Shown: positions 1 through 64,000 of the stretch, piece after piece
How positions within the stretch are numbered: the first letter of the stretch is position 1
Layout of the letters: every line of letters starts with the position of its first letter
DNA from: Pseudodesulfovibrio sp. 5S69
GTDB lineage: Bacteria; Desulfobacterota; Desulfovibrionia; Desulfovibrionales; Desulfovibrionaceae
DNA: 64,000 bases
Assembly (NCBI RefSeq): GCF_037094465.1
Contig: NZ_CP146609.1
Location: 3,467,501 to 3,531,500 of the forward strand
Direction of reading: 5' to 3'
The notes under the pieces: generated by a model
What the model was told of the DNA's origin: nothing
Databases searched by the model: none
What the model saw: only the letters and a program-made list of their open reading frames with translations
Made by a program: the position numbers and the translations under genes

Positions 1-199
1 GGGCCGAGCCCGAGGGAATCACGCCGCACTCGTACGGGCGGCCCTTCTCCCCCTCGCTCCGCCTGCGGGTCAGGACCACGGACAGGGTCAGCAGCGCCGT
101 GACCAGACCGGCCGCCAGCAGGGCGAAGACGATCAGGGAAAAGACGCTGGGGTCCCAGGCGTTGAACCCGGTGGACATGTATTCCGGTGATTGCGGCAT
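1..199 (-). CDS. nuoA: NADH-quinone oxidoreductase subunit A (partial, 3' end outside the window)
   Basis: This is the first 66 codons of a leftward gene; the rest lies outside the window. The translation starts MPQSPEYMST, has one hydrophobic segment at about residues 20-40, and then shows the NuoA hallmark PYECG followed by IPSG. NuoA is a small membrane subunit at the junction of the peripheral and membrane arms of complex I. The ATG at 199-197 is supported by an AAAGGAT ribosome site 6-9 bases upstream. It diverges from the cydAB-nuoIJKLMN operon, so the complex I genes are split between two strands here. Whether nuoB, C, D and H follow on the left cannot be seen. Confidence 0.9.
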   Translation of the reverse strand, partial: MPQSPEYMSTGFNAWDPSVFSLIVFALLAAGLVTALLTLSVVLTRRRSEGEKGRPYECGVIPSGSA

Positions 200-483
200 G
201 CGTTGCGATCCTTTTTTCGGTCAACGGCCGACCGGCCGTTGCGGGCCCGCGGGCCGGCGTTTCCCGGCCCGGCGAATCAAGCCCGACCCCTCCTGTTTAA
301 TAGCTTCGGTCATTTAAAACAAGTTACTGTTGGCAAAATACTGAAAGAACCTTTATCTATGGGGTCATGTTGCTGGCAATTTTCACAGACCGGTTGCCTC
401 TTCGAGTTTTTTGAGGGACACTGCAAGGCGGTTTCCGGCAGGGCCTTTTGCCGTGCCGAAACGGCGGAATCGAGCAGCGAGAC
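200..483. promoter_or_regulatory. Divergent nuoA / cydA intergenic region, probable promoters
   Basis: These 284 bases separate two divergent genes and must hold both promoters. The stretch 310-360 is clearly more AT-rich than its surroundings. A TTGGCA at 330-335 is followed 18 bases later by TATCTA, a weak rightward sigma70-type candidate. I saw no clear Rex, HcpR or FNR-type palindrome. The promoter positions are a guess; only the divergent layout is certain. Confidence 0.35.
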
Positions 484-1863
484 ATGGTACAATTTACCGA
501 TTACATATTTCTCTCCAGAGTCCAGTTCGCCCTGACCACCATGTTCCACATCATCTGGCCGGTGCTGACCATCGGCCTGTCCGTGTTCATCCTCCTGGCC
601 GAACTGGCCTGGGTGCGCACCGGGCAGGCGCACTGGTACCAGCAGGCCCGATTCTGGAGCCGGTTCTTCCTGCTGGCCTTTGCCATGGGCGTGATCAGCG
701 GCATCCCCCTGGAGTTCCAGTTCGGCACCAACTGGTCCGGCTTCTCGGCCGCCACCGGCCACTTCCTGGGCCAGATCCTGTCGGTCGAGGCCATGTCCGG
801 CTTCCTCCTCGAATCCATCTTCCTCTACCTGATGGCCACCGGATGGACGCGGCTGTCGCCGAGGCTGCACCTGTTCACCACGGCCATGGTCACCCTCGGG
901 GCGGTCCTGTCCGCCTTCTGGATCATGGTCGCCAACTCCTGGATGCAGACCCCGCGCGGCGGGCATATGGAAAACGGCGTGTTTGCGGTCACCGACCGGG
1001 TGCGGGCTATGTTGAACCCGGACCTGCTGGTCTCGTTCCCGCACATGCTCCTGGCCTGCCTGACGGCCACGGCCTTCATCCTCGGCGGAGTCGCGGCCTG
1101 GCACCTGCTGCGCGCCCGGCACACGGCCTTCTACCTGCGCGTCTTCAAGTTCGCGGTGGCGGCCGGGCTCTTCCTGGCCCTGCTCCAGGCGGGTACCGGC
1201 GACCTGTCCGGACGCAGCGTGGCCAAACTCCAGCCCGCCAAGCTGGCCGCCACCGAGGCGTTCTGGAACACCAACGGTCCGGGTCAGGGCGCGGCCTGGT
1301 CCGTTTTCGCCTGGCCCGACGCGCAAAACGAACGCAACGCCGTGGAGTTCCGCATCCCCTACGTGCTCAGCCTGCTGGCCACCCATGATCCCTTCGGCCG
1401 GGTCGTCGGGCTCAAGGACATCCCCAAGGACGAGCGCCCGCCCATCACCCTCATTTTCTATTCCTTCCGGATCATGGTCATCACCGGCACGTTGATGATC
1501 CTGGCCGGGCTGCTGGCGGCCTGGGCCTGGCGCGGGGGACGCCTGACCCCGGAACGGGCGGGGGCCCAGCGCAAGCTGCTGACCTTCTTCGTCTGGCTGG
1601 CCCCCTTCTCCATGGTCTCGGTCTGGACCGGCTGGATCATGCGCGAAGTGGGCAGGCAGCCCTGGATTCTCTACGGCCTGCTGCGCACGTCCGACATGGC
1701 CTCGCCGCTCACGGCCCGAGCCGTGGGTCTGTCGCTCGGCATGTTCGCGGTGGCCGCCGTGGGCCTGACCTGGCTGTTCCTCGCCTTCAGCCGACGGCTC
1801 CTCAAGGAAGGGCCGGGACGGGACGCCCCGCCCGATCACTGCGAGATAGGGAGGCGGCCATGA
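484..1863 (+). CDS. cydA: Cytochrome bd-type quinol oxidase subunit I
   Basis: 459 residues, the usual length of a CydA with a short Q loop. It oxidises quinol and reduces O2 in the cytoplasmic membrane, and in anaerobes mainly serves oxygen defence. Visible marks are His22 (the b595 ligand region, TMFHIIW), His187 in FPHMLLACL, the QPAKLAA/TE stretch of the Q loop, and the signature GWIMREVGRQPW at residues 383-394. About nine hydrophobic segments are present. The ATG at 484 is chosen over an in-frame ATG at 448 because MVQFTDY aligns with the normal CydA N-terminus. The last four bases overlap cydB. No CydX-like small gene is present. Confidence 0.95.
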   Translation: MVQFTDYIFLSRVQFALTTMFHIIWPVLTIGLSVFILLAELAWVRTGQAHWYQQARFWSRFFLLAFAMGVISGIPLEFQFGTNWSGFSAATGHFLGQILSVEAMSGFLLESIFLYLMATGWTRLSPRLHLFTTAMVTLGAVLSAFWIMVANSWMQTPRGGHMENGVFAVTDRVRAMLNPDLLVSFPHMLLACLTATAFILGGVAAWHLLRARHTAFYLRVFKFAVAAGLFLALLQAGTGDLSGRSVAKLQPAKLAATEAFWNTNGPGQGAAWSVFAWPDAQNERNAVEFRIPYVLSLLATHDPFGRVVGLKDIPKDERPPITLIFYSFRIMVITGTLMILAGLLAAWAWRGGRLTPERAGAQRKLLTFFVWLAPFSMVSVWTGWIMREVGRQPWILYGLLRTSDMASPLTARAVGLSLGMFAVAAVGLTWLFLAFSRRLLKEGPGRDAPPDHCEIGRRP

Positions 1864-2846
1864 CCCTGCACGACTGGTGGTTCCTGCTCCTGGGCGGGGT
1901 GCTCTTTCTCCACCTGGGGCTGGGGAGCATCGACCTGGGCGTGTGCCTGCTCTCCCTGTTCGCGTCCCAGGAGCGGGCTGAAACCATGCTCGGGTCCATC
2001 GACTCGATCTGGCACGCCAACCAGACTTGGCTGGTGGTCCTGGGGGCTATGCTCTTCGGGGCCTTCCCCCACGTCTACGGCGAGGTCCTGACCCGCCTGT
2101 ACGGGCTGGTCATCCTGCTGCTCTTCGCCCTGGCCCTGCGCGCGCTGGGCCTGGAATACCGCCATCACGCGACGGATCCCGCCCCATGGCGCAGGCTGGC
2201 CGGCTGGGGCGCGGCGGCGGTCATGGTCGCGGAGGGGCTGCTGCTCGGCGCGCTCCTCCTGGCACCTCCGGACAGCACCTCCTTCCTCGGACTGGGGGCC
2301 GTAGTCCGGCCCGTGTTCTTCCCGACCCTGCTCTTTCTGTTCTGCTGCGGCCTGCTCATGGGCGGTGCCTGGGGGCTCGGCTGGCTCAGGCGAACCCGTG
2401 GGGACGGCATCGACACCGAGCTGTACGCGGTGCTCACCCTGGTGGGCGGGCTCGGCGCGTGCCTGACCGGCGTACTGCTCTGCGCCCAGTTGGCGGAAGC
2501 CCCGGGCGTCGTTCCGTGGCCGTTCCTCATCCCCATCGCCGTCGCCGGGCTGGCCGATCTGGCCGTCCTGTACGCCAGCCTGCGGCCCCGTTGGCAGGGC
2601 TCGCCGCTGCCCTGGGGGCTGATCCTGATCGGGCTGGTCCTCGCGGCCTGCGCAGCCGTGGTGCGCGGTTCCCTGGTGACGGCCGGAGCCGGCGACGGTG
2701 GCGAGTTGTGGTTCCTGACCATAGCCACCGTCGTGCTGCTGCCGCCACTGCTGGCCTTCCAGATTTTCCAATACCGCCTGGAGCGGCCCCGTGTCAGGAC
2801 CGGCCGCCCGGCCCAGGCAGCCCCGGCAGGGGAGGAGCGGCCATGA
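1860..2846 (+). CDS. cydB: Cytochrome bd-type quinol oxidase subunit II
   Basis: 328 residues, at the short end for CydB. It is the structural partner of CydA in the membrane and lacks its own catalytic heme ligands. The N-terminus WWFLLLGG...GSIDLG, the WHANQTWLVVLGAMLFGAFP stretch and then VYGEVL are typical of CydB. About eight hydrophobic segments are present. The start overlaps the cydA stop (ATGA) and the stop overlaps the nuoI start (ATGA), so translation is probably coupled through cydA-cydB-nuoI. That ties expression of the oxidase and of the complex I membrane arm together. Confidence 0.93.
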   Translation: MTLHDWWFLLLGGVLFLHLGLGSIDLGVCLLSLFASQERAETMLGSIDSIWHANQTWLVVLGAMLFGAFPHVYGEVLTRLYGLVILLLFALALRALGLEYRHHATDPAPWRRLAGWGAAAVMVAEGLLLGALLLAPPDSTSFLGLGAVVRPVFFPTLLFLFCCGLLMGGAWGLGWLRRTRGDGIDTELYAVLTLVGGLGACLTGVLLCAQLAEAPGVVPWPFLIPIAVAGLADLAVLYASLRPRWQGSPLPWGLILIGLVLAACAAVVRGSLVTAGAGDGGELWFLTIATVVLLPPLLAFQIFQYRLERPRVRTGRPAQAAPAGEERP

Positions 2847-3403
2847 CCCGAAACCGGCTGATCGACATCCTCTCGGGCGTGGGCCGGGGCACCAAAGGAT
2901 TGCTCCAGGGGTACGGCGAGACCTTCAAGGCGATCTTCACCAAGCCCATCACCGTGCAGTATCCCGAGGAGAAGCGCACCCCGCCGCCACGCTCCAGGGC
3001 GCACATCATCCTGACACGCTCCCCGGACGGGGACGAGCGCTGCGTGGCCTGCTATCTCTGCTCGGCGGCCTGCCCGGTGAGCTGCATCTCCATGCAGGCG
3101 GCCACCCGCGACGACGGCCGCCGGTACGCTTCCTGGTTCCGCATCAATTTCGCCCGCTGCATCTACTGCGGCCTGTGCGAGGAGGCCTGCCCCACCCTGG
3201 CCATCCAGCTCACCCCGGCCTACGAATTCGCCACCGACGCGACGCTCAAGCTGGTGGCCGAGAAGGAGGACCTGCTGGTGGACCACGGGGGCAAGGACAA
3301 CGAATACGATTTCTACCGCCACGCGGGTGTGGAGGAGAAGTTCCCCCGCGAGGAACACGAGGGCGAGGCGCCGCCCGTCAACTACAAGAGCAATCTGCCA
3401 TGA
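2843..3403 (+). CDS. nuoI: NADH-quinone oxidoreductase subunit I (2x 4Fe-4S ferredoxin)
   Basis: 186 residues. NuoI carries clusters N6a and N6b and passes electrons towards the quinone site. Two complete 4Fe-4S motifs are visible: Cys67, 70, 73, 77 (CVACYLCSAACP) and Cys106, 109, 112, 116 (CIYCGLCEEACP). The N-terminal TKPITVQYPEEKR is the usual NuoI lead-in. The ATG at 2843 overlaps the cydB stop; the long C-terminal tail (DHGGKDNEYDFYR onward) is acidic. It is the first complex I gene of this operon; nuoA lies on the other strand. Confidence 0.95.
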   Translation: MTRNRLIDILSGVGRGTKGLLQGYGETFKAIFTKPITVQYPEEKRTPPPRSRAHIILTRSPDGDERCVACYLCSAACPVSCISMQAATRDDGRRYASWFRINFARCIYCGLCEEACPTLAIQLTPAYEFATDATLKLVAEKEDLLVDHGGKDNEYDFYRHAGVEEKFPREEHEGEAPPVNYKSNLP

Positions 3404-3996
3404 CCCTGTACGCCGTCCTCTTCTACGCCTTGGCCGCCGTGACCCTGTTTTGCACGCTGGTGGCCGTGACCCGCCGGGTGCTGGTGCACGCCGTGGTCTG
3501 GATGGTCGGCTCGCTGCTCGGCACGGCCCTGATCTTCCTGCTGCTCGGCGCGCCCCTGCTGGCCGGATTCGAGGTGATCATCTACGCCGGGGCGATCATG
3601 GTCCTCTTTCTGTTCGCCATCATGCTCATGGCCCAGGAGCCCAACGAACCGCCCGAAGTCCGGACCATGGTCCGCCGCAGGCTGCGCGCCCGCATGTTCT
3701 GGCCCGCGGTCTGGGGCCTGGCCGGGATCATGGCCTGCATGGCCCTGATCTCCTTCGACCCGACCAACGCCGCCCCCCTGGCCGCCGGGCGGGTCTCGCC
3801 CAAGGCGCTCGGGGCCTGGGTCTTCGGCAACGCCTGGCCCGCTGTGGAGGCCGTCTCCCTGCTGCTCTTCGCGGCCCTTGCCGGGGCCCGCTATCTCGGC
3901 CTGCCCCTGGTGCGCTCCGACCGGCCCGAAAAGATGGGCGAGAGCCTGGACCTGGACCAGCCGCCCTGCGCCGTGACTCCGGAGGACGAACGATGA
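3400..3996 (+). CDS. nuoJ: NADH-quinone oxidoreductase subunit J
   Basis: 198 residues with five hydrophobic segments, the normal NuoJ plan. It is a membrane subunit needed for coupling quinone reduction to proton pumping. The central FEVIIYAGAIMVLFLFAIML is the family's best conserved stretch. The start overlaps the nuoI stop by four bases and the stop overlaps nuoK. The C-terminal tail after about residue 170 is hydrophilic and variable. Confidence 0.93.
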   Translation: MTLYAVLFYALAAVTLFCTLVAVTRRVLVHAVVWMVGSLLGTALIFLLLGAPLLAGFEVIIYAGAIMVLFLFAIMLMAQEPNEPPEVRTMVRRRLRARMFWPAVWGLAGIMACMALISFDPTNAAPLAAGRVSPKALGAWVFGNAWPAVEAVSLLLFAALAGARYLGLPLVRSDRPEKMGESLDLDQPPCAVTPEDER

Positions 3997-4298
3997 TCGT
4001 GCCCCTTAACCACATCCTGCTCTTTGCCGCGGCCCTATTTTTCATCGGCCTGGTCGCGCTGGTGGCCCGGCGCAATCTGATCATGATCCTGCTCGGGGTG
4101 GAGGTTATGCTCAACGCGGCGGGCGTGGTCTTCGTGGCCGCAGCCCTGCGCTGGTGGGACATCGCCGGGCAAGGCATGGTCCTGTTCATCATGGGCGTGG
4201 CCGCCGCCGAGATCGCGGTGGGCCTGACCCTGGTCTTCCGCGTCTGGCGCCGAACCCGGAGCCTCAACCCCGACTCGCTGAAAGCGCTCAAGGACTGA
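3993..4298 (+). CDS. nuoK: NADH-quinone oxidoreductase subunit K
   Basis: 101 residues, three hydrophobic segments, standard NuoK length. It belongs to the antiporter-like proton path. The buried glutamates are present: Glu in LLGVEVMLNA and Glu in GVAAAEIAVG. The start overlaps nuoJ and nuoL begins four bases after the stop, consistent with one polycistronic message. Confidence 0.95.
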   Translation: MIVPLNHILLFAAALFFIGLVALVARRNLIMILLGVEVMLNAAGVVFVAAALRWWDIAGQGMVLFIMGVAAAEIAVGLTLVFRVWRRTRSLNPDSLKALKD

Positions 4299-4302
4299 CG
4301 GC

Positions 4303-6213
4303 ATGACCGCGACACTCTGCCTGACCCTCTTCGCCCCCCTGGCGGGCGCCGTGATCCTGGCCCTGGCCGGACGCGCCTTGCCGCGCGCGGTGTCCGGCTC
4401 GCTGGCCTGCCTGGCCGTGGGCGCCTCCCTGGCCGGTGCGGTCCTCGGCTGGACGCAGCTCGGGCGCGGCCAGGAACTGTCGGTCCACCTCTTCGACTGG
4501 TTCGAGGCGGGCGGGCTGCGGGTGTCCGCGACCCTGCTGTACAACCCCCTGTGCGCGGTGATGACCACCATGGTGGCCTTCGTCTCGCTGGTTATCCACG
4601 TGCACTCCCTGTATTTCATGCGCGACGACGACGGCTGGGTGCGCTATTTCTGCTACCTCAACCTGTTCGTCTTCTTCATGCAGTCCATCGCCATGGCCGA
4701 CGACCTGGTCTTCCTGTTCATGGGCTGGGAGGGCGTGGGCTTCTGCTCCTTCGCGCTCATCGGCTTCTGGTACCATGAGCCCAAAAACGTGCTCGCGGGC
4801 AACAAGGCCTTCCTGGTCACGCGCATCGGCGACGTGGCCTTCCTGGGCGCCCTGGCCGTGCTCTTCAGTTCCACCGGCGACCTGAGCATCCAGCACCTGT
4901 CGCACAACGCCCCGGTCATGGCCGCGGGCACACTGACCCTGGTTGGCCTGCTCCTGCTCGTGGCCGCCACGGGCAAGTCCGCCCAACTGCCGCTGCTGGT
5001 CTGGCTGCCGGACGCCATGGCCGGCCCGTCCCCGGTGTCGGCCCTGATCCACGCGGCCACCATGGTCACCGCGGGCGTCTACCTGCTCATCCGCACTTTC
5101 CCGGTCCTGCTCCACGCAGACGCCATCGCCCTCCAGGCCGTGGCCGTGGTCGGCGCGCTGACCGCCTTCGTCGCCGCCTGCTCGGCCCTGGCCCAGCACG
5201 ACATCAAGCGCGTCCTGGCCTGGTCGACCATCAGCCAGGTGGGCTACATGTTCCTGGGCGTGGGCGCGGGCGACCCGTCGGGCAGCTTCTTCCACCTGCT
5301 GGTGCACGCCTTTTTCAAGTCCCTGCTGTTCATGGTCGCGGGCATCGTCATCCAGGCCCTGGACGAGGAGCACGACATCTTCCGCATGGGCGCGCGGGTG
5401 CGCAAGCTCGTGCCCGGCGCGGCCCCGGCCTTCTTCTGCGGAGCCGCGGCCCTGGCCGGGCTGCCGCCGTTCGCCGGGTTCTTCAGCAAGGGGCGCATCC
5501 TGGAAAACGCCCTGAACATGGCCCAGACCGGCCAGGCCATCTGGGTCCTGGTCTGGGCGGCGGGTACGGTCACCGCGCTGCTCACCGCCGTCTACAGCTT
5601 CCGCGTCTTTCTCCTGGCCTTTACGGGCCGCCCGGCCCTGCCCCCGGAAACCGGCACCGAGAAGACGCCCGCCGCCATGCTCCACGTGCTCTGGCCCCTG
5701 GCCCTGCTGGCCGTGGTCGCCGGGCTCCTGGACCTGCCCGCACACTTCGCCCATCGCATCGGCGCACCCGCCCAGTGGCTCGATCACCTGACCGGGCTCA
5801 TCCTGTCCACGTCCCACGGGGCCGAATGGACCGGCACCCTGGCCGAAGGGCTGGACGCCGGGCTGGCCGTGCTCGGATTGGCCGTCGCCCTGTACCTGTA
5901 CGGCCCCTGGCGCGAGCGCCGCGCCCCGGCCCCGGACAGGGGGGTGCCCCGCTTCCTGCTCAACGGCTGGGACCTGGACGCCCTGTACATGAACGGCGTG
6001 GCCCGGCCCTATGCACGGGCGGCCTCGCGGGTGTGGCAGAACGTGGAGGACCGGCTGGTTGACGGCGCGGCCCTCGGCCTCGGGTCTCTGGCCCTGCGCG
6101 CGGGCGGACGACTCTCCAAGTGGGGCGTCGAGCGCCTCTCCAACTATCTGCTCTGGCTCCTGCTGGGCATGGTCGCCATGCTCGTGGTCATGGCCGCCGT
6201 AGGAATTCGGTGA
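4303..6213 (+). CDS. nuoL: NADH-quinone oxidoreductase subunit L
   Basis: 636 residues, normal for NuoL. It is the distal antiporter-like proton-pumping subunit with the long lateral helix. Recognisable stretches are FMGWEGVGFCSFALIGFW, the central pump helix with TGKSAQLPLLVWLPDAMAGPSPVSALIHAATMV (only part of it quoted elsewhere), and the Lys/His path around HDIKRVLAWSTISQ. The last 150 residues hold the amphipathic lateral helix and a final anchor. It lies four bases after nuoK and nine bases before nuoM. Confidence 0.95.
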   Translation: MTATLCLTLFAPLAGAVILALAGRALPRAVSGSLACLAVGASLAGAVLGWTQLGRGQELSVHLFDWFEAGGLRVSATLLYNPLCAVMTTMVAFVSLVIHVHSLYFMRDDDGWVRYFCYLNLFVFFMQSIAMADDLVFLFMGWEGVGFCSFALIGFWYHEPKNVLAGNKAFLVTRIGDVAFLGALAVLFSSTGDLSIQHLSHNAPVMAAGTLTLVGLLLLVAATGKSAQLPLLVWLPDAMAGPSPVSALIHAATMVTAGVYLLIRTFPVLLHADAIALQAVAVVGALTAFVAACSALAQHDIKRVLAWSTISQVGYMFLGVGAGDPSGSFFHLLVHAFFKSLLFMVAGIVIQALDEEHDIFRMGARVRKLVPGAAPAFFCGAAALAGLPPFAGFFSKGRILENALNMAQTGQAIWVLVWAAGTVTALLTAVYSFRVFLLAFTGRPALPPETGTEKTPAAMLHVLWPLALLAVVAGLLDLPAHFAHRIGAPAQWLDHLTGLILSTSHGAEWTGTLAEGLDAGLAVLGLAVALYLYGPWRERRAPAPDRGVPRFLLNGWDLDALYMNGVARPYARAASRVWQNVEDRLVDGAALGLGSLALRAGGRLSKWGVERLSNYLLWLLLGMVAMLVVMAAVGIR

Positions 6214-6221
6214 GGTCCGCC

Positions 6222-7679
6222 ATGTACGATTTTCCGCTCCTCACCGCACTGATTCTGCTCCCGCTCCTCGGCGGGTTGGCCGGGCTGTTCTTCCACCGCC
6301 AACCGGCCCAGGCCCGGTTCATTTGTCTGACCGCCGCTCTGGCCGAACTGGCCCTGGCCCTGGTCCTTTTGCCGGAGGTCTTCGACGCGGGCATACTGAT
6401 CGAGCGGTTCGACTGGATTCCCTTGCTCCGCGTACAGTACTCCCTGGCCATGGACGGACTGAGCTATATCCTGGTCCTGCTCACGGCCCTGCTCGGCGTA
6501 CTCGGCATCCTGACCTCCTGGCGCGAGATCCGCGAGGGCGTAGCCGTGTTCCACTGCCTGCTCCTGGCGGCCCTGAGCGCGGCCATCGGCGTGTTCCTGG
6601 CCCGCGACCTGCTGCTCTTCTACCTCTTCTGGGAGGCGCAGCTCATCCCCATGTTCTTCCTCATCGGGCGGTTCGGGCACGAGCGGCGGCGCTACGCAGC
6701 GCTCAAGTTCTTCGTCTTCAGCATGGTCGGCGGCCTGCCCATGCTCCTGGCCGTGGTCTGGCTTATGCTGACCGGGGTCGATCCGTCCCTGGCCGCCCTG
6801 GCCGCGTCGCCCGTGTCCGGAGCCATGCAGGGCTGGTGCGCCGCGGCCTTCATCCTGGCCTTCGCGGTCAAGACCCCGCTGCTGCCGGTTCACACATGGC
6901 TGCCGGACGCCCACACCCAGGCCCCCACGGCAGGCAGCCTGCTCCTGGCCGGAGTCCTGCTCAAGACCGGGGCCTACGCCATGCTGCGCTGGGCCATTCC
7001 CCTGTTCCCCCAGGCCGTGGCGGCCGCCGCCCCCTGGCTGGCCGGGCTCGGGCTGGCCGGGCTGTTCTACGCCTCCTGGACCGCCCTGGCCCAACAGGAC
7101 GCCAAGCGACTGGTGGCCTATTCCAGCGTGGCCCACATGGGGCTGATCACCTTCGCTCTGTTCGCCTTCGACCGCACCGGCCTGTCCGGCGCCGTGGTCA
7201 TGATGGTCAGCCACGCCCTGACCACGGGCGCGCTGTTCGTCATGGTCGGCATGCTGGCCGAGCGCTTCCACTCCCGGCGGCTCTCGGACTTCGGCGGACT
7301 ATGGGGGAAGATGCCGGTATACGGCGCGTTCATGCTCTTTTTCGCCGTGGCCTCGGCCGGACTGCCCGGCCTGTCCAACTTCGTGGGCGAACTGATGATC
7401 ATGCTCGGTTCCTTCAAGGTCTACCCGGTGGGCGCGTCCCTGGCCTTCTTCGGCATCGTGGTCGGCCTGGCCTACGTCCTGCGCCTGCTGCGGGGCACGG
7501 TCCTGGGACGGCCGGGTCCGCTGACCGAGTCCGGCGGAGCCGCGGACCTGAACGGTCGGGAAATCCTGATCCTGTCGGTCTTCGCCCTGGCCGTGCTGTT
7601 CATCGGCGTCCACCCCGGCCCGCTGCTCGACCTCATCCGCGAACCGCTCAACGTCCTGGCGACAAGCAGGCCGGTCTAG
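6222..7679 (+). CDS. nuoM: NADH-quinone oxidoreductase subunit M
   Basis: 485 residues from the ATG at 6222 (MYDFPLLTALILLP), an antiporter-like subunit. The invariant Glu in LFWEAQLIPMFFLIG, the lysine in FAVKTPLLPVHTWLPDAHT, and AQQDAKRLVAYSSVAHMG are all present. An upstream in-frame start at 6120 is rejected because it runs far into nuoL. A GGTCC-rich leader precedes the ATG. Confidence 0.95.
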   Translation: MYDFPLLTALILLPLLGGLAGLFFHRQPAQARFICLTAALAELALALVLLPEVFDAGILIERFDWIPLLRVQYSLAMDGLSYILVLLTALLGVLGILTSWREIREGVAVFHCLLLAALSAAIGVFLARDLLLFYLFWEAQLIPMFFLIGRFGHERRRYAALKFFVFSMVGGLPMLLAVVWLMLTGVDPSLAALAASPVSGAMQGWCAAAFILAFAVKTPLLPVHTWLPDAHTQAPTAGSLLLAGVLLKTGAYAMLRWAIPLFPQAVAAAAPWLAGLGLAGLFYASWTALAQQDAKRLVAYSSVAHMGLITFALFAFDRTGLSGAVVMMVSHALTTGALFVMVGMLAERFHSRRLSDFGGLWGKMPVYGAFMLFFAVASAGLPGLSNFVGELMIMLGSFKVYPVGASLAFFGIVVGLAYVLRLLRGTVLGRPGPLTESGGAADLNGREILILSVFALAVLFIGVHPGPLLDLIREPLNVLATSRPV

Positions 7680-7695
7680 GCAGAGGGAAGCGACC

Positions 7696-9099
7696 ATGCA
7701 CGATATTCTCCTCTTCGCACCGCATCTGCTGCTCACGCTGGGCATCCTGCTCTGCTTCGTCCTGGGCACGCTCTTCAGACGGCCCGTCGGGCTGTACGGC
7801 GTGACCCTGGCCGCCACGCTCCTGGCCGGATCCTTCGGCCTGGCCGTGTACCCAGCAAGCGGTCCGGTCCTCCCGGCCCTGAAGCCGTTCCTGGCCACGG
7901 GCATGCTGACCGCCTATTTCCTGCCCCTGATCTGCGCCCTGGGCATAGGCGTGCTGCTCTTCTTCGGAGCCGAGCTCAAACGCGAAGGGCGCAAGCACGA
8001 CGACGAGCTCTACGCCCTGTTCCTGACCGCCCTGCTGGGCGGCATAATCCTGGCGGGCGGCCGGAACTGGCTGGCCTTCTTCCTCGGGCTGGAGTTGCTC
8101 TCCCTGCCGCTCTACATTCTCATCGGCCTGCGCAAGGACAGCGGCGGAACCGAGGCCTCGGTCAAGTATTTCGTCATGGGAGCCACGGCCAGCGGCGTGC
8201 TGCTCTTCGGCATCGGGCTTGTCTACGCGGGCTCGGGCAGCCTGGATATCGCGCACAGCCTGCACGCCCCGGAGGGCGGCGGCACCGTGCTCATCGGCCT
8301 GGGCATGATCCTGGTCGGGGTGGCCTTCAAGCTGTCGCTGGCCCCGTTCCACCTCTGGGCCCCGGACGTCTACCACGGAGCCCCGGCCTCGGTGGCCGCC
8401 CTGCTGACCTCCATGGTCAAAGCCGCGGTCGGCGGCGGACTGCTGCGCATCGTCCTGGCGCTGGGCCCCGAGTTGTGGCCCGCCACGGTCCCGGTGCTCT
8501 GGGGGCTGGCCGCCTTGACCATGCTGGCCGCCAACCTGGCCGCCCTGGCCCAGACCAGCCTCAAGCGCATGCTCGGTTTCTCCTCTGCCGCGCACATGGG
8601 CTACCTGCTCATGGGCGTACTCTGCGTGAACCAGGCCGGGCCGGGCCCGGTCATGTTCTACGCCGCCGCCCTGGCCGTCATGGACCTGGCCGCCTTCGGC
8701 GGGCTCTCCCTGCTGGACGACGGCCCCGAGCCCGTGGACACTCTGGCCTCCCTGCGTGGCCTGGGCCGGACGCGCCCCTGGGCCGCCGGGCTACTGGCCG
8801 CGGGGCTGGCCGCCCTTTCCGGTTTGCCGCCCACGGCCGGTTTCACGGGCAAGCTGCTCCTCTTCCGGGCGACCATCATGGGTGGCTACAACTGGCTGGG
8901 CGTCATCGGCATCCTGGGCGCGGCCCTGTCCGTGTACTACTACCTGCGCCCCCTGGTCGCCCTCTACCTCCGCGAAGGCGATGCACCGACGGCCCCGGAG
9001 CGGCTGTCCATAGGGGGCGGCGTGGCCGTGTTCCTGGTCCTGCTCGCCCTCCTCGGCCTGGGAGTCGCCCCGTCGCCCATCCTGCAACTGATCCCCTAG
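7696..9099 (+). CDS. nuoN: NADH-quinone oxidoreductase subunit N
   Basis: 467 residues, third antiporter-like subunit of the membrane arm. Family marks include FFLGLELLSLPLYILIGL, the pump-path lysine in GVAFKLSLAPFHLWAPDVYHGAP, and LKRMLGFSSAAHMGYLLMG. The ATG has AGAGGGAAG about eight bases upstream. It is the last gene of the operon; no NuoE, F or G follows, so if the complex is complete it would be of the 11-subunit type that takes electrons from something other than NADH. That last point is inference. Confidence 0.95.
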   Translation: MHDILLFAPHLLLTLGILLCFVLGTLFRRPVGLYGVTLAATLLAGSFGLAVYPASGPVLPALKPFLATGMLTAYFLPLICALGIGVLLFFGAELKREGRKHDDELYALFLTALLGGIILAGGRNWLAFFLGLELLSLPLYILIGLRKDSGGTEASVKYFVMGATASGVLLFGIGLVYAGSGSLDIAHSLHAPEGGGTVLIGLGMILVGVAFKLSLAPFHLWAPDVYHGAPASVAALLTSMVKAAVGGGLLRIVLALGPELWPATVPVLWGLAALTMLAANLAALAQTSLKRMLGFSSAAHMGYLLMGVLCVNQAGPGPVMFYAAALAVMDLAAFGGLSLLDDGPEPVDTLASLRGLGRTRPWAAGLLAAGLAALSGLPPTAGFTGKLLLFRATIMGGYNWLGVIGILGAALSVYYYLRPLVALYLREGDAPTAPERLSIGGGVAVFLVLLALLGLGVAPSPILQLIP

Positions 9100-9120
9100 C
9101 AACTCGAATAGCAACGAAAA

Positions 9121-9160
9121 GCAGGACTTCGAGGCTTCGTTCGGAGCCCTTATGTCCTGC
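9121..9160 (+). terminator. Inverted repeat after nuoN, possible terminator
   Basis: GCAGGAC at 9121-9127 pairs with GTCCTGC at 9154-9160, with a smaller GGCT/AGCC pairing inside the loop. It lies 22 bases after the nuoN stop, a sensible place for operon end. There is no U-run after it, so intrinsic termination is doubtful. Confidence 0.35.
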
Positions 9161-9414
9161 CGGCCGTCGGATTGCCGCGTGTTATTCCTTTGCAGAAAAA
9201 ACAAAGGACAGACTGACCAGTCCCCTGCAAAGCCCACCCGCCTCGAATGTCAGGTATGCGGCCCGTTGATGATGCCCCGTGGACATCCTTGACCGCCCTT
9301 CCACTTTCCACGGACTCCGGAACATGCAGTTTGCACTGCGGGAAATGCGGGGTCAGGGGGCCGCACCAATAGTACATATCCACCTTATCGCATTTGATAT
9401 GCTGCATATCCCAT

Positions 9415-9447
9415 AAAAAAAGGCCTGAAAGGAAAACCTTCCAAGCC
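9415..9447 (-). terminator. Strong Rho-independent terminator on the minus strand
   Basis: An 11-bp stem (GGCTTGGAAGG with CCTTTCAGGCC, two G-U pairs) closes on a TTTT loop and is followed on the minus strand by at least six T. It ends a leftward transcript. The only candidates upstream are the tRNA-like remnant at 9460-9504 and the small gene at 9648-9884. Confidence 0.75.
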
Positions 9448-9459
9448 CTTGCCATATCT

Positions 9460-9504
9460 TGGTGGAGCCGCAGGGGGTTGCATCCGGGCCCTCTTGCGCG
9501 CCCT
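9460..9504 (-). other. Decayed tRNA 3'-half-like sequence, possible old attachment site
   Basis: The minus strand ends CGGCTCCACCA, just upstream of a strong terminator. Over 45 bases, without gaps, it matches about two thirds of the positions of the tRNA-Ala 3' half at 18045-18089, including CAAGAGG and CTCCACCA. The T-loop is destroyed (GGATGCAA instead of GGTTCGA) and no 5' half is present, so it is not a working tRNA. It may be a decayed integration scar; chance similarity is not excluded. Confidence 0.35.
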
Positions 9505-9647
9505 TCAAAACAGCGCGGACCAACACCCTTTTTCATGCCTTTTTTAACAGCCCCCGCAACCTCTCATTCCCTGCGGCTTTGGTCGCGGCACCTTGTTGTG
9601 CTCGGGAGGATTGTCGCCCGAAGGCGGTAAACCACGTCAGGCGGGAA

Positions 9648-9884
9648 TCAGAGGTACTGCCAGACCTTGCCGATTGTTGTCTCCATAACGGCAACGGCGC
9701 AAAGATCGCTGTAGGCGATTTCGACAATCTCAGCCCGAAGCTTCCCCTCCCCCTGCCTTTTGTTAAAGGCCTCCATTACTGCAATGGAGTCACTGCGGGT
9801 GCGCGATCGCGGAGAGCTGCCATCGTGCGTCCGGGGGTGGTAACCCATGAAAATCTTTTTGACCTTTTCCTGTTCGCTGTCCAT
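9648..9884 (-). CDS. Small conserved-looking hypothetical protein
   Basis: A 78-residue reading frame starting MDSEQEKVKKIF and ending GKVWQYL. The ATG at 9884-9882 has GAGGACAGG seven bases upstream, a good ribosome site. The N-terminal half is basic and polar with an Arg/Ser-rich stretch (SSPRSRTRSDS); the C-terminal half has alternating hydrophobic residues. I recognise no domain. It stands alone on the minus strand, with a strong terminator about 200 bases downstream. Its calling as a gene rests on the ribosome site and protein-like composition. Confidence 0.5.
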   Translation of the reverse strand: MDSEQEKVKKIFMGYHPRTHDGSSPRSRTRSDSIAVMEAFNKRQGEGKLRAEIVEIAYSDLCAVAVMETTIGKVWQYL

Positions 9885-10039
9885 ATCCTGTCCTCGTCGG
9901 TTTGTGGCCGTTCCGTGTTCGATCCGAGGCCGGCGTCCTCCGGCCCGGGGCTTAGGATTTCCCCCAAGTTTTCCCAGCCCGCGCTTGGCTGCGCACACTG
10001 CGAGCCCGAGGCTCTGTTTGCCATCCTATTCGCACCGTT

Positions 10040-10212
10040 GTAAAGTCCCGCGTCTTAGGGGCGGCCCGCAGTAAAAACTCCCGCTGATGGAGATATATCA
10101 AACGTGCCCCAAGCCAGAGGGGGTACCCCCTCTGGCTTGGCCTGCCAAGCGGCGTAGTCCGCTCATCTGTCCACCGTAAAAACGTCGCTCAGTGGTTCAA
10201 CAAAGCGGCCAC
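10040..10212. repeat. Long dispersed repeat, copy R1 (left flank of the transport cassette)
   Basis: This stretch shares two blocks with other sites in the window. Its first part (GTAAAGTC...CTTAGGG...GATGGAGA) matches copy R3 at 18259-18313. The part from GATGGAGATATATCA through CTCAGTGG and CAACAAAG matches copy R2 at 17572-17700 at roughly 80% identity, in the same orientation. Inside lies a perfect 32-bp palindrome (10109-10140). No coding sense is visible. It is probably a remnant of a mobile element or a non-autonomous repeat. Confidence 0.75.
10109..10140. terminator. Perfect 32-bp palindrome, hairpin inside repeat R1
   Basis: CCAAGCCAGAGGGGG is followed at once by its perfect reverse complement around a central TA. 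It sits about 150 bases after the stop of the leftward radical SAM gene and could act as a terminator, though no T-run follows on either strand. The equivalent hairpin in R2 (about 17598-17626) is imperfect. Confidence 0.5.
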
Positions 10213-10289
10213 GCTTCCAGTAACGGCTGGGGCACCAATTCGGGCACCGCTTCCCATGGTTACATAAATCCGGGGAAAAGCCACAACGA

Positions 10290-12125
10290 TTACACGGGAA
10301 CGGAAGAGGGCCGTTGCTCCTCGGCCTCCCATGTCCAGGCTGCATCCGGCTTGCCGAACGACCTGTTCACATCCTGCATATTGAACGGCACCCCATAAAA
10401 CCTGGCGTAGAATCCCGTCGCTTCCTTGAATATATCGAAGGGGCGCTCGCCCTGATGCATTTCATTGGCAATATTCATCAGCCCCAATATCCACTTGGGA
10501 CAGCCGAAATCGCTACTCGGAATCGGAGAGGTATAAATGCGTTTGTTCTGCACCGCGTCTATATCAAGGCCTTTCTCCACGCACTCCTGATAAAAGTCCA
10601 CCGGGGAGTTGGAAATGAACGCCGAAATAAAGATGATTTCCGGGTTCAGATCCTCGAGCGTCTTCAGGGGGATGCTCATGCCTGGACGGCCACTGACCGT
10701 GATCTCCCGGTTGACGCTGATCCCGTTGCATATTTCCACCAGGTTGTTTTCGAACCGCTCGCCCTTTATGCAGAACTGCGGCTTGCCCATCGCATAATAG
10801 ACTCTGGGCCGGGTACCCCGCTCCAGACACACGGCCCGGACCGATTCCGTCTTCTCTTCCAGGTAGGCCGCCAGGATATTGGCCGAACCCTCGCGGTGTA
10901 CCAATGAGCCGAAGAAGCGTATCATCTGAACATACTTCTCCACCTGCTGGATGTCATGATGCAAGTCGTGCATTTTCCCATTGCATAGCAGATATTCCCA
11001 GACCTGGATGACCTCGGCCTTGCTCTCGACGCCGATGGCGATCAGGATGGATTCAACTATTTCAAGGGCCCGCGTAAAGGGATAGCCCCCTTGAAAATCC
11101 TTTTCCCGGAAGTCGCTGATGTTGACCTCCCCGCGCACATCGAGAGGATGACGGCACTCGGGACAGGAAATGCGCTCCTCCTGCCCCCAGGCAGGGGTTT
11201 TCAGCCGTGCCCCCATCGGGCCGTAAAAATCCCTGCTCAACACTGTTTCGCCGCAAGAGGGGCACACGGTGTCCAGCTCCTTCGTGCCCGGAGAGTTGAA
11301 CACGTACACATGAGGCAAAAGCGCGCGCATCTTCCGGCTGAGTGCCTCCGTTTCCCGGATCAGCGGTTCCTGTCCAGGGTCGGCCCCTTCCAAAGGGATG
11401 AAACGCATCACCTGCAGAGGAATTTTCGGTGATATGTCTTTGATAACGGCACACAGATCCAACAATTCCGCGGCATTGTCCTTCCTATGGATACAGGCGA
11501 GTTCAATGTGGACACCCCCCTGGTGCAGCATGTTGATATTTCTCAATACGGGCGCTACCCCCTTGAACCCCGCACAGGCGCGGTATCGCTCGTCCGAAAG
11601 GCCTTTGATCCCGATATTGATGAAATCCAGGACCGGCAGTAGCTTGTTGACGGATTCCACGGAAAAATACCCGTTCGAAGAGCACCCGACGTAAAGGCCA
11701 TTTTCCTTGGCCAACTCCGCGACGGCAAGAAACGTGTCGAATGCGGCCAAAGGATCATTCATCAAAAAGGCAATGCCCAGGCACTCGTCATGGATGGCCT
11801 TTTCCACTATCTGGCCGGGGGTAAGCTCCTGCAGAGCCCTGCTATCCGGATTCATCTCCCGCACGATCACCGTGGAAATGCACCCCGGGCAGTCGAAATT
11901 GCAGCCCACGGTGCTGACCTGGAGAAACCGCCCTCCGGGGTGGAAATGCAGCATGGGCATGGTCTCTATCCGTATGGGGCACGCCATGATATACCTGTTC
12001 GGAAACAACTCCGAGACAATCCCGTGCCTGTTCCCATAGCGGCCGCAACGGCCGACGCCGCCCGACGGAATCGGACAGGCGTTTTCGCAAATACGGCACA
12101 CTTGAACGGAAGTGTTGTCGGACAT
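10290..12125 (-). CDS. Radical SAM protein fused to a periplasmic-binding-protein-like domain
   Basis: 611 residues. N-terminal Cys10, Cys13, Cys17 and Cys27 look like an extra metal or Fe-S site. The radical SAM motif CxxxCxxC is Cys75, Cys79, Cys82, in the style of PflA-like/AmmeMemoRadiSam enzymes. Two cysteine pairs, Cys288/291 and Cys321/324, form a likely zinc ribbon. The last ~230 residues resemble the second lobe of FecB/BtuF binding proteins (NPEIIFISAF..., AVQNKRIYTSP-type text, then a weak LGLMNIAN) but without a signal peptide, so this part would work in the cytoplasm. ATG at 12125 is preferred (GGGAGG eight bases upstream) over GTG at 12131. Last gene of the operon with a methyltransferase and metal-chelate ABC importer. 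Probable role: trimming or remodelling an imported metal complex; substrate unknown. Confidence 0.8.
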   Translation of the reverse strand: MSDNTSVQVCRICENACPIPSGGVGRCGRYGNRHGIVSELFPNRYIMACPIRIETMPMLHFHPGGRFLQVSTVGCNFDCPGCISTVIVREMNPDSRALQELTPGQIVEKAIHDECLGIAFLMNDPLAAFDTFLAVAELAKENGLYVGCSSNGYFSVESVNKLLPVLDFINIGIKGLSDERYRACAGFKGVAPVLRNINMLHQGGVHIELACIHRKDNAAELLDLCAVIKDISPKIPLQVMRFIPLEGADPGQEPLIRETEALSRKMRALLPHVYVFNSPGTKELDTVCPSCGETVLSRDFYGPMGARLKTPAWGQEERISCPECRHPLDVRGEVNISDFREKDFQGGYPFTRALEIVESILIAIGVESKAEVIQVWEYLLCNGKMHDLHHDIQQVEKYVQMIRFFGSLVHREGSANILAAYLEEKTESVRAVCLERGTRPRVYYAMGKPQFCIKGERFENNLVEICNGISVNREITVSGRPGMSIPLKTLEDLNPEIIFISAFISNSPVDFYQECVEKGLDIDAVQNKRIYTSPIPSSDFGCPKWILGLMNIANEMHQGERPFDIFKEATGFYARFYGVPFNMQDVNRSFGKPDAAWTWEAEEQRPSSVPV

Positions 12126-12127
12126 TC

Positions 12128-12757
12128 TCACATCCTCCCCGGCTTATAGATCTCGACCCAGGTACCATAATCGTCATCGGTGATATTGTATGTATTGACG
12201 CCTAATTGCCGCAGTGCGTCCTCGACAAGGCCGCCTTTCTTCCAACGGGTCCGCTCCGCCAGGACGTCCGGTGGCCAGACCGGACGCATCGCCTTGACAT
12301 CCTCAAGCGTTTGGAGGTGGCTGAATCCGCACCCGACCATCGCATTGCCTCCGGGGGCGAGCACGCGGAAAATTTCCCTAAAGGCCGACGGGAGGTCATC
12401 CCAAAACGGAATCGCCCCCCGGCTGAGGATCAAGTCGACGCTCTCATCGGGCAAAGGAAGCTCTTCCACCGGAGCTGTCACGAACCGTATGCGACCGTCG
12501 GGAACGCCATGCAGGGTACAGTTCTCCCCAGCCATATATATGGCTTCGGGTTCGGCATCCAGGGCGGTGATCTCCAGGTCCGTGATCTTCGACAATTCAA
12601 TGACAAGCGCGGCGCTCCCCGTTCCGATATCAAGGCACGTCCCTTCGGTCAGGCCATACTTGTCGACGATCTCGCGAGCCAATAACGGATACATCGCTGC
12701 GAAGCGATGACCCTTGGTGTATCTGTAGAAAGACTTGTCCTTTTCCGGTATGGGCAT
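12128..12757 (-). CDS. Class I SAM-dependent methyltransferase
   Basis: 209 residues from the ATG at 12757, which has GGAGGAG six bases upstream; a GTG at 12811 that overlaps the ATPase stop is the alternative. The SAM-binding motif I is CLDIGTGSAALV, followed by the acidic end of strand 2 (ALDAEP), the PVEELPLPDESVDLILS region and FREIFRVLAPGG. It sits between the ABC ATPase and the radical SAM gene, which begins two bases after its stop. The context suggests it methylates the imported chelate, its ligand, or a biosynthetic intermediate; the sequence does not say which. Confidence 0.85.
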   Translation of the reverse strand: MPIPEKDKSFYRYTKGHRFAAMYPLLAREIVDKYGLTEGTCLDIGTGSAALVIELSKITDLEITALDAEPEAIYMAGENCTLHGVPDGRIRFVTAPVEELPLPDESVDLILSRGAIPFWDDLPSAFREIFRVLAPGGNAMVGCGFSHLQTLEDVKAMRPVWPPDVLAERTRWKKGGLVEDALRQLGVNTYNITDDDYGTWVEIYKPGRM

Positions 12758-12807
12758 GATTGATTCTCCTCCTTGCCGGGCGGCGGTCGGGTTTCCGGAA
12801 GTCTTGA

Positions 12808-13653
12808 TCACTTCACGACAGATGACGGGGGGGGCCAGGACCGGCCGGCCGCATCAGGCGCCGACGCGCAAAGCCTCGCGTAAATCACCCCGGGAACGCA
12901 TATCCTGAAATTATCGGCATACGGCAGGACAAAAACCCTTGCTCCGTAAAGTTCATACAGATTTTCCTGCGTAATGACGTCGTTGGGTGGGCCGTCACTG
13001 TGAACCACGCCGTTCTTAAGCATGATCACATGATCGGAAACCCAAAAGGCATGGTCCGGGAAATGCGTGGATTTGACAAAGGTATAGCCCTCGCCGCACA
13101 GCTCGTGCAGTTGCTCCAACAACTTGACTTGATTGCCGTAATCGAGCCCGTTGAGCGGTTCGTCCAGGATGAACACCCGGGCGCCCTGTGCCAGGGCGCG
13201 GGCAATGAGGGTCAGTTGCCTTTCCCCGCCGCTGATCCGAGTGTACGGCTTGTCCCGCAAGTGGAGAATCCCGGTTTTCTCCAGGGCGCCGAGCGCCTCT
13301 TTCTCGTCCTCTTTTGAGTACCGGCTGATAAAACTCTTGTGGGGCATCCTCCCCATCATGACCACGTCCAGCACAGGATAAGAGAAAGGAGCGCTGTGCA
13401 CCTGGGGAACATACGCCACCTGCCTGGCAAGGCTTTTCCTGCCGATCTGCCCGATGTCCACACCGTTCAGCAATACCCGCCCCGTTTGCGGCGCGAAGAT
13501 GCCGAGAAGGAGTTTAAGCAGCGTGGTCTTGCCGCATCCGTTGGGTCCCAGAACGGACACCAGCTCGCCCTTGGCGACGCTGAAGGAGACACCGTTCAGG
13601 ACAGGGGTGTCGGCATAGGCAAAACCGATATCTTCCACACGCAACACCGTCAT
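12808..13653 (-). CDS. Iron-chelate/cobalamin-type ABC transporter ATP-binding protein
   Basis: 281 residues, FecE/BtuD/FhuC family. Walker A is GPNGCGKTT, the Q-loop region is AYVPQVHSAPFSY, the ABC signature is ISGGERQL, Walker B is VFILDEPLNGLD and the switch His is in KSTHFPDHAF. It powers import through the FecCD permease encoded just upstream; the two are adjacent, with the ATG next to the permease stop. The tail after about residue 245 is unrelated to the ATPase fold and unusually long. Confidence 0.93.
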   Translation of the reverse strand: MTVLRVEDIGFAYADTPVLNGVSFSVAKGELVSVLGPNGCGKTTLLKLLLGIFAPQTGRVLLNGVDIGQIGRKSLARQVAYVPQVHSAPFSYPVLDVVMMGRMPHKSFISRYSKEDEKEALGALEKTGILHLRDKPYTRISGGERQLTLIARALAQGARVFILDEPLNGLDYGNQVKLLEQLHELCGEGYTFVKSTHFPDHAFWVSDHVIMLKNGVVHSDGPPNDVITQENLYELYGARVFVLPYADNFRICVPGVIYARLCASAPDAAGRSWPPPSSVVK

Positions 13654-14721
13654 CTATTTCCATCCCTGTTTCGCATTTCCCATGATGATGGAAAAAAACG
13701 GTATTCCGACGAGCGACGTGATGATCCCCAACGGAATTTCCACATTCAGCAGAAGCCGCGACAGATCATCGACAAGCACGAGATAGATGGCTCCGACAAG
13801 GGCGGTCGTCGGGAGCAAGATGGAATTGTTGGGGCCCACCAGCATTCTGCCGATGTGGGGAATCACCAGCCCCACCCAACCGATCAACCCTCCGATCGCA
13901 ACGGTAAGCGCGCTGATCACGGTTGCGACGAAGATGAGGCACAACCGGACCACCCTTACGTTGATCCCCAGAGTCCTGGCCTCCTCGTCGCCCATGCTGA
14001 GCGCGTTGAGGTACCGGGACATGCTCAGGATGCACGCTATCCCAATCAGGATCGGCAAGGCGGTGTAGGCGACCGTCTCCTTATCGACAAGAGAAAGACC
14101 ACCCATGAGCCAATAGACGATGGCCGGCAATTGATCCGTGGGATCCGCCGTGTATTTGACAATCGAGAGCAGCGAAGTAAACAGGGATCCGCTTATTATC
14201 CCCCCGAGGATAAGCACCGTCAGCTTGTCGCCATTGTAGATTCCGGCCAGGAAGACCGCCATGCATACGGCCACAAGGCCTCCGCCAAAACTCAGTAGCT
14301 GAACTTGAAACCAGGAGTTGCCGATCAGCATGCCGAGCGCAGCGCCGAACGAGGCGCCGGGCAATACCCCGAGAAGCCCCGGGGAAACCAAGGGGTTGAC
14401 GAACATGGACTGGAAGGCCGCCCCGGAGAGGGACAGGGCCGCCCCGATCACTGCCGCGGCGACCAGTCGCGGGGCGCGGATATCAAAAAGGACATTGGCC
14501 ACCAGTTGGAGATGGCCGGGGTACGGGCCCCCGTTCCGGAAAAACCCGTGCCGCAAGACCAGCCCCATCTCCTTCAGGGAGATGGGATACTTTCCCAGTG
14601 ACAACGACACGGCCAGACACAGGACCAGGCCGAGCGCCAACCCCGTAAGCAACAGGGACCGGCTCCTCCAGCCGCGAAAAAGGTGCGCTCTCCTCCCGGC
14701 AAAAGGTCGAGGCAGTCTCAT
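13654..14721 (-). CDS. Iron-chelate/cobalamin-type ABC transporter permease (FecCD family)
   Basis: 355 residues with about nine to ten hydrophobic segments. Typical FecCD text is visible: APRLVAAAVIGAALSLSGAAFQ near the N-terminus, NPLVSPGLLGVLPGASFGAALG and, near the C-terminus, GGLIGWVGLVIPHIGRMLVG. It forms the inner-membrane channel for an iron siderophore, heme or corrinoid-type substrate. Its ATG overlaps the last base of the binding-protein stop codon (TAATG), so the genes are translationally coupled. Confidence 0.93.
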   Translation of the reverse strand: MRLPRPFAGRRAHLFRGWRSRSLLLTGLALGLVLCLAVSLSLGKYPISLKEMGLVLRHGFFRNGGPYPGHLQLVANVLFDIRAPRLVAAAVIGAALSLSGAAFQSMFVNPLVSPGLLGVLPGASFGAALGMLIGNSWFQVQLLSFGGGLVAVCMAVFLAGIYNGDKLTVLILGGIISGSLFTSLLSIVKYTADPTDQLPAIVYWLMGGLSLVDKETVAYTALPILIGIACILSMSRYLNALSMGDEEARTLGINVRVVRLCLIFVATVISALTVAIGGLIGWVGLVIPHIGRMLVGPNNSILLPTTALVGAIYLVLVDDLSRLLLNVEIPLGIITSLVGIPFFSIIMGNAKQGWK

Positions 14722-15755
14722 TAGGAGGCGCTCATGAGTTGTCGCGCGTCCTGGGCAGATATGTCCTTTTGTAAAAACAGATGGAAGAACTCACGGCATT
14801 CCTGCTCCATGTCCCAATCATAACGGTCCGGGTAGAGGATGTCGGCGACCCACTTCAGCCCCAGTATCCGCATGAAAGACGGTGGGCGGTCGAACCAGTT
14901 GAAGGGTCTCCGGGGGACGAGATAGACGCGGTGATTCTTGACCGCCGGGATGCTTTTCCATCCGTCGGACGAATAAATCCTTTTATAAAAATCGGGTTGT
15001 TCGACAAAAATGACCTCCGGTTGATAGGCTATGACCGTTTCGAGAGTCACCTTTTCTTTTCCGTATCTGGTCAGGACGCCTCCGTGGTGCGCATTGATTC
15101 CGCCGGCAAGGGGAATAAGCTCGGCATGGATTGATGCGCCGCCCTCCGTCCGCAGCCCGTCGTTGCCTTCCGCATAATAGACTTTCACTCGCTTTTCCGC
15201 AGGGATTGAAGCTGTTACAGCCTTTACCCGGGCAAACGTTTTCCGGGTGTAATCGGCGAGTTCCTTTGCCCTGGATTCCCTGCCGAAGATATGCCCCAAA
15301 AGTTCAATCGCCTCCGGATATTGATCCAATCTGTCAATGACGATGTTCGCCACCGGAATATTGAACTTTCGGAGAAAGGCCTCGAACTTTCCGCTCAACG
15401 GATTTGATTTTCTGCCGATAACGATGTCCGGGTTCAGCGCGACGAGCGCCTCCAGGTTGGGCGTCTTGCCCTGGCCGAAATATCCGCCGATAACGGGCAG
15501 ATTCAAGGTGTGCGCGTCAATATACTTGTCCTTCAAGGGGAAATTCAACCCGGCCAGGAGCATCGGATCGATCGCATAAACAAGCATGGTTTCAGGAGGT
15601 GAAGCTGCATACACCGTCTCTATCGTGTCCGGGATCGCGACGACGCGGCCCGTCATATCGGTGATCCGGCGGGCCCACGCTCCCCCGGCAAGCAACAGGA
15701 CAGAGGCACAAGCTACGGCCGCAAATGCAATCAGTCTTTTCGTCACACAGGTCAT
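14721..15755 (-). CDS. Iron-chelate/cobalamin-type ABC transporter substrate-binding protein
   Basis: 344 residues from the ATG at 15755, chosen over a GTG at 15797 because it gives a clean signal peptide (MTCVTKRL, then a hydrophobic core, cleavage after AWA). The mature protein begins with RRITDMTGRVV, the normal start of FecB/BtuF proteins, and shows NLEALVALNPDIVIG and YQPEVIFVEQP. It captures a metal complex in the periplasm for the permease. No lipobox Cys is seen, so it is probably soluble. First gene of a five-gene leftward operon; a near-palindrome lies about 60 bases upstream. Confidence 0.92.
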   Translation of the reverse strand: MTCVTKRLIAFAAVACASVLLLAGGAWARRITDMTGRVVAIPDTIETVYAASPPETMLVYAIDPMLLAGLNFPLKDKYIDAHTLNLPVIGGYFGQGKTPNLEALVALNPDIVIGRKSNPLSGKFEAFLRKFNIPVANIVIDRLDQYPEAIELLGHIFGRESRAKELADYTRKTFARVKAVTASIPAEKRVKVYYAEGNDGLRTEGGASIHAELIPLAGGINAHHGGVLTRYGKEKVTLETVIAYQPEVIFVEQPDFYKRIYSSDGWKSIPAVKNHRVYLVPRRPFNWFDRPPSFMRILGLKWVADILYPDRYDWDMEQECREFFHLFLQKDISAQDARQLMSAS

Positions 15756-16066
15756 CACGCGTTCTCTCTGCTTGGAGTTCGATCGCCGGTTCGGCACTTG
15801 GATACACCGCTCCAGGCGTAGGCATTATGCCCTACGTTCCATTCTGCCAATCCCGTCACGGCGTTGACTGTTTTCGTGATACAAGACCGAACCCCGGCGC
15901 CCATCCGCAAGATCGCGATGCAACGATGCCTATGGGATCGGCATCATGGGAAAAATGGGCACCGAGGTCGCTCTCCGTTCATGTGGCATGTGGACAAGGC
16001 ACGGCGCAGGCATGCCCCGTTCATGTACCGAACCGGGCATGCCGCTCATCCCGCCCGGACCCGGCT
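15756..16066 (-). promoter_or_regulatory. Leader of the chelate-transport operon with candidate operator
   Basis: This 311-base gap lies between the outer-membrane protein stop and the binding-protein start and must hold the operon promoter. At 15817-15836 is CGTAGGCATTATGCCCTACG, a near-perfect palindrome (GGCAT-T-ATGCC core, CGTA/TACG arms, one extra C). It could be the operator of a metal-responsive repressor. I looked for a cobalamin-riboswitch pattern and could not make a convincing one. Confidence 0.4.
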
Positions 16067-17110
16067 TCAGAAGGTGAACCCGAGCCGGGTGATGATCTGA
16101 TAATCCTCACCGAGCCCATAGCGGCTGGTCTGCTCGGGGCTGGAGGAGTAGCCGTTGATGTACCGGTAGACGACCAGAGGCACTCCCACGGACAAGTTGC
16201 TGTTTTTCGATATCTTCCAATGCACGCCGGGCGTGATGTAAATGGTATGGCCCCCCGATGAGTTGTCGGCCGAGCCATCATACCACTGGCGTTGCTGGTC
16301 CACTCCGTTGAGCTCCAACTCCACATCGAAGTACTTGTTCAGGGCATATCCGTATCCCAGATCATATTTGAACTGGTTGCCCACACGTGAATTGTGAGCG
16401 CCTTCCCCCGTGACGGTATACATAAGATGCGCGTCCACTCGGGACCGTCCAAAAATCTTGGTGGCTCCCAACTCGAACTTCGGATCCCACGATCTCGTGC
16501 CGAGCTGTCCGGCGGGACCGATATACTGGTGCGTATTGGAGTAAGGCAAACCGTTTTCATGGTCGGCATCGCCGGTGGGCAGCTTGAGGCCCGCGCCAAA
16601 GGCGAGATTCAACCAATCTCCGCTCCGTTGAGTCATCAGCGCGTACCGCCCCATAACAACCACGTCCCCCAAGCCGGAGACCGTATCCGTATCCCACGGT
16701 TTCAAGAGGTTGCCCGGCTTGCGTTTGACTTGTTTATCCCAATACGGAATCATAATGCGCGCTTCGAAATTTTCGAACAGACCGGCCTTTGCCGTAAGCT
16801 GCAAAGACTGATTCACGCGATCGTACTTGCCGCCGTAATTCCCGTTCTTTTTCGTACTGCCGTTATACAACGAGTCTTTATGCACGTATCTATACTTGAC
16901 ATTGGTTACAATCTTTCCCTTGGGAAGCACCATGCCATTTGACATATTCACAAGCCCTATGCACTTGGGCTCTTTATTGGATGGTTTAGCGACCATCACC
17001 TTCCCAGCCTTATCGCCTCCAGCCTCAACCGACTCCGCATATGCCCGATGTAGCCCCCCGACCGTCATCAGCCATGTACAGATAACAAAAAAAATCACAC
17101 TCTTTTTCAC
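16067..17110 (-). CDS. Outer-membrane beta-barrel protein (phenol MetA-pathway transporter-like)
   Basis: 347 residues. A signal peptide (MKKSVIFFVICTWLMT..., cleavage near AYA) is followed by alternating amphipathic strands and a terminal RLGFTF, the aromatic-ended strand recognised by the BAM machinery. The style (GLFENFEARIMIPYW, GLGDVVVMGRYAL, GLKLPTGD) fits the 'transporter/MetA-pathway of phenol degradation' group of barrels. It lies upstream of and parallel to the chelate ABC operon and may be its outer-membrane entry, though it is not TonB-dependent. It may also be unrelated. Confidence 0.75.
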   Translation of the reverse strand: MKKSVIFFVICTWLMTVGGLHRAYAESVEAGGDKAGKVMVAKPSNKEPKCIGLVNMSNGMVLPKGKIVTNVKYRYVHKDSLYNGSTKKNGNYGGKYDRVNQSLQLTAKAGLFENFEARIMIPYWDKQVKRKPGNLLKPWDTDTVSGLGDVVVMGRYALMTQRSGDWLNLAFGAGLKLPTGDADHENGLPYSNTHQYIGPAGQLGTRSWDPKFELGATKIFGRSRVDAHLMYTVTGEGAHNSRVGNQFKYDLGYGYALNKYFDVELELNGVDQQRQWYDGSADNSSGGHTIYITPGVHWKISKNSNLSVGVPLVVYRYINGYSSSPEQTSRYGLGEDYQIITRLGFTF

Positions 17111-17571
17111 ATCAACCTCTCATGATTCGCGCCGTCCATTGAATAGATCTCTGGAATCGGAATGTTATAATCTAAAAAACAACTTACAATGCAGACACTA
17201 TACAACACACAGTTAGTAATATTTTTCAATACACCTCACCATAATCGCTATCTTATCCAGAATTGCATTAATCTTATTTGACAATAACTATTAAATATTT
17301 TGCTGAAGACTACATACGCAATCGATTACTTCATGGCAATTGAGTCACGGGTTTAACTATAATCGTGCTACAACCGCCAATACAGAAACCGATTAAAATG
17401 TATGGCCCTCGCCGCGGGCAGAGACAGAGGGCGCTCCAACGGGATCAATCGCCAGCGACGCTTCGCCTCACAAAAAGAGGCCCGGGAGACTATCTCCCGG
17501 GCCTCTGCAATGTTTGATGGTTTGATTTCAACCGCAATCGCCGTCCTCATAAGGCCTTTAACGGCAGGAAG
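17111..17571. promoter_or_regulatory. AT-rich gap upstream of the outer-membrane barrel gene, with hairpin
   Basis: No gene is visible. 17150-17400 is the most AT-rich stretch of the window. On the minus strand TATAAC lies at about 17173-17168 as a -10 candidate for the barrel gene; no good -35 accompanies it. A hairpin at 17476-17506 is listed separately. Confidence 0.4.
17476..17506 (-). terminator. Strong Rho-independent terminator, minus strand
   Basis: A perfect 14-bp stem (AGAGGCCCGGGAGA with its complement) around a three-base loop is followed on the minus strand by TTTTTG. No convincing gene lies just upstream on that strand (17510-17700 is the repeat R2), so the gene it once served may be lost. 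Confidence 0.75.
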
Positions 17572-17700
17572 CCGATGGAGATATATCAGGCGCGATCCAA
17601 GCCAGAGGTGCCCCCTCTGGCCCGGCCCCGCCAAGCAGCGTAGCCCGTTAAACCGTCCACCTATAAAACGCTGCTCAGTGGTCCAACAAAGTGGACCCAC
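17572..17700. repeat. Long dispersed repeat, copy R2 (right flank of the transport cassette)
   Basis: This copy matches R1 from GATGGAGATATATCA to CAACAAAG at roughly 80% by eye, in direct orientation, about 7.5 kb away. The internal hairpin is present but imperfect (CCAAGCCAGAGG / CCTCTGGCCCGG). The two copies bracket the outer-membrane protein, ABC transporter, methyltransferase and radical SAM genes. Confidence 0.75.
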
Positions 17701-17785
17701 TTCTCAGATCTGCATTGAACTCTCGCAGACCTACTTCGAGACAGCCTGCACCCGCCACAAGGCCCTCGCCAACTGGACCCTCTAA
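17701..17785 (+). pseudogene. Possible C-terminal remnant of a lost protein
   Basis: The rightward frame ending at 17785 reads SQTYFETACTRHKALANWTL then stops. Its codons prefer G/C in third position, like real genes here, but the frame runs into repeat R2 upstream with no start. I do not recognise the protein. A hairpin lies about 45 bases downstream. It could be the tail of a gene cut by the repeat. Confidence 0.3.
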
Positions 17786-17830
17786 CCACCCCCATCAACC
17801 AACGCGCAAAGCATCCGCCATGCCAAACAA

Positions 17831-17873
17831 AAAATCGACCACGCAAGCTTTCTCAACTTACGTGGCCGATTTT
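17831..17873. terminator. Probable bidirectional terminator hairpin
   Basis: AAAATCGACCACG at 17831-17843 pairs with CGTGGCCGATTTT at 17861-17873 with one mismatch. A- and T-rich ends on both sides allow it to work in either direction. Confidence 0.5.
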
Positions 17874-18004
17874 CTCAAATTGAATGTCAACTTACAGTCA
17901 TTCAGGACAATCTGGCCGCCCATTATGAAGACCCAAAGGCTATGGTTTCGACAAAAGGAACACATAGCGGACATATTCCAACTAGCGCCCTTCGGAAACG
18001 AAAA

Positions 18005-18034
18005 AAGGATTCCAAGTATTAACTTGAAATCCTT
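18005..18034. terminator. Terminator hairpin next to the tRNA-Ala remnant
   Basis: AAGGATTCCAAGT pairs with ACTTGAAATCCTT (one mismatch) around a four-base loop. On the minus strand it is followed by TTTTTT, and on the plus strand by ATTTTT. It lies 10 bases downstream of the CCA end of the tRNA remnant and is probably that tRNA's original terminator. Confidence 0.7.
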
Positions 18035-18044
18035 ATTTTTCTCG

Positions 18045-18089
18045 TGGTGGAGCTGGAGGGAATCGAACCCACGACCTCTTGAATGCCAT
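18045..18089 (-). other. 3'-half of tRNA-Ala(GGC), probable attachment-site duplication
   Basis: The minus strand reads from the anticodon loop ATGGCAT (anticodon GGC, Ala) through the 3' anticodon stem TCAAG, variable loop, T-arm GTGGGTTCGATTCCC and acceptor end CAGCTCCACCA. The T-stem has one T-T mismatch. The 5' half (acceptor, D-arm, CTTGA) is absent: A-rich unrelated sequence begins exactly at the anticodon loop. A break at that point is what tyrosine integrases leave when they insert into tRNA genes. It is not a functional tRNA. Confidence 0.75.
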
Positions 18090-18258
18090 TTTTGTTGGCA
18101 CTCAACCCAATCAACACATCAACCAACTAATTAAACAGGACTTATTTGCCGCCAAGCCTATTCGAAACACGCTGTAGCATGGTGTGCGGAAAGCGCGAAA
18201 TGTCGTCGTTTTCGCATGGCATCGGGAAAAAAACGGACACATAACGGACACGAGACGT

Positions 18259-18313
18259 GTAAAGTCTCCCATCTTAGGGCCAGCTAGTAGTAGAGACTTC
18301 CCGCCGATGGAGA
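18259..18313. repeat. Dispersed repeat, truncated copy R3
   Basis: GTAAAGTC, TCTTAGGG, AGTA, ACT-CC and GATGGAGA match the first ~55 bases of R1 (10040 on) in order and spacing. The copy stops exactly at the left end of the insertion sequence at 18314; the rest of the repeat (TATATCA onward) is not found after the right end. Confidence 0.65.
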
Positions 18314-18323
18314 TGCCCCCGTT

Positions 18324-19164
18324 TTAGGTCCGGGCTTGTGTGAGTTCCCGGCGTCTTTCCAGCCCATCCATTCCGGGCAATTGCCCGGAATGGATGGCGA
18401 ACTCAATGGGCGTCAGGTTGCCTAGGGACGAGTGAGGACGACTCTCATTATAGTCTCGTCGCCACGCCTCGACTTTACGCTGGGCATCCTCCAGAGACAA
18501 GAACCAGTTCACATTGAGGCATTCGTCTCTGAAACGACCGTTGAAAGATTCAATATATCCGTTGTCTGTAGGCTTTCCCGGCCTGGAGAAGTCCAGCTCA
18601 ACGTGGTGTTCATAGGCCCATTTGTCCAAGGCCTTTGACGTGAATTCCGGTCCATTATCGCACTTGATACGAGTTGGCAGTGAACGATCACGGGCTATCT
18701 TTGCCAGCACCTCTGTTACATGCTCACCCGTAATACCCTGGCCGGCTTCAATGGCCAGACTTTCCCGCGTATAGTTGTCGACCACCGTCATCAGCTTGAG
18801 CCTACGGCCATCAAAAAGGGCATCGCTCATGAAATCCATGGACCACACCTCGTCTGGCCGCGTCGCGCTTTCTGTCTTTTCACGATGCATTGCGCTCACG
18901 ATGCGTTTGGGCCGCTTGCTGCGCAGCAACAGTCCCTCCTCCTTATAGATTGTGGTTGATTTCCCAGCCTTCTCGACAGAGTAAAACGTGAATGCGCCGA
19001 TAACCATATCGAACCCTGGTAGCGGCGATTTCACAAATTCTCATGCGGAGCTCGGCCTGATCGTCGCTTTTTCGTCGGTAGGTATACAGCGACCGGGATA
19101 TGAGTGCGATGCGGCATGCACGACGGATGCTCACGTCGTAATCGCCCCGAAGGTCGTCCACCAA
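18324..19164 (-). pseudogene. IS3-family transposase OrfB (rve integrase domain), frameshifted
   Basis: The N-terminal part reads in one frame (MVDDLRGDYDVSIRRACRI to REGWEINHNL, stop at about 18943). The catalytic part reads in another (YKEEGLLLRSKRPKR onward, to 18324). In intact relatives a stretch like KRVYRL joins NH to YKEEG; here about 14 bases appear to be missing near 18950, which breaks the frame. The DDE core itself is still visible: WSMDFMSDAL, IKCDNGPEF and GYIESFNGRFRDEC. The element should be unable to transpose by itself. Confidence 0.8.
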
Positions 19165-19184
19165 CTCCCGGCGACGACCAGGCC

Positions 19185-19451
19185 TCAGAGCTTTTTTGAC
19201 AGCACGTCCTGCAGCATGACCTTGTCGAGACTCAGATCCGCTACCATCTGTTTGAGCTTGCGGTTTTCCTCTTCGAGCATCTTCAGACGGCGAAGCTCAC
19301 TGGTGCCGAGGCCGCCGTACTTCTTTTTCCAGCGATAGAAGGTCTGCTCGCTGATCCCCATTTTGCGGATCACTTCCTTTACGGGAGTCCCGTGCTCGGC
19401 CTGGCGCAAGGCAAAGGCGATTTGTTCTTCAGTGTGCCTTGATTTCTTCAC
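19185..19451 (-). CDS. IS3-family transposase OrfA (HTH_Tnp_1)
   Basis: 88 residues starting MKKSRHTEEQIAFALRQAE. It has the helix-turn-helix VKEVIRKMGISEQTFYRWKKKYGG and a leucine-zipper-like stretch (LRRLKMLEEENRKLKQMV). In IS3 elements OrfA binds the terminal repeats and joins OrfB by a -1 frameshift. OrfA is intact, but its partner is broken. GGAGGA lies upstream of the ATG. Confidence 0.9.
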   Translation of the reverse strand: MKKSRHTEEQIAFALRQAEHGTPVKEVIRKMGISEQTFYRWKKKYGGLGTSELRRLKMLEEENRKLKQMVADLSLDKVMLQDVLSKKL

Positions 19452-19526
19452 GACGAAATCCTCCTACTTTCTGATAGTCGATTTCGCCGTAGAACTCACA
19501 TTGTCGGTGGACCTATTTCACGGGGG

Positions 19527-19712
19527 CAGGTCACCATCAAGGTCAAGGCGAGCGCCACGGTCACGGCTGCCGACTTCAACGACATGCGGAAATTGGCAGA
19601 AGCAGGTGGAGAGAATTTTGTGCTGGGCATGGTTTTGTATGACGACGAGAAAACTTTGCCGTTTGGCACCCAGATATATGCCGTCCCGATATCCAGCCTG
19701 TGGCGTAAATAG
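19527..19712 (+). pseudogene. C-terminal fragment of a DUF4143-type AAA ATPase
   Basis: The rightward frame from the right edge of the IS reads QVTIKVKASATVTAADF and goes on to LPFGTQIYAVPISSLW before TAG at 19710-19712. This is the typical C-terminus of AAA/DUF4143 proteins (VKA...LPFG...VP...LW). Only about 61 codons remain; the ATPase domain is gone. The IS end forms the exact left boundary. Confidence 0.7.
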
Positions 19713-19795
19713 AAACGGCTTACGATTGATCCCGTTTTCACGCAGGGGCCTCAACAGCAGCTCACGGTGAGCCACGCAATAGTCTATGGAGGCCG

Positions 19796-20827
19796 TTAAC
19801 CCCGTCGTGAGACCAGTCTGGCAAAGGCGAAAAGGGCCCACATCGCTCCCGGCACGACGATGCACAACATCAGGAAGAGGACGCTCACTGCCAAGCTGCT
19901 GCTGGCGGCCTCGGCAACAGGCAGCCCGGCCAGCATGTACAGTGAGGCCTGGCCGATTTCCACGAGGCCAAGACCTCCTACGGTCTGGAGGGGTACGATA
20001 CCGACCAGGGTCATGCCGCTGGCAACGGCAATGGCCGCCACCGGACCGACCGCTATACCCAAACTCTGTATCAGGCAGTAGATTACAATGAAATACCATG
20101 CCCAGATGACCACACTCTGCATCAAGAGCGTCGTTCCGGACACCGTCTGCTCTTCATCAAAACGGGCGACAGCTTTTTCAAGCATCTCGGAAAAGGAGCG
20201 CAGAAAGCCCAAACCGGGGAGCAGGGTCAAGAACCGGAACACTTTGTCGGCCAGGGACAAGATCCGCACCGGCGAAAGCAAGAAAAAAGCCACCCCCAGA
20301 ATGCCGGCAACACCGATATACACTTTTAGCCAGGCATACTGGCGCATGGCTACCCATCCGGCACAGAGGATGAAGCTGATGGCCATCACGCGTAAATCCC
20401 ACAGCCTGAACCGCAAAAAAACGCCAAGCGTCCTGTCAAACGGGGCGTACAATTTCATTTTGGCGAGCCAGAAAAAAGCGACTTCCCCCAACCGGAACGG
20501 CAGAATCTTGATCAGTGCCTGACAAAGAAAGGCTACTTCCACCGCCGAGGCATACATAGGGCCGCTTCTGCCCTCTGCATCCGGCAGTAACGTAGCCAGC
20601 CGAAGACCGGACACGCATTGCAGGACCACCATGCAGGCGGCCGCCCCCCCCAACCAGAACCGGTCAACGTGGCTAAGCAGTTGCCTTAAGAGGCCCAGGT
20701 CCGCACTCCATGCCACGACAGCCAACAAGACTACGGAACCCAGCAATGAAAACAACACCATCTTGACCAAGTTGCCATGCTCGGCCCTTCCCTGGGGATC
20801 ATTTTGAATGGCATTGTTTTTCATCAA
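19796..20827 (-). CDS. LPG-synthase-TM / UPF0104 family integral membrane protein
   Basis: 343 residues with about eight hydrophobic segments. The family (lysylphosphatidylglycerol synthase TM region, AglD-like) is indicated by LKILPFRLGEVAFF-type text (here ALIKILPFRLGE) and the C-terminal VGIVPLQTVGGLGLVEIG. Proteins of this type flip or handle lipid-linked precursors in the membrane. It diverges from two GT2 genes acting on polyprenyl-phosphate sugars, a combination often seen in lipid-carrier sugar modification. Function beyond that is not shown. Confidence 0.8.
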   Translation of the reverse strand: MMKNNAIQNDPQGRAEHGNLVKMVLFSLLGSVVLLAVVAWSADLGLLRQLLSHVDRFWLGGAAACMVVLQCVSGLRLATLLPDAEGRSGPMYASAVEVAFLCQALIKILPFRLGEVAFFWLAKMKLYAPFDRTLGVFLRFRLWDLRVMAISFILCAGWVAMRQYAWLKVYIGVAGILGVAFFLLSPVRILSLADKVFRFLTLLPGLGFLRSFSEMLEKAVARFDEEQTVSGTTLLMQSVVIWAWYFIVIYCLIQSLGIAVGPVAAIAVASGMTLVGIVPLQTVGGLGLVEIGQASLYMLAGLPVAEAASSSLAVSVLFLMLCIVVPGAMWALFAFARLVSRRG

Positions 20828-21012
20828 TCATCCTGAGTTTATATACCAACCACCTTATACCATAGACAACATGGGAGGCGATAGCATCGGGCAACGGGCT
20901 GCGCAAGGAGAAAACTCAAAGGCGATGCCTCATGACAATATAATTGGAAACCAACACTTGGGCATTGTAGCATTTCAGGCTGGCCCAATTGTTCTCGTAA
21001 CACACCTTACCC

Positions 21013-21816
21013 ATGGACAGAAAAACCACAAACGCTTACTACACCTTCATGTGCATGACCGATATCTGGCTCGTTATGCCCTGCTTCAATGAGCGCAACC
21101 GGCTTTCCAGGGAAAGTGTCGATCAGTTCCTTGCCTACGCACCGGACGGGCACCTCTGCCTAGTGGATGACGGCAGCAGGGACGGGACACACGAACTCCT
21201 TCTCGATCTGCAGCGCCGCTCTCCGGACACGGTCACGGTACTCCGCCACACCTCGAACAAGGGGAAAGCGGAAGCGGTACGCACAGGTATCCTGCACGGG
21301 GCAAGCAAGTCCGATCATGCCTATGTCGGCTATTGGGACGCTGATCTGGCCACCCCGTTTTCGCAACTGCCCCTTTTTTTTGCAGAAATGGGAAAGACCC
21401 CATGCGGAGAAATCTTCATGGGGTGCCGCCATCAACGATTGGGAACAGCCATAGAACGAAAGTGGACACGCCACTATTCGGGCCGCGTGTTCGCCACAGC
21501 GGCTTCACAGGTCCTCGGCCTCCCCGTGTATGACACCCAATGCGGGGCCAAATTGCTCCTCCGGGAAACGGCAGTACCCCTCTTTCAGGAGCCCTTCCTG
21601 ACCACCTGGGTTTTTGATGTCGAGCTACTGGCGCGTTTCCTTGCCGCCAAAGGACGACAGAAAGCGCTCGACGCCATTAGGGAAATCCCGCTTGAGCGAT
21701 GGACTGACATTGCCGGTTCCAAGGTTTCGCTCAAGGCCTATTTCACAGGGGCAAGAGACTTGATCAATATCGCGCGGGAATATGGTTTCAGACCCGACCC
21801 CCGCCACACTCACTAA
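21013..21816 (+). CDS. Glycosyltransferase family 2, dolichyl-phosphate glucosyltransferase-like
   Basis: 267 residues. The GT-A fold starts WLVMPCFNERNRL, with the nucleotide-sugar DDG (LVDDGSRDGT) and the metal-binding DAD in GYWDADLATPF. It probably transfers a sugar from a UDP-sugar to polyprenyl phosphate. The start is uncertain: ATGs at 21013, 21049 and 21055 all lack a good ribosome site, and 21055 (MTDIWLVMPC) best fits the family. It lies 11 bases upstream of a second GT2 gene. Confidence 0.85.
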   Translation: MDRKTTNAYYTFMCMTDIWLVMPCFNERNRLSRESVDQFLAYAPDGHLCLVDDGSRDGTHELLLDLQRRSPDTVTVLRHTSNKGKAEAVRTGILHGASKSDHAYVGYWDADLATPFSQLPLFFAEMGKTPCGEIFMGCRHQRLGTAIERKWTRHYSGRVFATAASQVLGLPVYDTQCGAKLLLRETAVPLFQEPFLTTWVFDVELLARFLAAKGRQKALDAIREIPLERWTDIAGSKVSLKAYFTGARDLINIAREYGFRPDPRHTH

Positions 21817-21827
21817 AGGTTGAACGC

Positions 21828-22580
21828 ATGCTGAACGGCAAGAAGGTAGTCCTGGTCATGCCCGCCTACAACGCGGCCAAGACCCTTCAAAAGACCTATG
21901 AAGCCATCCCCAAAGGCTTTGTGGATGACGTGCTCTTGGTGGATGACAAAAGCCAGGACAATACGGTTGAACTGGCCCAATGCTTGGGCATCAAGACCTA
22001 TGTCCATGCCCAAAACAGGGGCTACGGTGGCAACCAGAAGACCTGCTACGCCAAGGCGCTGGAACTGGGCGCGGATATCGTGGTCATGCTCCATCCCGAC
22101 TACCAATACACGCCCAAGCTTATCCCGGCCATGGTCTCGCCCATTGCCGAGGGCGTGAACGACTGCATGCTCGGCTCCCGCATCCTCGGCAAAGGAGCGC
22201 TCAGGGGCGGCATGCCCATATACAAATACGTGGCCAACCGATTCCTGACCCTGATCCAGAATCTGCTGATCAACGAAAAACTTTCCGAGTACCACACCGG
22301 CTACCGCGCCTTTTCCCGCGAAGTGCTGGAACGGCTACCGCTGGAACAGAACAGCGACGATTTCATTTTCGACAACCAGATGCTCTGCCAGATCGTCTAC
22401 GCCGGATTCCACATCGGGGAAGTCACCTGTCCCACCAAGTATGAAAAGGAATCCTCTTCGATCAGTTTCCTGCGTTCCTGCAAATACGGCATAGGTGTGC
22501 TCCGGTGCTCAATGGGAACCTTTCTGCACCGCCATGGCATGAGGAAGTCGCCTCTGCTGGAACCACTGGACAAGGCCTGA
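21828..22580 (+). CDS. Glycosyltransferase family 2, DPM1/DPG-synthase-like
   Basis: 250 residues. The GT-A motifs are VMPAYNAAKTL, LLVDDKSQDNT, and the catalytic region VVMLHPDYQYTP; then GSRILGKGALRGGMP and HTGYRAFSR, typical of polyprenyl-phosphate mannosyl/glucosyl transferases without C-terminal membrane anchors. AAAGGTTG lies eight bases before the ATG. Probably acts with the GT2 before it and the divergent UPF0104 protein. Confidence 0.88.
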   Translation: MLNGKKVVLVMPAYNAAKTLQKTYEAIPKGFVDDVLLVDDKSQDNTVELAQCLGIKTYVHAQNRGYGGNQKTCYAKALELGADIVVMLHPDYQYTPKLIPAMVSPIAEGVNDCMLGSRILGKGALRGGMPIYKYVANRFLTLIQNLLINEKLSEYHTGYRAFSREVLERLPLEQNSDDFIFDNQMLCQIVYAGFHIGEVTCPTKYEKESSSISFLRSCKYGIGVLRCSMGTFLHRHGMRKSPLLEPLDKA

Positions 22581-22768
22581 ATGTCGATCCCACTTTGGCT
22601 GAAGCGAGGCTTCAATACTCCAACACAAAACGTTGTTAGACCACTAAAGACAAGGTTAAAGAGGTCCTCACGGGAGTGAGTCTGGGAGTCTATAGAATTT
22701 CGCGCAGCCAGTAGGCCTATATCTCTTTATTGAATCGTTTAAGTATTGAGTCGATTGCTAAGACAAAG

Positions 22769-23884
22769 TTAGCCTTTAGAGACTCGGGATATTGCAGCCA
22801 TGAAGGCTCCCTTGAAGTGATCCCTGCCAAACCGGCTTGCCTGCGCAGAAATGGTAATAGGATCAAAGGTCAGGTCCGCTTCAAAGCGAAGAATGGCCTT
22901 TGCCAGGGATTCCGGGGTGTCCTGATTAAAGAATAGTCCATTTTTGTCTGTTATATAGTCGAGGGCTCCGCCTCTTGCATAGGCAATGACGGGCCTGCCA
23001 GCAGCCATGGTCTCGATGGGGACGATCCCGAAATCTTCTTCTCCGGGGAAGAGCAAGGCTTGGCAACCTGCATACAGTCTTGCCAATTCTTCACGCTCAA
23101 CCTCGCCACGGAATTCCACCTTGGGCCCAGCCATCGATTTGAGGGCTTTCATTTCCTCCCCTTGGCCCACGACAACCAGCCGTTTGCCCAATTGTTCACA
23201 GGCCTTGATGGCCAAATCAGCACGTTTGTAGCGTACCAGTCTGCCCGCGAATAGATAATAATCGCCCGGTTCTTCGTTGATGAACGTTTTGAAATATTCC
23301 GTGTCAACCGGAGGGGGAATCACCTCGGCCTCGCATCCCCACCACCGTTTTATCCTGGCTGCCACCGCCGAGGAGTTCGCTACGATGGCATCCGCCCTTT
23401 TTGCCGAAAGGACGTCCCATAGGCGTAGATAGTGAAAGATAGGGATCATAAACAGTCTGATCAGAGGATTTGCCTCTGCCAGATAAGCATCCTTATGGTC
23501 CCAAAGATATCGCATTGGGGTGTGACAGTAGCAGATGTGTTTTGTCGTAGCCGGTGCGATAATCCCTTTTGCGGGGCCGGACTCCGAGGAAATGACCAAG
23601 TCGTACTCCGAGAGATCTACCTGTTCCAAGGCCAAGGGCATCAAAGGGAGATAATGTTTATAGAACCGTTTGCTGAAGGGCATCCGGTTGATAAACGTGG
23701 TCTTGATAGTGTGCTGTTCAAGGGTATGTGACAACTTGGTCGGGTCCACGCAATGAGTAAAAATATCTGCCTGAGGAAACAACTCACACAAAGCTTCGAT
23801 GACCCGTTCACCACCCCCATTACGGTTGACCAACCAGTAGTGAACCAGAGCTACTTTAGCGGTATGTTGAGAAACAGTGGTCAT
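22769..23884 (-). CDS. Glycosyltransferase family 4 (WbaZ/mannosyltransferase-like)
   Basis: 371 residues from the ATG at 23884 (MTTVSQHTAK), preferred over an upstream in-frame ATG because AAAGGAG lies 11 bases before it. N-terminal VHYWLVNRNGGGERVIEALCELFP and SSESGPAKG...CYCHTPMRYLWD are typical of the GT4 mannosyltransferase group that includes WbaZ. The C-terminal donor site has FPGEEDFGIVPIETMAAGRPVIAY, with the usual E-x7-E. It stands alone on the minus strand. The 188-base gap to its right (downstream side 22581-22768) holds nothing I recognise. Confidence 0.9.
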   Translation of the reverse strand: MTTVSQHTAKVALVHYWLVNRNGGGERVIEALCELFPQADIFTHCVDPTKLSHTLEQHTIKTTFINRMPFSKRFYKHYLPLMPLALEQVDLSEYDLVISSESGPAKGIIAPATTKHICYCHTPMRYLWDHKDAYLAEANPLIRLFMIPIFHYLRLWDVLSAKRADAIVANSSAVAARIKRWWGCEAEVIPPPVDTEYFKTFINEEPGDYYLFAGRLVRYKRADLAIKACEQLGKRLVVVGQGEEMKALKSMAGPKVEFRGEVEREELARLYAGCQALLFPGEEDFGIVPIETMAAGRPVIAYARGGALDYITDKNGLFFNQDTPESLAKAILRFEADLTFDPITISAQASRFGRDHFKGAFMAAISRVSKG

Positions 23885-24121
23885 CTGACAGAGTCTCCTT
23901 TTGTGATCATCATTGTATCCACGATAGAGAGATTGTCTTGGATACGCGTTATCCACATGATGTCGTCGAGCAGGACGAACCGGTCGTTTTCAAAAATCAT
24001 CTTTAATCTACACATTAAGGGACTCTAAAAACAATTGCTCTTGAAAATATACCCTGTTGAAGCCCTGCATATCCAGTTCCGAATCAATGTGATTTTTACG
24101 ACAAAAAACGACGACGAAACA

Positions 24122-25804
24122 TCAATTGATAAAAAAGTAATCCGACACGCTGTACTCCGGCTCTGGCCCGTGGGCGACCGCGACGCCGCCCCCACCCTCC
24201 GGAGCAAGTGGTGCGATCCTCTCTCCCCCCTCAAGCACCGCATACGCCCGCACCATTACGGTCCCTTCAGGCAGCCAGGCCGTGGGGAGAAAGAGTTCCC
24301 AATACTCCTCACGGGTCGTGGAAACGCCAACGATCCTGTTGCCGACAACGATTAGCACAGGCACCCCGGATTGATCACGAGTCACGACACCCTGCAACAG
24401 CAAGCCCTTCACCTGGCCCTGCGCACCAATCATCTTCTCCACCACAGAGAAGGCACCACCCGCTTTATCTTCCTTGTCGTACTCGTCAAACCGCTTGATA
24501 TCCCGGTAAAGGGAAAGCCGATCAGCCAACAGCATGGGCAGTTGTTTGAACAGGTAGGCCGTATCCGGAAAAATCGGGGCCAGATCACTATCGCTGGTCA
24601 GACTGAACAGCGCCTTGCGGGCCTTGGCAAACCGGGGTTCACGATTGCGAATCACAATAAAGGACAGGAGCGTGGACAGGAGAAACACTCCGGCGCAAAA
24701 GACCAGGAAATTCCGCCCAAGGATCAACCGATGGGTTGTTTTGTCCCTTTTCCAGGCCAACAGGAATAGCACGAACAAGGCCATCCAATAAGGTGTGGCG
24801 TAGGAGGCATAACGGCTCTCCAAGGCCTGGGCCAGGCCAAAGCCACTTCTTGCAAGGGCGGTAACTCCGGCGGAAAACAGCGTGAAGAGCATGACACAGG
24901 ACCAGGGCATGGCCGCCCGCCACTGATCGCGATCATCGCAGCGCAACAGATCCCACAACAGCCGACCCAGCAGGCAAAGGGAGCAGGCTCCGATCGCCAC
25001 CGCCAACGGCATCAGATTTTTGTCGCTGGACACGGCGCTGCCGAGATAGGCCATGAAATACCCGGCCATCCGGAAAGGCGCGGCCAGATCACCGGACAGG
25101 GACGGATGCTGGGGGGGGAATTGGAAGGAATAAAAATACAGGAACCAGACTAGGGCCGTAAGACCGCCCCATATGGACAATGTCCTAACGACATTACCCG
25201 ATTTGCGGGCCTGCATATAAAGAAGCGGTGCCAGACAGAACCAGTAGAACAAGCCGTTGGCAAAACTGAAGGAGGGCAAAATGCCGACAACGGCGAGCGC
25301 CGACAGACGCAACAGTGACGGAGGGCCTCCGGCAGCGATAAGCACTCCCAGCCAGATACCCAACGGCAGGATCAGGACGGAACTGTTGGCCCCGAAGGTG
25401 AAGGCCTCCCATTGCAAAAGCGAGAAGCTCAGCATAGAAAAAATCAAGGCGACAAAGGGCGTAATCCGTTGTCGAAAAGTCCGGCCGTACAAAACGACCG
25501 CTGCCCAGAAAGAGCCTGCGGCCAACAGAAAATTCACTCCGTACTCGGCAAACCGGTTCAGCTTGAAAAGCGGCATAAGCAGCAGCCCGAACACGCGCGC
25601 AGCCATGTTGCGCTGCTCATTCTGCTGAGCGGCCAGATCGGCTAAGCCGAACGTCCCCGCCTTGATCTTGTGCAGCAGCTCCCCCCAGATCACCCACTCA
25701 TCCCATTGCAGCACGTCCACTGCATACACGGCCACCACGGCAATCAGCAGTAGCGGCGGGACGATCCAGGCCCAGACTGGGCATTTTTCAGGGACCAATC
25801 GCAT
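24122..25804 (-). CDS. Large multi-pass membrane protein, possibly GT-C-type
   Basis: 560 residues with about ten hydrophobic segments in the first 400 and a soluble C-terminal tail of roughly 150. The N-terminal loop has DVLQWDEWVIWGELLHKIKAG, and an acidic first loop of this kind (here DEW) is typical of GT-C transferases that use lipid-linked donors. I recognise no named family. It shares a TAATG junction with the deacetylase gene before it, so the two are co-translated and probably act on the same glycan. Confidence 0.65.
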   Translation of the reverse strand: MRLVPEKCPVWAWIVPPLLLIAVVAVYAVDVLQWDEWVIWGELLHKIKAGTFGLADLAAQQNEQRNMAARVFGLLLMPLFKLNRFAEYGVNFLLAAGSFWAAVVLYGRTFRQRITPFVALIFSMLSFSLLQWEAFTFGANSSVLILPLGIWLGVLIAAGGPPSLLRLSALAVVGILPSFSFANGLFYWFCLAPLLYMQARKSGNVVRTLSIWGGLTALVWFLYFYSFQFPPQHPSLSGDLAAPFRMAGYFMAYLGSAVSSDKNLMPLAVAIGACSLCLLGRLLWDLLRCDDRDQWRAAMPWSCVMLFTLFSAGVTALARSGFGLAQALESRYASYATPYWMALFVLFLLAWKRDKTTHRLILGRNFLVFCAGVFLLSTLLSFIVIRNREPRFAKARKALFSLTSDSDLAPIFPDTAYLFKQLPMLLADRLSLYRDIKRFDEYDKEDKAGGAFSVVEKMIGAQGQVKGLLLQGVVTRDQSGVPVLIVVGNRIVGVSTTREEYWELFLPTAWLPEGTVMVRAYAVLEGGERIAPLAPEGGGGVAVAHGPEPEYSVSDYFFIN

Positions 25805-26715
25805 TACCTGGACTCCATATCCTGTCGCAGGCCGCTCAGGGTTCGCCCTTTAACCACCACATACCGTTTCAGCCAAACCACGAACGTACGCAGCTTTTCC
25901 AGGAAGTTCCGGACCGACTGCTCGGTCGGGAAATGGGGGCTTGCGCCCGGCAACAATTCCGAAGAATGAAAAAACAGATTCAGGACTTCTCCGTGGCGAT
26001 GGGCGTGCAACCGAACCGCCTGCCGCATGCTCCAGGCGGGGAACCAGACGGGCTGGATACCGAGAGCCCCAAAGCTGGAAAAACGTCGGGTAACGGATTT
26101 CCCCATGTTCACGGCAAGACGTCCAAATGCAGGCACTATCGGCAGGACCGTCAGCGGCACCTCCAGCACCGAGTGCTCCTCATCCAGCCAAAAGGGCTCG
26201 GCAGGCGCGTTGAACCACGTTGTTCCGGCCGGGGTATGCTTGAGCGGTGCCACGCTGGCATCAACCAGCAGGCCCGAGGCCAGCACGGCCCGACGGACGC
26301 TTTCCGAAAAATCCCATCGCCCCATGCGGAAGGAGCGGGGCCGTCCCCCCACGCACGCCTCAACGGCCTCCAGGACATTCCCCAGCTTGGCCGAAAGCAG
26401 CTCAGGCGGCATGGCCGTGGAATCCAGCGGGTCGCCGTCCCCGAACGGGGGCGTGTTCCATGGATGCAGGTGCACGCCGATCTCCGCGCCCAGGTCATCC
26501 TTCCAATGCCGCAGGACCGTAGCGCAGGCACCGCTTGATGCAACGGCATGATCGACCAGCAGTGTCAGGGGGAGATCAAAATCCCTTGTCAGCCATTCCA
26601 GCTTTTCCAACAGCGCAACGTTGGAAACCGTGGCCCCGCTTCGCGGGTATGCCCCCCCGAAGAGTCCTTCTTCTTCAACGTCGATGGTAATGGCCAGCTT
26701 CAAAATTTCACCCAT
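25804..26715 (-). CDS. Polysaccharide deacetylase family protein
   Basis: 303 residues, NodB-like barrel. The first strand LAITIDVEEEG supplies the catalytic/metal Asp; EIGVHLHPW gives the metal-binding His-x-His; RMGRWDFSESV and LNLFFHSSEL cover the later motifs. It has no signal peptide, so a cytoplasmic or membrane-side action on a lipid-linked sugar is likely. It leads a two-gene leftward operon with the multi-pass membrane protein. Confidence 0.82.
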   Translation of the reverse strand: MGEILKLAITIDVEEEGLFGGAYPRSGATVSNVALLEKLEWLTRDFDLPLTLLVDHAVASSGACATVLRHWKDDLGAEIGVHLHPWNTPPFGDGDPLDSTAMPPELLSAKLGNVLEAVEACVGGRPRSFRMGRWDFSESVRRAVLASGLLVDASVAPLKHTPAGTTWFNAPAEPFWLDEEHSVLEVPLTVLPIVPAFGRLAVNMGKSVTRRFSSFGALGIQPVWFPAWSMRQAVRLHAHRHGEVLNLFFHSSELLPGASPHFPTEQSVRNFLEKLRTFVVWLKRYVVVKGRTLSGLRQDMESR

Positions 26716-26864
26716 GCCATACGGCTGTTGTCAAAATATGCTGTTGCAAAAACAACATATTAACCTAGTAGTTGCAAGTCACGTCCTGCTGCCCTAAAGT
26801 AAAACGCCTTTTATCTGTATTCAATGCCAACTGATGGAAAATAAAACGATATTCCCGAGGATTC
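26716..26864. promoter_or_regulatory. Divergent gap between deacetylase and radical SAM/SPASM genes
   Basis: The 149-base AT-rich stretch must hold promoters for both directions. I cannot pick out reliable -35/-10 pairs. Confidence 0.35.
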
Positions 26865-28076
26865 ATGAGTAAACGCAGCCAAATTTCGCCGGCAGTCATA
26901 ACCAAGCTCTTCCTCCGTCACGCCCGGCATCCGTGGATTGCCAAAAAACTGGTCGCATTGCAGGCCGACAAGTGGCTGTTCAACCTCACCCACTCACGGC
27001 TTGATGAGGGGTATGCCAAAAAGATCCACCAGTTCAGTGTCCGCATCACCGACGTGTGCAATCTGCGCTGCGTCATGTGCGGTCAGTGGGGCGAAAACGG
27101 ATTCCTTCGCGGCAAGAAGCTGAGCGACCTCAAGAAGGCCGAGGTCTCCCCTGCACGGTATATCGAACTTCTGGACGACATGGTAGCTAACGGCCATCAC
27201 CCCAACGTGTACCTCTGGGGCGGGGAACCCATGCTCTACGACGGCACCCTGGACATTATCGGACACGCCTCCCGGCTCGGCCTGCCGCCGTCCATTGCCA
27301 CCAACGGCACCAAGCTGCAAAAGGGCATCGACTGTTTCACGGACTCGCCGCTCTACCTGCTCCAGGTGTCCATCGACGGCCATAACGCCGAGCTGCACAA
27401 CGGCATCCGACGCCCGGGCAACCTCGATGTATTCGGGGCCATCATGGACGGCCTGTCCGACATGCGGGACGCCAGGGAACGCAAAAAAAACGACCTGCCC
27501 TTCATCGCCTCCCTGACCACCATCTCCCGTGATAATCACGACCATCTTCTGGACATTTATGAAAATATTTCCCCGATGGTCGACTTTCTGGTCTTTTATC
27601 CCTCCTGGTGGATCGATGAACCGAGCGCCAATGCCCATGCTGTGGACTTCGAGCGTCGCTTCGGCCAGAAACCAACCCTGCACCGGGGCTGGATCGGCGG
27701 CTGGAAGCCCGACAATTACGCGCTCATCGAATCCCAGATGCAGGCCATCAGACGGCGCTCGGCCCGGCTCGGCACCCCACCCGCCGTGTTCATCCCCAAC
27801 ATCTCCGGCGTTGACAATCTCCGGGAATACTACACCAACCACAGAAACAGCTTCGGCTTTGACCAATGTATCTCCATCCATCAGGTGGTGGAAATCGACA
27901 GCAATGGAGACATGTCCCCCTGCCGGGACTATCATGATTATGTCGTCGGCAACGTCAAGGAGCATACAGTCACCGAACTGTGGAACTCGGACCGGTTCCG
28001 CACATTCCGGCAAAGTCTGCATAGGGATGGACTCATGCCGGTCTGCAGCCGCTGCTGCGGGCTGATGGGCTATTAA
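26865..28076 (+). CDS. Radical SAM protein with SPASM domain
   Basis: 403 residues. The radical SAM cluster is Cys65, Cys69, Cys72 (DVCNLRCVMC), followed by LWGGEPMLY (motif 2) and SIATNGTKL. The C-terminal SPASM region binds extra Fe-S clusters: QCISIHQVVEI, DMSPCRDYHDY, and VCSRCCGLMGY. Such proteins modify peptides or, in glycan clusters, sugars. GAGGA precedes the ATG. It starts a three-gene rightward run with two glycosyltransferases, so a sugar-modifying role is likely but not proven. Confidence 0.88.
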   Translation: MSKRSQISPAVITKLFLRHARHPWIAKKLVALQADKWLFNLTHSRLDEGYAKKIHQFSVRITDVCNLRCVMCGQWGENGFLRGKKLSDLKKAEVSPARYIELLDDMVANGHHPNVYLWGGEPMLYDGTLDIIGHASRLGLPPSIATNGTKLQKGIDCFTDSPLYLLQVSIDGHNAELHNGIRRPGNLDVFGAIMDGLSDMRDARERKKNDLPFIASLTTISRDNHDHLLDIYENISPMVDFLVFYPSWWIDEPSANAHAVDFERRFGQKPTLHRGWIGGWKPDNYALIESQMQAIRRRSARLGTPPAVFIPNISGVDNLREYYTNHRNSFGFDQCISIHQVVEIDSNGDMSPCRDYHDYVVGNVKEHTVTELWNSDRFRTFRQSLHRDGLMPVCSRCCGLMGY

Positions 28077-28088
28077 ATCGGGGGGGAT

Positions 28089-29171
28089 ATGGGCCTGCCG
28101 GAGATCAGCGTCGTCTTCGTCCTCCAGGATCTAGAATTCGGAGGCACCCAACGCCAGACCCTGGAACTGCTACGCCGCCTGGACCGCAGCCAGTTCACTC
28201 CCGAGCTGTGGATACTCAGGGACGGCGGCGACTTTCTGCAGAACGTCCGCACATTGGGTATTCCCAGCCACGTCCTGTCCTCCTGTCTGGCCGTGAACCC
28301 GACAAGCCTCCTCAATCTCTGGAGACGGCTACGGCGAACGCGCCCGGACATCCTCATCCCCATGACCGTCGTGCCCAACATCTGGTGTCGGCTGCTTGGA
28401 AGGCTGGCCGGTTGCCCGGTCATTCTCGGCACCTGCCGGGGCGGCGGCTCCGTCAAGCGGCAGCATGAAAAAAGGCTTTGGCGGCTGGCCCATCACCATG
28501 CCTGCAACGCGGAAGCCCTCTGCAAAGGGCTCGCGGCCCTCGGCACGCCGAGCCATCGCCTCACCCTCATTGAAAACGGCATTGACGTGGCGCAGTGGGA
28601 CGCCGGACCACGAAGCGATATCGGGAAACGGCTGCTGGCCGTGGGCAGGCTGCATGAGGACAAGGACCATGAAACCCTGCTGCACGCCATGGCGCTGTTG
28701 CCCGAACACCACGCGGACGCCAGGCTGACCATTGTGGGCGATGGCCCCCTGCAGCACGAATTGCAGACGACCGCAGGACGCCTGGGACTGGACGACCGCG
28801 TCCGATTTGAACCGGCCCGACACGATCTGCTGCCCTATTACGCGCAAAGCACCCTGCTCGTTCACCCTTCCCGGCGGGAGGCCCTGCCCAACAGCATCAT
28901 GGAGGGAGCAGCGGCCGGACTGCCGGTCATCGCTACGGACGTGGGCGGCGTATCCCGATTGGTTGTGGAGGGCAAAACAGGCCTTCTCGTCGAGCCGGGT
29001 GATGCGAAAGAACTGGCACAAGCGATCTGTACCCTGCTTGATGCGCCTGAAAGGGCACACGACATGGGCAGCCAGGGCAAACAACACATGCAACAGCATT
29101 TTAGCATGGATGCCATGGTCCAGAACTACGAAACCCTGCTGCATGATTTGGCTGCAGTCCTAAGGAGTTAA
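28089..29171 (+). CDS. Glycosyltransferase family 4
   Basis: 360 residues. The N-terminal lobe starts VVFVLQDLEFGGTQRQTLELLRRL. The donor lobe has LLAVGRLHEDKDHETLLHAM, LTIVGDGPL and the E-x7-E site in HPSRREALPNSIMEGAAAGLPVIATDVGG. A run of six G just before the ATG serves as ribosome site. Five bases separate it from the next gene. Confidence 0.9.
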   Translation: MGLPEISVVFVLQDLEFGGTQRQTLELLRRLDRSQFTPELWILRDGGDFLQNVRTLGIPSHVLSSCLAVNPTSLLNLWRRLRRTRPDILIPMTVVPNIWCRLLGRLAGCPVILGTCRGGGSVKRQHEKRLWRLAHHHACNAEALCKGLAALGTPSHRLTLIENGIDVAQWDAGPRSDIGKRLLAVGRLHEDKDHETLLHAMALLPEHHADARLTIVGDGPLQHELQTTAGRLGLDDRVRFEPARHDLLPYYAQSTLLVHPSRREALPNSIMEGAAAGLPVIATDVGGVSRLVVEGKTGLLVEPGDAKELAQAICTLLDAPERAHDMGSQGKQHMQQHFSMDAMVQNYETLLHDLAAVLRS

Positions 29172-29175
29172 GCCC

Positions 29176-30210
29176 ATGGCCAGGATCATCTATGGCGTCA
29201 TGGGCGACTCCGGCGGCCACATTAACCGCTCCCTGGCCGTTGCTCGGGAAATGGACGAGCACGAATTCCTGTTCGTCGGCGGAGGCCGGGTACTGGAGGC
29301 AGAAAGGCACGGCTACCGATACTCCAGCCTGCCCATGATCTCCACAGTGCTGCGGGACAACCGTGTCCACGTGACGGGAACCGTCGCCAACTTCGGGCAC
29401 ATCATCCTTGGATATCAAAAAATTGTGGCCGGGCTCTGCCGACAGATAGAGGAATTCAAGCCGGATCTGGCCATCACCGACTACGAATTTTTCCTGCCCA
29501 AAGCGGCCAGGCAATGCGGCCTGCACTGCATCAGCCTGGACCACCAACACAGCATCACCAACACCGTGCACACACCGCCCTCCGAGCAGACCGTCAGCCG
29601 CCTGATAACCACCGGCATCATCAAGGCGCTCTTCAGTTGCGCCGACAAATACGTGGTCAGTTCGTTCTTCTCCCTGCCGGGCAAGGACAACACCACGGTC
29701 GTGCCGCCAATCCTGCATAGGGACGTTCTGGAGGTTGCGCCGTCAGAGGGCAGCCATGTGCTGGTCTACATGCGCAGCGGCGTGGGAAAAAACCTGCTCC
29801 AGGGGCTCCAGTCAACAGGCAGGACATGCCGCATCTACGGCACCCAGGAGACGGGCAGCCAAGGCGACCTGCACTTCATGCCCCCCTCCCGGGAAGGCTT
29901 CCTCACCGACCTGGCCGCCAGCGCCTACGTCATCTGCAACGGCGGCCACACCTTGACCAGCGAAGCCCTGCACCTGGGCAAACCCGTGCTCGCCCTGCCA
30001 ACGGAATTATTCTATGAACAATTCCTCAATGCGCATTTTCTAAAAAAACTCGGATATGGCGATTTCACTAATGCCCATGAGGAAAACAATGTGGCCTTAT
30101 GTCACTTCGATAAGCATCACAACAAACACAGAAAAATATTGGCCGAAAAGAATTTTTTCGGCAATACGGTGATAGCCGATACCATCAGATCACTTGCGGA
30201 TTCATACTAA
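29176..30210 (+). CDS. GT28/MurG-like glycosyltransferase
   Basis: 344 residues. N-terminal GVMGDSGGHINRSLAVAREM is the glycine-rich acceptor-side loop and the C-terminal ICNGGHTLTSEALHLGKPVLALP is the usual donor-site stretch of MurG/UGT-type (GT-B) enzymes. The group is often annotated 'glycosyltransferase family protein' with teichoic-acid-type or glycolipid acceptors. The last 26 bases overlap the convergent small gene on the other strand. Confidence 0.8.
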   Translation: MARIIYGVMGDSGGHINRSLAVAREMDEHEFLFVGGGRVLEAERHGYRYSSLPMISTVLRDNRVHVTGTVANFGHIILGYQKIVAGLCRQIEEFKPDLAITDYEFFLPKAARQCGLHCISLDHQHSITNTVHTPPSEQTVSRLITTGIIKALFSCADKYVVSSFFSLPGKDNTTVVPPILHRDVLEVAPSEGSHVLVYMRSGVGKNLLQGLQSTGRTCRIYGTQETGSQGDLHFMPPSREGFLTDLAASAYVICNGGHTLTSEALHLGKPVLALPTELFYEQFLNAHFLKKLGYGDFTNAHEENNVALCHFDKHHNKHRKILAEKNFFGNTVIADTIRSLADSY

Positions 30211-30496
30211 CTCGCTTGGCCTTCAGAGAAAGCTTGGAGCCACTTATGGTCGTCAGGATCCCGGCCGCGGAGTTCTTGCCCAATGCCTTTCCGACAAATC
30301 TTCTTCCCTTGTAGTGACTAGCATGGACATTCATCCCATTGACCTCGCCCAAGAAGTGATAGAGGTCTTTTGATCCCATGAATCCAAAAACTTCAGCGTA
30401 GCCTGACACTTTCCGACCTTTCTGCTCGACATGGATAACAATATCCGCAATGAGATATCGAGTCTGCCAAATGCCGGTAAAATCGAAATTTTTCAT
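30185..30496 (-). CDS. Small hypothetical protein
   Basis: 103 residues starting MKNFDFTGIWQTRY, with GGAGG seven bases before the ATG. The text alternates hydrophobic and polar residues (DIVIHVEQKGRKVSGYAEVFG), suggesting a small antiparallel beta-barrel of lipocalin-like type, without signal peptide. No family recognised. It is convergent with, and overlaps, the glycosyltransferase gene. Confidence 0.6.
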   Translation of the reverse strand: MKNFDFTGIWQTRYLIADIVIHVEQKGRKVSGYAEVFGFMGSKDLYHFLGEVNGMNVHASHYKGRRFVGKALGKNSAAGILTTISGSKLSLKAKRVSMNPQVI

Positions 30497-30676
30497 TGTT
30501 ACCTCCGCCTGCTACCGTTTATGCTGTTCCGGGCAAGTAAAGAATCACAACTTGCCAAGGGGGTAATATACGGAATAATGTCTATCAACGGTCAATACCA
30601 TATTGTTATACTGAGGATACTAAAAAATCCGCCAACAACAATCAAGCCACGTACAACCAACACACAAGCCGACCAG

Positions 30677-31903
30677 ATGAGCAACACGCCCGATCCCCAG
30701 ACACGACCTTTCAACTCCAAGCACCCAAAAAGGCGCCAATGGACTGAACAGAGGCCGACCAAGCCTGAAACCGGTTTTGCCCCGGGCCTGAAAGCGTATT
30801 ACGTTTGCTCCATAACTCTGATTGTTTTTCTGTTGCTCCCGGCCATCGGCCATTGCGCTGCAACCATCACCGACATGAACCAGACCTTCATAACGACCAG
30901 CGACGACAGCCGTATGCTGATCGTCACGTGTACTGTCCAAACGGACAAGGCGACAGAAAGTCCGGCGCTCCAAGTCAAGGTGTTTGACGACACAGGGAAA
31001 ACACTTTCGAAGCATACAAGCTATGGTGGAAGATATTACGACAAGGCGGTCCTCTCCCAGCTGAGCCTCCTTGCCGCTACCGCTGCCGTTTGCTCCCCAA
31101 TCCCCAAACCGGTCAAGCCGAACACCAAGAGGATTTATCAAATCCTCTTGCCCTATCCGAGGGAGTATACAATAAAGCTGGATGTCTCATTACTCACCGA
31201 GGCCAAACCAACTCCTGCCCCTCCTCTTGCTCCACCCGCACCCAATGCAGGATCGGGCTCAATACATACCGACGGACTTTACCTGCAAAAAGCCTTTGCC
31301 CCGTTCACTGTGGATGAAAGTGTCGACACGCTCTTCCGAGAGTATCCTGAAGACGTTCTTGCCACCTCCCAGCCGCAGACTTACGAACCAGAGGAGCGCC
31401 ACTCGCCTGCACCTGTACCGCAGCCTGGAACAGGCAGTCGCTTTGAAGAAGCAGATAATCTACTGGAAGGATATGGCATTGTCCCTTATTGGGAGCTGGT
31501 AGCCTTTGGCTGGAGCATTGAGAAAACCAATAAAGAACTTGCGAAACATGCGCTTACTTCGTATAAAAACAATTCTTTAGTCGTCACCGCTTGCACGGAA
31601 AATATTTGCGACTACAGACTGAAAGATAAGTTGAAAAATTCCAAATCAATAGGATTCCTGTTTCTGAATAAAAAGCTCCATGCCATGACTGTCGACATTT
31701 CCACTCGGGACATGGTTAGGCGCAGAAGCCTGCTGCAAGCGTTAGCAACTTTATATGGCGGCACTATTTGGAGCCGAACTCGTGGTCCTGAAATGGGCAA
31801 TGATGTCAGCCGACTTGAATATATGGCCGAGACTTCCGGTTTTACGATGAAAACCGCAGGCAACAAATTGCGCATCATTTCAACCGGCACAAATAAAAAT
31901 TAA
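30677..31903 (+). CDS. Hypothetical exported or membrane-anchored protein
   Basis: 408 residues from ATG 30677; an in-frame ATG at 30578 is also possible and neither has a strong ribosome site. Residues about 38-60 form a hydrophobic segment ending LPAIGHCAA, a type II anchor or late signal peptide. A Pro/Ala-rich linker (PTPAPPLAPPAPNAG) separates an N-terminal beta-rich domain from a C-terminal domain with LLEGYGIVPYWEL. It ends 25 bases upstream of the giant synthase gene and is probably co-transcribed with it. Function unknown. Confidence 0.6.
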   Translation: MSNTPDPQTRPFNSKHPKRRQWTEQRPTKPETGFAPGLKAYYVCSITLIVFLLLPAIGHCAATITDMNQTFITTSDDSRMLIVTCTVQTDKATESPALQVKVFDDTGKTLSKHTSYGGRYYDKAVLSQLSLLAATAAVCSPIPKPVKPNTKRIYQILLPYPREYTIKLDVSLLTEAKPTPAPPLAPPAPNAGSGSIHTDGLYLQKAFAPFTVDESVDTLFREYPEDVLATSQPQTYEPEERHSPAPVPQPGTGSRFEEADNLLEGYGIVPYWELVAFGWSIEKTNKELAKHALTSYKNNSLVVTACTENICDYRLKDKLKNSKSIGFLFLNKKLHAMTVDISTRDMVRRRSLLQALATLYGGTIWSRTRGPEMGNDVSRLEYMAETSGFTMKTAGNKLRIISTGTNKN

Positions 31904-31928
31904 TCGATTTTAACATATCCGGGCACTA

Positions 31929-34900
31929 ATGACCTCCCTGCTATATCTTACGAACATTCCACAGGCATCCACAGAGGCCCCCATCAGCGACTCTGCGTTT
32001 ATTCTGGACCAATCTTTCCTTGCCCCCGCTGCGGTTCAAGCATCGCGCCTTCATGAAGCGACCGAGGTATACCTCCGTTCAACGCAACTTTTGGCTCCGG
32101 AATTCGAAAGTGCGGCAAAGGCCTTGGAGGGCTCCCGCGTATGGGTTGAAATTCTGCCGTCCGAATTGCTGGATGTTCAAGAGACTCTTTCGAGCCTGCA
32201 AAAATTTTCCGCAATGGCCATCGTCCCGGTTACCGGGAACCATGCGTTTGCCAAGACATGGCTTGAGGCCAATCCGGAGGGATCTATCGCTTTGAAGGGA
32301 GTGGAGTCTTCCGGCCTAGTCAGTGCAGACTCCATCCAGGTCCTGTATTCCGCCGTGGGAAAAGAGGCCGGAGGCGCTTCCATCTATGTCTGGGGAGGGC
32401 TGGGCACCTCCGAAGCAGCTGCGGCATTCATCGGCTCGGGCGCAGCCGGTGTTGTTTTCGAAAGCGTACATTGGCTGAACAGCGTCATGGGCCTGACCGA
32501 CGTTGGAAAAGACAAAATTCGAAAACTCCGCTATGATTCGACCACCGTTGTCGGCACTTCCACTGGTATGCCCTGGCGTTTTTTCGACAAGGGCAATTCC
32601 AAAGCCGTCCGCCAATTGACCAAAACAGTCGATTGCCTGGGCGACAAAAAACCGGAAGAGGCTGGCAGGCAATTGGCCCTTGAGGTCATGGGCCAAGCCG
32701 TGGAGCCTCTGTCCAGCGATTTTTCCGCCGCAGAACTCATACCGCTCGGGCCCGAGGCCGCCTTTGCCAGCAGCTTTGAAAAAAAGTACGGCTCGTCCAT
32801 GTCCGCCTTTACGAAATTTGCAGCGGATATCCGTAGCCTGCTTGAAAGCTCTCCCCAAAGATTGAAACGCTTTGACGCAAGCCCGGCGGCAGCGTCGCTT
32901 GGCGTCAATTATCCAATCATCCAGGGCGGGATGACCTGGATCACCGACAATTTCGCATTTGCTCGCGAAGTGGAACGCGCCGGGGCACTGCCGACCATCA
33001 CCTTGGGGATGCGCAACACCAGGAATCTGGAGCAGGATTTCGGAGCAATCCATGAAGAGATGGGAGACCGCCCATATGCGATCAACGCCCTCCTGCTGGA
33101 CGAAAACCCATTTCGTGACGAGCAGCTTGCCTGGATTGAAAAGATCAGACCGCCCTTCGTCACGATAGCCGCCGGAGATCCGGCATTCGTCAAACAGTTC
33201 GCCAAGCTCGATATCCGCGTCATCTACCTTGCCGCAACTGTCGACCTGCTGAAACTCGCCGTAAAGGCGGGCGCTGACTTCGTGGTTCTCGAGGGCAACG
33301 AAGCCGGGGGCCATGTCGGCGAAAATTCGACGCTCTCCCTCGCCCAAGCCGCTTCGGTCCTTCGCCAGGAAATGCCTGACTTTTTCGCCAAGACTAAAAT
33401 TATCATAGCCGGTGGCATTTACGACAGAAAGACGGCCTATCGCGCCGCAATGCTCGGAGCCGACGGCGTGCAGATGGGCACGGCCTACCTCGCCACTCGC
33501 GAAATTATTGAAACCGGAGCCCTGCGCCAACAATACCAAAAGCTCATTGTGGAAGCCAAACCGGGTGGCACCGTCTTGTCTGGGGAGAGTATCGGTCTTC
33601 GGGTGCGTTCTCTCAAGACTCCAAAACTCAATGACATCTGCACCATGGAACGCGATCTCGTCGCCAAGTCCGTGGAAGAGTCCGAACGCCGCATGGCACT
33701 CGAAAAGGTGAGTGTAGGCACCCTGTTCGTTGCCGCCAGAGGGATCAATCGGGAGGATGGCACCCCCTTGAGTGACGAGTACTGCCTGCGTGAAGGCCAA
33801 TTCATGAGCGGCGCCGTTTCTGGCAATATTTCAAGCTCCATGACCCTTGATGATCTGCATTCGAAAGTGGCGTCAGGCCCCATGCTGATACATGGCCTCC
33901 CGAAAAGCGAAATGGCGACTGCCACAGGGGCTGGCTCAGGGCACGAACGCATCGCGATAACCGGCATGGCTGCGGTCAATTCCCTGGGCAACAACTATCA
34001 GGATATTTTCGAGGCTTCCGTCAACCTCAAAAGTGGTGTCAGCACGATTCCCGCCAAACGCTGGGACCACTCCAAGCACATGAAGCCCGGTGCCCGGATG
34101 CCCAACGTGTATACCAATGTCGGCGCATTCATTGACATCGAAATTACCCGCAAGGACATCAATGTCTCCCCGCAGGATTTCCGGACCATGGCCGAATCCA
34201 CTCGCCTGACGCTCCTTCTGGCGAAACAGGCCCTGGAAGAATCCGGCCTGTTGAACTCGGACATTGAGAAATCGAGAATCGCTGTCATCACGTCGCAAAA
34301 CTCCGCTGAAACGGCGAGCACTTTCAAGGACCAGCTCATCCACGTATATGCCGAGGAAATCGTCGACAACCTGGCCAAGTCGATTCCCATGACGGCCGAA
34401 CAGCGGACGGCAGCCATCAACGACATGCGGGACATTGGAACGAGGCCGGATGACACGACACTCATAGGACGCCTCAACTGTACCGCCGCTGGCTACATTT
34501 GCAACCAATACGCACTCAATGGCCCAAGCTATTCTGTCGGAGCCGCCTGTGCATCAAGCCTCATTGCACTGCACTGCGCTTTGATGCTGCTCCGCCAGGG
34601 CATCATTGATGCGGCCGTCATCGGTGGAGGCGAAGAAATACTCACCCCCGGCCACTATTATGAATTTTGCGCCATAGGCTCTCTGGCAGGTATGTCGGGT
34701 GTCAAACGGACACCAGCGGAATGTAGCCGCCCCTTTGACAAAAACAGGGACGGCTTCGTTCTCGGCGAAGGCGGCTCCATGGTGGTCATAGAACGGGAGT
34801 CCGTAGCCCGGGCCAGAGGGGCCAAAAGCCACGCCTACATCACGGGTATAGGTGCCTGTACCAACCATGAAGGCATTGTCGAATCCATATCAGCCTCCCA

Positions 34901-37900
34901 GCAGATCGCCCTGAACGCTTCATTCGCAGATGTCCCGTATGGACCGGATGAAGTTGACCTGATCGAGTGTCACGGCACCAGCACCAATCAGGGAGACCGG
35001 GAGGAGATACGTGCTCTGGCCGCCGTCTTCCCCCAAAACGGCAAAACGGTTCTTTCTTCGTTCAAGTCTCAAATCGGTCACACCCTGGGCGCCTCAGGCA
35101 TCACCAGTCTCATTCGAGGCGTCAACGCCATGAAGCACGGCGTACTTCCCGCCAGCTTAAACCATGACACACCAGACCCTGAAATCGGCATTAAAAACAC
35201 GGGGCTCAGAATATTGTCCAAGCCCGAGCCATGGCCCTCTCCCGAGGGGCGCCCCCGCCGCTTACAGGTCAACGCATTCGGTTTCGGCGGTGCGAGTCTT
35301 GTTGTCCATCTGGAAGGCACTGAGGCTGACAGGGATCGTGTCTGGAGCGGTGAGGGGTGGGAGCCTGTCCAAAAGGCCGCGGCACCGAAAGGCGGACTCG
35401 TGGCCTATCCGATCAGGGGTGCTTTCGGATCAGCGCGTGTTGCTACCGCGCAAGCCTCCCGGACTGAGGTGGAATCCCTGCTCGCCGGACTGAAGGGCAA
35501 GGATGCAATTTCAAATAGATTTTTGAGAAAGCTGGCGAGCAACGACGTCTTCGTCGGACAGGAAACGTCCGGTAAGGGCCTGGCCTGGGTGTTCTCCGGC
35601 CAGGGGGGCTGGTACATCGGTATGGGCAAGGAGCTGTATTCCACAGTTCCCGGCGTCCGGGAGACCCTGGATTTCCTGAACGGGCATGCCGACTTCGATC
35701 TTCTTGACCTTATGTTCGAGGCTGCCCCGGAGAAATTGCAGAAGACCAGATGGCAGCAGCCCGCGCTGTTCGCCTTGGAATACGCCATAGCCAAACACCT
35801 GGTGGATTCCGGTATGCGCCCGGATGCGGTAGCAGGCCACAGCCTCGGCGAATTCACCGCCCTGTGCGTTGCCGGCGTGCTTTCTGCCGAAGACGCATTC
35901 ACCCTCGTATGCAATCGCGGCCGCATCATGGACGAGGCAGCTGAGGCAGCCGACGATCCCGGCGGCATGGTGGCCACCAATACCCCACTGGACATCCTCA
36001 CCAGAAAACTGAAGCGTTTCCCGAACGCAATCATCACCAACTACAATTCACCCGGCCAGACCGTACTCGGAGGCCCTGCCGACCTGCTTGACGATCTGGT
36101 GATCGAGCTCAAAGATCAGGGCTTCCTTGCAATACGGCTCAAAGTCAGCATGGCTTTTCACTCCAGCATCATGGCCGGTGTCCGTGACGCATTCCGGTCC
36201 GTGCTCAACAACGTCACTTTCAATGCACCGGCTATTCCCGTGGCCTCCAACGTGACCGGCGAAATCCATGAGAACTCACCGGAGGCCATCAAGAACACCA
36301 TGGTCGAACACCTGGAGAGTCCTGTTCTCTGGACGCAGAACACCTACACACTCTGGGAAGGGCTACAAATCCGTTCCTTCCTCGAAATAGGCCCCTCGGA
36401 CACGTTGTGCACATTTATCGGAGACATCCTGCCCAAGGCGGAATGCCGGGCCACCTGCAGGGAAGCCCACGAACGGAACCAACTTCTGAACAGCTCGGCA
36501 TGGCTGTGTGCCAAAGGCTACGGGAACATCACGGACGGACCGGTCATTGACCTCAACGAAACAGCAAGCCCGGCCCCCATCGCCAAGCCGGCAGCCAAGG
36601 CCTCGGCAAGCGGCGGTTCCATCCTCGAACAGGTCATTCAGATCATCATGGACTCCACAGGCTATGAGCGCGATGAGATCGAACCGTCCATGAATATCCG
36701 CCAGGACCTCAATATTCGTTCCAGCCGACTGCCGGTGATCATGGACGAGGCGGAACATATCTTTGATATTGAAATTCGCATTGAAGATTTCATCGGAGTT
36801 GAAACAATCAACGATCTGGCTACCCGCATTGCGGAAATCAAAGGTGTCGACATCAACGCCGATACCGCGCCTGCGGCTGCGAGCACGAGCGGCAAAAAGG
36901 ACGTCCTTGAACAGGTCATTCAGATCATCATGGACTCCACAGGCTATGAGCGCGACGAGATCGAACCGTCCATGAATATCCGCCAGGACCTCAACATCCG
37001 TTCCAGCCGACTGCCGGTGATCATGGACGAGGCGGAAAAGACCTTTGATATTGAAATTTGCATTGAAGATTTCATCGGAGTTGAAACAATCAACGACCTG
37101 GCTACCCGCATCGCGGAAATCAAAGGTGTCGACATCAACGCCGATGCCGCGCCTGCAGCTGCGAGCACGAGCGGCAAAAAGGACGTCCTCGAACAGGTCA
37201 TTCAGATCATCATGGACTCCACCGGTTATGAGCGCGACGAGATCGAACCGTCCATGAATATCCGCCAGGACCTCAACATCCGTTCCAGCCGACTGCCGGT
37301 GATCATGGACGAGGCGGAAAAGACCTTTGATATTGAAATTTGCATTGAAGATTTCATCGGAGTTGAAACAATCAACGACCTGGCCAGCAAAATCTCGGAG
37401 CTCAAGGGTGGAGCACCTGTCACAGCAAAAACGTCGGCAAAAAGCGGAGCTGCCGATCCAGCAAAAACGGCAGCCGAGCCCGAGGCCGCCAAAGCCCCAT
37501 TGCCGGTTCTGCGTTATGATTTTGCCGAAAGTGTTGCCGACGCCCCTGCCGGTCCGCCCGCCTATACAGTAGGCGGAAACGCGATTGTCGTAGCAACCCT
37601 TGGAGGGTCCAGCCTGTCCGACGCGACACTGGCATGGGTTGCCGACAAGCTGCAAAGCGACGTCGTCACGGCGGACCTGACTGAAGAAATTCCAGTTAAA
37701 ACCCTTGCCAAGTGTCAGGGACTCATCCTGCTCCTTGACGAGGCGGAAAACCGAGACAGCACCCAAACCATAGAAATTCTGTCGCAAATATTCCCTGCCA
37801 TGAAAGCCTTTGCCGCCAACAGAACAAAGCAGTTCTGCATCGCCATGGGCAAAGCTCCGAAAGGCGTTGCCCTTAGCGAGGTCGGCGAAGGCGTACTCGG

Positions 37901-39773
37901 CATCCTCCTTGCCGCGGCCATGGAATACACATCCACGGTCTTCCGTTACGCTGCCGTTGAGCATGGAATCGGTATTGCCGACGTCCTTGATCGCTGCGTG
38001 TCCAGCAAAGAGCGAACTGTGGACCTCGTTTTCAGGAATCAGGGCGTCATGACCCGGACAGCGCAGCCCGTCGCCTTCAAGACTGGAGAGCAAAAAAACA
38101 GAATCAAGCCCGACGATGTGGTGGTCATTACCGGCGGAGGCAAGGGAGTTACGGCTGCCGTGGCTGAATCCGTGGCCGCTCTGGACGTGAAGCTGGCGCT
38201 GCTTGGCAGAAGTCCTGAAACAGCGCCAGACACGGCATCGACCATCAGCAATCTGAAAGGACTCGGTTGCCAGGTAATGTACCATTCCTGCGACATCGCC
38301 GACGCCAAAGCCGTGGAAAAGGCCGTCAACTCCATCGCCGCCGAATATGGTCGAGTGGACGCGGTCATACACGGAGCGGGCCTTCTCAAAGACAGCTTCC
38401 TGCAACTCATGGAACCTGAAGATTTCAAGCTTGTCCTCAATGTCAAATTGCAGGGAATGAGGAACGTGGTCGAAGCCGCATCCAGGCACGGTCTGGAGTT
38501 CGCGGCCGCCTTCTCTTCCGTGGCAGCTTGGCATGGCAACGTCGGACAGGCGAACTATTGCGCGGCCAACCGGGCCATGGCCGCCTACCTGAATTCCCTT
38601 ACCGACCGAGGCATCGCCGGGAAGGCACTCTGGCTGCCGCCCGTGGACGGCATCGGCATGGCCAATGACCCCGAAGTCAAAAAGCTTCTGGCCATGAAGA
38701 GCATGGGACAAGCCTATGTTCCCATCGCCTCCCTGTCAAAGCTCATCCGCCTTGAAATCGCCACGGAAACGTCCGGATGGACCATGCTCTCCCGCCCGGT
38801 CAAGGACCCGGCCAGCGGCAAGCGTTTCCCCGCCGGACCTGAACAAGATGCATTAGGCCTTGCCGTTGGCGATCTGCCCATGATCGATACAGTCTCCGAA
38901 CTGATTCTCGAAATACCCGAGATCCGAATCAAGCGGGCCGTTTCCCACGCACGGGACCCCTGGCTGCCGAACCACAAGCCGTATCCGATGCTGAAATACC
39001 CACTCTTCTCGGCTGTCATGGCTGTGGAAAGTTTCCTGGAAACCGCCAAGGCGCTCTATCCAGAGTTCACTCCGACCGGCGTCAGGAACGTTCGCTTTTT
39101 GGATATGATCCCTTGCGCTGAAGCAACGACACGCGAACTGAGCGTCGTTGCCCGTGGAAGCAGCACCAGCATCGGCAAAACTCTGGTCTCGACCTCGCTT
39201 GCCTGCCGCGACATGTCACCCAAAGGCCGACAGCTGGATCGCTGGAACGACTGCTATACCGCAGAGGTCGCCATGGCGGCGGCCTCAACGCCAAAGCTCA
39301 AGAATCCGATCATGGAAGGGACTGCCCCCCTGCCATCCGCATCGCTTTCTCCTTCCGAAATCACTGATGTATATGCGAAATACACGGCCCAACTCAATAG
39401 GTATCAGGTTATCAAAGAGATCACCGGTGCCGACGAGCACGGGGTCACAGGCGTCAGCATCTATGGTGAGGAAAAAGACTTTTCCGCAAAACGCGCGTCA
39501 TATCAGTATTCGCCCTATCTGCTGGAAGCCTTGATGCAGTTAGTCCTGTTCCAGCCCCTGGCAATAGGTGGGGAACTCTCTCCCTTCCTCCCGGTGGGTA
39601 TAGGCGAAATGCAGTTTTCCCGGCGGTGCGAACCAGGAGAGACCGTGATGCTTAAGGCGCGACTGCGCAAATCCGTTGAAGGCGGCTCCTCTTGGGACGG
39701 CGTGGCCCTGGACGATGAGGGCAATGTGCTCATGATCGTTGAAGGCCTCTTCATGAAACGCATACCGAACTAG
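31929..39773 (+). CDS. Iterative Pfa-like lipid/polyketide synthase (NPD-KS-AT-ACP3-KR-DH)
   Basis: 2,614 residues, one chain. Order: 1-320 degenerate NPD-like half-barrel; ~320-620 nitronate-monooxygenase/PfaD-like flavin domain (EGNEAGGH, His462; AGGIYD; GADGVQMGT); KS ~673-1130 with Cys874 (GAACASS), His1015 (HGTST), His1051 (KSQIGHT); AT ~1217-1500 with Ser1305 (GHSLGE) and His1411 in AFHS, the malonyl-type pattern; three ACPs at ~1565, 1660 and 1754, serine in NIRSS; KR ~2058-2300 (TGGGKG, Ser2197, Tyr2210, Asn2214); C-terminal double-hotdog DH-like region with His2349 and Glu2533. This equals PfaA's order with PfaD's reductase fused in front; no CLF, no FabA-type DH. Probable product: a reduced long acyl chain. 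The PPTase follows 11 bases on. Confidence 0.85.
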   Translation: MTSLLYLTNIPQASTEAPISDSAFILDQSFLAPAAVQASRLHEATEVYLRSTQLLAPEFESAAKALEGSRVWVEILPSELLDVQETLSSLQKFSAMAIVPVTGNHAFAKTWLEANPEGSIALKGVESSGLVSADSIQVLYSAVGKEAGGASIYVWGGLGTSEAAAAFIGSGAAGVVFESVHWLNSVMGLTDVGKDKIRKLRYDSTTVVGTSTGMPWRFFDKGNSKAVRQLTKTVDCLGDKKPEEAGRQLALEVMGQAVEPLSSDFSAAELIPLGPEAAFASSFEKKYGSSMSAFTKFAADIRSLLESSPQRLKRFDASPAAASLGVNYPIIQGGMTWITDNFAFAREVERAGALPTITLGMRNTRNLEQDFGAIHEEMGDRPYAINALLLDENPFRDEQLAWIEKIRPPFVTIAAGDPAFVKQFAKLDIRVIYLAATVDLLKLAVKAGADFVVLEGNEAGGHVGENSTLSLAQAASVLRQEMPDFFAKTKIIIAGGIYDRKTAYRAAMLGADGVQMGTAYLATREIIETGALRQQYQKLIVEAKPGGTVLSGESIGLRVRSLKTPKLNDICTMERDLVAKSVEESERRMALEKVSVGTLFVAARGINREDGTPLSDEYCLREGQFMSGAVSGNISSSMTLDDLHSKVASGPMLIHGLPKSEMATATGAGSGHERIAITGMAAVNSLGNNYQDIFEASVNLKSGVSTIPAKRWDHSKHMKPGARMPNVYTNVGAFIDIEITRKDINVSPQDFRTMAESTRLTLLLAKQALEESGLLNSDIEKSRIAVITSQNSAETASTFKDQLIHVYAEEIVDNLAKSIPMTAEQRTAAINDMRDIGTRPDDTTLIGRLNCTAAGYICNQYALNGPSYSVGAACASSLIALHCALMLLRQGIIDAAVIGGGEEILTPGHYYEFCAIGSLAGMSGVKRTPAECSRPFDKNRDGFVLGEGGSMVVIERESVARARGAKSHAYITGIGACTNHEGIVESISASQQIALNASFADVPYGPDEVDLIECHGTSTNQGDREEIRALAAVFPQNGKTVLSSFKSQIGHTLGASGITSLIRGVNAMKHGVLPASLNHDTPDPEIGIKNTGLRILSKPEPWPSPEGRPRRLQVNAFGFGGASLVVHLEGTEADRDRVWSGEGWEPVQKAAAPKGGLVAYPIRGAFGSARVATAQASRTEVESLLAGLKGKDAISNRFLRKLASNDVFVGQETSGKGLAWVFSGQGGWYIGMGKELYSTVPGVRETLDFLNGHADFDLLDLMFEAAPEKLQKTRWQQPALFALEYAIAKHLVDSGMRPDAVAGHSLGEFTALCVAGVLSAEDAFTLVCNRGRIMDEAAEAADDPGGMVATNTPLDILTRKLKRFPNAIITNYNSPGQTVLGGPADLLDDLVIELKDQGFLAIRLKVSMAFHSSIMAGVRDAFRSVLNNVTFNAPAIPVASNVTGEIHENSPEAIKNTMVEHLESPVLWTQNTYTLWEGLQIRSFLEIGPSDTLCTFIGDILPKAECRATCREAHERNQLLNSSAWLCAKGYGNITDGPVIDLNETASPAPIAKPAAKASASGGSILEQVIQIIMDSTGYERDEIEPSMNIRQDLNIRSSRLPVIMDEAEHIFDIEIRIEDFIGVETINDLATRIAEIKGVDINADTAPAAASTSGKKDVLEQVIQIIMDSTGYERDEIEPSMNIRQDLNIRSSRLPVIMDEAEKTFDIEICIEDFIGVETINDLATRIAEIKGVDINADAAPAAASTSGKKDVLEQVIQIIMDSTGYERDEIEPSMNIRQDLNIRSSRLPVIMDEAEKTFDIEICIEDFIGVETINDLASKISELKGGAPVTAKTSAKSGAADPAKTAAEPEAAKAPLPVLRYDFAESVADAPAGPPAYTVGGNAIVVATLGGSSLSDATLAWVADKLQSDVVTADLTEEIPVKTLAKCQGLILLLDEAENRDSTQTIEILSQIFPAMKAFAANRTKQFCIAMGKAPKGVALSEVGEGVLGILLAAAMEYTSTVFRYAAVEHGIGIADVLDRCVSSKERTVDLVFRNQGVMTRTAQPVAFKTGEQKNRIKPDDVVVITGGGKGVTAAVAESVAALDVKLALLGRSPETAPDTASTISNLKGLGCQVMYHSCDIADAKAVEKAVNSIAAEYGRVDAVIHGAGLLKDSFLQLMEPEDFKLVLNVKLQGMRNVVEAASRHGLEFAAAFSSVAAWHGNVGQANYCAANRAMAAYLNSLTDRGIAGKALWLPPVDGIGMANDPEVKKLLAMKSMGQAYVPIASLSKLIRLEIATETSGWTMLSRPVKDPASGKRFPAGPEQDALGLAVGDLPMIDTVSELILEIPEIRIKRAVSHARDPWLPNHKPYPMLKYPLFSAVMAVESFLETAKALYPEFTPTGVRNVRFLDMIPCAEATTRELSVVARGSSTSIGKTLVSTSLACRDMSPKGRQLDRWNDCYTAEVAMAAASTPKLKNPIMEGTAPLPSASLSPSEITDVYAKYTAQLNRYQVIKEITGADEHGVTGVSIYGEEKDFSAKRASYQYSPYLLEALMQLVLFQPLAIGGELSPFLPVGIGEMQFSRRCEPGETVMLKARLRKSVEGGSSWDGVALDDEGNVLMIVEGLFMKRIPN
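36618..37406 (+). repeat. Three tandem ACP-coding repeats, 282 bp each
   Basis: Leu codons opening each copy lie at 36624, 36906 and 37188, an exact 282-base (94-residue) period. Copies 2 and 3 are almost identical in DNA; copy 1 differs in a few codons (HIF and EIRI instead of KTF and EICI). The linker between copies (DINADxAPAAASTSGKK) is repeated too. Each copy has DLNIRSSRLPVI at the phosphopantetheine site. Confidence 0.92.
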
Positions 39774-39784
39774 GCGCCTTTCGC

Positions 39785-40339
39785 ATGATTCTCTTCTGCA
39801 ATGGTATGAGAATCGCCGTTCATCAAGCTTCAGTCGGCACTGATCGACATGCGCTTATTGAAGCCTCCTGCCACGATTTGACATTTGATGCGCAAGGCTT
39901 CTCGCTCGTGCGAGGGAAGCTGGGCGCACCGAAATTAATCGGGAAAACACCTCCACCAGCCATCTCGTTCACCACTTCCGGTGAAACGCTGTGGTGCGCC
40001 GTATCCTTGAGCCGGGGGCTCGGCATCGACGTGGCCTGCCCTGAAGAATTCATGCAGCCATATCCGGTACCACGTGTCTTTGATCCAACCGAAATAAAAC
40101 TCACCGAAACGTTTGTCCACGATCCGTTGTCGCGCCTTGCCCTGCTGTGGAGTCTCAAGGAAGCAGTGGCCAAGGCCTTGGGGACGGGGTTTAATACCGT
40201 CGACCCCGGAGAGTTGACGGCAACCGCTCTGTATGAGAAAGACGACAAGCTCAGCGGGACTATAGCGACGCCCAAGGGGGAACTCCCGATTGTAGCGGTA
40301 CCGGTGAACAATTGCTGGCTGGCCCTTGCACAACAATAA
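39785..40339 (+). CDS. 4'-phosphopantetheinyl transferase
   Basis: 184 residues, the short Sfp/PfaE-like type. It loads the phosphopantetheine arm onto the ACP serines. The magnesium site is GIDVACPEEF, and the second motif WSLKEAVAKALGTGF matches the W-x-x-KEA-x-x-K pattern. It starts 11 bases after the synthase stop, so its partner is almost certainly the three ACP domains encoded just upstream. A second ATG at 39806 is possible. Confidence 0.9.
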   Translation: MILFCNGMRIAVHQASVGTDRHALIEASCHDLTFDAQGFSLVRGKLGAPKLIGKTPPPAISFTTSGETLWCAVSLSRGLGIDVACPEEFMQPYPVPRVFDPTEIKLTETFVHDPLSRLALLWSLKEAVAKALGTGFNTVDPGELTATALYEKDDKLSGTIATPKGELPIVAVPVNNCWLALAQQ

Positions 40340-40356
40340 GAAAGCCGAAGAGATAC

Positions 40357-41478
40357 ATGTCTAAATTCAAAATAATTCCAGTCCGTTCTTCCGGGGAGAT
40401 AAAGCAGTTTGTCGATCTGCCCTGGACAATATACAAAGACTCCCCCAACTGGGTGCCACCGATCAAGAAAAACGTTATGCAGCTGTTGACTCCGGGCAAA
40501 CACCCCTTCTGGGAATTCGCCAACCGCGAACTCTTTCTTCTTAAACAGGGTCGGAAGGTTATTGGTCGGATCGCCGCCATCGTTGATGACAATTACAACA
40601 AGTATCACCATGAGAAAGCCGGGGGCTGGGGCTTTTTCGAATGTATTGACGATCAGGAAGCTGCCAACATGCTTTTTGACGCAGCCGAGGTATGGCTTCG
40701 TGAGGCGGGCATGGAATACATGCACGGGCCGTTCAATCCATCCACCAACTATGAGGTCGCCATGCTCATCAAGGGCGGGCAAGTTCCGCCGGTGCTCATG
40801 ATGACCTACAACCCAGATTATTATCCGGCGTTGGTGGAAGCCTCGGGCCAAACCAAGGAAAAGGACCTTTTCGCTTTCAAGTTCAACCGGGGCCACCAGT
40901 TGCCCGAGTGGGTGACCAAGATTGCAAACCGGTTGGTGGACAAGGGAGAAGTCACCATACGCCATCTGGACATGAAAAAACTGAATGAGGAAGTGGTCCT
41001 CATGAATACGCTGTACCGGGCTGCTTGGGCAGACAACTGGGCCTTTGTCCCGGCCACGGATGCTGAAATCGCCATCCAGGCCCATGAACTCAAAGACATC
41101 ATCGAGCCCCGTCTGGCCTTTTTCCTCTACCATGGCGATGAACCCATTGGCGTCGGCGTCATCCTCCCGGACGCCAACCCGCTCCTCAAGGAATTCAACG
41201 GAAAGCTCGGCGTCACCGCCCTCTACAAACTGCTGCGCCACAAATCCAAAATCATCGGCACGCGCTGTATCATTTTCGGCGTCAAGCCCAAGTACCACCA
41301 GACAGGCGTGCCGCTTGTCGCCCTGGATTACATCATGAAGATGAGCGAGGAATTCCCCCAATACAAACACATCGAAATGAGCTGGACCCTGGAGGACAAC
41401 GCAGGTATCAACGACTTGCTGGAGGATTTTGGGGGCGACCTCTACAAAAAATATCGTATTTATCGCAAGGATTTCTAG
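40357..41478 (+). CDS. GNAT-fold acyltransferase-like protein (YghO-like)
   Basis: 373 residues from ATG 40357 (MSKFKIIPVRSS), with GAAGAG nine bases upstream; a start at 40312 would overlap the PPTase. Family text: YKDSPNWVPPIKKNV, HPFWEFANRELFLL, MHGPFNPSTNYEVAMLI. These proteins resemble E. coli YghO and have a GNAT-type fold of unproven function. Placed right after a PPTase and an acyl synthase it could take the finished acyl chain from ACP, but that is inference. Confidence 0.7.
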   Translation: MSKFKIIPVRSSGEIKQFVDLPWTIYKDSPNWVPPIKKNVMQLLTPGKHPFWEFANRELFLLKQGRKVIGRIAAIVDDNYNKYHHEKAGGWGFFECIDDQEAANMLFDAAEVWLREAGMEYMHGPFNPSTNYEVAMLIKGGQVPPVLMMTYNPDYYPALVEASGQTKEKDLFAFKFNRGHQLPEWVTKIANRLVDKGEVTIRHLDMKKLNEEVVLMNTLYRAAWADNWAFVPATDAEIAIQAHELKDIIEPRLAFFLYHGDEPIGVGVILPDANPLLKEFNGKLGVTALYKLLRHKSKIIGTRCIIFGVKPKYHQTGVPLVALDYIMKMSEEFPQYKHIEMSWTLEDNAGINDLLEDFGGDLYKKYRIYRKDF

Positions 41479-41487
41479 GACATCACC

Positions 41488-42477
41488 ATGCGCGTTTTGG
41501 TTACGGGTGCAGCAGGCTTCGTCGGTAGCCATTTGGCAGAGGCGCTTGCAGCCGACGGCCATGACGTAACCTGCCTGCTTCGCCCAAACAGCAATCCACG
41601 TTGGCTGGCCAACTCATCGTTGTCCTTTGTCGATTGCGGCATGGATTCACCAAAGGCCATGGCCGGGCCCGTCGGCAACAGCGACATGATCTTTCATGTG
41701 GCCGGTGTAACCAAGGCCAGCACCCCGCAAGGCTATTTTAACGGCAATGTCAACATCACCCGCAATCTCGTGAAAGCCGTCAAGACTCACGGTCATCGGG
41801 TCAAGGCGGTAATCGGCGTTTCAAGCCAAGCGGCAGCAGGCCCGCATCCAGGGCCGGAGGGGCTGGACGAGATCGCAACGCCCGCCCCTGTTTCCTACTA
41901 TGGGAAAGCGAAACTGCAATCAGAACAAGCACTCATGGAGCTCGCCGACTTGACTGCGGTGGGCATCGTCAGGCCATCCATGGTCTATGGCCCAAGGGAC
42001 TATGCTTTTCTCCCTCTATATTCAGGGGCCAGACTCGGTCTTTTCCCTGTCCCCGGTAGCCGCAAGACACTCATGAGCATCATTCACGTCAACGATCTGG
42101 TCCGGGGCATCGTTTCCCTGGGGAACAGCCTGCTGGACGGGGATGTCGATTCGGGCAATGTCTATTTCCTCTCTGGCCAGACCGCATCCTGGTCGGGAAT
42201 CGGCAAGGCTATCGGAGACGTCGTCGGGCGCGGGCAGATGCTATTCCCCATCCCGCTTTTCGCCATCGGCGCGGTAGCCATGGTCAATGGCGTGCTGGCC
42301 CGTCTCGGATTGCCGACCAACCATCTGCTGCCGGACAAATGGCGGGAAGCCAAACAGTCGGGATGGGTATGCACCCATGGCCGCGCCAATGCGGATTTCG
42401 GGTATTCCCCCCAAATCAGCCTTGAAGAAGGGATGCGCGGTACCATCCAATGGTGCCGGGAAAACGGCTTGTTGTAA
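41488..42477 (+). CDS. NAD-dependent epimerase/dehydratase (extended SDR)
   Basis: 329 residues. The Rossmann motif VTGAAGFVGSHLAEAL opens the protein; the catalytic YxxxK is SYYGKAK, with Ser in GVSSQAA. The type is close to 3-beta-HSD-like and dihydroflavonol-reductase-like SDRs, so both sugar and lipid substrates are possible. It is the last gene of the synthase operon, nine bases after the GNAT gene, and ends 13 bases before a convergent asparagine-synthase gene. Confidence 0.85.
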   Translation: MRVLVTGAAGFVGSHLAEALAADGHDVTCLLRPNSNPRWLANSSLSFVDCGMDSPKAMAGPVGNSDMIFHVAGVTKASTPQGYFNGNVNITRNLVKAVKTHGHRVKAVIGVSSQAAAGPHPGPEGLDEIATPAPVSYYGKAKLQSEQALMELADLTAVGIVRPSMVYGPRDYAFLPLYSGARLGLFPVPGSRKTLMSIIHVNDLVRGIVSLGNSLLDGDVDSGNVYFLSGQTASWSGIGKAIGDVVGRGQMLFPIPLFAIGAVAMVNGVLARLGLPTNHLLPDKWREAKQSGWVCTHGRANADFGYSPQISLEEGMRGTIQWCRENGLL

Positions 42478-42490
42478 GACGACAGCCCCT

Positions 42491-44371
42491 CTACACGGTG
42501 TACCCGTTTGCCTCCAGCCAAAGTTGCAGAACAAGAAAGGTCCACAACTCCTCACGCCTGTCCACCACATTGTTTTCATGCTCAAAGATTAGTGACTTGA
42601 CTGCTTCCGGACGGAACAACCCCTGTCGTTTCAAGAATCCGGCATCGGTGAATCGCTCCAATTGGGGTTTCAGACTACTGCCGAGCCAACCGGCTACGGG
42701 CATGAGAAATCCCCGCTTGTTGCGTTTTTGGATGCTCGACGGCATGAATTCGGAGAGCGCCTGCTTCATGAGGTGCTTTCGCTTTCCTCCTGGGACCTTG
42801 AAGCGGCCTGGCAGACTGAAAACAAACTCCACCAAAGCCGTATCCAAAAACGGCGACCGCACCTCCAGCCCGTGCATCATTGAGCAGCGGTCGACTTTCG
42901 TCAGTATATAATCGAGCAGATAGGTCCGTGCGTAGTAGTTGAACACCGCGTCCAGTGGATCTCTATCCTCAAACCCCTTCCAGCTCTCGGCCGGATGGCC
43001 GAACAGCAGCTCGGGAGACTCACTCGGGGCTGATACCCACAGCGCTTTCTGGGCTTCCGGGGAAAAGGCCATGAGCATACGGGGCACCCTGTGCGGTGCA
43101 GGAGCCTTGACCGCCTCGGCGAACCGGCCCACAGCATGCCCCGGACTGATGTAATGAGGAGAAACAGGCAGCATGCGACGCAGTCCTTCAAAAATCAAAT
43201 GCATAGGCGCGCCGAGAGCGGCACAGCGTTGCGCCCACAAGAAGGCCGGAAAATGCTCGTATCCGCCGAACAATTCATCGGCCCCATCACCGGACAAAGC
43301 CACAGTGACATGTTGTTTGACAAACCGGGATAGGAAATAGGTCGGGATAATCGACGGGTCTGCCAGAGGTTCGTCGAATCTGCCCACAACTTCACTCACC
43401 AGCCCCGCGCACATCTCGCTGGTAAGGTTCGCATTGCGATGGTCCGTTCCTGCGAATCGAGCAGCCTGGGCAGCATACGCGGATTCATCATAGGCCTTCG
43501 CCTCAAAGCCTATGGAAAAGGTTTTGACCTGCGTATTTCCTAACCGCGACATGAGGCTGACAATGACCGTCGAATCAAGGCCACCGCTGAGGAAAGCGCC
43601 CAAGGGGACATCACTTATCAGACGACGCCCGACAGCCTCCTCCAATAACGACCTGATACGTTCAGCCACTTCGCCGGTGGCCACGCCGCTGACCGGAGAC
43701 GGCAGTGACCAATAGCGGGCAACAGTGATCTCTCCATCCCCGAACCGCAGACAATGTCCCGGCTGAAGTTTCCTCGCTTCCGTATAAATGGAACCGGGAG
43801 TCGGGACGTATTTGCAGGTCAGAAACTGGGCCATGGCCTGCATATCCAGATTAAAAGATATGTCAGGCACATGGGCGAGTGAAGACAACTCCGAAGCAAA
43901 GGCGAATATGCCGTTCTGGCAAGTGTAGTAGAATGGTTTTTTCCCCATTCTGTCCCGCGCGGCGAACAGTGATTCTTTTTTGGTATCCCATATGGCAAAG
44001 GCAAACATGCCCTCAAGGAATGACAAGCACGATTCGCCATACTCCATATAGGCCTGCAACAGGACTTCGGTGTCCGAGGTCGTGCGGAATCGACGCCCTT
44101 TGGTCTCCAGAGAGACTCGCACTTCCTGAAAATTGTATATCTCGCCGTTGAAGACAATGACAAACCGGCCGCAATCGCTCATCATGGGCTGCCCCCCCGA
44201 GCTGAGATCGATAACCTCTAGGCGGCGGTGCGATAACGCGGCAGGCCTTTCGACCCACACCCCACTGGAATCCGGTCCGCGATGGCGCACGCCATCTGCC
44301 ATGCTAACGGCGCACTGCCGGAGCGCATCCGACGTCATTCGGGCATGGACAACCCCGGCGATGCCGCACAT
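42491..44371 (-). CDS. Asparagine synthase (glutamine-hydrolysing) family amidotransferase
   Basis: 626 residues. The glutaminase domain starts with the nucleophile Cys2 (MCGIAGVV); the synthetase domain has the ATP PP-loop SGGLDST. In O-antigen loci such proteins often amidate uronic acids (WbpS type) instead of making free asparagine. It ends an eight-gene leftward operon that also encodes WecB and WecC, makers of N-acetylmannosaminuronate, a fitting substrate. The ATG overlaps the stop of the GT4 gene upstream. Confidence 0.9.
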   Translation of the reverse strand: MCGIAGVVHARMTSDALRQCAVSMADGVRHRGPDSSGVWVERPAALSHRRLEVIDLSSGGQPMMSDCGRFVIVFNGEIYNFQEVRVSLETKGRRFRTTSDTEVLLQAYMEYGESCLSFLEGMFAFAIWDTKKESLFAARDRMGKKPFYYTCQNGIFAFASELSSLAHVPDISFNLDMQAMAQFLTCKYVPTPGSIYTEARKLQPGHCLRFGDGEITVARYWSLPSPVSGVATGEVAERIRSLLEEAVGRRLISDVPLGAFLSGGLDSTVIVSLMSRLGNTQVKTFSIGFEAKAYDESAYAAQAARFAGTDHRNANLTSEMCAGLVSEVVGRFDEPLADPSIIPTYFLSRFVKQHVTVALSGDGADELFGGYEHFPAFLWAQRCAALGAPMHLIFEGLRRMLPVSPHYISPGHAVGRFAEAVKAPAPHRVPRMLMAFSPEAQKALWVSAPSESPELLFGHPAESWKGFEDRDPLDAVFNYYARTYLLDYILTKVDRCSMMHGLEVRSPFLDTALVEFVFSLPGRFKVPGGKRKHLMKQALSEFMPSSIQKRNKRGFLMPVAGWLGSSLKPQLERFTDAGFLKRQGLFRPEAVKSLIFEHENNVVDRREELWTFLVLQLWLEANGYTV

Positions 44372-45597
44372 CAGTCAGCACCTCGCGCATGCGCCGAGAA
44401 CAGTTCGATCAAGGTGGAACAGTTTTTTTCCTGATCAAATAAATCCATGACATGGCTCTTCCCCGCATCGGCAAGAGATTGGGCCCCTTCAGGGGCCCGA
44501 GCCAGCCGGATAATGGCATCGGCCAGAATCTCAGGACTCCTCTGCGGGACAAGATACCCCGTCCTATCGTTAATCACGACCTCGCTGATCCCGGCCACGT
44601 CCGTAGCGATTACAGGAAGGCCATGGGCATACGCCTCCATGATGACATTGGGGATGCCGTCCCTGTCTCCATTGGTGTCCACCACACTGGGCATAACCAA
44701 TGCATCGCTGGCCAGCATGAGACGGGACAACGCATCATGACTGAGAAATCCCTTGAAATCGACAAAATCTGTCAGCCCTAGATCGACAGCCTGTCGGGTC
44801 AACTTGCTGCGGAGCATGCCGTCTCCAGCGAATGTCAATAAAAAGTCGACACCCTGCTCTTTAACAATGGAACAGGCGTCAAGCAGATTGTCAAACCCCT
44901 TAGTCCTAACCAGACGCCCCGCAGCCAGCAGCCTGAGTTTTCCGTTGTCCGAGGGAAGCCGTTCACCCTCAGGTGCCAATGAAAGCGCATTATAGACCAG
45001 CGTGATCTTGTCTTCATGGCCCTCGGCAACGGACTGCAGATACGAGACATTGGCTCCGTGATTGACCCGAACAAAGGAGGCATCCTTTATCTTGCCGCAC
45101 AGCGAACCTTCGGGCGGGTAGATGTCGCCGGCCCTTCCGGCAAAGGAGAAAGGGATGCCCGTGAGTCGCGAAGCAACCCAAGCGGCCGTGGCCGGTCCTC
45201 CGGCCCATGGAGCATGGATATGCTGGATGCCCTCTTCCCGAAACCGCCTGACCAGATGCAATCCGCAGCAGAAGGCCCAGAGGTTTTCACCCAATCCTTC
45301 CAGGGAACGCCATTTGTTGAAAGGCCCTGCCTTGAGCATCGAGAACGTCTGTACAGGGGCTGACACAAGATGCTTAATCAAGGTGCCGAACAGCATGGGA
45401 GTCTTGATGGAGCCAAGGGACTCCGAAGGAGGAAACGCCTGCATTTCCGGGGAAAGGTTCTTAGTTAGGCCAGCATATAGGGTGAACACTTGTAGTGGCA
45501 ACCCCATATCCCGCATCTTTTTGACTTCACGGAAAATGAATGTTTCAGACGGCTTGGGAAACCAAAGTGAAATATATGCGGTGCGGGGAGGGTTCAT
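44371..45597 (-). CDS. Glycosyltransferase family 4 (WcaL/AmsK-like)
   Basis: 408 residues. The start SLWFPKPSETFIFREVKKM is characteristic of the colanic-acid WcaL-like group. QHIHAPWAGGPA and the donor site (MPSVVDTNGDRDGIPNVIMEAYAHG) follow. It overlaps both neighbours by a few bases. Confidence 0.9.
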   Translation of the reverse strand: MNPPRTAYISLWFPKPSETFIFREVKKMRDMGLPLQVFTLYAGLTKNLSPEMQAFPPSESLGSIKTPMLFGTLIKHLVSAPVQTFSMLKAGPFNKWRSLEGLGENLWAFCCGLHLVRRFREEGIQHIHAPWAGGPATAAWVASRLTGIPFSFAGRAGDIYPPEGSLCGKIKDASFVRVNHGANVSYLQSVAEGHEDKITLVYNALSLAPEGERLPSDNGKLRLLAAGRLVRTKGFDNLLDACSIVKEQGVDFLLTFAGDGMLRSKLTRQAVDLGLTDFVDFKGFLSHDALSRLMLASDALVMPSVVDTNGDRDGIPNVIMEAYAHGLPVIATDVAGISEVVINDRTGYLVPQRSPEILADAIIRLARAPEGAQSLADAGKSHVMDLFDQEKNCSTLIELFSAHARGAD

Positions 45598-46811
45598 AGA
45601 TCGGAGGTCTCAGTGGGGCGGATAATTTCTATGACATCGCCGCCCAATTTGGTGCGGTATCTGATACTGTGCCAAGAAATGATGTTGGTTGTCCATGTGC
45701 GCATATACCCGACAGCAGCACCAATATGAAGCATTGCATAGGCTGCCAACTGTATTGGCAGCGGGGCGCTGTTCGGTATAATCTTGGTGTAGAGGATGCC
45801 GGTAAAGGCAAGCCCCGCGAGATAGACCACGGACACAAGCCATGAAGGCCCGGTACCGATCCCGAGCATTAGCCCGGCAAGACCGACAACAACATATGCG
45901 AGGATCAAAAAAAAGATTACGGGGACGGCTGTGAAGGCTATCCATGTGAGGGGCATGCAAAACTTGAGGTATTGCAACTGGCGAAAAAACCACTCCTCCC
46001 AACCTTTGATACTCTGCCCCGAAAGATAGGTGACGAGACAGGCCTCGGCCACCGGCAATGACCTGATACCATTGCCTTGAAGATATGGCCCCATGGTGAA
46101 ATCATCGACCACGGTTCGCTCCCACAACTCAAAAATGTTGTAGCCGAAAAAGGTGTTACGGCTAATGGCAGTCGCCCCGCCCCATGGCTGCGTGATGGGA
46201 CGTATGGCCTGAAGCATGTGGATGGATTGCACAGACAGCATCTGGCAGAGGGTTCCAAGATGACTGTCCCCGGGCTGGACGAAACGATAGCCGGACGTCA
46301 TCAGAGCCTCCCCCCGCGCTATCGGCGCTGTCAGGCGGGCCAGGAAATCCGGTTTCGCCACGTGGGTGCTGTCGCAAAACACGAGTATCGATTCATCAAC
46401 GGTGACTGAAGCCACCCCAGCCAGCAGGTTGTAATTCTTCTGACAACAGCGCGTCGCGGGCCCTGCCACGATATGCTGCGCATGGCTGTATTCCCGGCAC
46501 AGAGCTTGGACCAATGGAACGGCCGACTCGTCCTTTGTGGCTGTCACCAGCATGACGCGGTAGTGGCCGTACTCCTGCTCGAGCAGCGACCGAAGGCTCG
46601 GTTCGACTCCAGGGGCGGCATTGCCCACCGGCACCATCATGGCGATATGGGGCGTATCCGCAGGACGCTCAAATGGTGTGTCACGCCGAACAGCCTTACG
46701 CATGAAAGAAGCGGTAACGAACATGAACAGCAACGCCCCAAGCACATGCAACGCCATGGCGGTTTCAATAAAAACACTCCATAAAGCAACGCCCTGTATC
46801 AGTTCAACCAT
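45594..46811 (-). CDS. Glycosyltransferase family 2, ceramide-glucosyltransferase-like (GT21)
   Basis: 405 residues from ATG 46811 (MVELIQGVALW); a GTG at 46838 is the alternative. One N-terminal membrane segment precedes a GT-A domain; acidic pairs are in ILVFCDSTHV and TVVDDFTMG, and the acceptor-side motif near GWEEWFFRQLQYLKF is in the place of the GT21 (Q/R)xxRW box. Three further membrane segments follow. GT21 enzymes glycosylate lipids such as ceramide or hopanoid precursors. A lipid acceptor is attractive next to an acyl synthase. Confidence 0.75.
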   Translation of the reverse strand: MVELIQGVALWSVFIETAMALHVLGALLFMFVTASFMRKAVRRDTPFERPADTPHIAMMVPVGNAAPGVEPSLRSLLEQEYGHYRVMLVTATKDESAVPLVQALCREYSHAQHIVAGPATRCCQKNYNLLAGVASVTVDESILVFCDSTHVAKPDFLARLTAPIARGEALMTSGYRFVQPGDSHLGTLCQMLSVQSIHMLQAIRPITQPWGGATAISRNTFFGYNIFELWERTVVDDFTMGPYLQGNGIRSLPVAEACLVTYLSGQSIKGWEEWFFRQLQYLKFCMPLTWIAFTAVPVIFFLILAYVVVGLAGLMLGIGTGPSWLVSVVYLAGLAFTGILYTKIIPNSAPLPIQLAAYAMLHIGAAVGYMRTWTTNIISWHSIRYRTKLGGDVIEIIRPTETSDL

Positions 46812-46881
46812 TGGATCCCATTGATGTGGAGAGTGCACTCTCCCGTGTTTATATCAACAGCCGGACATCTTGAACTATCCA

Positions 46882-48300
46882 TCAGAGCAACGCTCCCGGC
46901 AACGTTTTCTGCTGACGAAGATATAGCCTGTATGCGTGGTAAAGCAATGGGCAAAGAGTCAATATTTCTACGACTGTCCTGGGAAAATACTGTACCGTGA
47001 CAAGATGGACCACCACGGCTGCCGCAACTATCACCAGAAGCCTGAGAACATCTTTAGCCACAAACAACCCGATGGCGAATTGGCAAAAAGAGACCGTCAT
47101 GAATGCCATGCCCCCCTTTGTCAACAAGATGGCATAGGCGGTTCCCGACATGGGGTTCTGGGGAATAAGCACCATACACAGAATGAAATTAGCCGCCAGC
47201 CCGACGGTGTACATGACAAGCAGGATGCGTTGGCACTTCATGCTCACCATGAGATAACTCGCCAGATTGTGGATAAAGGCGAAAAGGATGCAGCCGACGA
47301 GTTCCTTCTGCATCTGGATGGCTGGGCCGTAGTTCTGCCCGTACACCAGCGTGATTATGCGGTCGCTTTCCACAAAGAGCACGTAGGAAATGGGAAGGGC
47401 CGCCGCCACAAGCCAGGCCGACGACTTTTGTGCCAGTCTTTTGAACTGCGTCCGGTCATTGACCCAGAGCTTGGTGAACAGCGGAAACATGACCTTTCCG
47501 AGCAAGAGGCTTGAGACAAGGACCGACACGAAATCGACGATCTGCCAAGTGGCGCTGTACTGTGCAACGCCTTCCGACCCCGCATATTTTTGCAGAAAGA
47601 ACATGTTGATCTTGTTATAAAATATGGCGCAAACAGCCATTGCAGTATAGACCAACCCTTCTTTCCAGACACCCCAGACATCGGTAAAGCTTTCCAGCCG
47701 AAACGACCTCCAAAATCGCCTAAAAAACAGACGGGCGACCACGCCAAGATTGGTAAATGTTTCCAAAATCTTAAACAGGGCGACCATGGTTGCCGGGAAA
47801 CCGGAAAACAGGGCTATCAAACCATAGCCATATCCAAACAAAGAGGCGATGCCACGACTTTTGCCTTCCACGTCCTGCCGCTCAAGAACCTGACAGGCCA
47901 CAAAGAATGAGTTGCCTATGCCCTCAAGCCCGATGGCAGTGGCAACAACAATGATAATGGCCCGTAGCTGCGGCGAATAATCCTGCCAGAAGGTGAAGCC
48001 GATCATGGCCAGCCAGCCAAAAAATAAAAAGGCGACCTTGATGAACGTCACCTGCCGAAGTATGCGAGAGGGATAATTCTCCTTCCGTGCCAGCATGGTC
48101 GAAAGATGCTGGTTAAGCCCGAATTCCGAGGCAAACAGCAGGAGCTGACCGATGCTGATGGCAAGCATGAACTGGCCATACATCTCGGTGCCCTGCCTGG
48201 CCAGGGCAATGATGAAAATCGTCTGCAAAACCTCTCGCACCCAATGGGCGGACAAAAGATAGCCGAAGTTTTTAAGGACGGATTTACTTGATTTCGTCAT
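46882..48300 (-). CDS. Wzx-type polysaccharide flippase
   Basis: 472 residues with about twelve hydrophobic segments, MATE/MOP superfamily. N-terminal FGYLLSAHWVREVLQTIFIIALARQGTEMYG is the usual Wzx/RfbX opening. It moves undecaprenyl-linked repeat units across the inner membrane. It sits within the leftward WecB/WecC operon; a second flippase is at 55109. Confidence 0.88.
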   Translation of the reverse strand: MTKSSKSVLKNFGYLLSAHWVREVLQTIFIIALARQGTEMYGQFMLAISIGQLLLFASEFGLNQHLSTMLARKENYPSRILRQVTFIKVAFLFFGWLAMIGFTFWQDYSPQLRAIIIVVATAIGLEGIGNSFFVACQVLERQDVEGKSRGIASLFGYGYGLIALFSGFPATMVALFKILETFTNLGVVARLFFRRFWRSFRLESFTDVWGVWKEGLVYTAMAVCAIFYNKINMFFLQKYAGSEGVAQYSATWQIVDFVSVLVSSLLLGKVMFPLFTKLWVNDRTQFKRLAQKSSAWLVAAALPISYVLFVESDRIITLVYGQNYGPAIQMQKELVGCILFAFIHNLASYLMVSMKCQRILLVMYTVGLAANFILCMVLIPQNPMSGTAYAILLTKGGMAFMTVSFCQFAIGLFVAKDVLRLLVIVAAAVVVHLVTVQYFPRTVVEILTLCPLLYHAYRLYLRQQKTLPGALL

Positions 48301-48411
48301 GAGTTAAGACATGTCTCTCGAATGCAGGATCATAGCTACTTTTTTGTGAAGCAGGCTCACCGCGAGAGACAGGTCCTGAAGCCATACACTCGGTATGGGC
48401 TGATGAGCGAG

Positions 48412-48939
48412 TTATGCGCCCGTCCCCCGCATACGCAGCTTTTTTGCTGGCGTACCTACATTGACACTGAGCGGAGCCAAGTCTTTGGTCACCACGGCCC
48501 TGGCCCCGACAACGGCACCGTCGCCGATAGTCGCCCCCGGCAAAACAACTACACCATAGGCGAGCCAGCACTCTTTGCCTATTGTAATATCGGCTGATTC
48601 GCTGCCCTGCATACGGATGGGCATGTCTGGGTTGTCAAAGACGTGATTCATGGTTTCCAAGAAACACCGTGGAGCGATATGCGTTCCGTCCCCAATGAAG
48701 ATGGTGGCGGTACTGCCAATCAGATATGTCCCGGAATTGATCGTGACGTCGTCGCCAATCACAATACGTTGGGGTTTGTAAATCCTGACTGACTGTCCCA
48801 GAACGAACCGCTTGCCGCACGCTCCGAGAAAGGGAGCGACCAACTTACCGCGCACCCTGTTTATAGGTCCATGCGCAGGCAACCAACTGATGAGTGGATA
48901 CAGCAGGTAAAAAAGGAGTGTCCGTAATTGATTCGGCAT
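48412..48939 (-). CDS. Left-handed beta-helix O-acetyltransferase
   Basis: 175 residues from ATG 48939 (MPNQLR, AGG seven bases upstream); a GTG at 48960 and ATG at 48954 are alternatives. Hexapeptide repeats run through IVIGDDVTINSGTYLIG, IFIGDGTHIAPRC and ITIGKECWLAYGVVVLPGATIGDGAVVGA, ending VNVGTPAKKLR, typical of NodL/WcaF/VioB-like transferases. Probably acetylates a sugar of the polysaccharide. Confidence 0.88.
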   Translation of the reverse strand: MPNQLRTLLFYLLYPLISWLPAHGPINRVRGKLVAPFLGACGKRFVLGQSVRIYKPQRIVIGDDVTINSGTYLIGSTATIFIGDGTHIAPRCFLETMNHVFDNPDMPIRMQGSESADITIGKECWLAYGVVVLPGATIGDGAVVGARAVVTKDLAPLSVNVGTPAKKLRMRGTGA

Positions 48940-48969
48940 ATCTAGACCTGCCATCTCCACTCTGTCGCG

Positions 48970-50211
48970 CTATTGAAGCGCGTTCACGAAATCCATCACC
49001 GTGACCGCTTCAAGGCGATCCGAAGACACCTGTTTGAACTGGTCATGACCGACGAGAATGGCAATGACATCGGCCTGTTCAAGAGACAGCTCAAGAGACA
49101 CCATCTCCCCTCCTTCCATCACGAAATCGGATTCGGCATTGGGTTCAACGACCAACACCCGAAGGCCTTTTTGCGCCACCAGACGACGGGCAATGGACAA
49201 GGCAGGACTCTCTCGCAGATCATCAATATTCGGTTTGTAAGCCAACCCCCACACGGCGATCGTGCAGTTTATCCGACCGGCCAGCACTCCCAGGATTTCC
49301 TCAAAAACAAAGTTTTCCTTTTCAATGTTCACTTGCCTGGCCGTCCTGATCAAGAGCGCCCTGGCGGGAGCCTGGTCAACGATAAACCAGGGATCGAGAG
49401 CGATGCAATGTCCCCCTACACCGGGACTGGGCTGCAGGATGTTGACTCTGGGGTGACGGTTTGCCAGCGAAATAAGCTCCCAGGGATCAATGCCGGAATC
49501 TTTGCAGATCATTGAGAGTTCATTGGCAAATGCAATATTGACATCCCTGTATGCGTTTTCGGTCAACTTGGCCATCTCGGCGGTCTTGGCATTGGTGACA
49601 ATGCACTCGCCTTCAACAAAGATCCCATAGAGCGACTTTGCCCGTGCTGCGCATGCCTGACTGGCCCCGCCGACAACCCGGTCATTATTCACCAGTTCGT
49701 ACATGGTTCTACCGGGGATAACCCGCTCAGGACAATACGCAACATACACATCCTGAGTCGAGTCCTCCCAATCCTTGGCAAAGGTCAGCTCAGGGCACAA
49801 TTCCTGCAGCAATGAGAGCATTCTGGTTGTCGTGTGAACAGGTGAAGTGGACTCCAGTATGACCAGATCACCCTTTTTCAGGACGGAGGCGATGGACCGC
49901 ACAGCGGCCCAGACGTAATCCATACATGGAGTCTTGTCTTCGTTGATCGGCGTGGGAACGGTTATGATAAAGGCGTCGGCCTCCACCGGACTCGTGCCCG
50001 CTTCCAACTTGCCCTGCTTTACGACGGTCTTGACGAGCTCGTCGAGCCCTTCTTCGACAATATGAACATCACCGGCATTGATCCGGTTGACGATATTCTT
50101 GTTGACATCCACACCATGTACATTCACGCCCCGACTGGCCAGACAGGCACTAGTTGGCAGACCGATATATCCAAGACCAATGACACAAATATTTTTATAA
50201 GGACTCTTCAT
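48970..50211 (-). CDS. wecC: UDP-N-acetyl-D-mannosamine dehydrogenase
   Basis: 413 residues. The N-terminal NAD fold starts ICVIGLGYIGLPTSACLAS; the catalytic cysteine is in PSPGVGGHCIALDPWF. It oxidises UDP-ManNAc to UDP-ManNAcA with two NAD. The gene follows and overlaps wecB by 17 bases, the usual WecB-WecC pairing. Confidence 0.92.
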   Translation of the reverse strand: MKSPYKNICVIGLGYIGLPTSACLASRGVNVHGVDVNKNIVNRINAGDVHIVEEGLDELVKTVVKQGKLEAGTSPVEADAFIITVPTPINEDKTPCMDYVWAAVRSIASVLKKGDLVILESTSPVHTTTRMLSLLQELCPELTFAKDWEDSTQDVYVAYCPERVIPGRTMYELVNNDRVVGGASQACAARAKSLYGIFVEGECIVTNAKTAEMAKLTENAYRDVNIAFANELSMICKDSGIDPWELISLANRHPRVNILQPSPGVGGHCIALDPWFIVDQAPARALLIRTARQVNIEKENFVFEEILGVLAGRINCTIAVWGLAYKPNIDDLRESPALSIARRLVAQKGLRVLVVEPNAESDFVMEGGEMVSLELSLEQADVIAILVGHDQFKQVSSDRLEAVTVMDFVNALQ

Positions 50212-51325
50212 TTCGCAACCTAGTTATTATTCTGTGGGCAGCCCGCCCGTCACCAAAGGGGTTGTGCGCCTTGGCCATTGCGGCATAGGCGTCTGGGTCG
50301 TCAAGCAACCTATTGGCCGCTTGCAGGATGGAATCTGGCTCGACACCGACCAGCAAGGCGGTGCCCTTTTCTATAGCCTCCGGCCGTTCAGTCTTGTCCC
50401 GCATGACCAGGACGGGTTTTCCAAGGCTTGGGGCTTCTTCCTGGACACCGCCGGAATCAGTCAGGATAAGCGTGGCCTTCATCATAAAAAACGTGAACGT
50501 CAGATATTCGACCGGATCGCAGAGATGGACTCCAGGGACATTTTCCAGACACTTGAAAACCGGAATCCTGACGTTGGGATTGAGATGCACGGGATAGAGG
50601 ATTTCTACATCGGGCCGCCCCGCGAGCTCCTCCAGAGCCTTGCAGATGCCCTCGAATTTGCCAAAATTTTCTCGCCGGTGTCCGGTGACGAGCACAATCC
50701 GTTTACTCCAGTCAACGGAAGGGAATTCCGATTCCAGCTTTTGCGTCAATCTGGCATCGCCGTCTATCCTCTGCGCAATGTGGAGCAGGGCGTCGATGAC
50801 CGTGTTTCCCGTCACGTCAATGCGATCTTCCGAAACATTTTCCTTGATGAGATTTTGCCGAGCCTGCTCGGTCGGAGCAAAGTGCAGTGAAGAGAGAGCG
50901 CCGGTCAGACACCTGTTCATTTCCTCGGGCCACGGAGATGACTTGTTCCATGTCCTGAGTCCGGCTTCGACGTGCCCGACGGGAACCCGATTATAAAACG
51001 CGGCCAGTGATGCCGCAAAAGTCGTCGTGGTATCACCGTGCACCAGAAGCACATCGGGTTTGTATTCCGCACACACCTGCCCGACGCCGTGGATCACCAA
51101 ACTGGTGATCTGTTCCAGAGACTGATTGGCCCGCATGAGATTCAAGTCGAAATCCGGCGTCACGCCGAACAACTCAAGAACCTGGTCAAGCATCTCCCTG
51201 TGTTGCGCTGTGACGCACGTGGCAAATTCGAATGCATCGGAAGCCTCTTTCAACGCATAAATAACCGGCACCATCTTGATGGCTTCCGGCCTTGTCCCAA
51301 AAACGACAAGAACCTTTCGTTTCAT
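50195..51325 (-). CDS. wecB: UDP-N-acetylglucosamine 2-epimerase (non-hydrolysing)
   Basis: 376 residues. The family opening VLVVFGTRPEAIKMVPVIYAL is clear, with VHGDTTT, HVEAGLRT, VTGHRRENFG and TDSGGVQEEAP further on. It converts UDP-GlcNAc to UDP-ManNAc, the WecC substrate. It overlaps the GT4 gene upstream by four bases. Confidence 0.94.
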   Translation of the reverse strand: MKRKVLVVFGTRPEAIKMVPVIYALKEASDAFEFATCVTAQHREMLDQVLELFGVTPDFDLNLMRANQSLEQITSLVIHGVGQVCAEYKPDVLLVHGDTTTTFAASLAAFYNRVPVGHVEAGLRTWNKSSPWPEEMNRCLTGALSSLHFAPTEQARQNLIKENVSEDRIDVTGNTVIDALLHIAQRIDGDARLTQKLESEFPSVDWSKRIVLVTGHRRENFGKFEGICKALEELAGRPDVEILYPVHLNPNVRIPVFKCLENVPGVHLCDPVEYLTFTFFMMKATLILTDSGGVQEEAPSLGKPVLVMRDKTERPEAIEKGTALLVGVEPDSILQAANRLLDDPDAYAAMAKAHNPFGDGRAAHRIITRLRNEESL

Positions 51326-52557
51326 CGCCGCCAGCCCCAGTCATATTGGGAAACGGCATCAGCAAGACACCGCTCGAAATCGACAATGAGTTTCTCACGA
51401 GAATACTCTTTGCTCAACTCCCGTCCGTTGGAGCCGCACCGTTGGCAAAATTCCCTATCTTCCGCGAAACGGGTTATAGCCTCGGCCAACGATTGAGGAG
51501 TACTGTTCCGGGTGAATATGCCAACCTGCTTCCCTTCAACAATATCAGCCACTCCTCCGGGAAAGTTGACGACAATGGGAAGCCCGGAGGCAAGATAATC
51601 GAAAAACTTGTTCGGCAAGACAGTCGAAAAAATGTCCAGCGGCTGCAGGATCATGAGTCCGCAATCGACTTCTGCCAACACCTCGGCTAGCTCATCCTTG
51701 GGGAGGGGGTCCAAAAACAGTATGTTGTCAAGCCCCATACTGTGCGCCTTCTCCTTGAGTTCTGCCTTCTTGCCACCGTCTCCAATCAGGACGATTTTCA
51801 CTCCTGGAGGAAGGTATGCCGCAGCGTCGACAACCAGGTCGAGGCCGTTGGCCAGACCATGAGCTCCCGTAAAAATCGCGACAAAATCCTTTTCCAACTT
51901 GTACCGTTTCCTGAAATTCACACGGCTTCCCTGACCGAACAAATCAGGATCGGCGCCTAGCGGAACCACCGTGATTTTGTTGGGAGGAATATTGGCGCAC
52001 TCAACCATCCGGGCCTTCATTCTTTCACTGACCGTGACTATTCGGGTCGCTTTGCGGTACACGAATCGTTCAAACCATGTCAAAAACCTGATCAGCAGGG
52101 GATTCTTCAACACACCAGTCGCTACAGCCGACTCCGGCCAGATATCCCTGACCTCGAAGACCAGCGGGATGCGCTTCAGCCAAGAAATCAGCAGTCCCGG
52201 CACCGCTACGGTGATCGGTGTGGACGTGGCAAAGACAAGGTCGGCGCCCTTGAGTTTGACTCCTTCACGGGCCGCCTGCAGGGCGAATGCGAGAAAAGCC
52301 TTAACGCGTCCGCAAAACCCTGCCTGCTGGGCATACGACACGTTGCATACGTGCACATCTATGCCGTCGACATCAATTCTATCCACAGCCCTTTCGGAGG
52401 GTTGTGCAAAGTTGGACTTTCTGTTTCGCCCGCACAGCATGTTCACCCGATGGTGAAACTTGCCGACAAGGAGCCGCCCGAACTCGTAAGATCGAGTTCC
52501 GGCACAACCACCACGAGTGCTGAAGTGCTGGTGTATATAGATAATATTTAACGGCAT
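51322..52557 (-). CDS. Glycosyltransferase family 4 (WbuB/WcaI-like)
   Basis: 411 residues. IYIHQHFSTRGGCAGTRSYEFGRLL is the standard opening of WbuB/WcaI-type enzymes, then FEVRDIWPES. The donor lobe has AIFTGAHGLANGLDLVVDAA and a weaker E-x7-E region. First gene of the leftward operon ending with the asparagine-synthase-like gene. Confidence 0.9.
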   Translation of the reverse strand: MPLNIIYIHQHFSTRGGCAGTRSYEFGRLLVGKFHHRVNMLCGRNRKSNFAQPSERAVDRIDVDGIDVHVCNVSYAQQAGFCGRVKAFLAFALQAAREGVKLKGADLVFATSTPITVAVPGLLISWLKRIPLVFEVRDIWPESAVATGVLKNPLLIRFLTWFERFVYRKATRIVTVSERMKARMVECANIPPNKITVVPLGADPDLFGQGSRVNFRKRYKLEKDFVAIFTGAHGLANGLDLVVDAAAYLPPGVKIVLIGDGGKKAELKEKAHSMGLDNILFLDPLPKDELAEVLAEVDCGLMILQPLDIFSTVLPNKFFDYLASGLPIVVNFPGGVADIVEGKQVGIFTRNSTPQSLAEAITRFAEDREFCQRCGSNGRELSKEYSREKLIVDFERCLADAVSQYDWGWRR

Positions 52558-52988
52558 GATTTCTCAATAATCGGGTTGTCGAAATGACTCACGCTATCTA
52601 TCAGAGTATAGATACAGAGGCAAGAAAATCTACGCCTTTCCTCTTTCGCGATTGTCCCAACGTGCATGGGGCATTGACAATTTAAGAAAGCCCCTCCGAA
52701 AAGGAACATCTCCGCCCCCACCGGAAAAGCCCTCTCCGCATCCTTCCTTTCCCTTTTCAAGGAGAGGCTTTTCTCGCTCCCCTTTCGTTTTGGGTTTGCA
52801 TCGCCCCCCCCTCTCTGGTACGAACCAATTCGAGCCTAAAAAGAATCCAGTGAATAAATATTGATACAGAATTAATTTGGCACTCATGTCTCTTTTAGCT
52901 ATTCAACGTCTCAATTGAGAATATCATCCGTAACGAGACAGAAACATTCCTTTCTTTAAAAGATATTCAACAAACCAAGGGGTATAGT
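52558..52988. promoter_or_regulatory. Divergent intergenic region between the two glycan operons, with hairpin
   Basis: 431 bases without a gene separate the leftward GT4 operon from the rightward Wzz operon. A long hairpin, GAAAAGCCCTCTCC (52724-52737) with GGAGAGGCTTTTC (52761-52773), lies in the middle in a pyrimidine-rich stretch; the rest (52840-52988) is AT-rich and probably holds the Wzz promoter. TTGACA at 52675-52680 has no matching -10. No JUMPstart element was seen. Confidence 0.4.
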
Positions 52989-53840
52989 ATGAGCTTTACT
53001 TCCGATACGCCACAAGAATACCTGGACTTGAAAAAGCTCACATTACGCTTTGCCAGACGCTGGAAGACCATTGTCCTGTTCGTAGCTGCCACGGTTGCCA
53101 TATCCCTGGTGGTAGCACTGTGGCGCCCCGAAAGCATTTCGAGCCAGAGCTTCCTTGTTACCCCGATAGTAAACTCGCTCAATCTATCCAAAGAACTTTA
53201 CGAATTCACGCGTGAATTCATCAAAACCGATGGGCTGCAAATCGCTCTTGCCTCCAAGCTCGGTACGACCGATTCATTCAGAATAGAAGGGATATTTCAA
53301 GACAATTCCGGAACCATTACCATCAACTGCATCGCCCAGGACAGAGACGTGGCAACGGCTGCCGCCAACGACGTTCTGCCCGTTGTGGCAGAGGTCACGG
53401 CACCACTCCTCGCCACATACAAACATCGGTATGCCGACGCGGCACAATTCTTCTCCAAATCCGACGAGAGAATGGCGAATATCGAACTATCGCTCGCTAA
53501 AACTAAAAGAACTCTCATGGATAGTGCAAAAGATTATGACAAGCAAAATGAACTGTGGATTGAGACCATTGACCAGTTACAAGCCACCAATCTGCAATTC
53601 AGACAATTACAAAACAATTTTGATGCAGGCTACAAAAAAAGCCTGCAAGACATCCAAGTGCCTATGATTCGGCTTATCACAAAACCCCATATACTGAAGC
53701 CCAAGACGAAACTTGAACAGGCCATTATCATTTTCGCCGCTTGTATTGGTGGTCTAATGGCGGCCATACTTTGGATCATTATTTCGGACTGGGTTGGCAC
53801 CACTCGTAAGTTGCTCCGCGCCGAAAAAAACGCAAGCTAG
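52989..53840 (+). CDS. Wzz-type chain-length determinant protein
   Basis: 283 residues. Two membrane segments flank the periplasmic part: about residues 25-42 (KTIVLFVAATVAISLVVAL) and about 237-262 (IIIFAACIGGLMAAILWIIIS), with coiled-coil helices between (150-215). A PKPxxPK-like stretch is visible before TM2 (ITKPHILKPKTKLEQA). It has no kinase domain, so it belongs to the O-antigen/ECA type. First gene of the rightward module. Confidence 0.85.
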   Translation: MSFTSDTPQEYLDLKKLTLRFARRWKTIVLFVAATVAISLVVALWRPESISSQSFLVTPIVNSLNLSKELYEFTREFIKTDGLQIALASKLGTTDSFRIEGIFQDNSGTITINCIAQDRDVATAAANDVLPVVAEVTAPLLATYKHRYADAAQFFSKSDERMANIELSLAKTKRTLMDSAKDYDKQNELWIETIDQLQATNLQFRQLQNNFDAGYKKSLQDIQVPMIRLITKPHILKPKTKLEQAIIIFAACIGGLMAAILWIIISDWVGTTRKLLRAEKNAS

Positions 53841-53942
53841 CAAGAATTGGAATTATTCCCCCGAGTGCATCGAGGAGGGGCGTCAATACCATAAATTATA
53901 CGGCCGCAACGGTCCAGACTATCTCCCAAAAGGCAATTAATC

Positions 53943-55091
53943 ATGAAAGTACTCATACTCGGTGGTGACGGATATCTAGGGTGGCCCACGGCGATGAACT
54001 GCAACGCCAAAGGCCACGAAGTCGTCGTTGTGGACAATTACCTGCGCCGCAATATCTGCAACGAACTCGATGTCGCCGAACTGTTCGGCGTTCCCAATCT
54101 GACGGAGCGGGCCAGAAGGTGGAAAGAGCTTTCCGGCTCAGAAATCCCGGTCTACATTGGCGACCTTTCGGACTGGTCCTTCATTTCTGAAGTGTTCAAG
54201 GAGTTCACCCCTGATGCCGTCATCCACTATGCCGAACAGCCGTCCGCCCCGTATTCCATGCTCAACCGCCGGGCCGCTTCCCGGACGTTGATCAACAACC
54301 TTGAAGTCACGGCCAACGTCATCTACGCTGTCCGCGAATTCAATGGGGACGCACATATCATCAAACTCGGCACCATGGGCGAATACGGAACCCCTAATAT
54401 TGACATAGAAGAAGGCTGGTTAGACATCGAGCACAAGGGGCGCAACGACCGCTTCCTTTTCCCCCGCCAAGCGAGCAGCCTCTACCACACCACCAAGATC
54501 ATGGATACCGACCTTCTCTGGTTCTATGTCCGCATGTGGGGACTCCGCGTCACTGACCTGATGCAGGGCCCGGTTTACGGCTTTGCCACAGAAGAGAACG
54601 AAGGCCATCCTGAGCTATACCCTTTCTTCAACTATGACGAGCTGTTCGGCACTGTTATCAACCGCTTCATAACCCAGGCCGTCGCTGGGTACCCGTTGAC
54701 CATCTATGGCAAGGGCGGACAGACCAGAGGCTACCTGGATATCAAGGATACGCTTAATTGCGTCCGGCTGTCTCTTGAAAACCCGGCAGACAAGGGCGAA
54801 TTGCGGATTTTCAACCAGTACACCGAAACATTCTCCGTCAATGATCTTGCCCAGCGCATCGAAACTGTCGGCAAAGGCCTTGGCCTGAACGTGCAACTCA
54901 ACCACCTCGACAACCCGCGCAAGGAATTGGAAGAGCATTACTATAATCCGACAGCGACCGGTCTTCTGGGACTCGGTCTCGAACCCAAATTTCTGACTGA
55001 TGACGCCCTCGCTGCCATGCTGGAAGAAGTCATGCGTTACAAGGACTCCATCGACGAACACAAGATATTCCGAAAAATCGCCTGGACGTAA
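53943..55091 (+). CDS. UDP-sulfoquinovose synthase family protein (SQD1-like)
   Basis: 382 residues, extended SDR. The opening VLILGGDGYLGWPTAMN, the active-site stretch KLGTMGEYGTPNIDIEEG, catalytic YHTTK and the distal GQTRGYLDIKDT are all hallmarks of SQD1/Agl3, which add sulfite to UDP-glucose to make UDP-sulfoquinovose. The context (Wzz, Wzx, Wzy, acetyltransferase) points to a sulfonated sugar in the polysaccharide, and a sulfate reducer has sulfite in its metabolism. A related epimerase activity cannot be excluded. Confidence 0.85.
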   Translation: MKVLILGGDGYLGWPTAMNCNAKGHEVVVVDNYLRRNICNELDVAELFGVPNLTERARRWKELSGSEIPVYIGDLSDWSFISEVFKEFTPDAVIHYAEQPSAPYSMLNRRAASRTLINNLEVTANVIYAVREFNGDAHIIKLGTMGEYGTPNIDIEEGWLDIEHKGRNDRFLFPRQASSLYHTTKIMDTDLLWFYVRMWGLRVTDLMQGPVYGFATEENEGHPELYPFFNYDELFGTVINRFITQAVAGYPLTIYGKGGQTRGYLDIKDTLNCVRLSLENPADKGELRIFNQYTETFSVNDLAQRIETVGKGLGLNVQLNHLDNPRKELEEHYYNPTATGLLGLGLEPKFLTDDALAAMLEEVMRYKDSIDEHKIFRKIAWT

Positions 55092-55108
55092 ATTGCGGCA
55101 ACACCCGT

Positions 55109-56395
55109 ATGGCCAGCAAGCTGACAAAGAACTATGCCCATATCGCCGTCTCCCAGGGCACGATAGTCCTGGCCAAGAGCCTGCTCCTTTTTATTTTGGG
55201 AAGAGAGCTCGGCGCTTCGGGATTCGGCGTTTACACGCTCCTGTTCGCAACCCCGATTCTGATATCGACTATTGCGACGCTGGGCGTCAGCCGGGCTATC
55301 ACATTCAGCCTGAGCGGCGAAGCCCACAGACGGGAAACAGTACTTGGCAATCATGCGTATCTGGTATGCGGCATCATTTTCATGGTGACCGCATGTCAGG
55401 TCGTCTTGTTTTCCCTGTTCCCGGAAACACTTTTCAACATTCTCGGACGCTCGGAAAAAACCGCAAGCCTGCTGATCGGTGCCGCCTTCACGCTTCAGGT
55501 GGCCAACAACGGGATCCTGCACGGTGTCGGCGGATTTCATCGGCTCCCCCTTGGAACGGTCCTCCAGTGGGCGGTCAATCTTGGCGCCATAGTTTTTTTC
55601 TGGAGCCAGAGCACATTGACCCCGTCCAATGCCGGGCTCGCCTATGCCCTGGGACTGATCGTTTTCGGCCTGTACACCCTGCGGTGCCCGGAGATGCGCG
55701 GGGTCTTCCGCCCCCAAAAGCCCGATATAGTATATTTCAAATCCTGCTTTGCCTATGGCTCCAAAGCGAGTGCGCTCACCCTGACCAGCACCATCAACCT
55801 CCGCCTTGATTACTACATCGTCGCCTATTTTTTATCTGCAGCCGACCTCGGCTTTTATTCTTTGGCAACCTCTGTCTGCGAGGTCTTCCTCAATGTGTTC
55901 AGCAGAGGCCTCGACTTCGTTCTTCTGCCTTGGGCGGCAAAACAATCCGCAAACAATCGCATAGAGCAAACCGCACGACTCACCCGGGTAACATTCACTC
56001 TGACCTTTCTTTTGGCGATAGGCATATTCATGCTGGCAACCCCCGCAGTCACATTTTTTTTCGGCCAGCAGTACGAACCAACCGTCACGGCCTTGAAGTA
56101 CCTTCTCCCGGGACTAGTCGGCCTGAGCCTATCATACACCCTGACCGGCATTTTCATGGGCGTGGGCCAACTCACTCCCCTCCTGTGGGCAGGAACCGTA
56201 TCGTTCCTTGCGACACTGATACTCGACATCGTCCTCATCCCCCGCATAGGGATCAATGGCGCAGCCATGGCATCGAGTATAGCTTACTGGGTGCAGGCAT
56301 GGATCACACTTGCCGCGGTCAGAAGAGAAAGCGAATATGCTTACTCGCGGTACTTCATTCCCAGGAAAAATGACTTTTCAATCAGGCGAAAATAA
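55109..56395 (+). CDS. Wzx-type polysaccharide flippase (second copy)
   Basis: 428 residues, about twelve hydrophobic segments, MOP superfamily. Opening TKNYAHIAVSQGTIVLAKSLLLFILGRELGASGFGVY is typical of lipid-linked glycan exporters. It follows the SQD1 gene by 17 bases and precedes Wzy by ten, so it belongs to the sulfoquinovose module and is distinct from the flippase at 46882. Confidence 0.88.
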   Translation: MASKLTKNYAHIAVSQGTIVLAKSLLLFILGRELGASGFGVYTLLFATPILISTIATLGVSRAITFSLSGEAHRRETVLGNHAYLVCGIIFMVTACQVVLFSLFPETLFNILGRSEKTASLLIGAAFTLQVANNGILHGVGGFHRLPLGTVLQWAVNLGAIVFFWSQSTLTPSNAGLAYALGLIVFGLYTLRCPEMRGVFRPQKPDIVYFKSCFAYGSKASALTLTSTINLRLDYYIVAYFLSAADLGFYSLATSVCEVFLNVFSRGLDFVLLPWAAKQSANNRIEQTARLTRVTFTLTFLLAIGIFMLATPAVTFFFGQQYEPTVTALKYLLPGLVGLSLSYTLTGIFMGVGQLTPLLWAGTVSFLATLILDIVLIPRIGINGAAMASSIAYWVQAWITLAAVRRESEYAYSRYFIPRKNDFSIRRK

Positions 56396-56405
56396 AGAAA
56401 AGGCC

Positions 56406-57815
56406 ATGACCAGACCAGTATCATACCAACACAGCAAACACCTTTGCGTCATCGCTGCGGCGATCCTTGTGGCGCACACCATGAACTTCGGCGCTCTCGG
56501 CATAGCAGCGGTTCTAGTATATATTCCCTACGCCCTTTCCCGTCCGGCCTTCGCCATAGCCATGGTCATCCTGGTCCTATCCGTTATGCCTCCCGTACCG
56601 AGATCCGTCGGCTGGGAGGAAATTATATTCTGCCTGACGTTTGCCACCGCCATAGGACGCTGGTTCTTCCCGTTCTGCAAGAATCCACGCATCCCAGCCA
56701 CCCCAGTAACCGGCACGAGCCTCGCCTTTCTGGGACTCGCTATCGCATCGATCCTGCCAGCCTCTCTGGCTGGCACTCCGATGTCCCTCTGGTTTCGCGG
56801 CATCGCGCCTTTCCTGACGTTCACCATATTCATTCCTGCTCTGAACGACCTCAAGACAAAAGAGGCCCGCCGCGTCATTGTGACGGCCCTGTTTCTGTCA
56901 GGCGGCATGTTTGCGGTTCAAATTCTCATGGTCATACCTCAAGCGTGGATGCCGGCATCCACCACAAGCCATTGGATCGCCCTAAGGGCAAAACTTCCGG
57001 CCAACGCCTTCCAACCGGCCATTCTCGCGGCCGGCTCCTTTTGCGTTGGACAACTGGCACTGCCTCCGTCGCAAATCCACCGACGATACATACTATGGTT
57101 CATCTTCCTGACTGCCGCCATATCCCTGACGTTCCTGCGCAGCATGATCCTTATCCTGGCAATTCTGGGGTTCCTGGCCGTCATGATCAATTTTTACATG
57201 AATCCCTACATCATCCCCCGGGTACTCGGTAAGGGAATCAAACTTGTCGCAATGCTCGCCGTCTGCTTTGCGGTTTCCCTTTTCATACCGGCAGTACTCA
57301 ACTTCTACCTTCTGGTCTTCAAGACATTCACCATGCGCTTCGGCACGGGAGAATACAGTTACCTCGAATCAGGCCGATACCTTGAGTGGGGCGCCATCCT
57401 GAAACTCGCTGGCTCCACCGACCTATGGCGTCTGGTGACTGGCTGGGGATTGGGCAAAAAAATCACTTTTTTCCACATCTATCTCGGAAAGGAACTAACC
57501 TACGGTTACACTCATTGTATCCTTTCGTACATTCTGCTGACAACGGGCTGCATCGGCTATGCCTTCTTCGGAGCTCTAACACTCTCGACAGCGGCCCTTA
57601 TGAAACATGCCGCATTCACGGTTCCCAGGGATGAGTTACCGGTATTCTATGGATTTTCAGCAGCGTTAGTTTCCATGATGATGTACGCCATGCTCCAATC
57701 CGTCTTCCGCCATTTCGGCTTCAATGTACTGGCCGCCGTGCTGCTCGCCTCCATAGCACAAATGTACACTACGACCTTTCGCAGCCCCGAAAAGGAGTCA
57801 CCATGTGCGGAATAG
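56406..57815 (+). CDS. O-antigen polymerase/ligase family protein (Wzy-like)
   Basis: 469 residues from ATG 56406 (MTRPVSYQHSKHLC), preceded by AAAAGG; a longer upstream frame overlaps the flippase gene. About ten to eleven hydrophobic segments; the large periplasmic loop (residues about 320-375) has YSYLESGRYLEWGAILKL and GWGLGKKITF, in the Wzy_C style. It polymerises repeat units or ligates them to lipid A. Its last 13 bases overlap the next gene. Confidence 0.75.
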   Translation: MTRPVSYQHSKHLCVIAAAILVAHTMNFGALGIAAVLVYIPYALSRPAFAIAMVILVLSVMPPVPRSVGWEEIIFCLTFATAIGRWFFPFCKNPRIPATPVTGTSLAFLGLAIASILPASLAGTPMSLWFRGIAPFLTFTIFIPALNDLKTKEARRVIVTALFLSGGMFAVQILMVIPQAWMPASTTSHWIALRAKLPANAFQPAILAAGSFCVGQLALPPSQIHRRYILWFIFLTAAISLTFLRSMILILAILGFLAVMINFYMNPYIIPRVLGKGIKLVAMLAVCFAVSLFIPAVLNFYLLVFKTFTMRFGTGEYSYLESGRYLEWGAILKLAGSTDLWRLVTGWGLGKKITFFHIYLGKELTYGYTHCILSYILLTTGCIGYAFFGALTLSTAALMKHAAFTVPRDELPVFYGFSAALVSMMMYAMLQSVFRHFGFNVLAAVLLASIAQMYTTTFRSPEKESPCAE

Positions 57816-59728
57816 CCGGAATCCTTCGCTTTGCCGGAAACAATAATGACAAGCAGCTCATCCAGGCGATGACCGACGTCATCAGCCATCGCGGCCCAGA
57901 CGATCACGGTTTTCTGGCCGCGACCCCGGAAGAGGCCCCAATTCCCCGGGGCAAATGGGCACACGCCAAATCTCCGTTTCCCATCCACTTCGGCCATCGC
58001 AGGCTGTCCATTCTTGACCTCTCAGCCGCCGGGCGTCAGCCCATGGCGTCCACGGATGGCACGGTCTGGATCACGTACAACGGTGAAGCTTACAATTATC
58101 TCGAACTCAGACAGGAATTGAAGGAGCTCGGCTATTCCTTCCATACAGGTACCGACACCGAGGTGCTGCTGGCGGCCTATCAGGCTTGGGGGGCTGAATT
58201 CATATCCCGTGTCAACGGGATGTTCGCGTTCGCTCTCCTGGACCTTAGAGAGAACCGTTTTTTCCTGTTCAGAGACCGCTTTGGCATCAAGCCGTTGTTC
58301 TATCACCTAAACGGATCCCGCCTCCTGTTCGGATCGGAAATCAAGTGCTTGCTCCAAAGCCCGGACGTGACGCGAACCGTAAACCAACAGGCAGTGCGGT
58401 CATATCTGTGCAGTCAGATACTGGACCACCGTCCCGAGACCTTTTTCGAGGGGATCAATAGCCTTGCTCCCGGCCACTACATGTCCTGCTCCCTGTCTCA
58501 AAGGCAGCCCAGGATTCACCGCTATTACAATGTGCTCGAACGGGCAGCGGCCATGCCCGCCGTAAGCTCGCCAGTCGAAGCGTTTAGAGAAACATTCGAA
58601 CGGTCCATCAGCTACCGGCTGCGTAGTGATGTCAGGGTCGGCGCCTGCCTATCGGGTGGACTGGACTCCTCATCCATCGTCTGCACCCTGAAAAAACTCC
58701 TCAATGAGGGCGTGTCAGAAAGTTCGTCCATAGGGAACTCCCTGGTAACCTTCACCTCGTGCCATGACGACCCAAGATTCGATGAGAGGGAATTCGTCAA
58801 GGCTGTCACCGATGAATCCGGTGCCAATTCGATTCACGTGTTTTCGGACCCGGAAGAACTCACCCAACACCTTGCGACCCTGGTCTGGCACCAGGATGAG
58901 CCGTTCAGCTCTCCGGCCATTTACGCCCAGTACTGTCTGATGGAAGCGGCACGGCGGGAAAACGTCTTGGTTCTGCTAGATGGACAGGGCGGCGATGAAC
59001 TCCTATGCGGCTATCGCAAATTCTTCTTTTTTTACCTGAAACAACTAGTTCGGCAGAAAAAACCACTGGCGTGTGCCAGGGAACTGCTCGGCGCACTTTT
59101 GCACGGGGACGAGAACCTGTTAGACATGCGAGCAGCAAAACGGTACATGCCGGGCAAACTGGGCAGCAGCAATCCTATGAACGCCCTGCTAACGAAGCGT
59201 TTCCTGGCGGAAAGCAGTACCCCAACCATTGGCTGGGGTTCCAGCTTGGTAGAACGTCAGGTCGCCGACATCGAACAGTTCAGCATCCCTCCCTTGCTCC
59301 GGTACGAAGACAGAAACTCCATGGCGTTCGGCATCGAAACCCGGCTCCCCTTTCTTGATTACAACGTTACGGAACTGTCACTCGCCTTGCCCGTAGAAAC
59401 TAAAATAAAAAATGGGATCGCCAAGCACATCCTCCGCGATGCCATGCGGGGCACTGTCCCCGACGCCGTACTGGACAGAAGGACCAAAATGGGCTTCGTG
59501 ATGCCCGAAGACGCCTGGCTCCGTGGGCCGCTGGCCCCACTGGTGGAGAAAGCTCTCACCAAAAAGCAAAGCATACTCGACGGGATGGTAGACAAACCCA
59601 AGGCGCTAAAAATATTTAACCATTTTATGCAGGGACAACCTACCCCGGTCCGATCACGCGACTTTTTCCGACTTCTTTGCCTCGACATATGGGCACAAAC
59701 CCATAACCTGGAGAAAACGCATGACTAA
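57803..59728 (+). CDS. Asparagine synthase family amidotransferase (second copy)
   Basis: 641 residues. Glutaminase nucleophile Cys2 (MCGIAGIL), then RGPDDHG, and the synthetase PP-loop CLSGGLDSSSIVC; LLDGQGGDELLCGY is the usual region before the active-site lid. Quite different from the copy at 42491, so not a recent duplicate. Likely amidates a uronic acid in this polysaccharide. Its start overlaps the polymerase stop. Confidence 0.9.
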   Translation: MCGIAGILRFAGNNNDKQLIQAMTDVISHRGPDDHGFLAATPEEAPIPRGKWAHAKSPFPIHFGHRRLSILDLSAAGRQPMASTDGTVWITYNGEAYNYLELRQELKELGYSFHTGTDTEVLLAAYQAWGAEFISRVNGMFAFALLDLRENRFFLFRDRFGIKPLFYHLNGSRLLFGSEIKCLLQSPDVTRTVNQQAVRSYLCSQILDHRPETFFEGINSLAPGHYMSCSLSQRQPRIHRYYNVLERAAAMPAVSSPVEAFRETFERSISYRLRSDVRVGACLSGGLDSSSIVCTLKKLLNEGVSESSSIGNSLVTFTSCHDDPRFDEREFVKAVTDESGANSIHVFSDPEELTQHLATLVWHQDEPFSSPAIYAQYCLMEAARRENVLVLLDGQGGDELLCGYRKFFFFYLKQLVRQKKPLACARELLGALLHGDENLLDMRAAKRYMPGKLGSSNPMNALLTKRFLAESSTPTIGWGSSLVERQVADIEQFSIPPLLRYEDRNSMAFGIETRLPFLDYNVTELSLALPVETKIKNGIAKHILRDAMRGTVPDAVLDRRTKMGFVMPEDAWLRGPLAPLVEKALTKKQSILDGMVDKPKALKIFNHFMQGQPTPVRSRDFFRLLCLDIWAQTHNLEKTHD

Positions 59729-60362
59729 TTCTCCCATCTGTATTGTCGGCGCAGGCGCACAGGCGAAATACAGCCTGGATACCATGGGGCTTCTCGGCCT
59801 TGAAGCGGCAGCCGTCATTCGCTTCAGTACTGAACATACCGAATTCGTTCCCGACAATATCCCTGTTTATGACGGCGGAAGAGACGCTCTTGACAGCAAG
59901 GAGTTTGAGCATTGCGCCTTCATCATGGCGCGCCCCAACAACAGAGAAAAGCTGGGACTGATACAGTGGGCACGCGAACAGGACCGCGAACTCGTGACGC
60001 TCATTCATCCGAAGGCCGTCATCTCCCATAGTGCCACAATCGGACAGGGCTGCCTGATCAATGCAGGCGCGGTCATCCAACCGCATGCGACCATAGGTGA
60101 CGGTGTCATGATCCACGCCAACGTCGTTGTCGAACACGATGCAGTTGTCGAAGAATGCGCGAATCTGGCACCTATGGCAGCCCTGGCCGGATGGGTCAGG
60201 ATAGGGACATGCGCAACGGTTTTTACCGGTGCACGCTGCATACCCGGCGTTCAGGTGGGAGCTGATTCCATCATCGCGGCCGGAGCCACAGTCATCGAAA
60301 ACATACCGGAAAAGAGCCTTGCCGCAGGAACCCCTGCGGTCATCAAGAAAAGCATGGATTAA
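59721..60362 (+). CDS. NeuD/PglD-type sugar O- or N-acetyltransferase
   Basis: 213 residues. N-terminal Rossmann-like PglD_N domain (ICIVGAGAQAKYSLDTM) followed by a left-handed beta-helix with many hexapeptides (ATIGQGCLINAGAVIQPHATIGDGVMIH), His in VVEHDAVV as the catalytic base, ending AAGTPAVIKK. Overlaps the stop of the amidotransferase gene by eight bases. Acetylates an amino-sugar or sialic-type sugar. Confidence 0.88.
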   Translation: MTNSPICIVGAGAQAKYSLDTMGLLGLEAAAVIRFSTEHTEFVPDNIPVYDGGRDALDSKEFEHCAFIMARPNNREKLGLIQWAREQDRELVTLIHPKAVISHSATIGQGCLINAGAVIQPHATIGDGVMIHANVVVEHDAVVEECANLAPMAALAGWVRIGTCATVFTGARCIPGVQVGADSIIAAGATVIENIPEKSLAAGTPAVIKKSMD

Positions 60363-60402
60363 CGCAAGTTGCCAGATCAGGACAATGATCCCGGACCGAA
60401 GG

Positions 60403-62052
60403 TCAATCCCAGGAAAAGGCCGTGAAATATTCTTCCACCTGATATTTTTGTTTCAGGGACGCATAGCCGTGGTCAAGGGCGTAATTCCCCGCACCGAGAA
60501 CCGCCACGATAAGGCAGGCCATGCCCCAACCTTTAGCTGTCTTCCACAGCCTGTCGCCAACGACCTCCCGATCAAGCGTCATGGCGTAGCCGACTGCCAA
60601 CATGCCCAGCAACAGCACGATGGAAATATACTGCATACTCTGAAACAGGCCATAGATGTGGAATGTCACGATCGAAAGGGCTGCGCTCAAGCTCAGCATC
60701 TCGCCGTTGCGTACGGCATCCCACACCAACATTGCGAGCGTCAGGGCCATGACCATCAGCCAAATACCCAGTCCGGCCATACCTAGCCCTGTAAAGAGTT
60801 GGATATACGTATTGTGCGCCGTGTCACGCAGGACAAAAGGGGTGAATGCCTTGGACAAATCCGACTGCGGCAATTCAAACATCTTTTTGGTATGCTCACG
60901 AAATGTCTCATAGCCTAGCCCGAATACCGGCGCCTCGCCCCCTATGGTCAAGCCTGCCTTCCAGATGGTCGGGCGCTCGGTCTTACTAAACCTCTCAAGC
61001 CGCTTCTCAATATAATCCACACTGTTTTTCACACGCTTTGACGGGGCGATGCTCTTCAAACCGTATACCAGGCACACGCTCAGACAAATCGTCAGAGGAA
61101 ATGAAATACAGACGAGCAACAGTTTCTTCCTGGAAAAATAAAATTGCCGTTCAGTGAAATCATATGAGTAAAAAATCAGCCAGCAGCAGAAGAGAATTAT
61201 GGGATAGGCAAGCCATGATGCCCGTGACAACGTAAAAATGAGAGCCAGTTCGGCCCCGACAAGAACCACGAAGACCAGCCACTTCTTCCAACGGACGGGT
61301 GTCTGCATCCGTTCTATGAGGTACGGCAGGGCAACGATGACAAATTGGGCGAACCATCCCGGATTCAGGAATATGGAAGAGAAACGCCCGGCAGCCTGTT
61401 TGCTCTCACTGAAAAAGAGACTTCGGACAATATCGCCAATGGAAAAGAGCACGCAGATAATGAGCCCTATGACTACCCCCCTGAACAGAGCCTTGTAGCA
61501 TTCCCTGGGAGATTCCATACCGGTGATCAGCCAGATAAACACAAAAAACAAAAACAGCCGATTGCAGGCAGCCATGGAATACTGGATCGCAACGTCAATG
61601 GGGCTTTGGTATATCGTTTGGAAAAAACGGAGCTGGCCGCTGATTGACCATTGGTCGGAAATGCTATCGAAGGGGAAAAGCAACAGCGATGAGACAGCCA
61701 GCAGGATGAAGGCAAGCAACGAGTACTTGATGGGATTGAGGGGGCGTTCCTTGCTGCCTCTCAATTGATGGAACAACAGTAAAAACAGACAGAATCCGTT
61801 GAGTCCATATTCGAAGACCTGATTCCTGACACTCCAACTGTGCTCTCCGGCCAGGATCATCGCTATCCCTAAGAAGGTGAAGAGCGCCCTCAGCGGCAGT
61901 TGTTTCCTGTACCCGAAATACGCTCCACCGGCTATTACCGCCAGCCCGATCACGGCGGGCAGAACCGGTGCGCTCAGAAGGGCATATGTCCGTGTAACAT
62001 GGGAAAAAACAAGATAAATTAGAGGGATGACAAAAGTAATGAAGGTCCTCAT
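60403..62052 (-). CDS. O-antigen ligase/polymerase family protein (second Wzy-like)
   Basis: 549 residues, about eleven to twelve hydrophobic segments. The periplasmic loop has TIWKAGLTIGGEAPVFGLGYETF, followed by DTAHNTYIQLFTGLGMAGLGIWL, the Wzy_C (O-antigen ligase) hallmark with the conserved His. It lies 125 bases downstream of the initiating transferase gene on the same strand. With the gene at 56406 this gives two such proteins; one may be polymerase and the other ligase. Confidence 0.85.
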   Translation of the reverse strand: MRTFITFVIPLIYLVFSHVTRTYALLSAPVLPAVIGLAVIAGGAYFGYRKQLPLRALFTFLGIAMILAGEHSWSVRNQVFEYGLNGFCLFLLLFHQLRGSKERPLNPIKYSLLAFILLAVSSLLLFPFDSISDQWSISGQLRFFQTIYQSPIDVAIQYSMAACNRLFLFFVFIWLITGMESPRECYKALFRGVVIGLIICVLFSIGDIVRSLFFSESKQAAGRFSSIFLNPGWFAQFVIVALPYLIERMQTPVRWKKWLVFVVLVGAELALIFTLSRASWLAYPIILFCCWLIFYSYDFTERQFYFSRKKLLLVCISFPLTICLSVCLVYGLKSIAPSKRVKNSVDYIEKRLERFSKTERPTIWKAGLTIGGEAPVFGLGYETFREHTKKMFELPQSDLSKAFTPFVLRDTAHNTYIQLFTGLGMAGLGIWLMVMALTLAMLVWDAVRNGEMLSLSAALSIVTFHIYGLFQSMQYISIVLLLGMLAVGYAMTLDREVVGDRLWKTAKGWGMACLIVAVLGAGNYALDHGYASLKQKYQVEEYFTAFSWD

Positions 62053-62177
62053 TCATACCCCCTAATTCTCGACAACTATACTGGGAAGGAGGCTGAAGCC
62101 TCTCCCAACCAATATGGGGAACGGCACGCCTTCAGGGCTGCTTGTGAAAAGTGACGACAGTCGCCAAGGCGAGGGGA

Positions 62178-63602
62178 TCAGCTGTCCCGTTCCTTGCGGA
62201 GCACACACGTCAATTTCGGTTCCAACTTGTTCAAGGTCAACAGTACCTTCACGGTGGTCAAAATGATTTTTATATCCAAAAAAATACTGAAATATTTCGC
62301 ATAGTACAGCGTATACATGACTTTTTCAAAAACAGTGTCCACCCCGGTATCTCTTCCGAGATGCAGCTGCGCCCAGCCGGAAATTCCCGGCAGCAAAGGA
62401 TAGCAAAGAGCGTAATGAGGAATATTGTTCGCATGACGTTGCGAAACAATGGGCCGAGCCGGACGCGGGCCAATGAAACTCATCTGCCCCAGAAGGATAT
62501 TGAAAAGTTGCGGCAATTCATCGAGGCCAGTCTTGCGCAATATCCTGCCGAGCGGAGTGATGAGGTCCTCAGCGACATTGGGCCACTGCAAGGAATCGTC
62601 ATCGTGCAACCGCATTGTCCGAAGCTTGATCATTTTGAACGGCCTGCGGTCCTTGCCGATCCGCTCCTGGACAAAAAAAGCAGCCCCCTTCGACTCCCAG
62701 CGCACGGCAATCGCCAGGATCGCGATCACCGGCAGGGTCGGGACAAGCAGGAGAAGGGCAAAAAAAGTATCAAAAACCCGTTTGCAAACAAAGCGCCACT
62801 TGGCGGGCGGGATAAAGGCACTCTGGGTCACCCAATGCCCATCCCGCCTGAAGAGAGGAATTTTTTCCAAAACACCTTCATAAAAGGAGCCGATGTCCGT
62901 CGTCGACAAGCCGTTTGAATAGCACTCCCGAATAAAACGGTTGAATTTTTCCTCGTCAGGAAGCACCTGCCCCATAATCAAGATAGGGACAAAGGAATTT
63001 GTTTCGCAAAAAGAGATGAAATCAGCCAACTCTTCATCGGTCAATTCCATAACCCCCCGGGTCATCGAAGAAGTTGTCTCCATAAAGGCGGTCGCCATGG
63101 ACCAATAGCCCGGCAACTTCTCGCAAAACTCGGCCAGACCAGACTCCCAATATGGTTCAAGGGCGACGAATACAGCCAGCATCTGTTTCTTTTGACGAAA
63201 TAAACGCCATTCAATGATCCTGACGGCAGACAGACAGACAAAAAGCACACCGCCGATGATAAACGGCAAAGTAAAACCAGGCCGCCACGTCTTGAAAAGA
63301 AAATAGACGGCACTCATGACCAGGCTGGAAACCAAAGCACTGTTGAACAGGGCAAAGAGATCCCTGGACAGTGAGGATTGGGGACGATTGAGCCTGACGT
63401 AGAAGGCCGAGAAAAACCACAGAAAGAACAGGAGGATCAAAACAAATATTGAGACTTGCTTCCAGTACAGGGTGTTATGCAGAGCGAATTTCCCGACAGG
63501 CCCCAATTGCATTATGACAAGACACACCACTGCCACTAGAATGATGACATCCAGAAAACACCAATGGGTTCTCCGAAAAAAACCTATACTGCTACGTTCC
63601 AT
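62178..63602 (-). CDS. Undecaprenyl-phosphate sugar-phosphate transferase (initiating enzyme)
   Basis: 474 residues. An N-terminal block of four membrane segments (residues ~15-110) and a CoA-binding-like middle are followed by the bacterial sugar transferase domain at ~270-474: CKRVFDTFFALLLLVP, FVQERIGKDRRPFKMIKLRTM, TGLDELPQLFNILLGQMSFIGPRPARP. This WcaJ/WbaP-type enzyme starts the repeat unit on undecaprenyl phosphate. A strong hairpin lies just upstream of its start. Confidence 0.92.
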   Translation of the reverse strand: MERSSIGFFRRTHWCFLDVIILVAVVCLVIMQLGPVGKFALHNTLYWKQVSIFVLILLFFLWFFSAFYVRLNRPQSSLSRDLFALFNSALVSSLVMSAVYFLFKTWRPGFTLPFIIGGVLFVCLSAVRIIEWRLFRQKKQMLAVFVALEPYWESGLAEFCEKLPGYWSMATAFMETTSSMTRGVMELTDEELADFISFCETNSFVPILIMGQVLPDEEKFNRFIRECYSNGLSTTDIGSFYEGVLEKIPLFRRDGHWVTQSAFIPPAKWRFVCKRVFDTFFALLLLVPTLPVIAILAIAVRWESKGAAFFVQERIGKDRRPFKMIKLRTMRLHDDDSLQWPNVAEDLITPLGRILRKTGLDELPQLFNILLGQMSFIGPRPARPIVSQRHANNIPHYALCYPLLPGISGWAQLHLGRDTGVDTVFEKVMYTLYYAKYFSIFLDIKIILTTVKVLLTLNKLEPKLTCVLRKERDS

Positions 63603-63686
63603 CCTGTACTCACGTTTTGCTCAAGCAATCCTGATTCAACAAACCCGATCGAACTTTGGAGAACCCAATACCCGTTCAACCGATTG

Positions 63687-63719
63687 AAACCGTCCACGGC
63701 CTCAGACCGTGGACGGTTT
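63687..63719. terminator. 13-bp hairpin between aminotransferase and sugar transferase genes
   Basis: AAACCGTCCACGG (63687-63699) pairs perfectly with CCGTGGACGGTTT (63707-63719) around a seven-base loop; T-run on the plus side, a shorter one on the minus side. It lies 34 bases after the leftward aminotransferase stop and probably terminates or attenuates that transcript before the sugar-transferase gene. Confidence 0.7.
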
Positions 63720-63752
63720 TTCATCATTTCAATTTCCGAAAACGTCTAGGCA

Positions 63753-64000
63753 CTAAAACGCTTTCAAGACCTCCACAACCCGCTCCCTATCTTCCTCGGG
63801 AAGAGAGGGGTGATTCGGCAAGCCAAGGACCTGGCCGACTGTCTTCTCAGCATTCGGCAGGAAAACATCGGAGTAGTCAAGACCAAGTGTCTTCAGGACG
63901 GGCTGCTTGTACAGCGGATTTACATAACGATGCCTGTAACCGATGCCGCTGGCATCCAGATGCGCCTTGAGTTCCTCAACAGTTCGACCGGAATCCGGCT
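63753..64000 (-). CDS. DegT/DnrJ/EryC1/StrS aminotransferase (C-terminal part; start outside the window)
   Basis: The last 82 codons of a leftward gene that begins beyond the right edge; stop at 63755-63753. The text GIGYRHRYVNPLYKQPVL, AEKTVGQVLGLPNHPSLPEEDRERVVEVLKAF is the typical tail of sugar aminotransferases (GLPNHP...). These enzymes make amino sugars from keto-sugar nucleotides. It sits upstream of the sugar transferase on the same strand. Confidence 0.85.
   Translation of the reverse strand, partial: PDSGRTVEELKAHLDASGIGYRHRYVNPLYKQPVLKTLGLDYSDVFLPNAEKTVGQVLGLPNHPSLPEEDRERVVEVLKAF

Follow-up and report, generated by a model that had tools for sequence, protein, structure and literature searches.

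The synthase operon and its surroundings

The window, by which we mean the whole stretch of 64,000 nucleotides analysed here, comes from a sulfate-reducing bacterium and encodes on its forward strand a 2,614-aa multidomain synthase with an ATG start and zero internal stops. It is followed by genes for a phosphopantetheinyl transferase (PPTase), a GNAT-type acyltransferase and a short-chain dehydrogenase/reductase (SDR), and the gaps of 11, 17 and 9 bp between these four genes suggest a single operon. The features discussed below are listed with their window coordinates; the last lies outside the window, in the same genome (G000).

30431..31903, + strand: gene 25 bp upstream of the synthase, no Pfam match; G168 has a homologue (54%) in the same place
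31929..39773, + strand: single-chain synthase, 2,614 aa (degenerate barrel, FabK-type ER, KS, AT, three ACPs, KR, DH)
31929..32888, + strand: N-terminal ~320 aa of the synthase, a putative degenerate barrel (weak PfaD-barrel likeness)
32898..33638, + strand: FMN enoyl-ACP reductase (ER) domain, FabK type, His462 (Pfam NMO 99.5 bits; TIGR03151 166 bits; PDB profile matches)
33945..35165, + strand: ketosynthase (KS), C874/H1015/H1051 (Pfam, residues, KS tree)
35586..36398, + strand: acyltransferase (AT), FabD-like, S1305/H1411 (domain models, residues)
36622..36903, + strand: ACP repeat 1, Ser motif DLNIRSSRLP (direct repeat)
36904..37185, + strand: ACP repeat 2, DNA 96% identical to repeat 1
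37186..37467, + strand: ACP repeat 3, DNA 78% identical to repeat 1
38121..38645, + strand: ketoreductase (KR) domain, Y2210 (Pfam KR, residue)
38889..39770, + strand: C-terminal dehydratase-type (DH) domain, H2349/E2533 (Pfam PS-DH 40.1 bits; alignment; AlphaFold2)
39785..40339, + strand: 4'-phosphopantetheinyl transferase, 184 aa (PF01648 35.1 bits, cut-off 25)
40357..41478, + strand: GNAT acyltransferase of the YghO/bCerS (bacterial ceramide synthase) family, 373 aa (YghO homology, tree)
41488..42477, + strand: extended SDR, CerR (ceramide reductase)-like, 329 aa (PF01370; epi homology)
42491..44371, - strand: AsnB-type amidotransferase, a possible tailoring gene (kept beside the cluster in G168 and G212)
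45594..46838, - strand: glycosyltransferase with GT2 and GT21 matches (PF13506 29.2 bits, cut-off 21.7)
G000:C1:3552133-3553344, ~45 kb from the synthase: Spt-like alpha-oxoamine synthase (AOS), by homology

A sequence-only reading of this DNA had proposed a single-chain synthase with three ACPs, intact catalytic residues in KS, AT and KR, and a PPTase of its own, embedded in a surface-glycan locus, and in all of these respects it was borne out. The frame is intact, with Pfam matches exceeding the curated cut-offs for NMO (residues 324-570), KS (673-1079), AT (1220-1490), PP-binding, KR (2065-2239) and PS-DH (2470-2613); the ER, KS, AT, KR and DH residues listed above are all present, and are invariant across 21 aligned sequences, the window's synthase included; and the ACPs form a 282-nt direct tandem repeat (starts 36622, 36904 and 37186). 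The PF01648 PPTase gene begins 11 bp downstream of the synthase, and 13 of the 20 flanking genes scanned (18324-55091) belong to glycosyltransferase, sugar-nucleotide, hexapeptide or polysaccharide-export families. Promoter and terminator scans at the locus gave hits at chance level only.

The same reading had taken the flavin domain for a PfaD-type reductase, and here it erred. The domain reached only 15 bits against TIGR02814 (PfaD; cut-off 449). It belongs with FabK, enoyl-ACP reductase II, in its family and in its motif EAGGHVG, whose His we take to be the catalytic His of FabK, and differs from FabK in being one domain of a 2,614-aa chain and in scoring 166 bits against TIGR03151, whose FabK equivalog cut-off is 453. 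A PDB profile search returned a putative nitroalkane dioxygenase as its top match, followed by six chains bearing the name enoyl-ACP reductase or FabK. Judged by these scores and motifs, the domain is a FabK-type enoyl reductase, and a PfaD type is excluded. The part of the chain before it may be a degenerate barrel: residues ~142-218 weakly resemble the barrel of PfaD, and the motif there reads ESSGLVS where the ER domain has EAGGHVG, leaving the catalytic His absent.

At the other end of the chain, an AlphaFold2 model of the C-terminal domain (pLDDT 85.1, pTM 0.86) showed strands alternating with long helices in a double-hotdog-like arrangement. The second motif of such dehydratases usually has D; this one has E, and from the alignment we regard DH activity as probable. 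The protein thus brings together in one chain the KS, AT, ACP, KR, DH and ER domains, with catalytic residues, that define a functional type I fatty acid synthase (FAS). Because it has KR, DH and ER together, the synthase probably makes a saturated acyl chain, carried on the ACP, and because a Pfam scan of the synthase found no thioesterase domain, an outside acyltransferase probably releases that chain.

The ACPs are unusual at their serine. Typical ACPs have the motif DSL there; 19 of the 21 aligned synthases have DLxIRSSRLP and one has DLxIRSTRLP, with one to four copies each, while the DLxIRS-type pattern was missing from one. The E. coli sphingolipid ACP reads LESIK at its Ser site. Such an ACP and an adjacent PPTase would suit each other, and the PPTase probably activates the ACPs of the synthase. 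A PPTase was found near the synthase in 38 of 80 loci at 1e-8 (25 of 80 at 1e-15), on contigs that were often cut.

A widespread synthase family and its relation to PfaA

The fusion of a flavin reductase to the synthase is not confined to this locus and is shared by a widespread family. At 1e-10 we found 2,028 homologous proteins, and among the best 120 of these, the window's own included, NMO, KS, AT and KR occurred together in 119, the remaining one being a 1,679-aa fragment; a fusion so widely shared is neither a chance event nor an assembly product. By scanning genome contigs we confirmed 114 relatives and obtained 80 loci; by record title, their hosts were mostly Desulfobacterota or 'Deltaproteobacteria', the others being Nitrospirota, Verrucomicrobiota, Lentisphaerota, Planctomycetota, Acidobacteriota, Aminicenantes and one Thioalkalivibrio MAG. 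Plasmids gave no sign of a mobile relative: 1,313 PLSDB records matched KS-AT, all at <60% identity, and the 40 matches listed were 30-32% identical and mostly annotated as modular-type PKS.

The sequence-only reading had likened the synthase to PfaA. The PfaA model TIGR02813 is in fact the second-best NCBIfam match, at 430.5 bits, far under its curated cut-off of 1010.1; NF045894 gave 550.8 bits against a cut-off of 1740. We placed the KS in a quick tree of 50 rows with a long FabF outgroup branch, using the window's synthase, 24 family members picked from those fetched, 10 PfaA that exceed the curated cut-off, 8 that fall short of it and 6 further PKS from the order; L024 and L002 (too short) and HglE were left out, and L127 contributed only 385 aa. 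The window's synthase and the 24 family members formed one clade (SH-aLRT 100), apart from all PfaA, the 10 curated ones among them, and from the 6 PKS. The order's remaining AT and KS-AT proteins matched no more than parts of the synthase, and six of them fell outside its KS clade. The HMM scores, the KS tree and the type of ER together led us to reject a Pfa/PUFA synthase.

What the earlier reading had said of missing Pfa partners did stand: no PfaB, PfaC, CLF or FabA-type domain was found in the synthase or the neighbours scanned. The genome has just three KS genes, and since the other two are frames of 407 and 437 aa, the size of FabF, it has no CLF or PfaC-type KS. The family shares the KS-AT-tandem ACP-KR core of the Pfa and secondary-lipid synthases classed as types A-T in PMC3098273, among which type R is a pfaA-like gene followed by a PPTase and type J a separate pfaD followed by KS-MAT-ACP3-KR. 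It differs from those types in its N-terminally fused, FabK-type ER, in lacking CLF, PfaB and PfaC, and in having a KS clade of its own; none of the types described in the available part of PMC3098273 has the PfaA core and an ER joined in one protein.

Ceramide-gene homologues: similarity, placement and co-occurrence

Ceramide-type sphingolipids are membrane lipids best known from animals, plants and fungi. The YghO/bCerS-family GNAT and the CerR-like SDR of the operon point to a sphingolipid; the sequence-only reading, which mentioned neither, had suggested a new lipid or glycolipid, and an unrecorded lipid or glycolipid does remain probable. We assume a one-to-one equivalence of aca with bCerS and of epi with CerR in relating these two genes to the E. 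coli BL21 sphingolipid set. The GNAT is homologous over its full length to a documented member, E. coli BL21 YghO (31% over 379 positions, 2e-61), and is the sole YghO/bCerS-family member found in the window genome. No Pfam model matched it, and Pfam GNAT models gave weak matches in 5-7 of 18 aligned family members; the PDB yielded no significant relative, with none up to E 1 and a best E of 0.22 when it was searched as a profile. The SDR aligned with E. coli epi at 27% over 318 positions (4e-36), and a search of the whole window genome with this documented CerR counterpart returned it as the best match (9e-27, the next being 7.8e-9). For the sphingolipid set of E. coli BL21, PMC9386255 gives yghO, beside Caulobacter CC_1154, the name aca (acyl-CoA N-acyltransferase) and ECD_02852 the name epi; the Caulobacter bCerS and CerR are described in PMC11087976.

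The third homologue, the Spt-like AOS, is the only one in the genome (the second genome match was just 8e-4), is 35% identical to E. coli Spt and is the top genome match of that protein. Its top PDB match was an SPT at 317 bits, followed by Kbl-named chains at up to 246 and other SPTs at 219 and below; as Kbl-named chains outscore all SPTs except the best one, we treat it as a candidate Spt. In a tree with long E. coli branches it separated from the Kbl and BioF proteins of that species (96/94). The E. coli AMP ligase had only partial, generic matches in the window genome (best 8e-26).

Downstream of Spt in the window genome lie MacB-, ABC-, OEP- and HlyD-type genes and then a polytopic gene, X559. 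The corresponding order in L183 and L190 is Spt-MacB-ABC-OEP-HlyD-GNAT-X559; two relatives without the synthase, G116 and G049, have the GNAT at this place, between HlyD and X559. This GNAT slot is empty in the window genome, G168, G198 and G191, and there a GNAT adjoins the synthase. G191 carries synthase, GNAT, SDR, Spt, MacB, ABC, OEP, HlyD and X559 in one stretch of ~20 kb; in three members of the host genus the synthase and Spt are 37-60 kb apart. We defined a close Spt as one of at least 340 bits, a cut set at a gap in the score list. Of the 28 genomes that have one but lack the synthase, 22 show a GNAT ~6 kb from Spt (by coordinates, the order being read in two); four of the remaining six had a GNAT elsewhere and two showed none. 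Among the genes scanned in the Spt cluster of the window genome there was no ACP or AMP-ligase gene. At six other loci, Spt is fused to an AMP ligase in a protein of 1,092-1,218 aa, and would there seem to be self-supplied with acyl groups.

A quick GNAT tree with long branches (75 rows, 72 of them different, some genomes entered twice) put the GNATs beside synthases within one group of 67 (support 99), which also includes GNATs of g3, a genus of the host's family, from genomes that lack the synthase. Outside it were E. coli YghO, the GNATs directly beside Spt (L183, L190, L070_5590 and L071_5503) and the L134 GNAT, which lies between Spt and synthase.

Co-occurrence was examined in an order-wide search of 297 genomes in which the two best candidates per genome were scored. 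The synthase occurred in six (the window genome, G168, G198, G212, G191 and G267, the last cut by a contig end), and a close Spt in 5 of these 6 vs. 28 of the 291 others, P = 7e-5, uncorrected for relatedness. In the host genus, the synthase, a Spt scoring 500 bits or more and the GNAT were each restricted to the same three of 33 sampled genomes; three further members had AOS matches of 207-216 bits, which is where other oxoamine synthases score. Among synthase genomes drawn from the 80 loci, a GNAT was present in 35 of the 38 tested, and an AOS at 1e-50, a threshold that also admits Kbl-like enzymes, in 33 of the 35 tested.

Close linkage was counted over all 80 loci, many on short contigs, with GNAT nearby in 43, SDR in 19, Spt in 16 and all three in 11; a separate count under other rules gave GNAT 43, SDR 20 and Spt 10. 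The GNAT lay within 3.5 kb of the synthase in 41 of the 80, and an Spt-type AOS within 10 kb in 16. For the 25 well-flanked loci, those having 8 kb or more on each side, the counts were GNAT 19, SDR 13, Spt 11, any of these 19 and all three 10, vs. none of 10 PfaA control loci with GNAT, SDR or Spt (P = 4e-5, again uncorrected for relatedness); the controls received the same treatment over ~10 kb per side, two being shorter on one side. All three genes were missing nearby in six of the 25 (L075, L096, L098, L102, L111 and L124).

A proposed role in sphingolipid synthesis and its alternatives

The link between the synthase and sphingolipids is well supported. With rather more confidence than doubt, we propose that a dedicated type I FAS supplies an acyl chain and that the adjacent acyltransferase moves it from the ACP to the amine of a sphingoid base, yielding a ceramide-type sphingolipid. 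We infer the chemistry throughout, the length and saturation of the chain included. The Spt-like AOS would make a 3-keto sphingoid base; the synthase would carry out iterative elongation with full reduction, holding the chain on its ACP; the GNAT beside it would take the finished chain, presumably the N-acyl one, from the ACP and N-acylate the base; the CerR-like SDR would next reduce the 3-keto group; the GT21-like transferase may add a sugar; and export of the lipid may fall to the MacB/HlyD/TolC-type system whose genes accompany Spt. The GNAT being the closest partner of the synthase, its transfer of the chain to an amine, followed by SDR reduction, is the simplest reading. A glycosyl step is hinted at by the GT21 match, which we take to be of ceramide glucosyltransferase type and which suggests a glycosphingolipid; homologues of this gene occur near the synthase in L094, L099, L125, L134, G168 and G191.

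We put forward more tentatively, at somewhat short of even confidence, that one-chain FAS, RSS-type ACP, PPTase and bCerS-subfamily GNAT constitute a widespread unnamed module, a ceramide synthase with its own fatty-acid factory, in which a special chain would pass directly from the ACP to a sphingoid amine without need of acyl-CoA or of the cellular type II FAS.

Several observations count against the proposed role. G212, which is 95% complete, has the synthase operon, and no AOS was found in it at 1e-60; no GNAT was found in 3 of the 38 synthase genomes tested; and the identities to the E. coli sphingolipid proteins are just 27-35%. Moreover, GNAT-SDR pairs of the same subfamily occur in the g3 genomes, which have neither this synthase nor a close Spt; in L187 and L189 the gene order is DHODH-GNAT-SDR-ABC. 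Both GNAT types occur in L070, L071, G541 and G558, and in such genomes the chain delivered by the synthase-type GNAT may therefore differ, being a second or an O-linked one.

The synthase might instead make the chain of the sphingoid base, with Spt offloading the ACP-bound chain by serine condensation and the GNAT adding an ordinary acyl group, an arrangement that we regard as unlikely on our analysis though it has a precedent. As proposed in PMC12134224, the PKS SgaA works in this way with SgaB in Pseudomonas fluorescens, and the 16 loci of 80 in which a Spt-type AOS lies no more than 10 kb away would agree with it, as would the Spt cluster lacking an ACP or AMP-ligase among the genes scanned and the partial, generic nature of the AMP-ligase matches. 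The tight neighbour of the synthase is nonetheless the GNAT and not Spt, which stands 37-60 kb off in the three genus members, and at the six fusion loci it is the fused AMP ligase that seems to supply Spt. The PfSgaAB/SgaC system of P. fluorescens MYb115 (PMC12134224) does resemble ours in linking an iterative type I synthase to an AOS and to sphingolipids; there, however, PKS and AOS make the sphingoid base, whereas the synthases described here are usually accompanied closely by a bCerS-family GNAT, and often by a CerR-like SDR and a PPTase, and the AOS, rather than adjoining the synthase, is 45 kb away in the window genome.

Less probable again is that the operon makes a non-sphingolipid N-acyl lipid, GNAT and SDR using some other amine, and that the co-occurrence with Spt in this genus is a coincidence of shared ancestry. 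G212, without a close AOS, and the g3 GNAT-SDR pairs, without a close Spt, would fit this explanation, as would the membership of the synthase-type GNATs in a subfamily distinct from that of the GNATs directly beside Spt; it has to contend with the GNAT, SDR and Spt found together within ~10 kb in 10 of the 25 well-flanked loci, with the single continuous cluster of G191 and with the empty bCerS slot. A Pfa-like secondary-lipid synthase of polyunsaturated or heterocyst-glycolipid type we consider very improbable: the domain order and second-best NCBIfam match of our enzyme recall PfaA, but the TIGR02813 score, the separate KS clade, the FabK rather than PfaD ER, and a second KS/CLF and FabA-type domain missing from the scans all speak against it.

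Under the proposed role, in which the synthase feeds the GNAT, the genome resembles those with the Spt-bCerS-CerR pathway of Caulobacter and E. coli BL21 (PMC9386255, PMC11087976) in having homologues of all three proteins, and differs in that the chain appears to be made by a megasynthase and that the bCerS and CerR homologues sit in its operon, away from Spt. The role would explain why the lone bCerS homologue is so placed. PKS-derived sphingolipids are already known from SgaAB, the first such by its authors' account (PMC12134224). Full-text searches judged by title and abstract start, with most subscription papers and all of bioRxiv outside their scope, found no published account of such a fused FabK-type FAS linked to a bCerS-family enzyme, of the synthase itself or of its link to ceramide genes, and no bacterial PKS-sphingolipid link other than SgaAB (PMC12134224).

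For the Black Sea, sphingolipid production by Desulfobacterota has been inferred from lipid-abundance correlations and Spt genes, according to PMC11334938, and the synthase is a gene-level candidate for the acyl supply of such lipids. It may also serve as a metagenome marker for their producers, and its predicted role hints at the class of product made by a large protein family whose members often appear simply as 'SDR family NAD(P)-dependent oxidoreductase'.

Genes around the serine palmitoyltransferase-like gene

The run that joins Spt (serine palmitoyltransferase-like α-oxoamine synthase, AOS) to MacB, ABC, OEP and HlyD genes ended, in all six genomes compared, with the gene we call X559, and at one locus a PAP2_3-family gene, with matches in seven further loci, was placed between Spt and the GNAT acyltransferase gene.

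L049:14517-16196 (window genome, outside the window), X559, polytopic protein without a Pfam match
L065:6754-7662, PAP2_3-family gene

Near the synthase, six loci (L078, L080, L085, L095, L100 and L127) carried two-part ORFs of 1,092-1,218 aa, the N-terminal half an AMP-ligase and the C-terminal half an Spt-type AOS.

Partial gene sets

At two loci, DHODH, GNAT and CerR-like SDR genes were followed directly by an ABC ATPase present in duplicate, with neither the synthase nor a close Spt.

L187:409-5524 and L189:8508-13842, DHODH-GNAT-SDR-ABC rows
L186:2599-5916, AT-ACP protein (1,105 aa), followed by OEP and HlyD genes

The AT-ACP protein belongs to a 1.4-Mb genome of the window organism's family. 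Similar AT matches were present in many genomes of one genus of that family (g3), in one of which (G021) an AOS lay ~1.2 kb from the match.

Region edge, split gene and ACP motif

Window 18324-19034, rve integrase-type transposase, bordering the glycan region
L127:9740-18179, synthase gene broken across three frames

The three-frame split at L127 reflects either mutation or an assembly error. The ACP serine, usually found in a DSL motif, lies in RSS (RST in one) in 20 of the 21 aligned synthases (window copies at 36622-37467).
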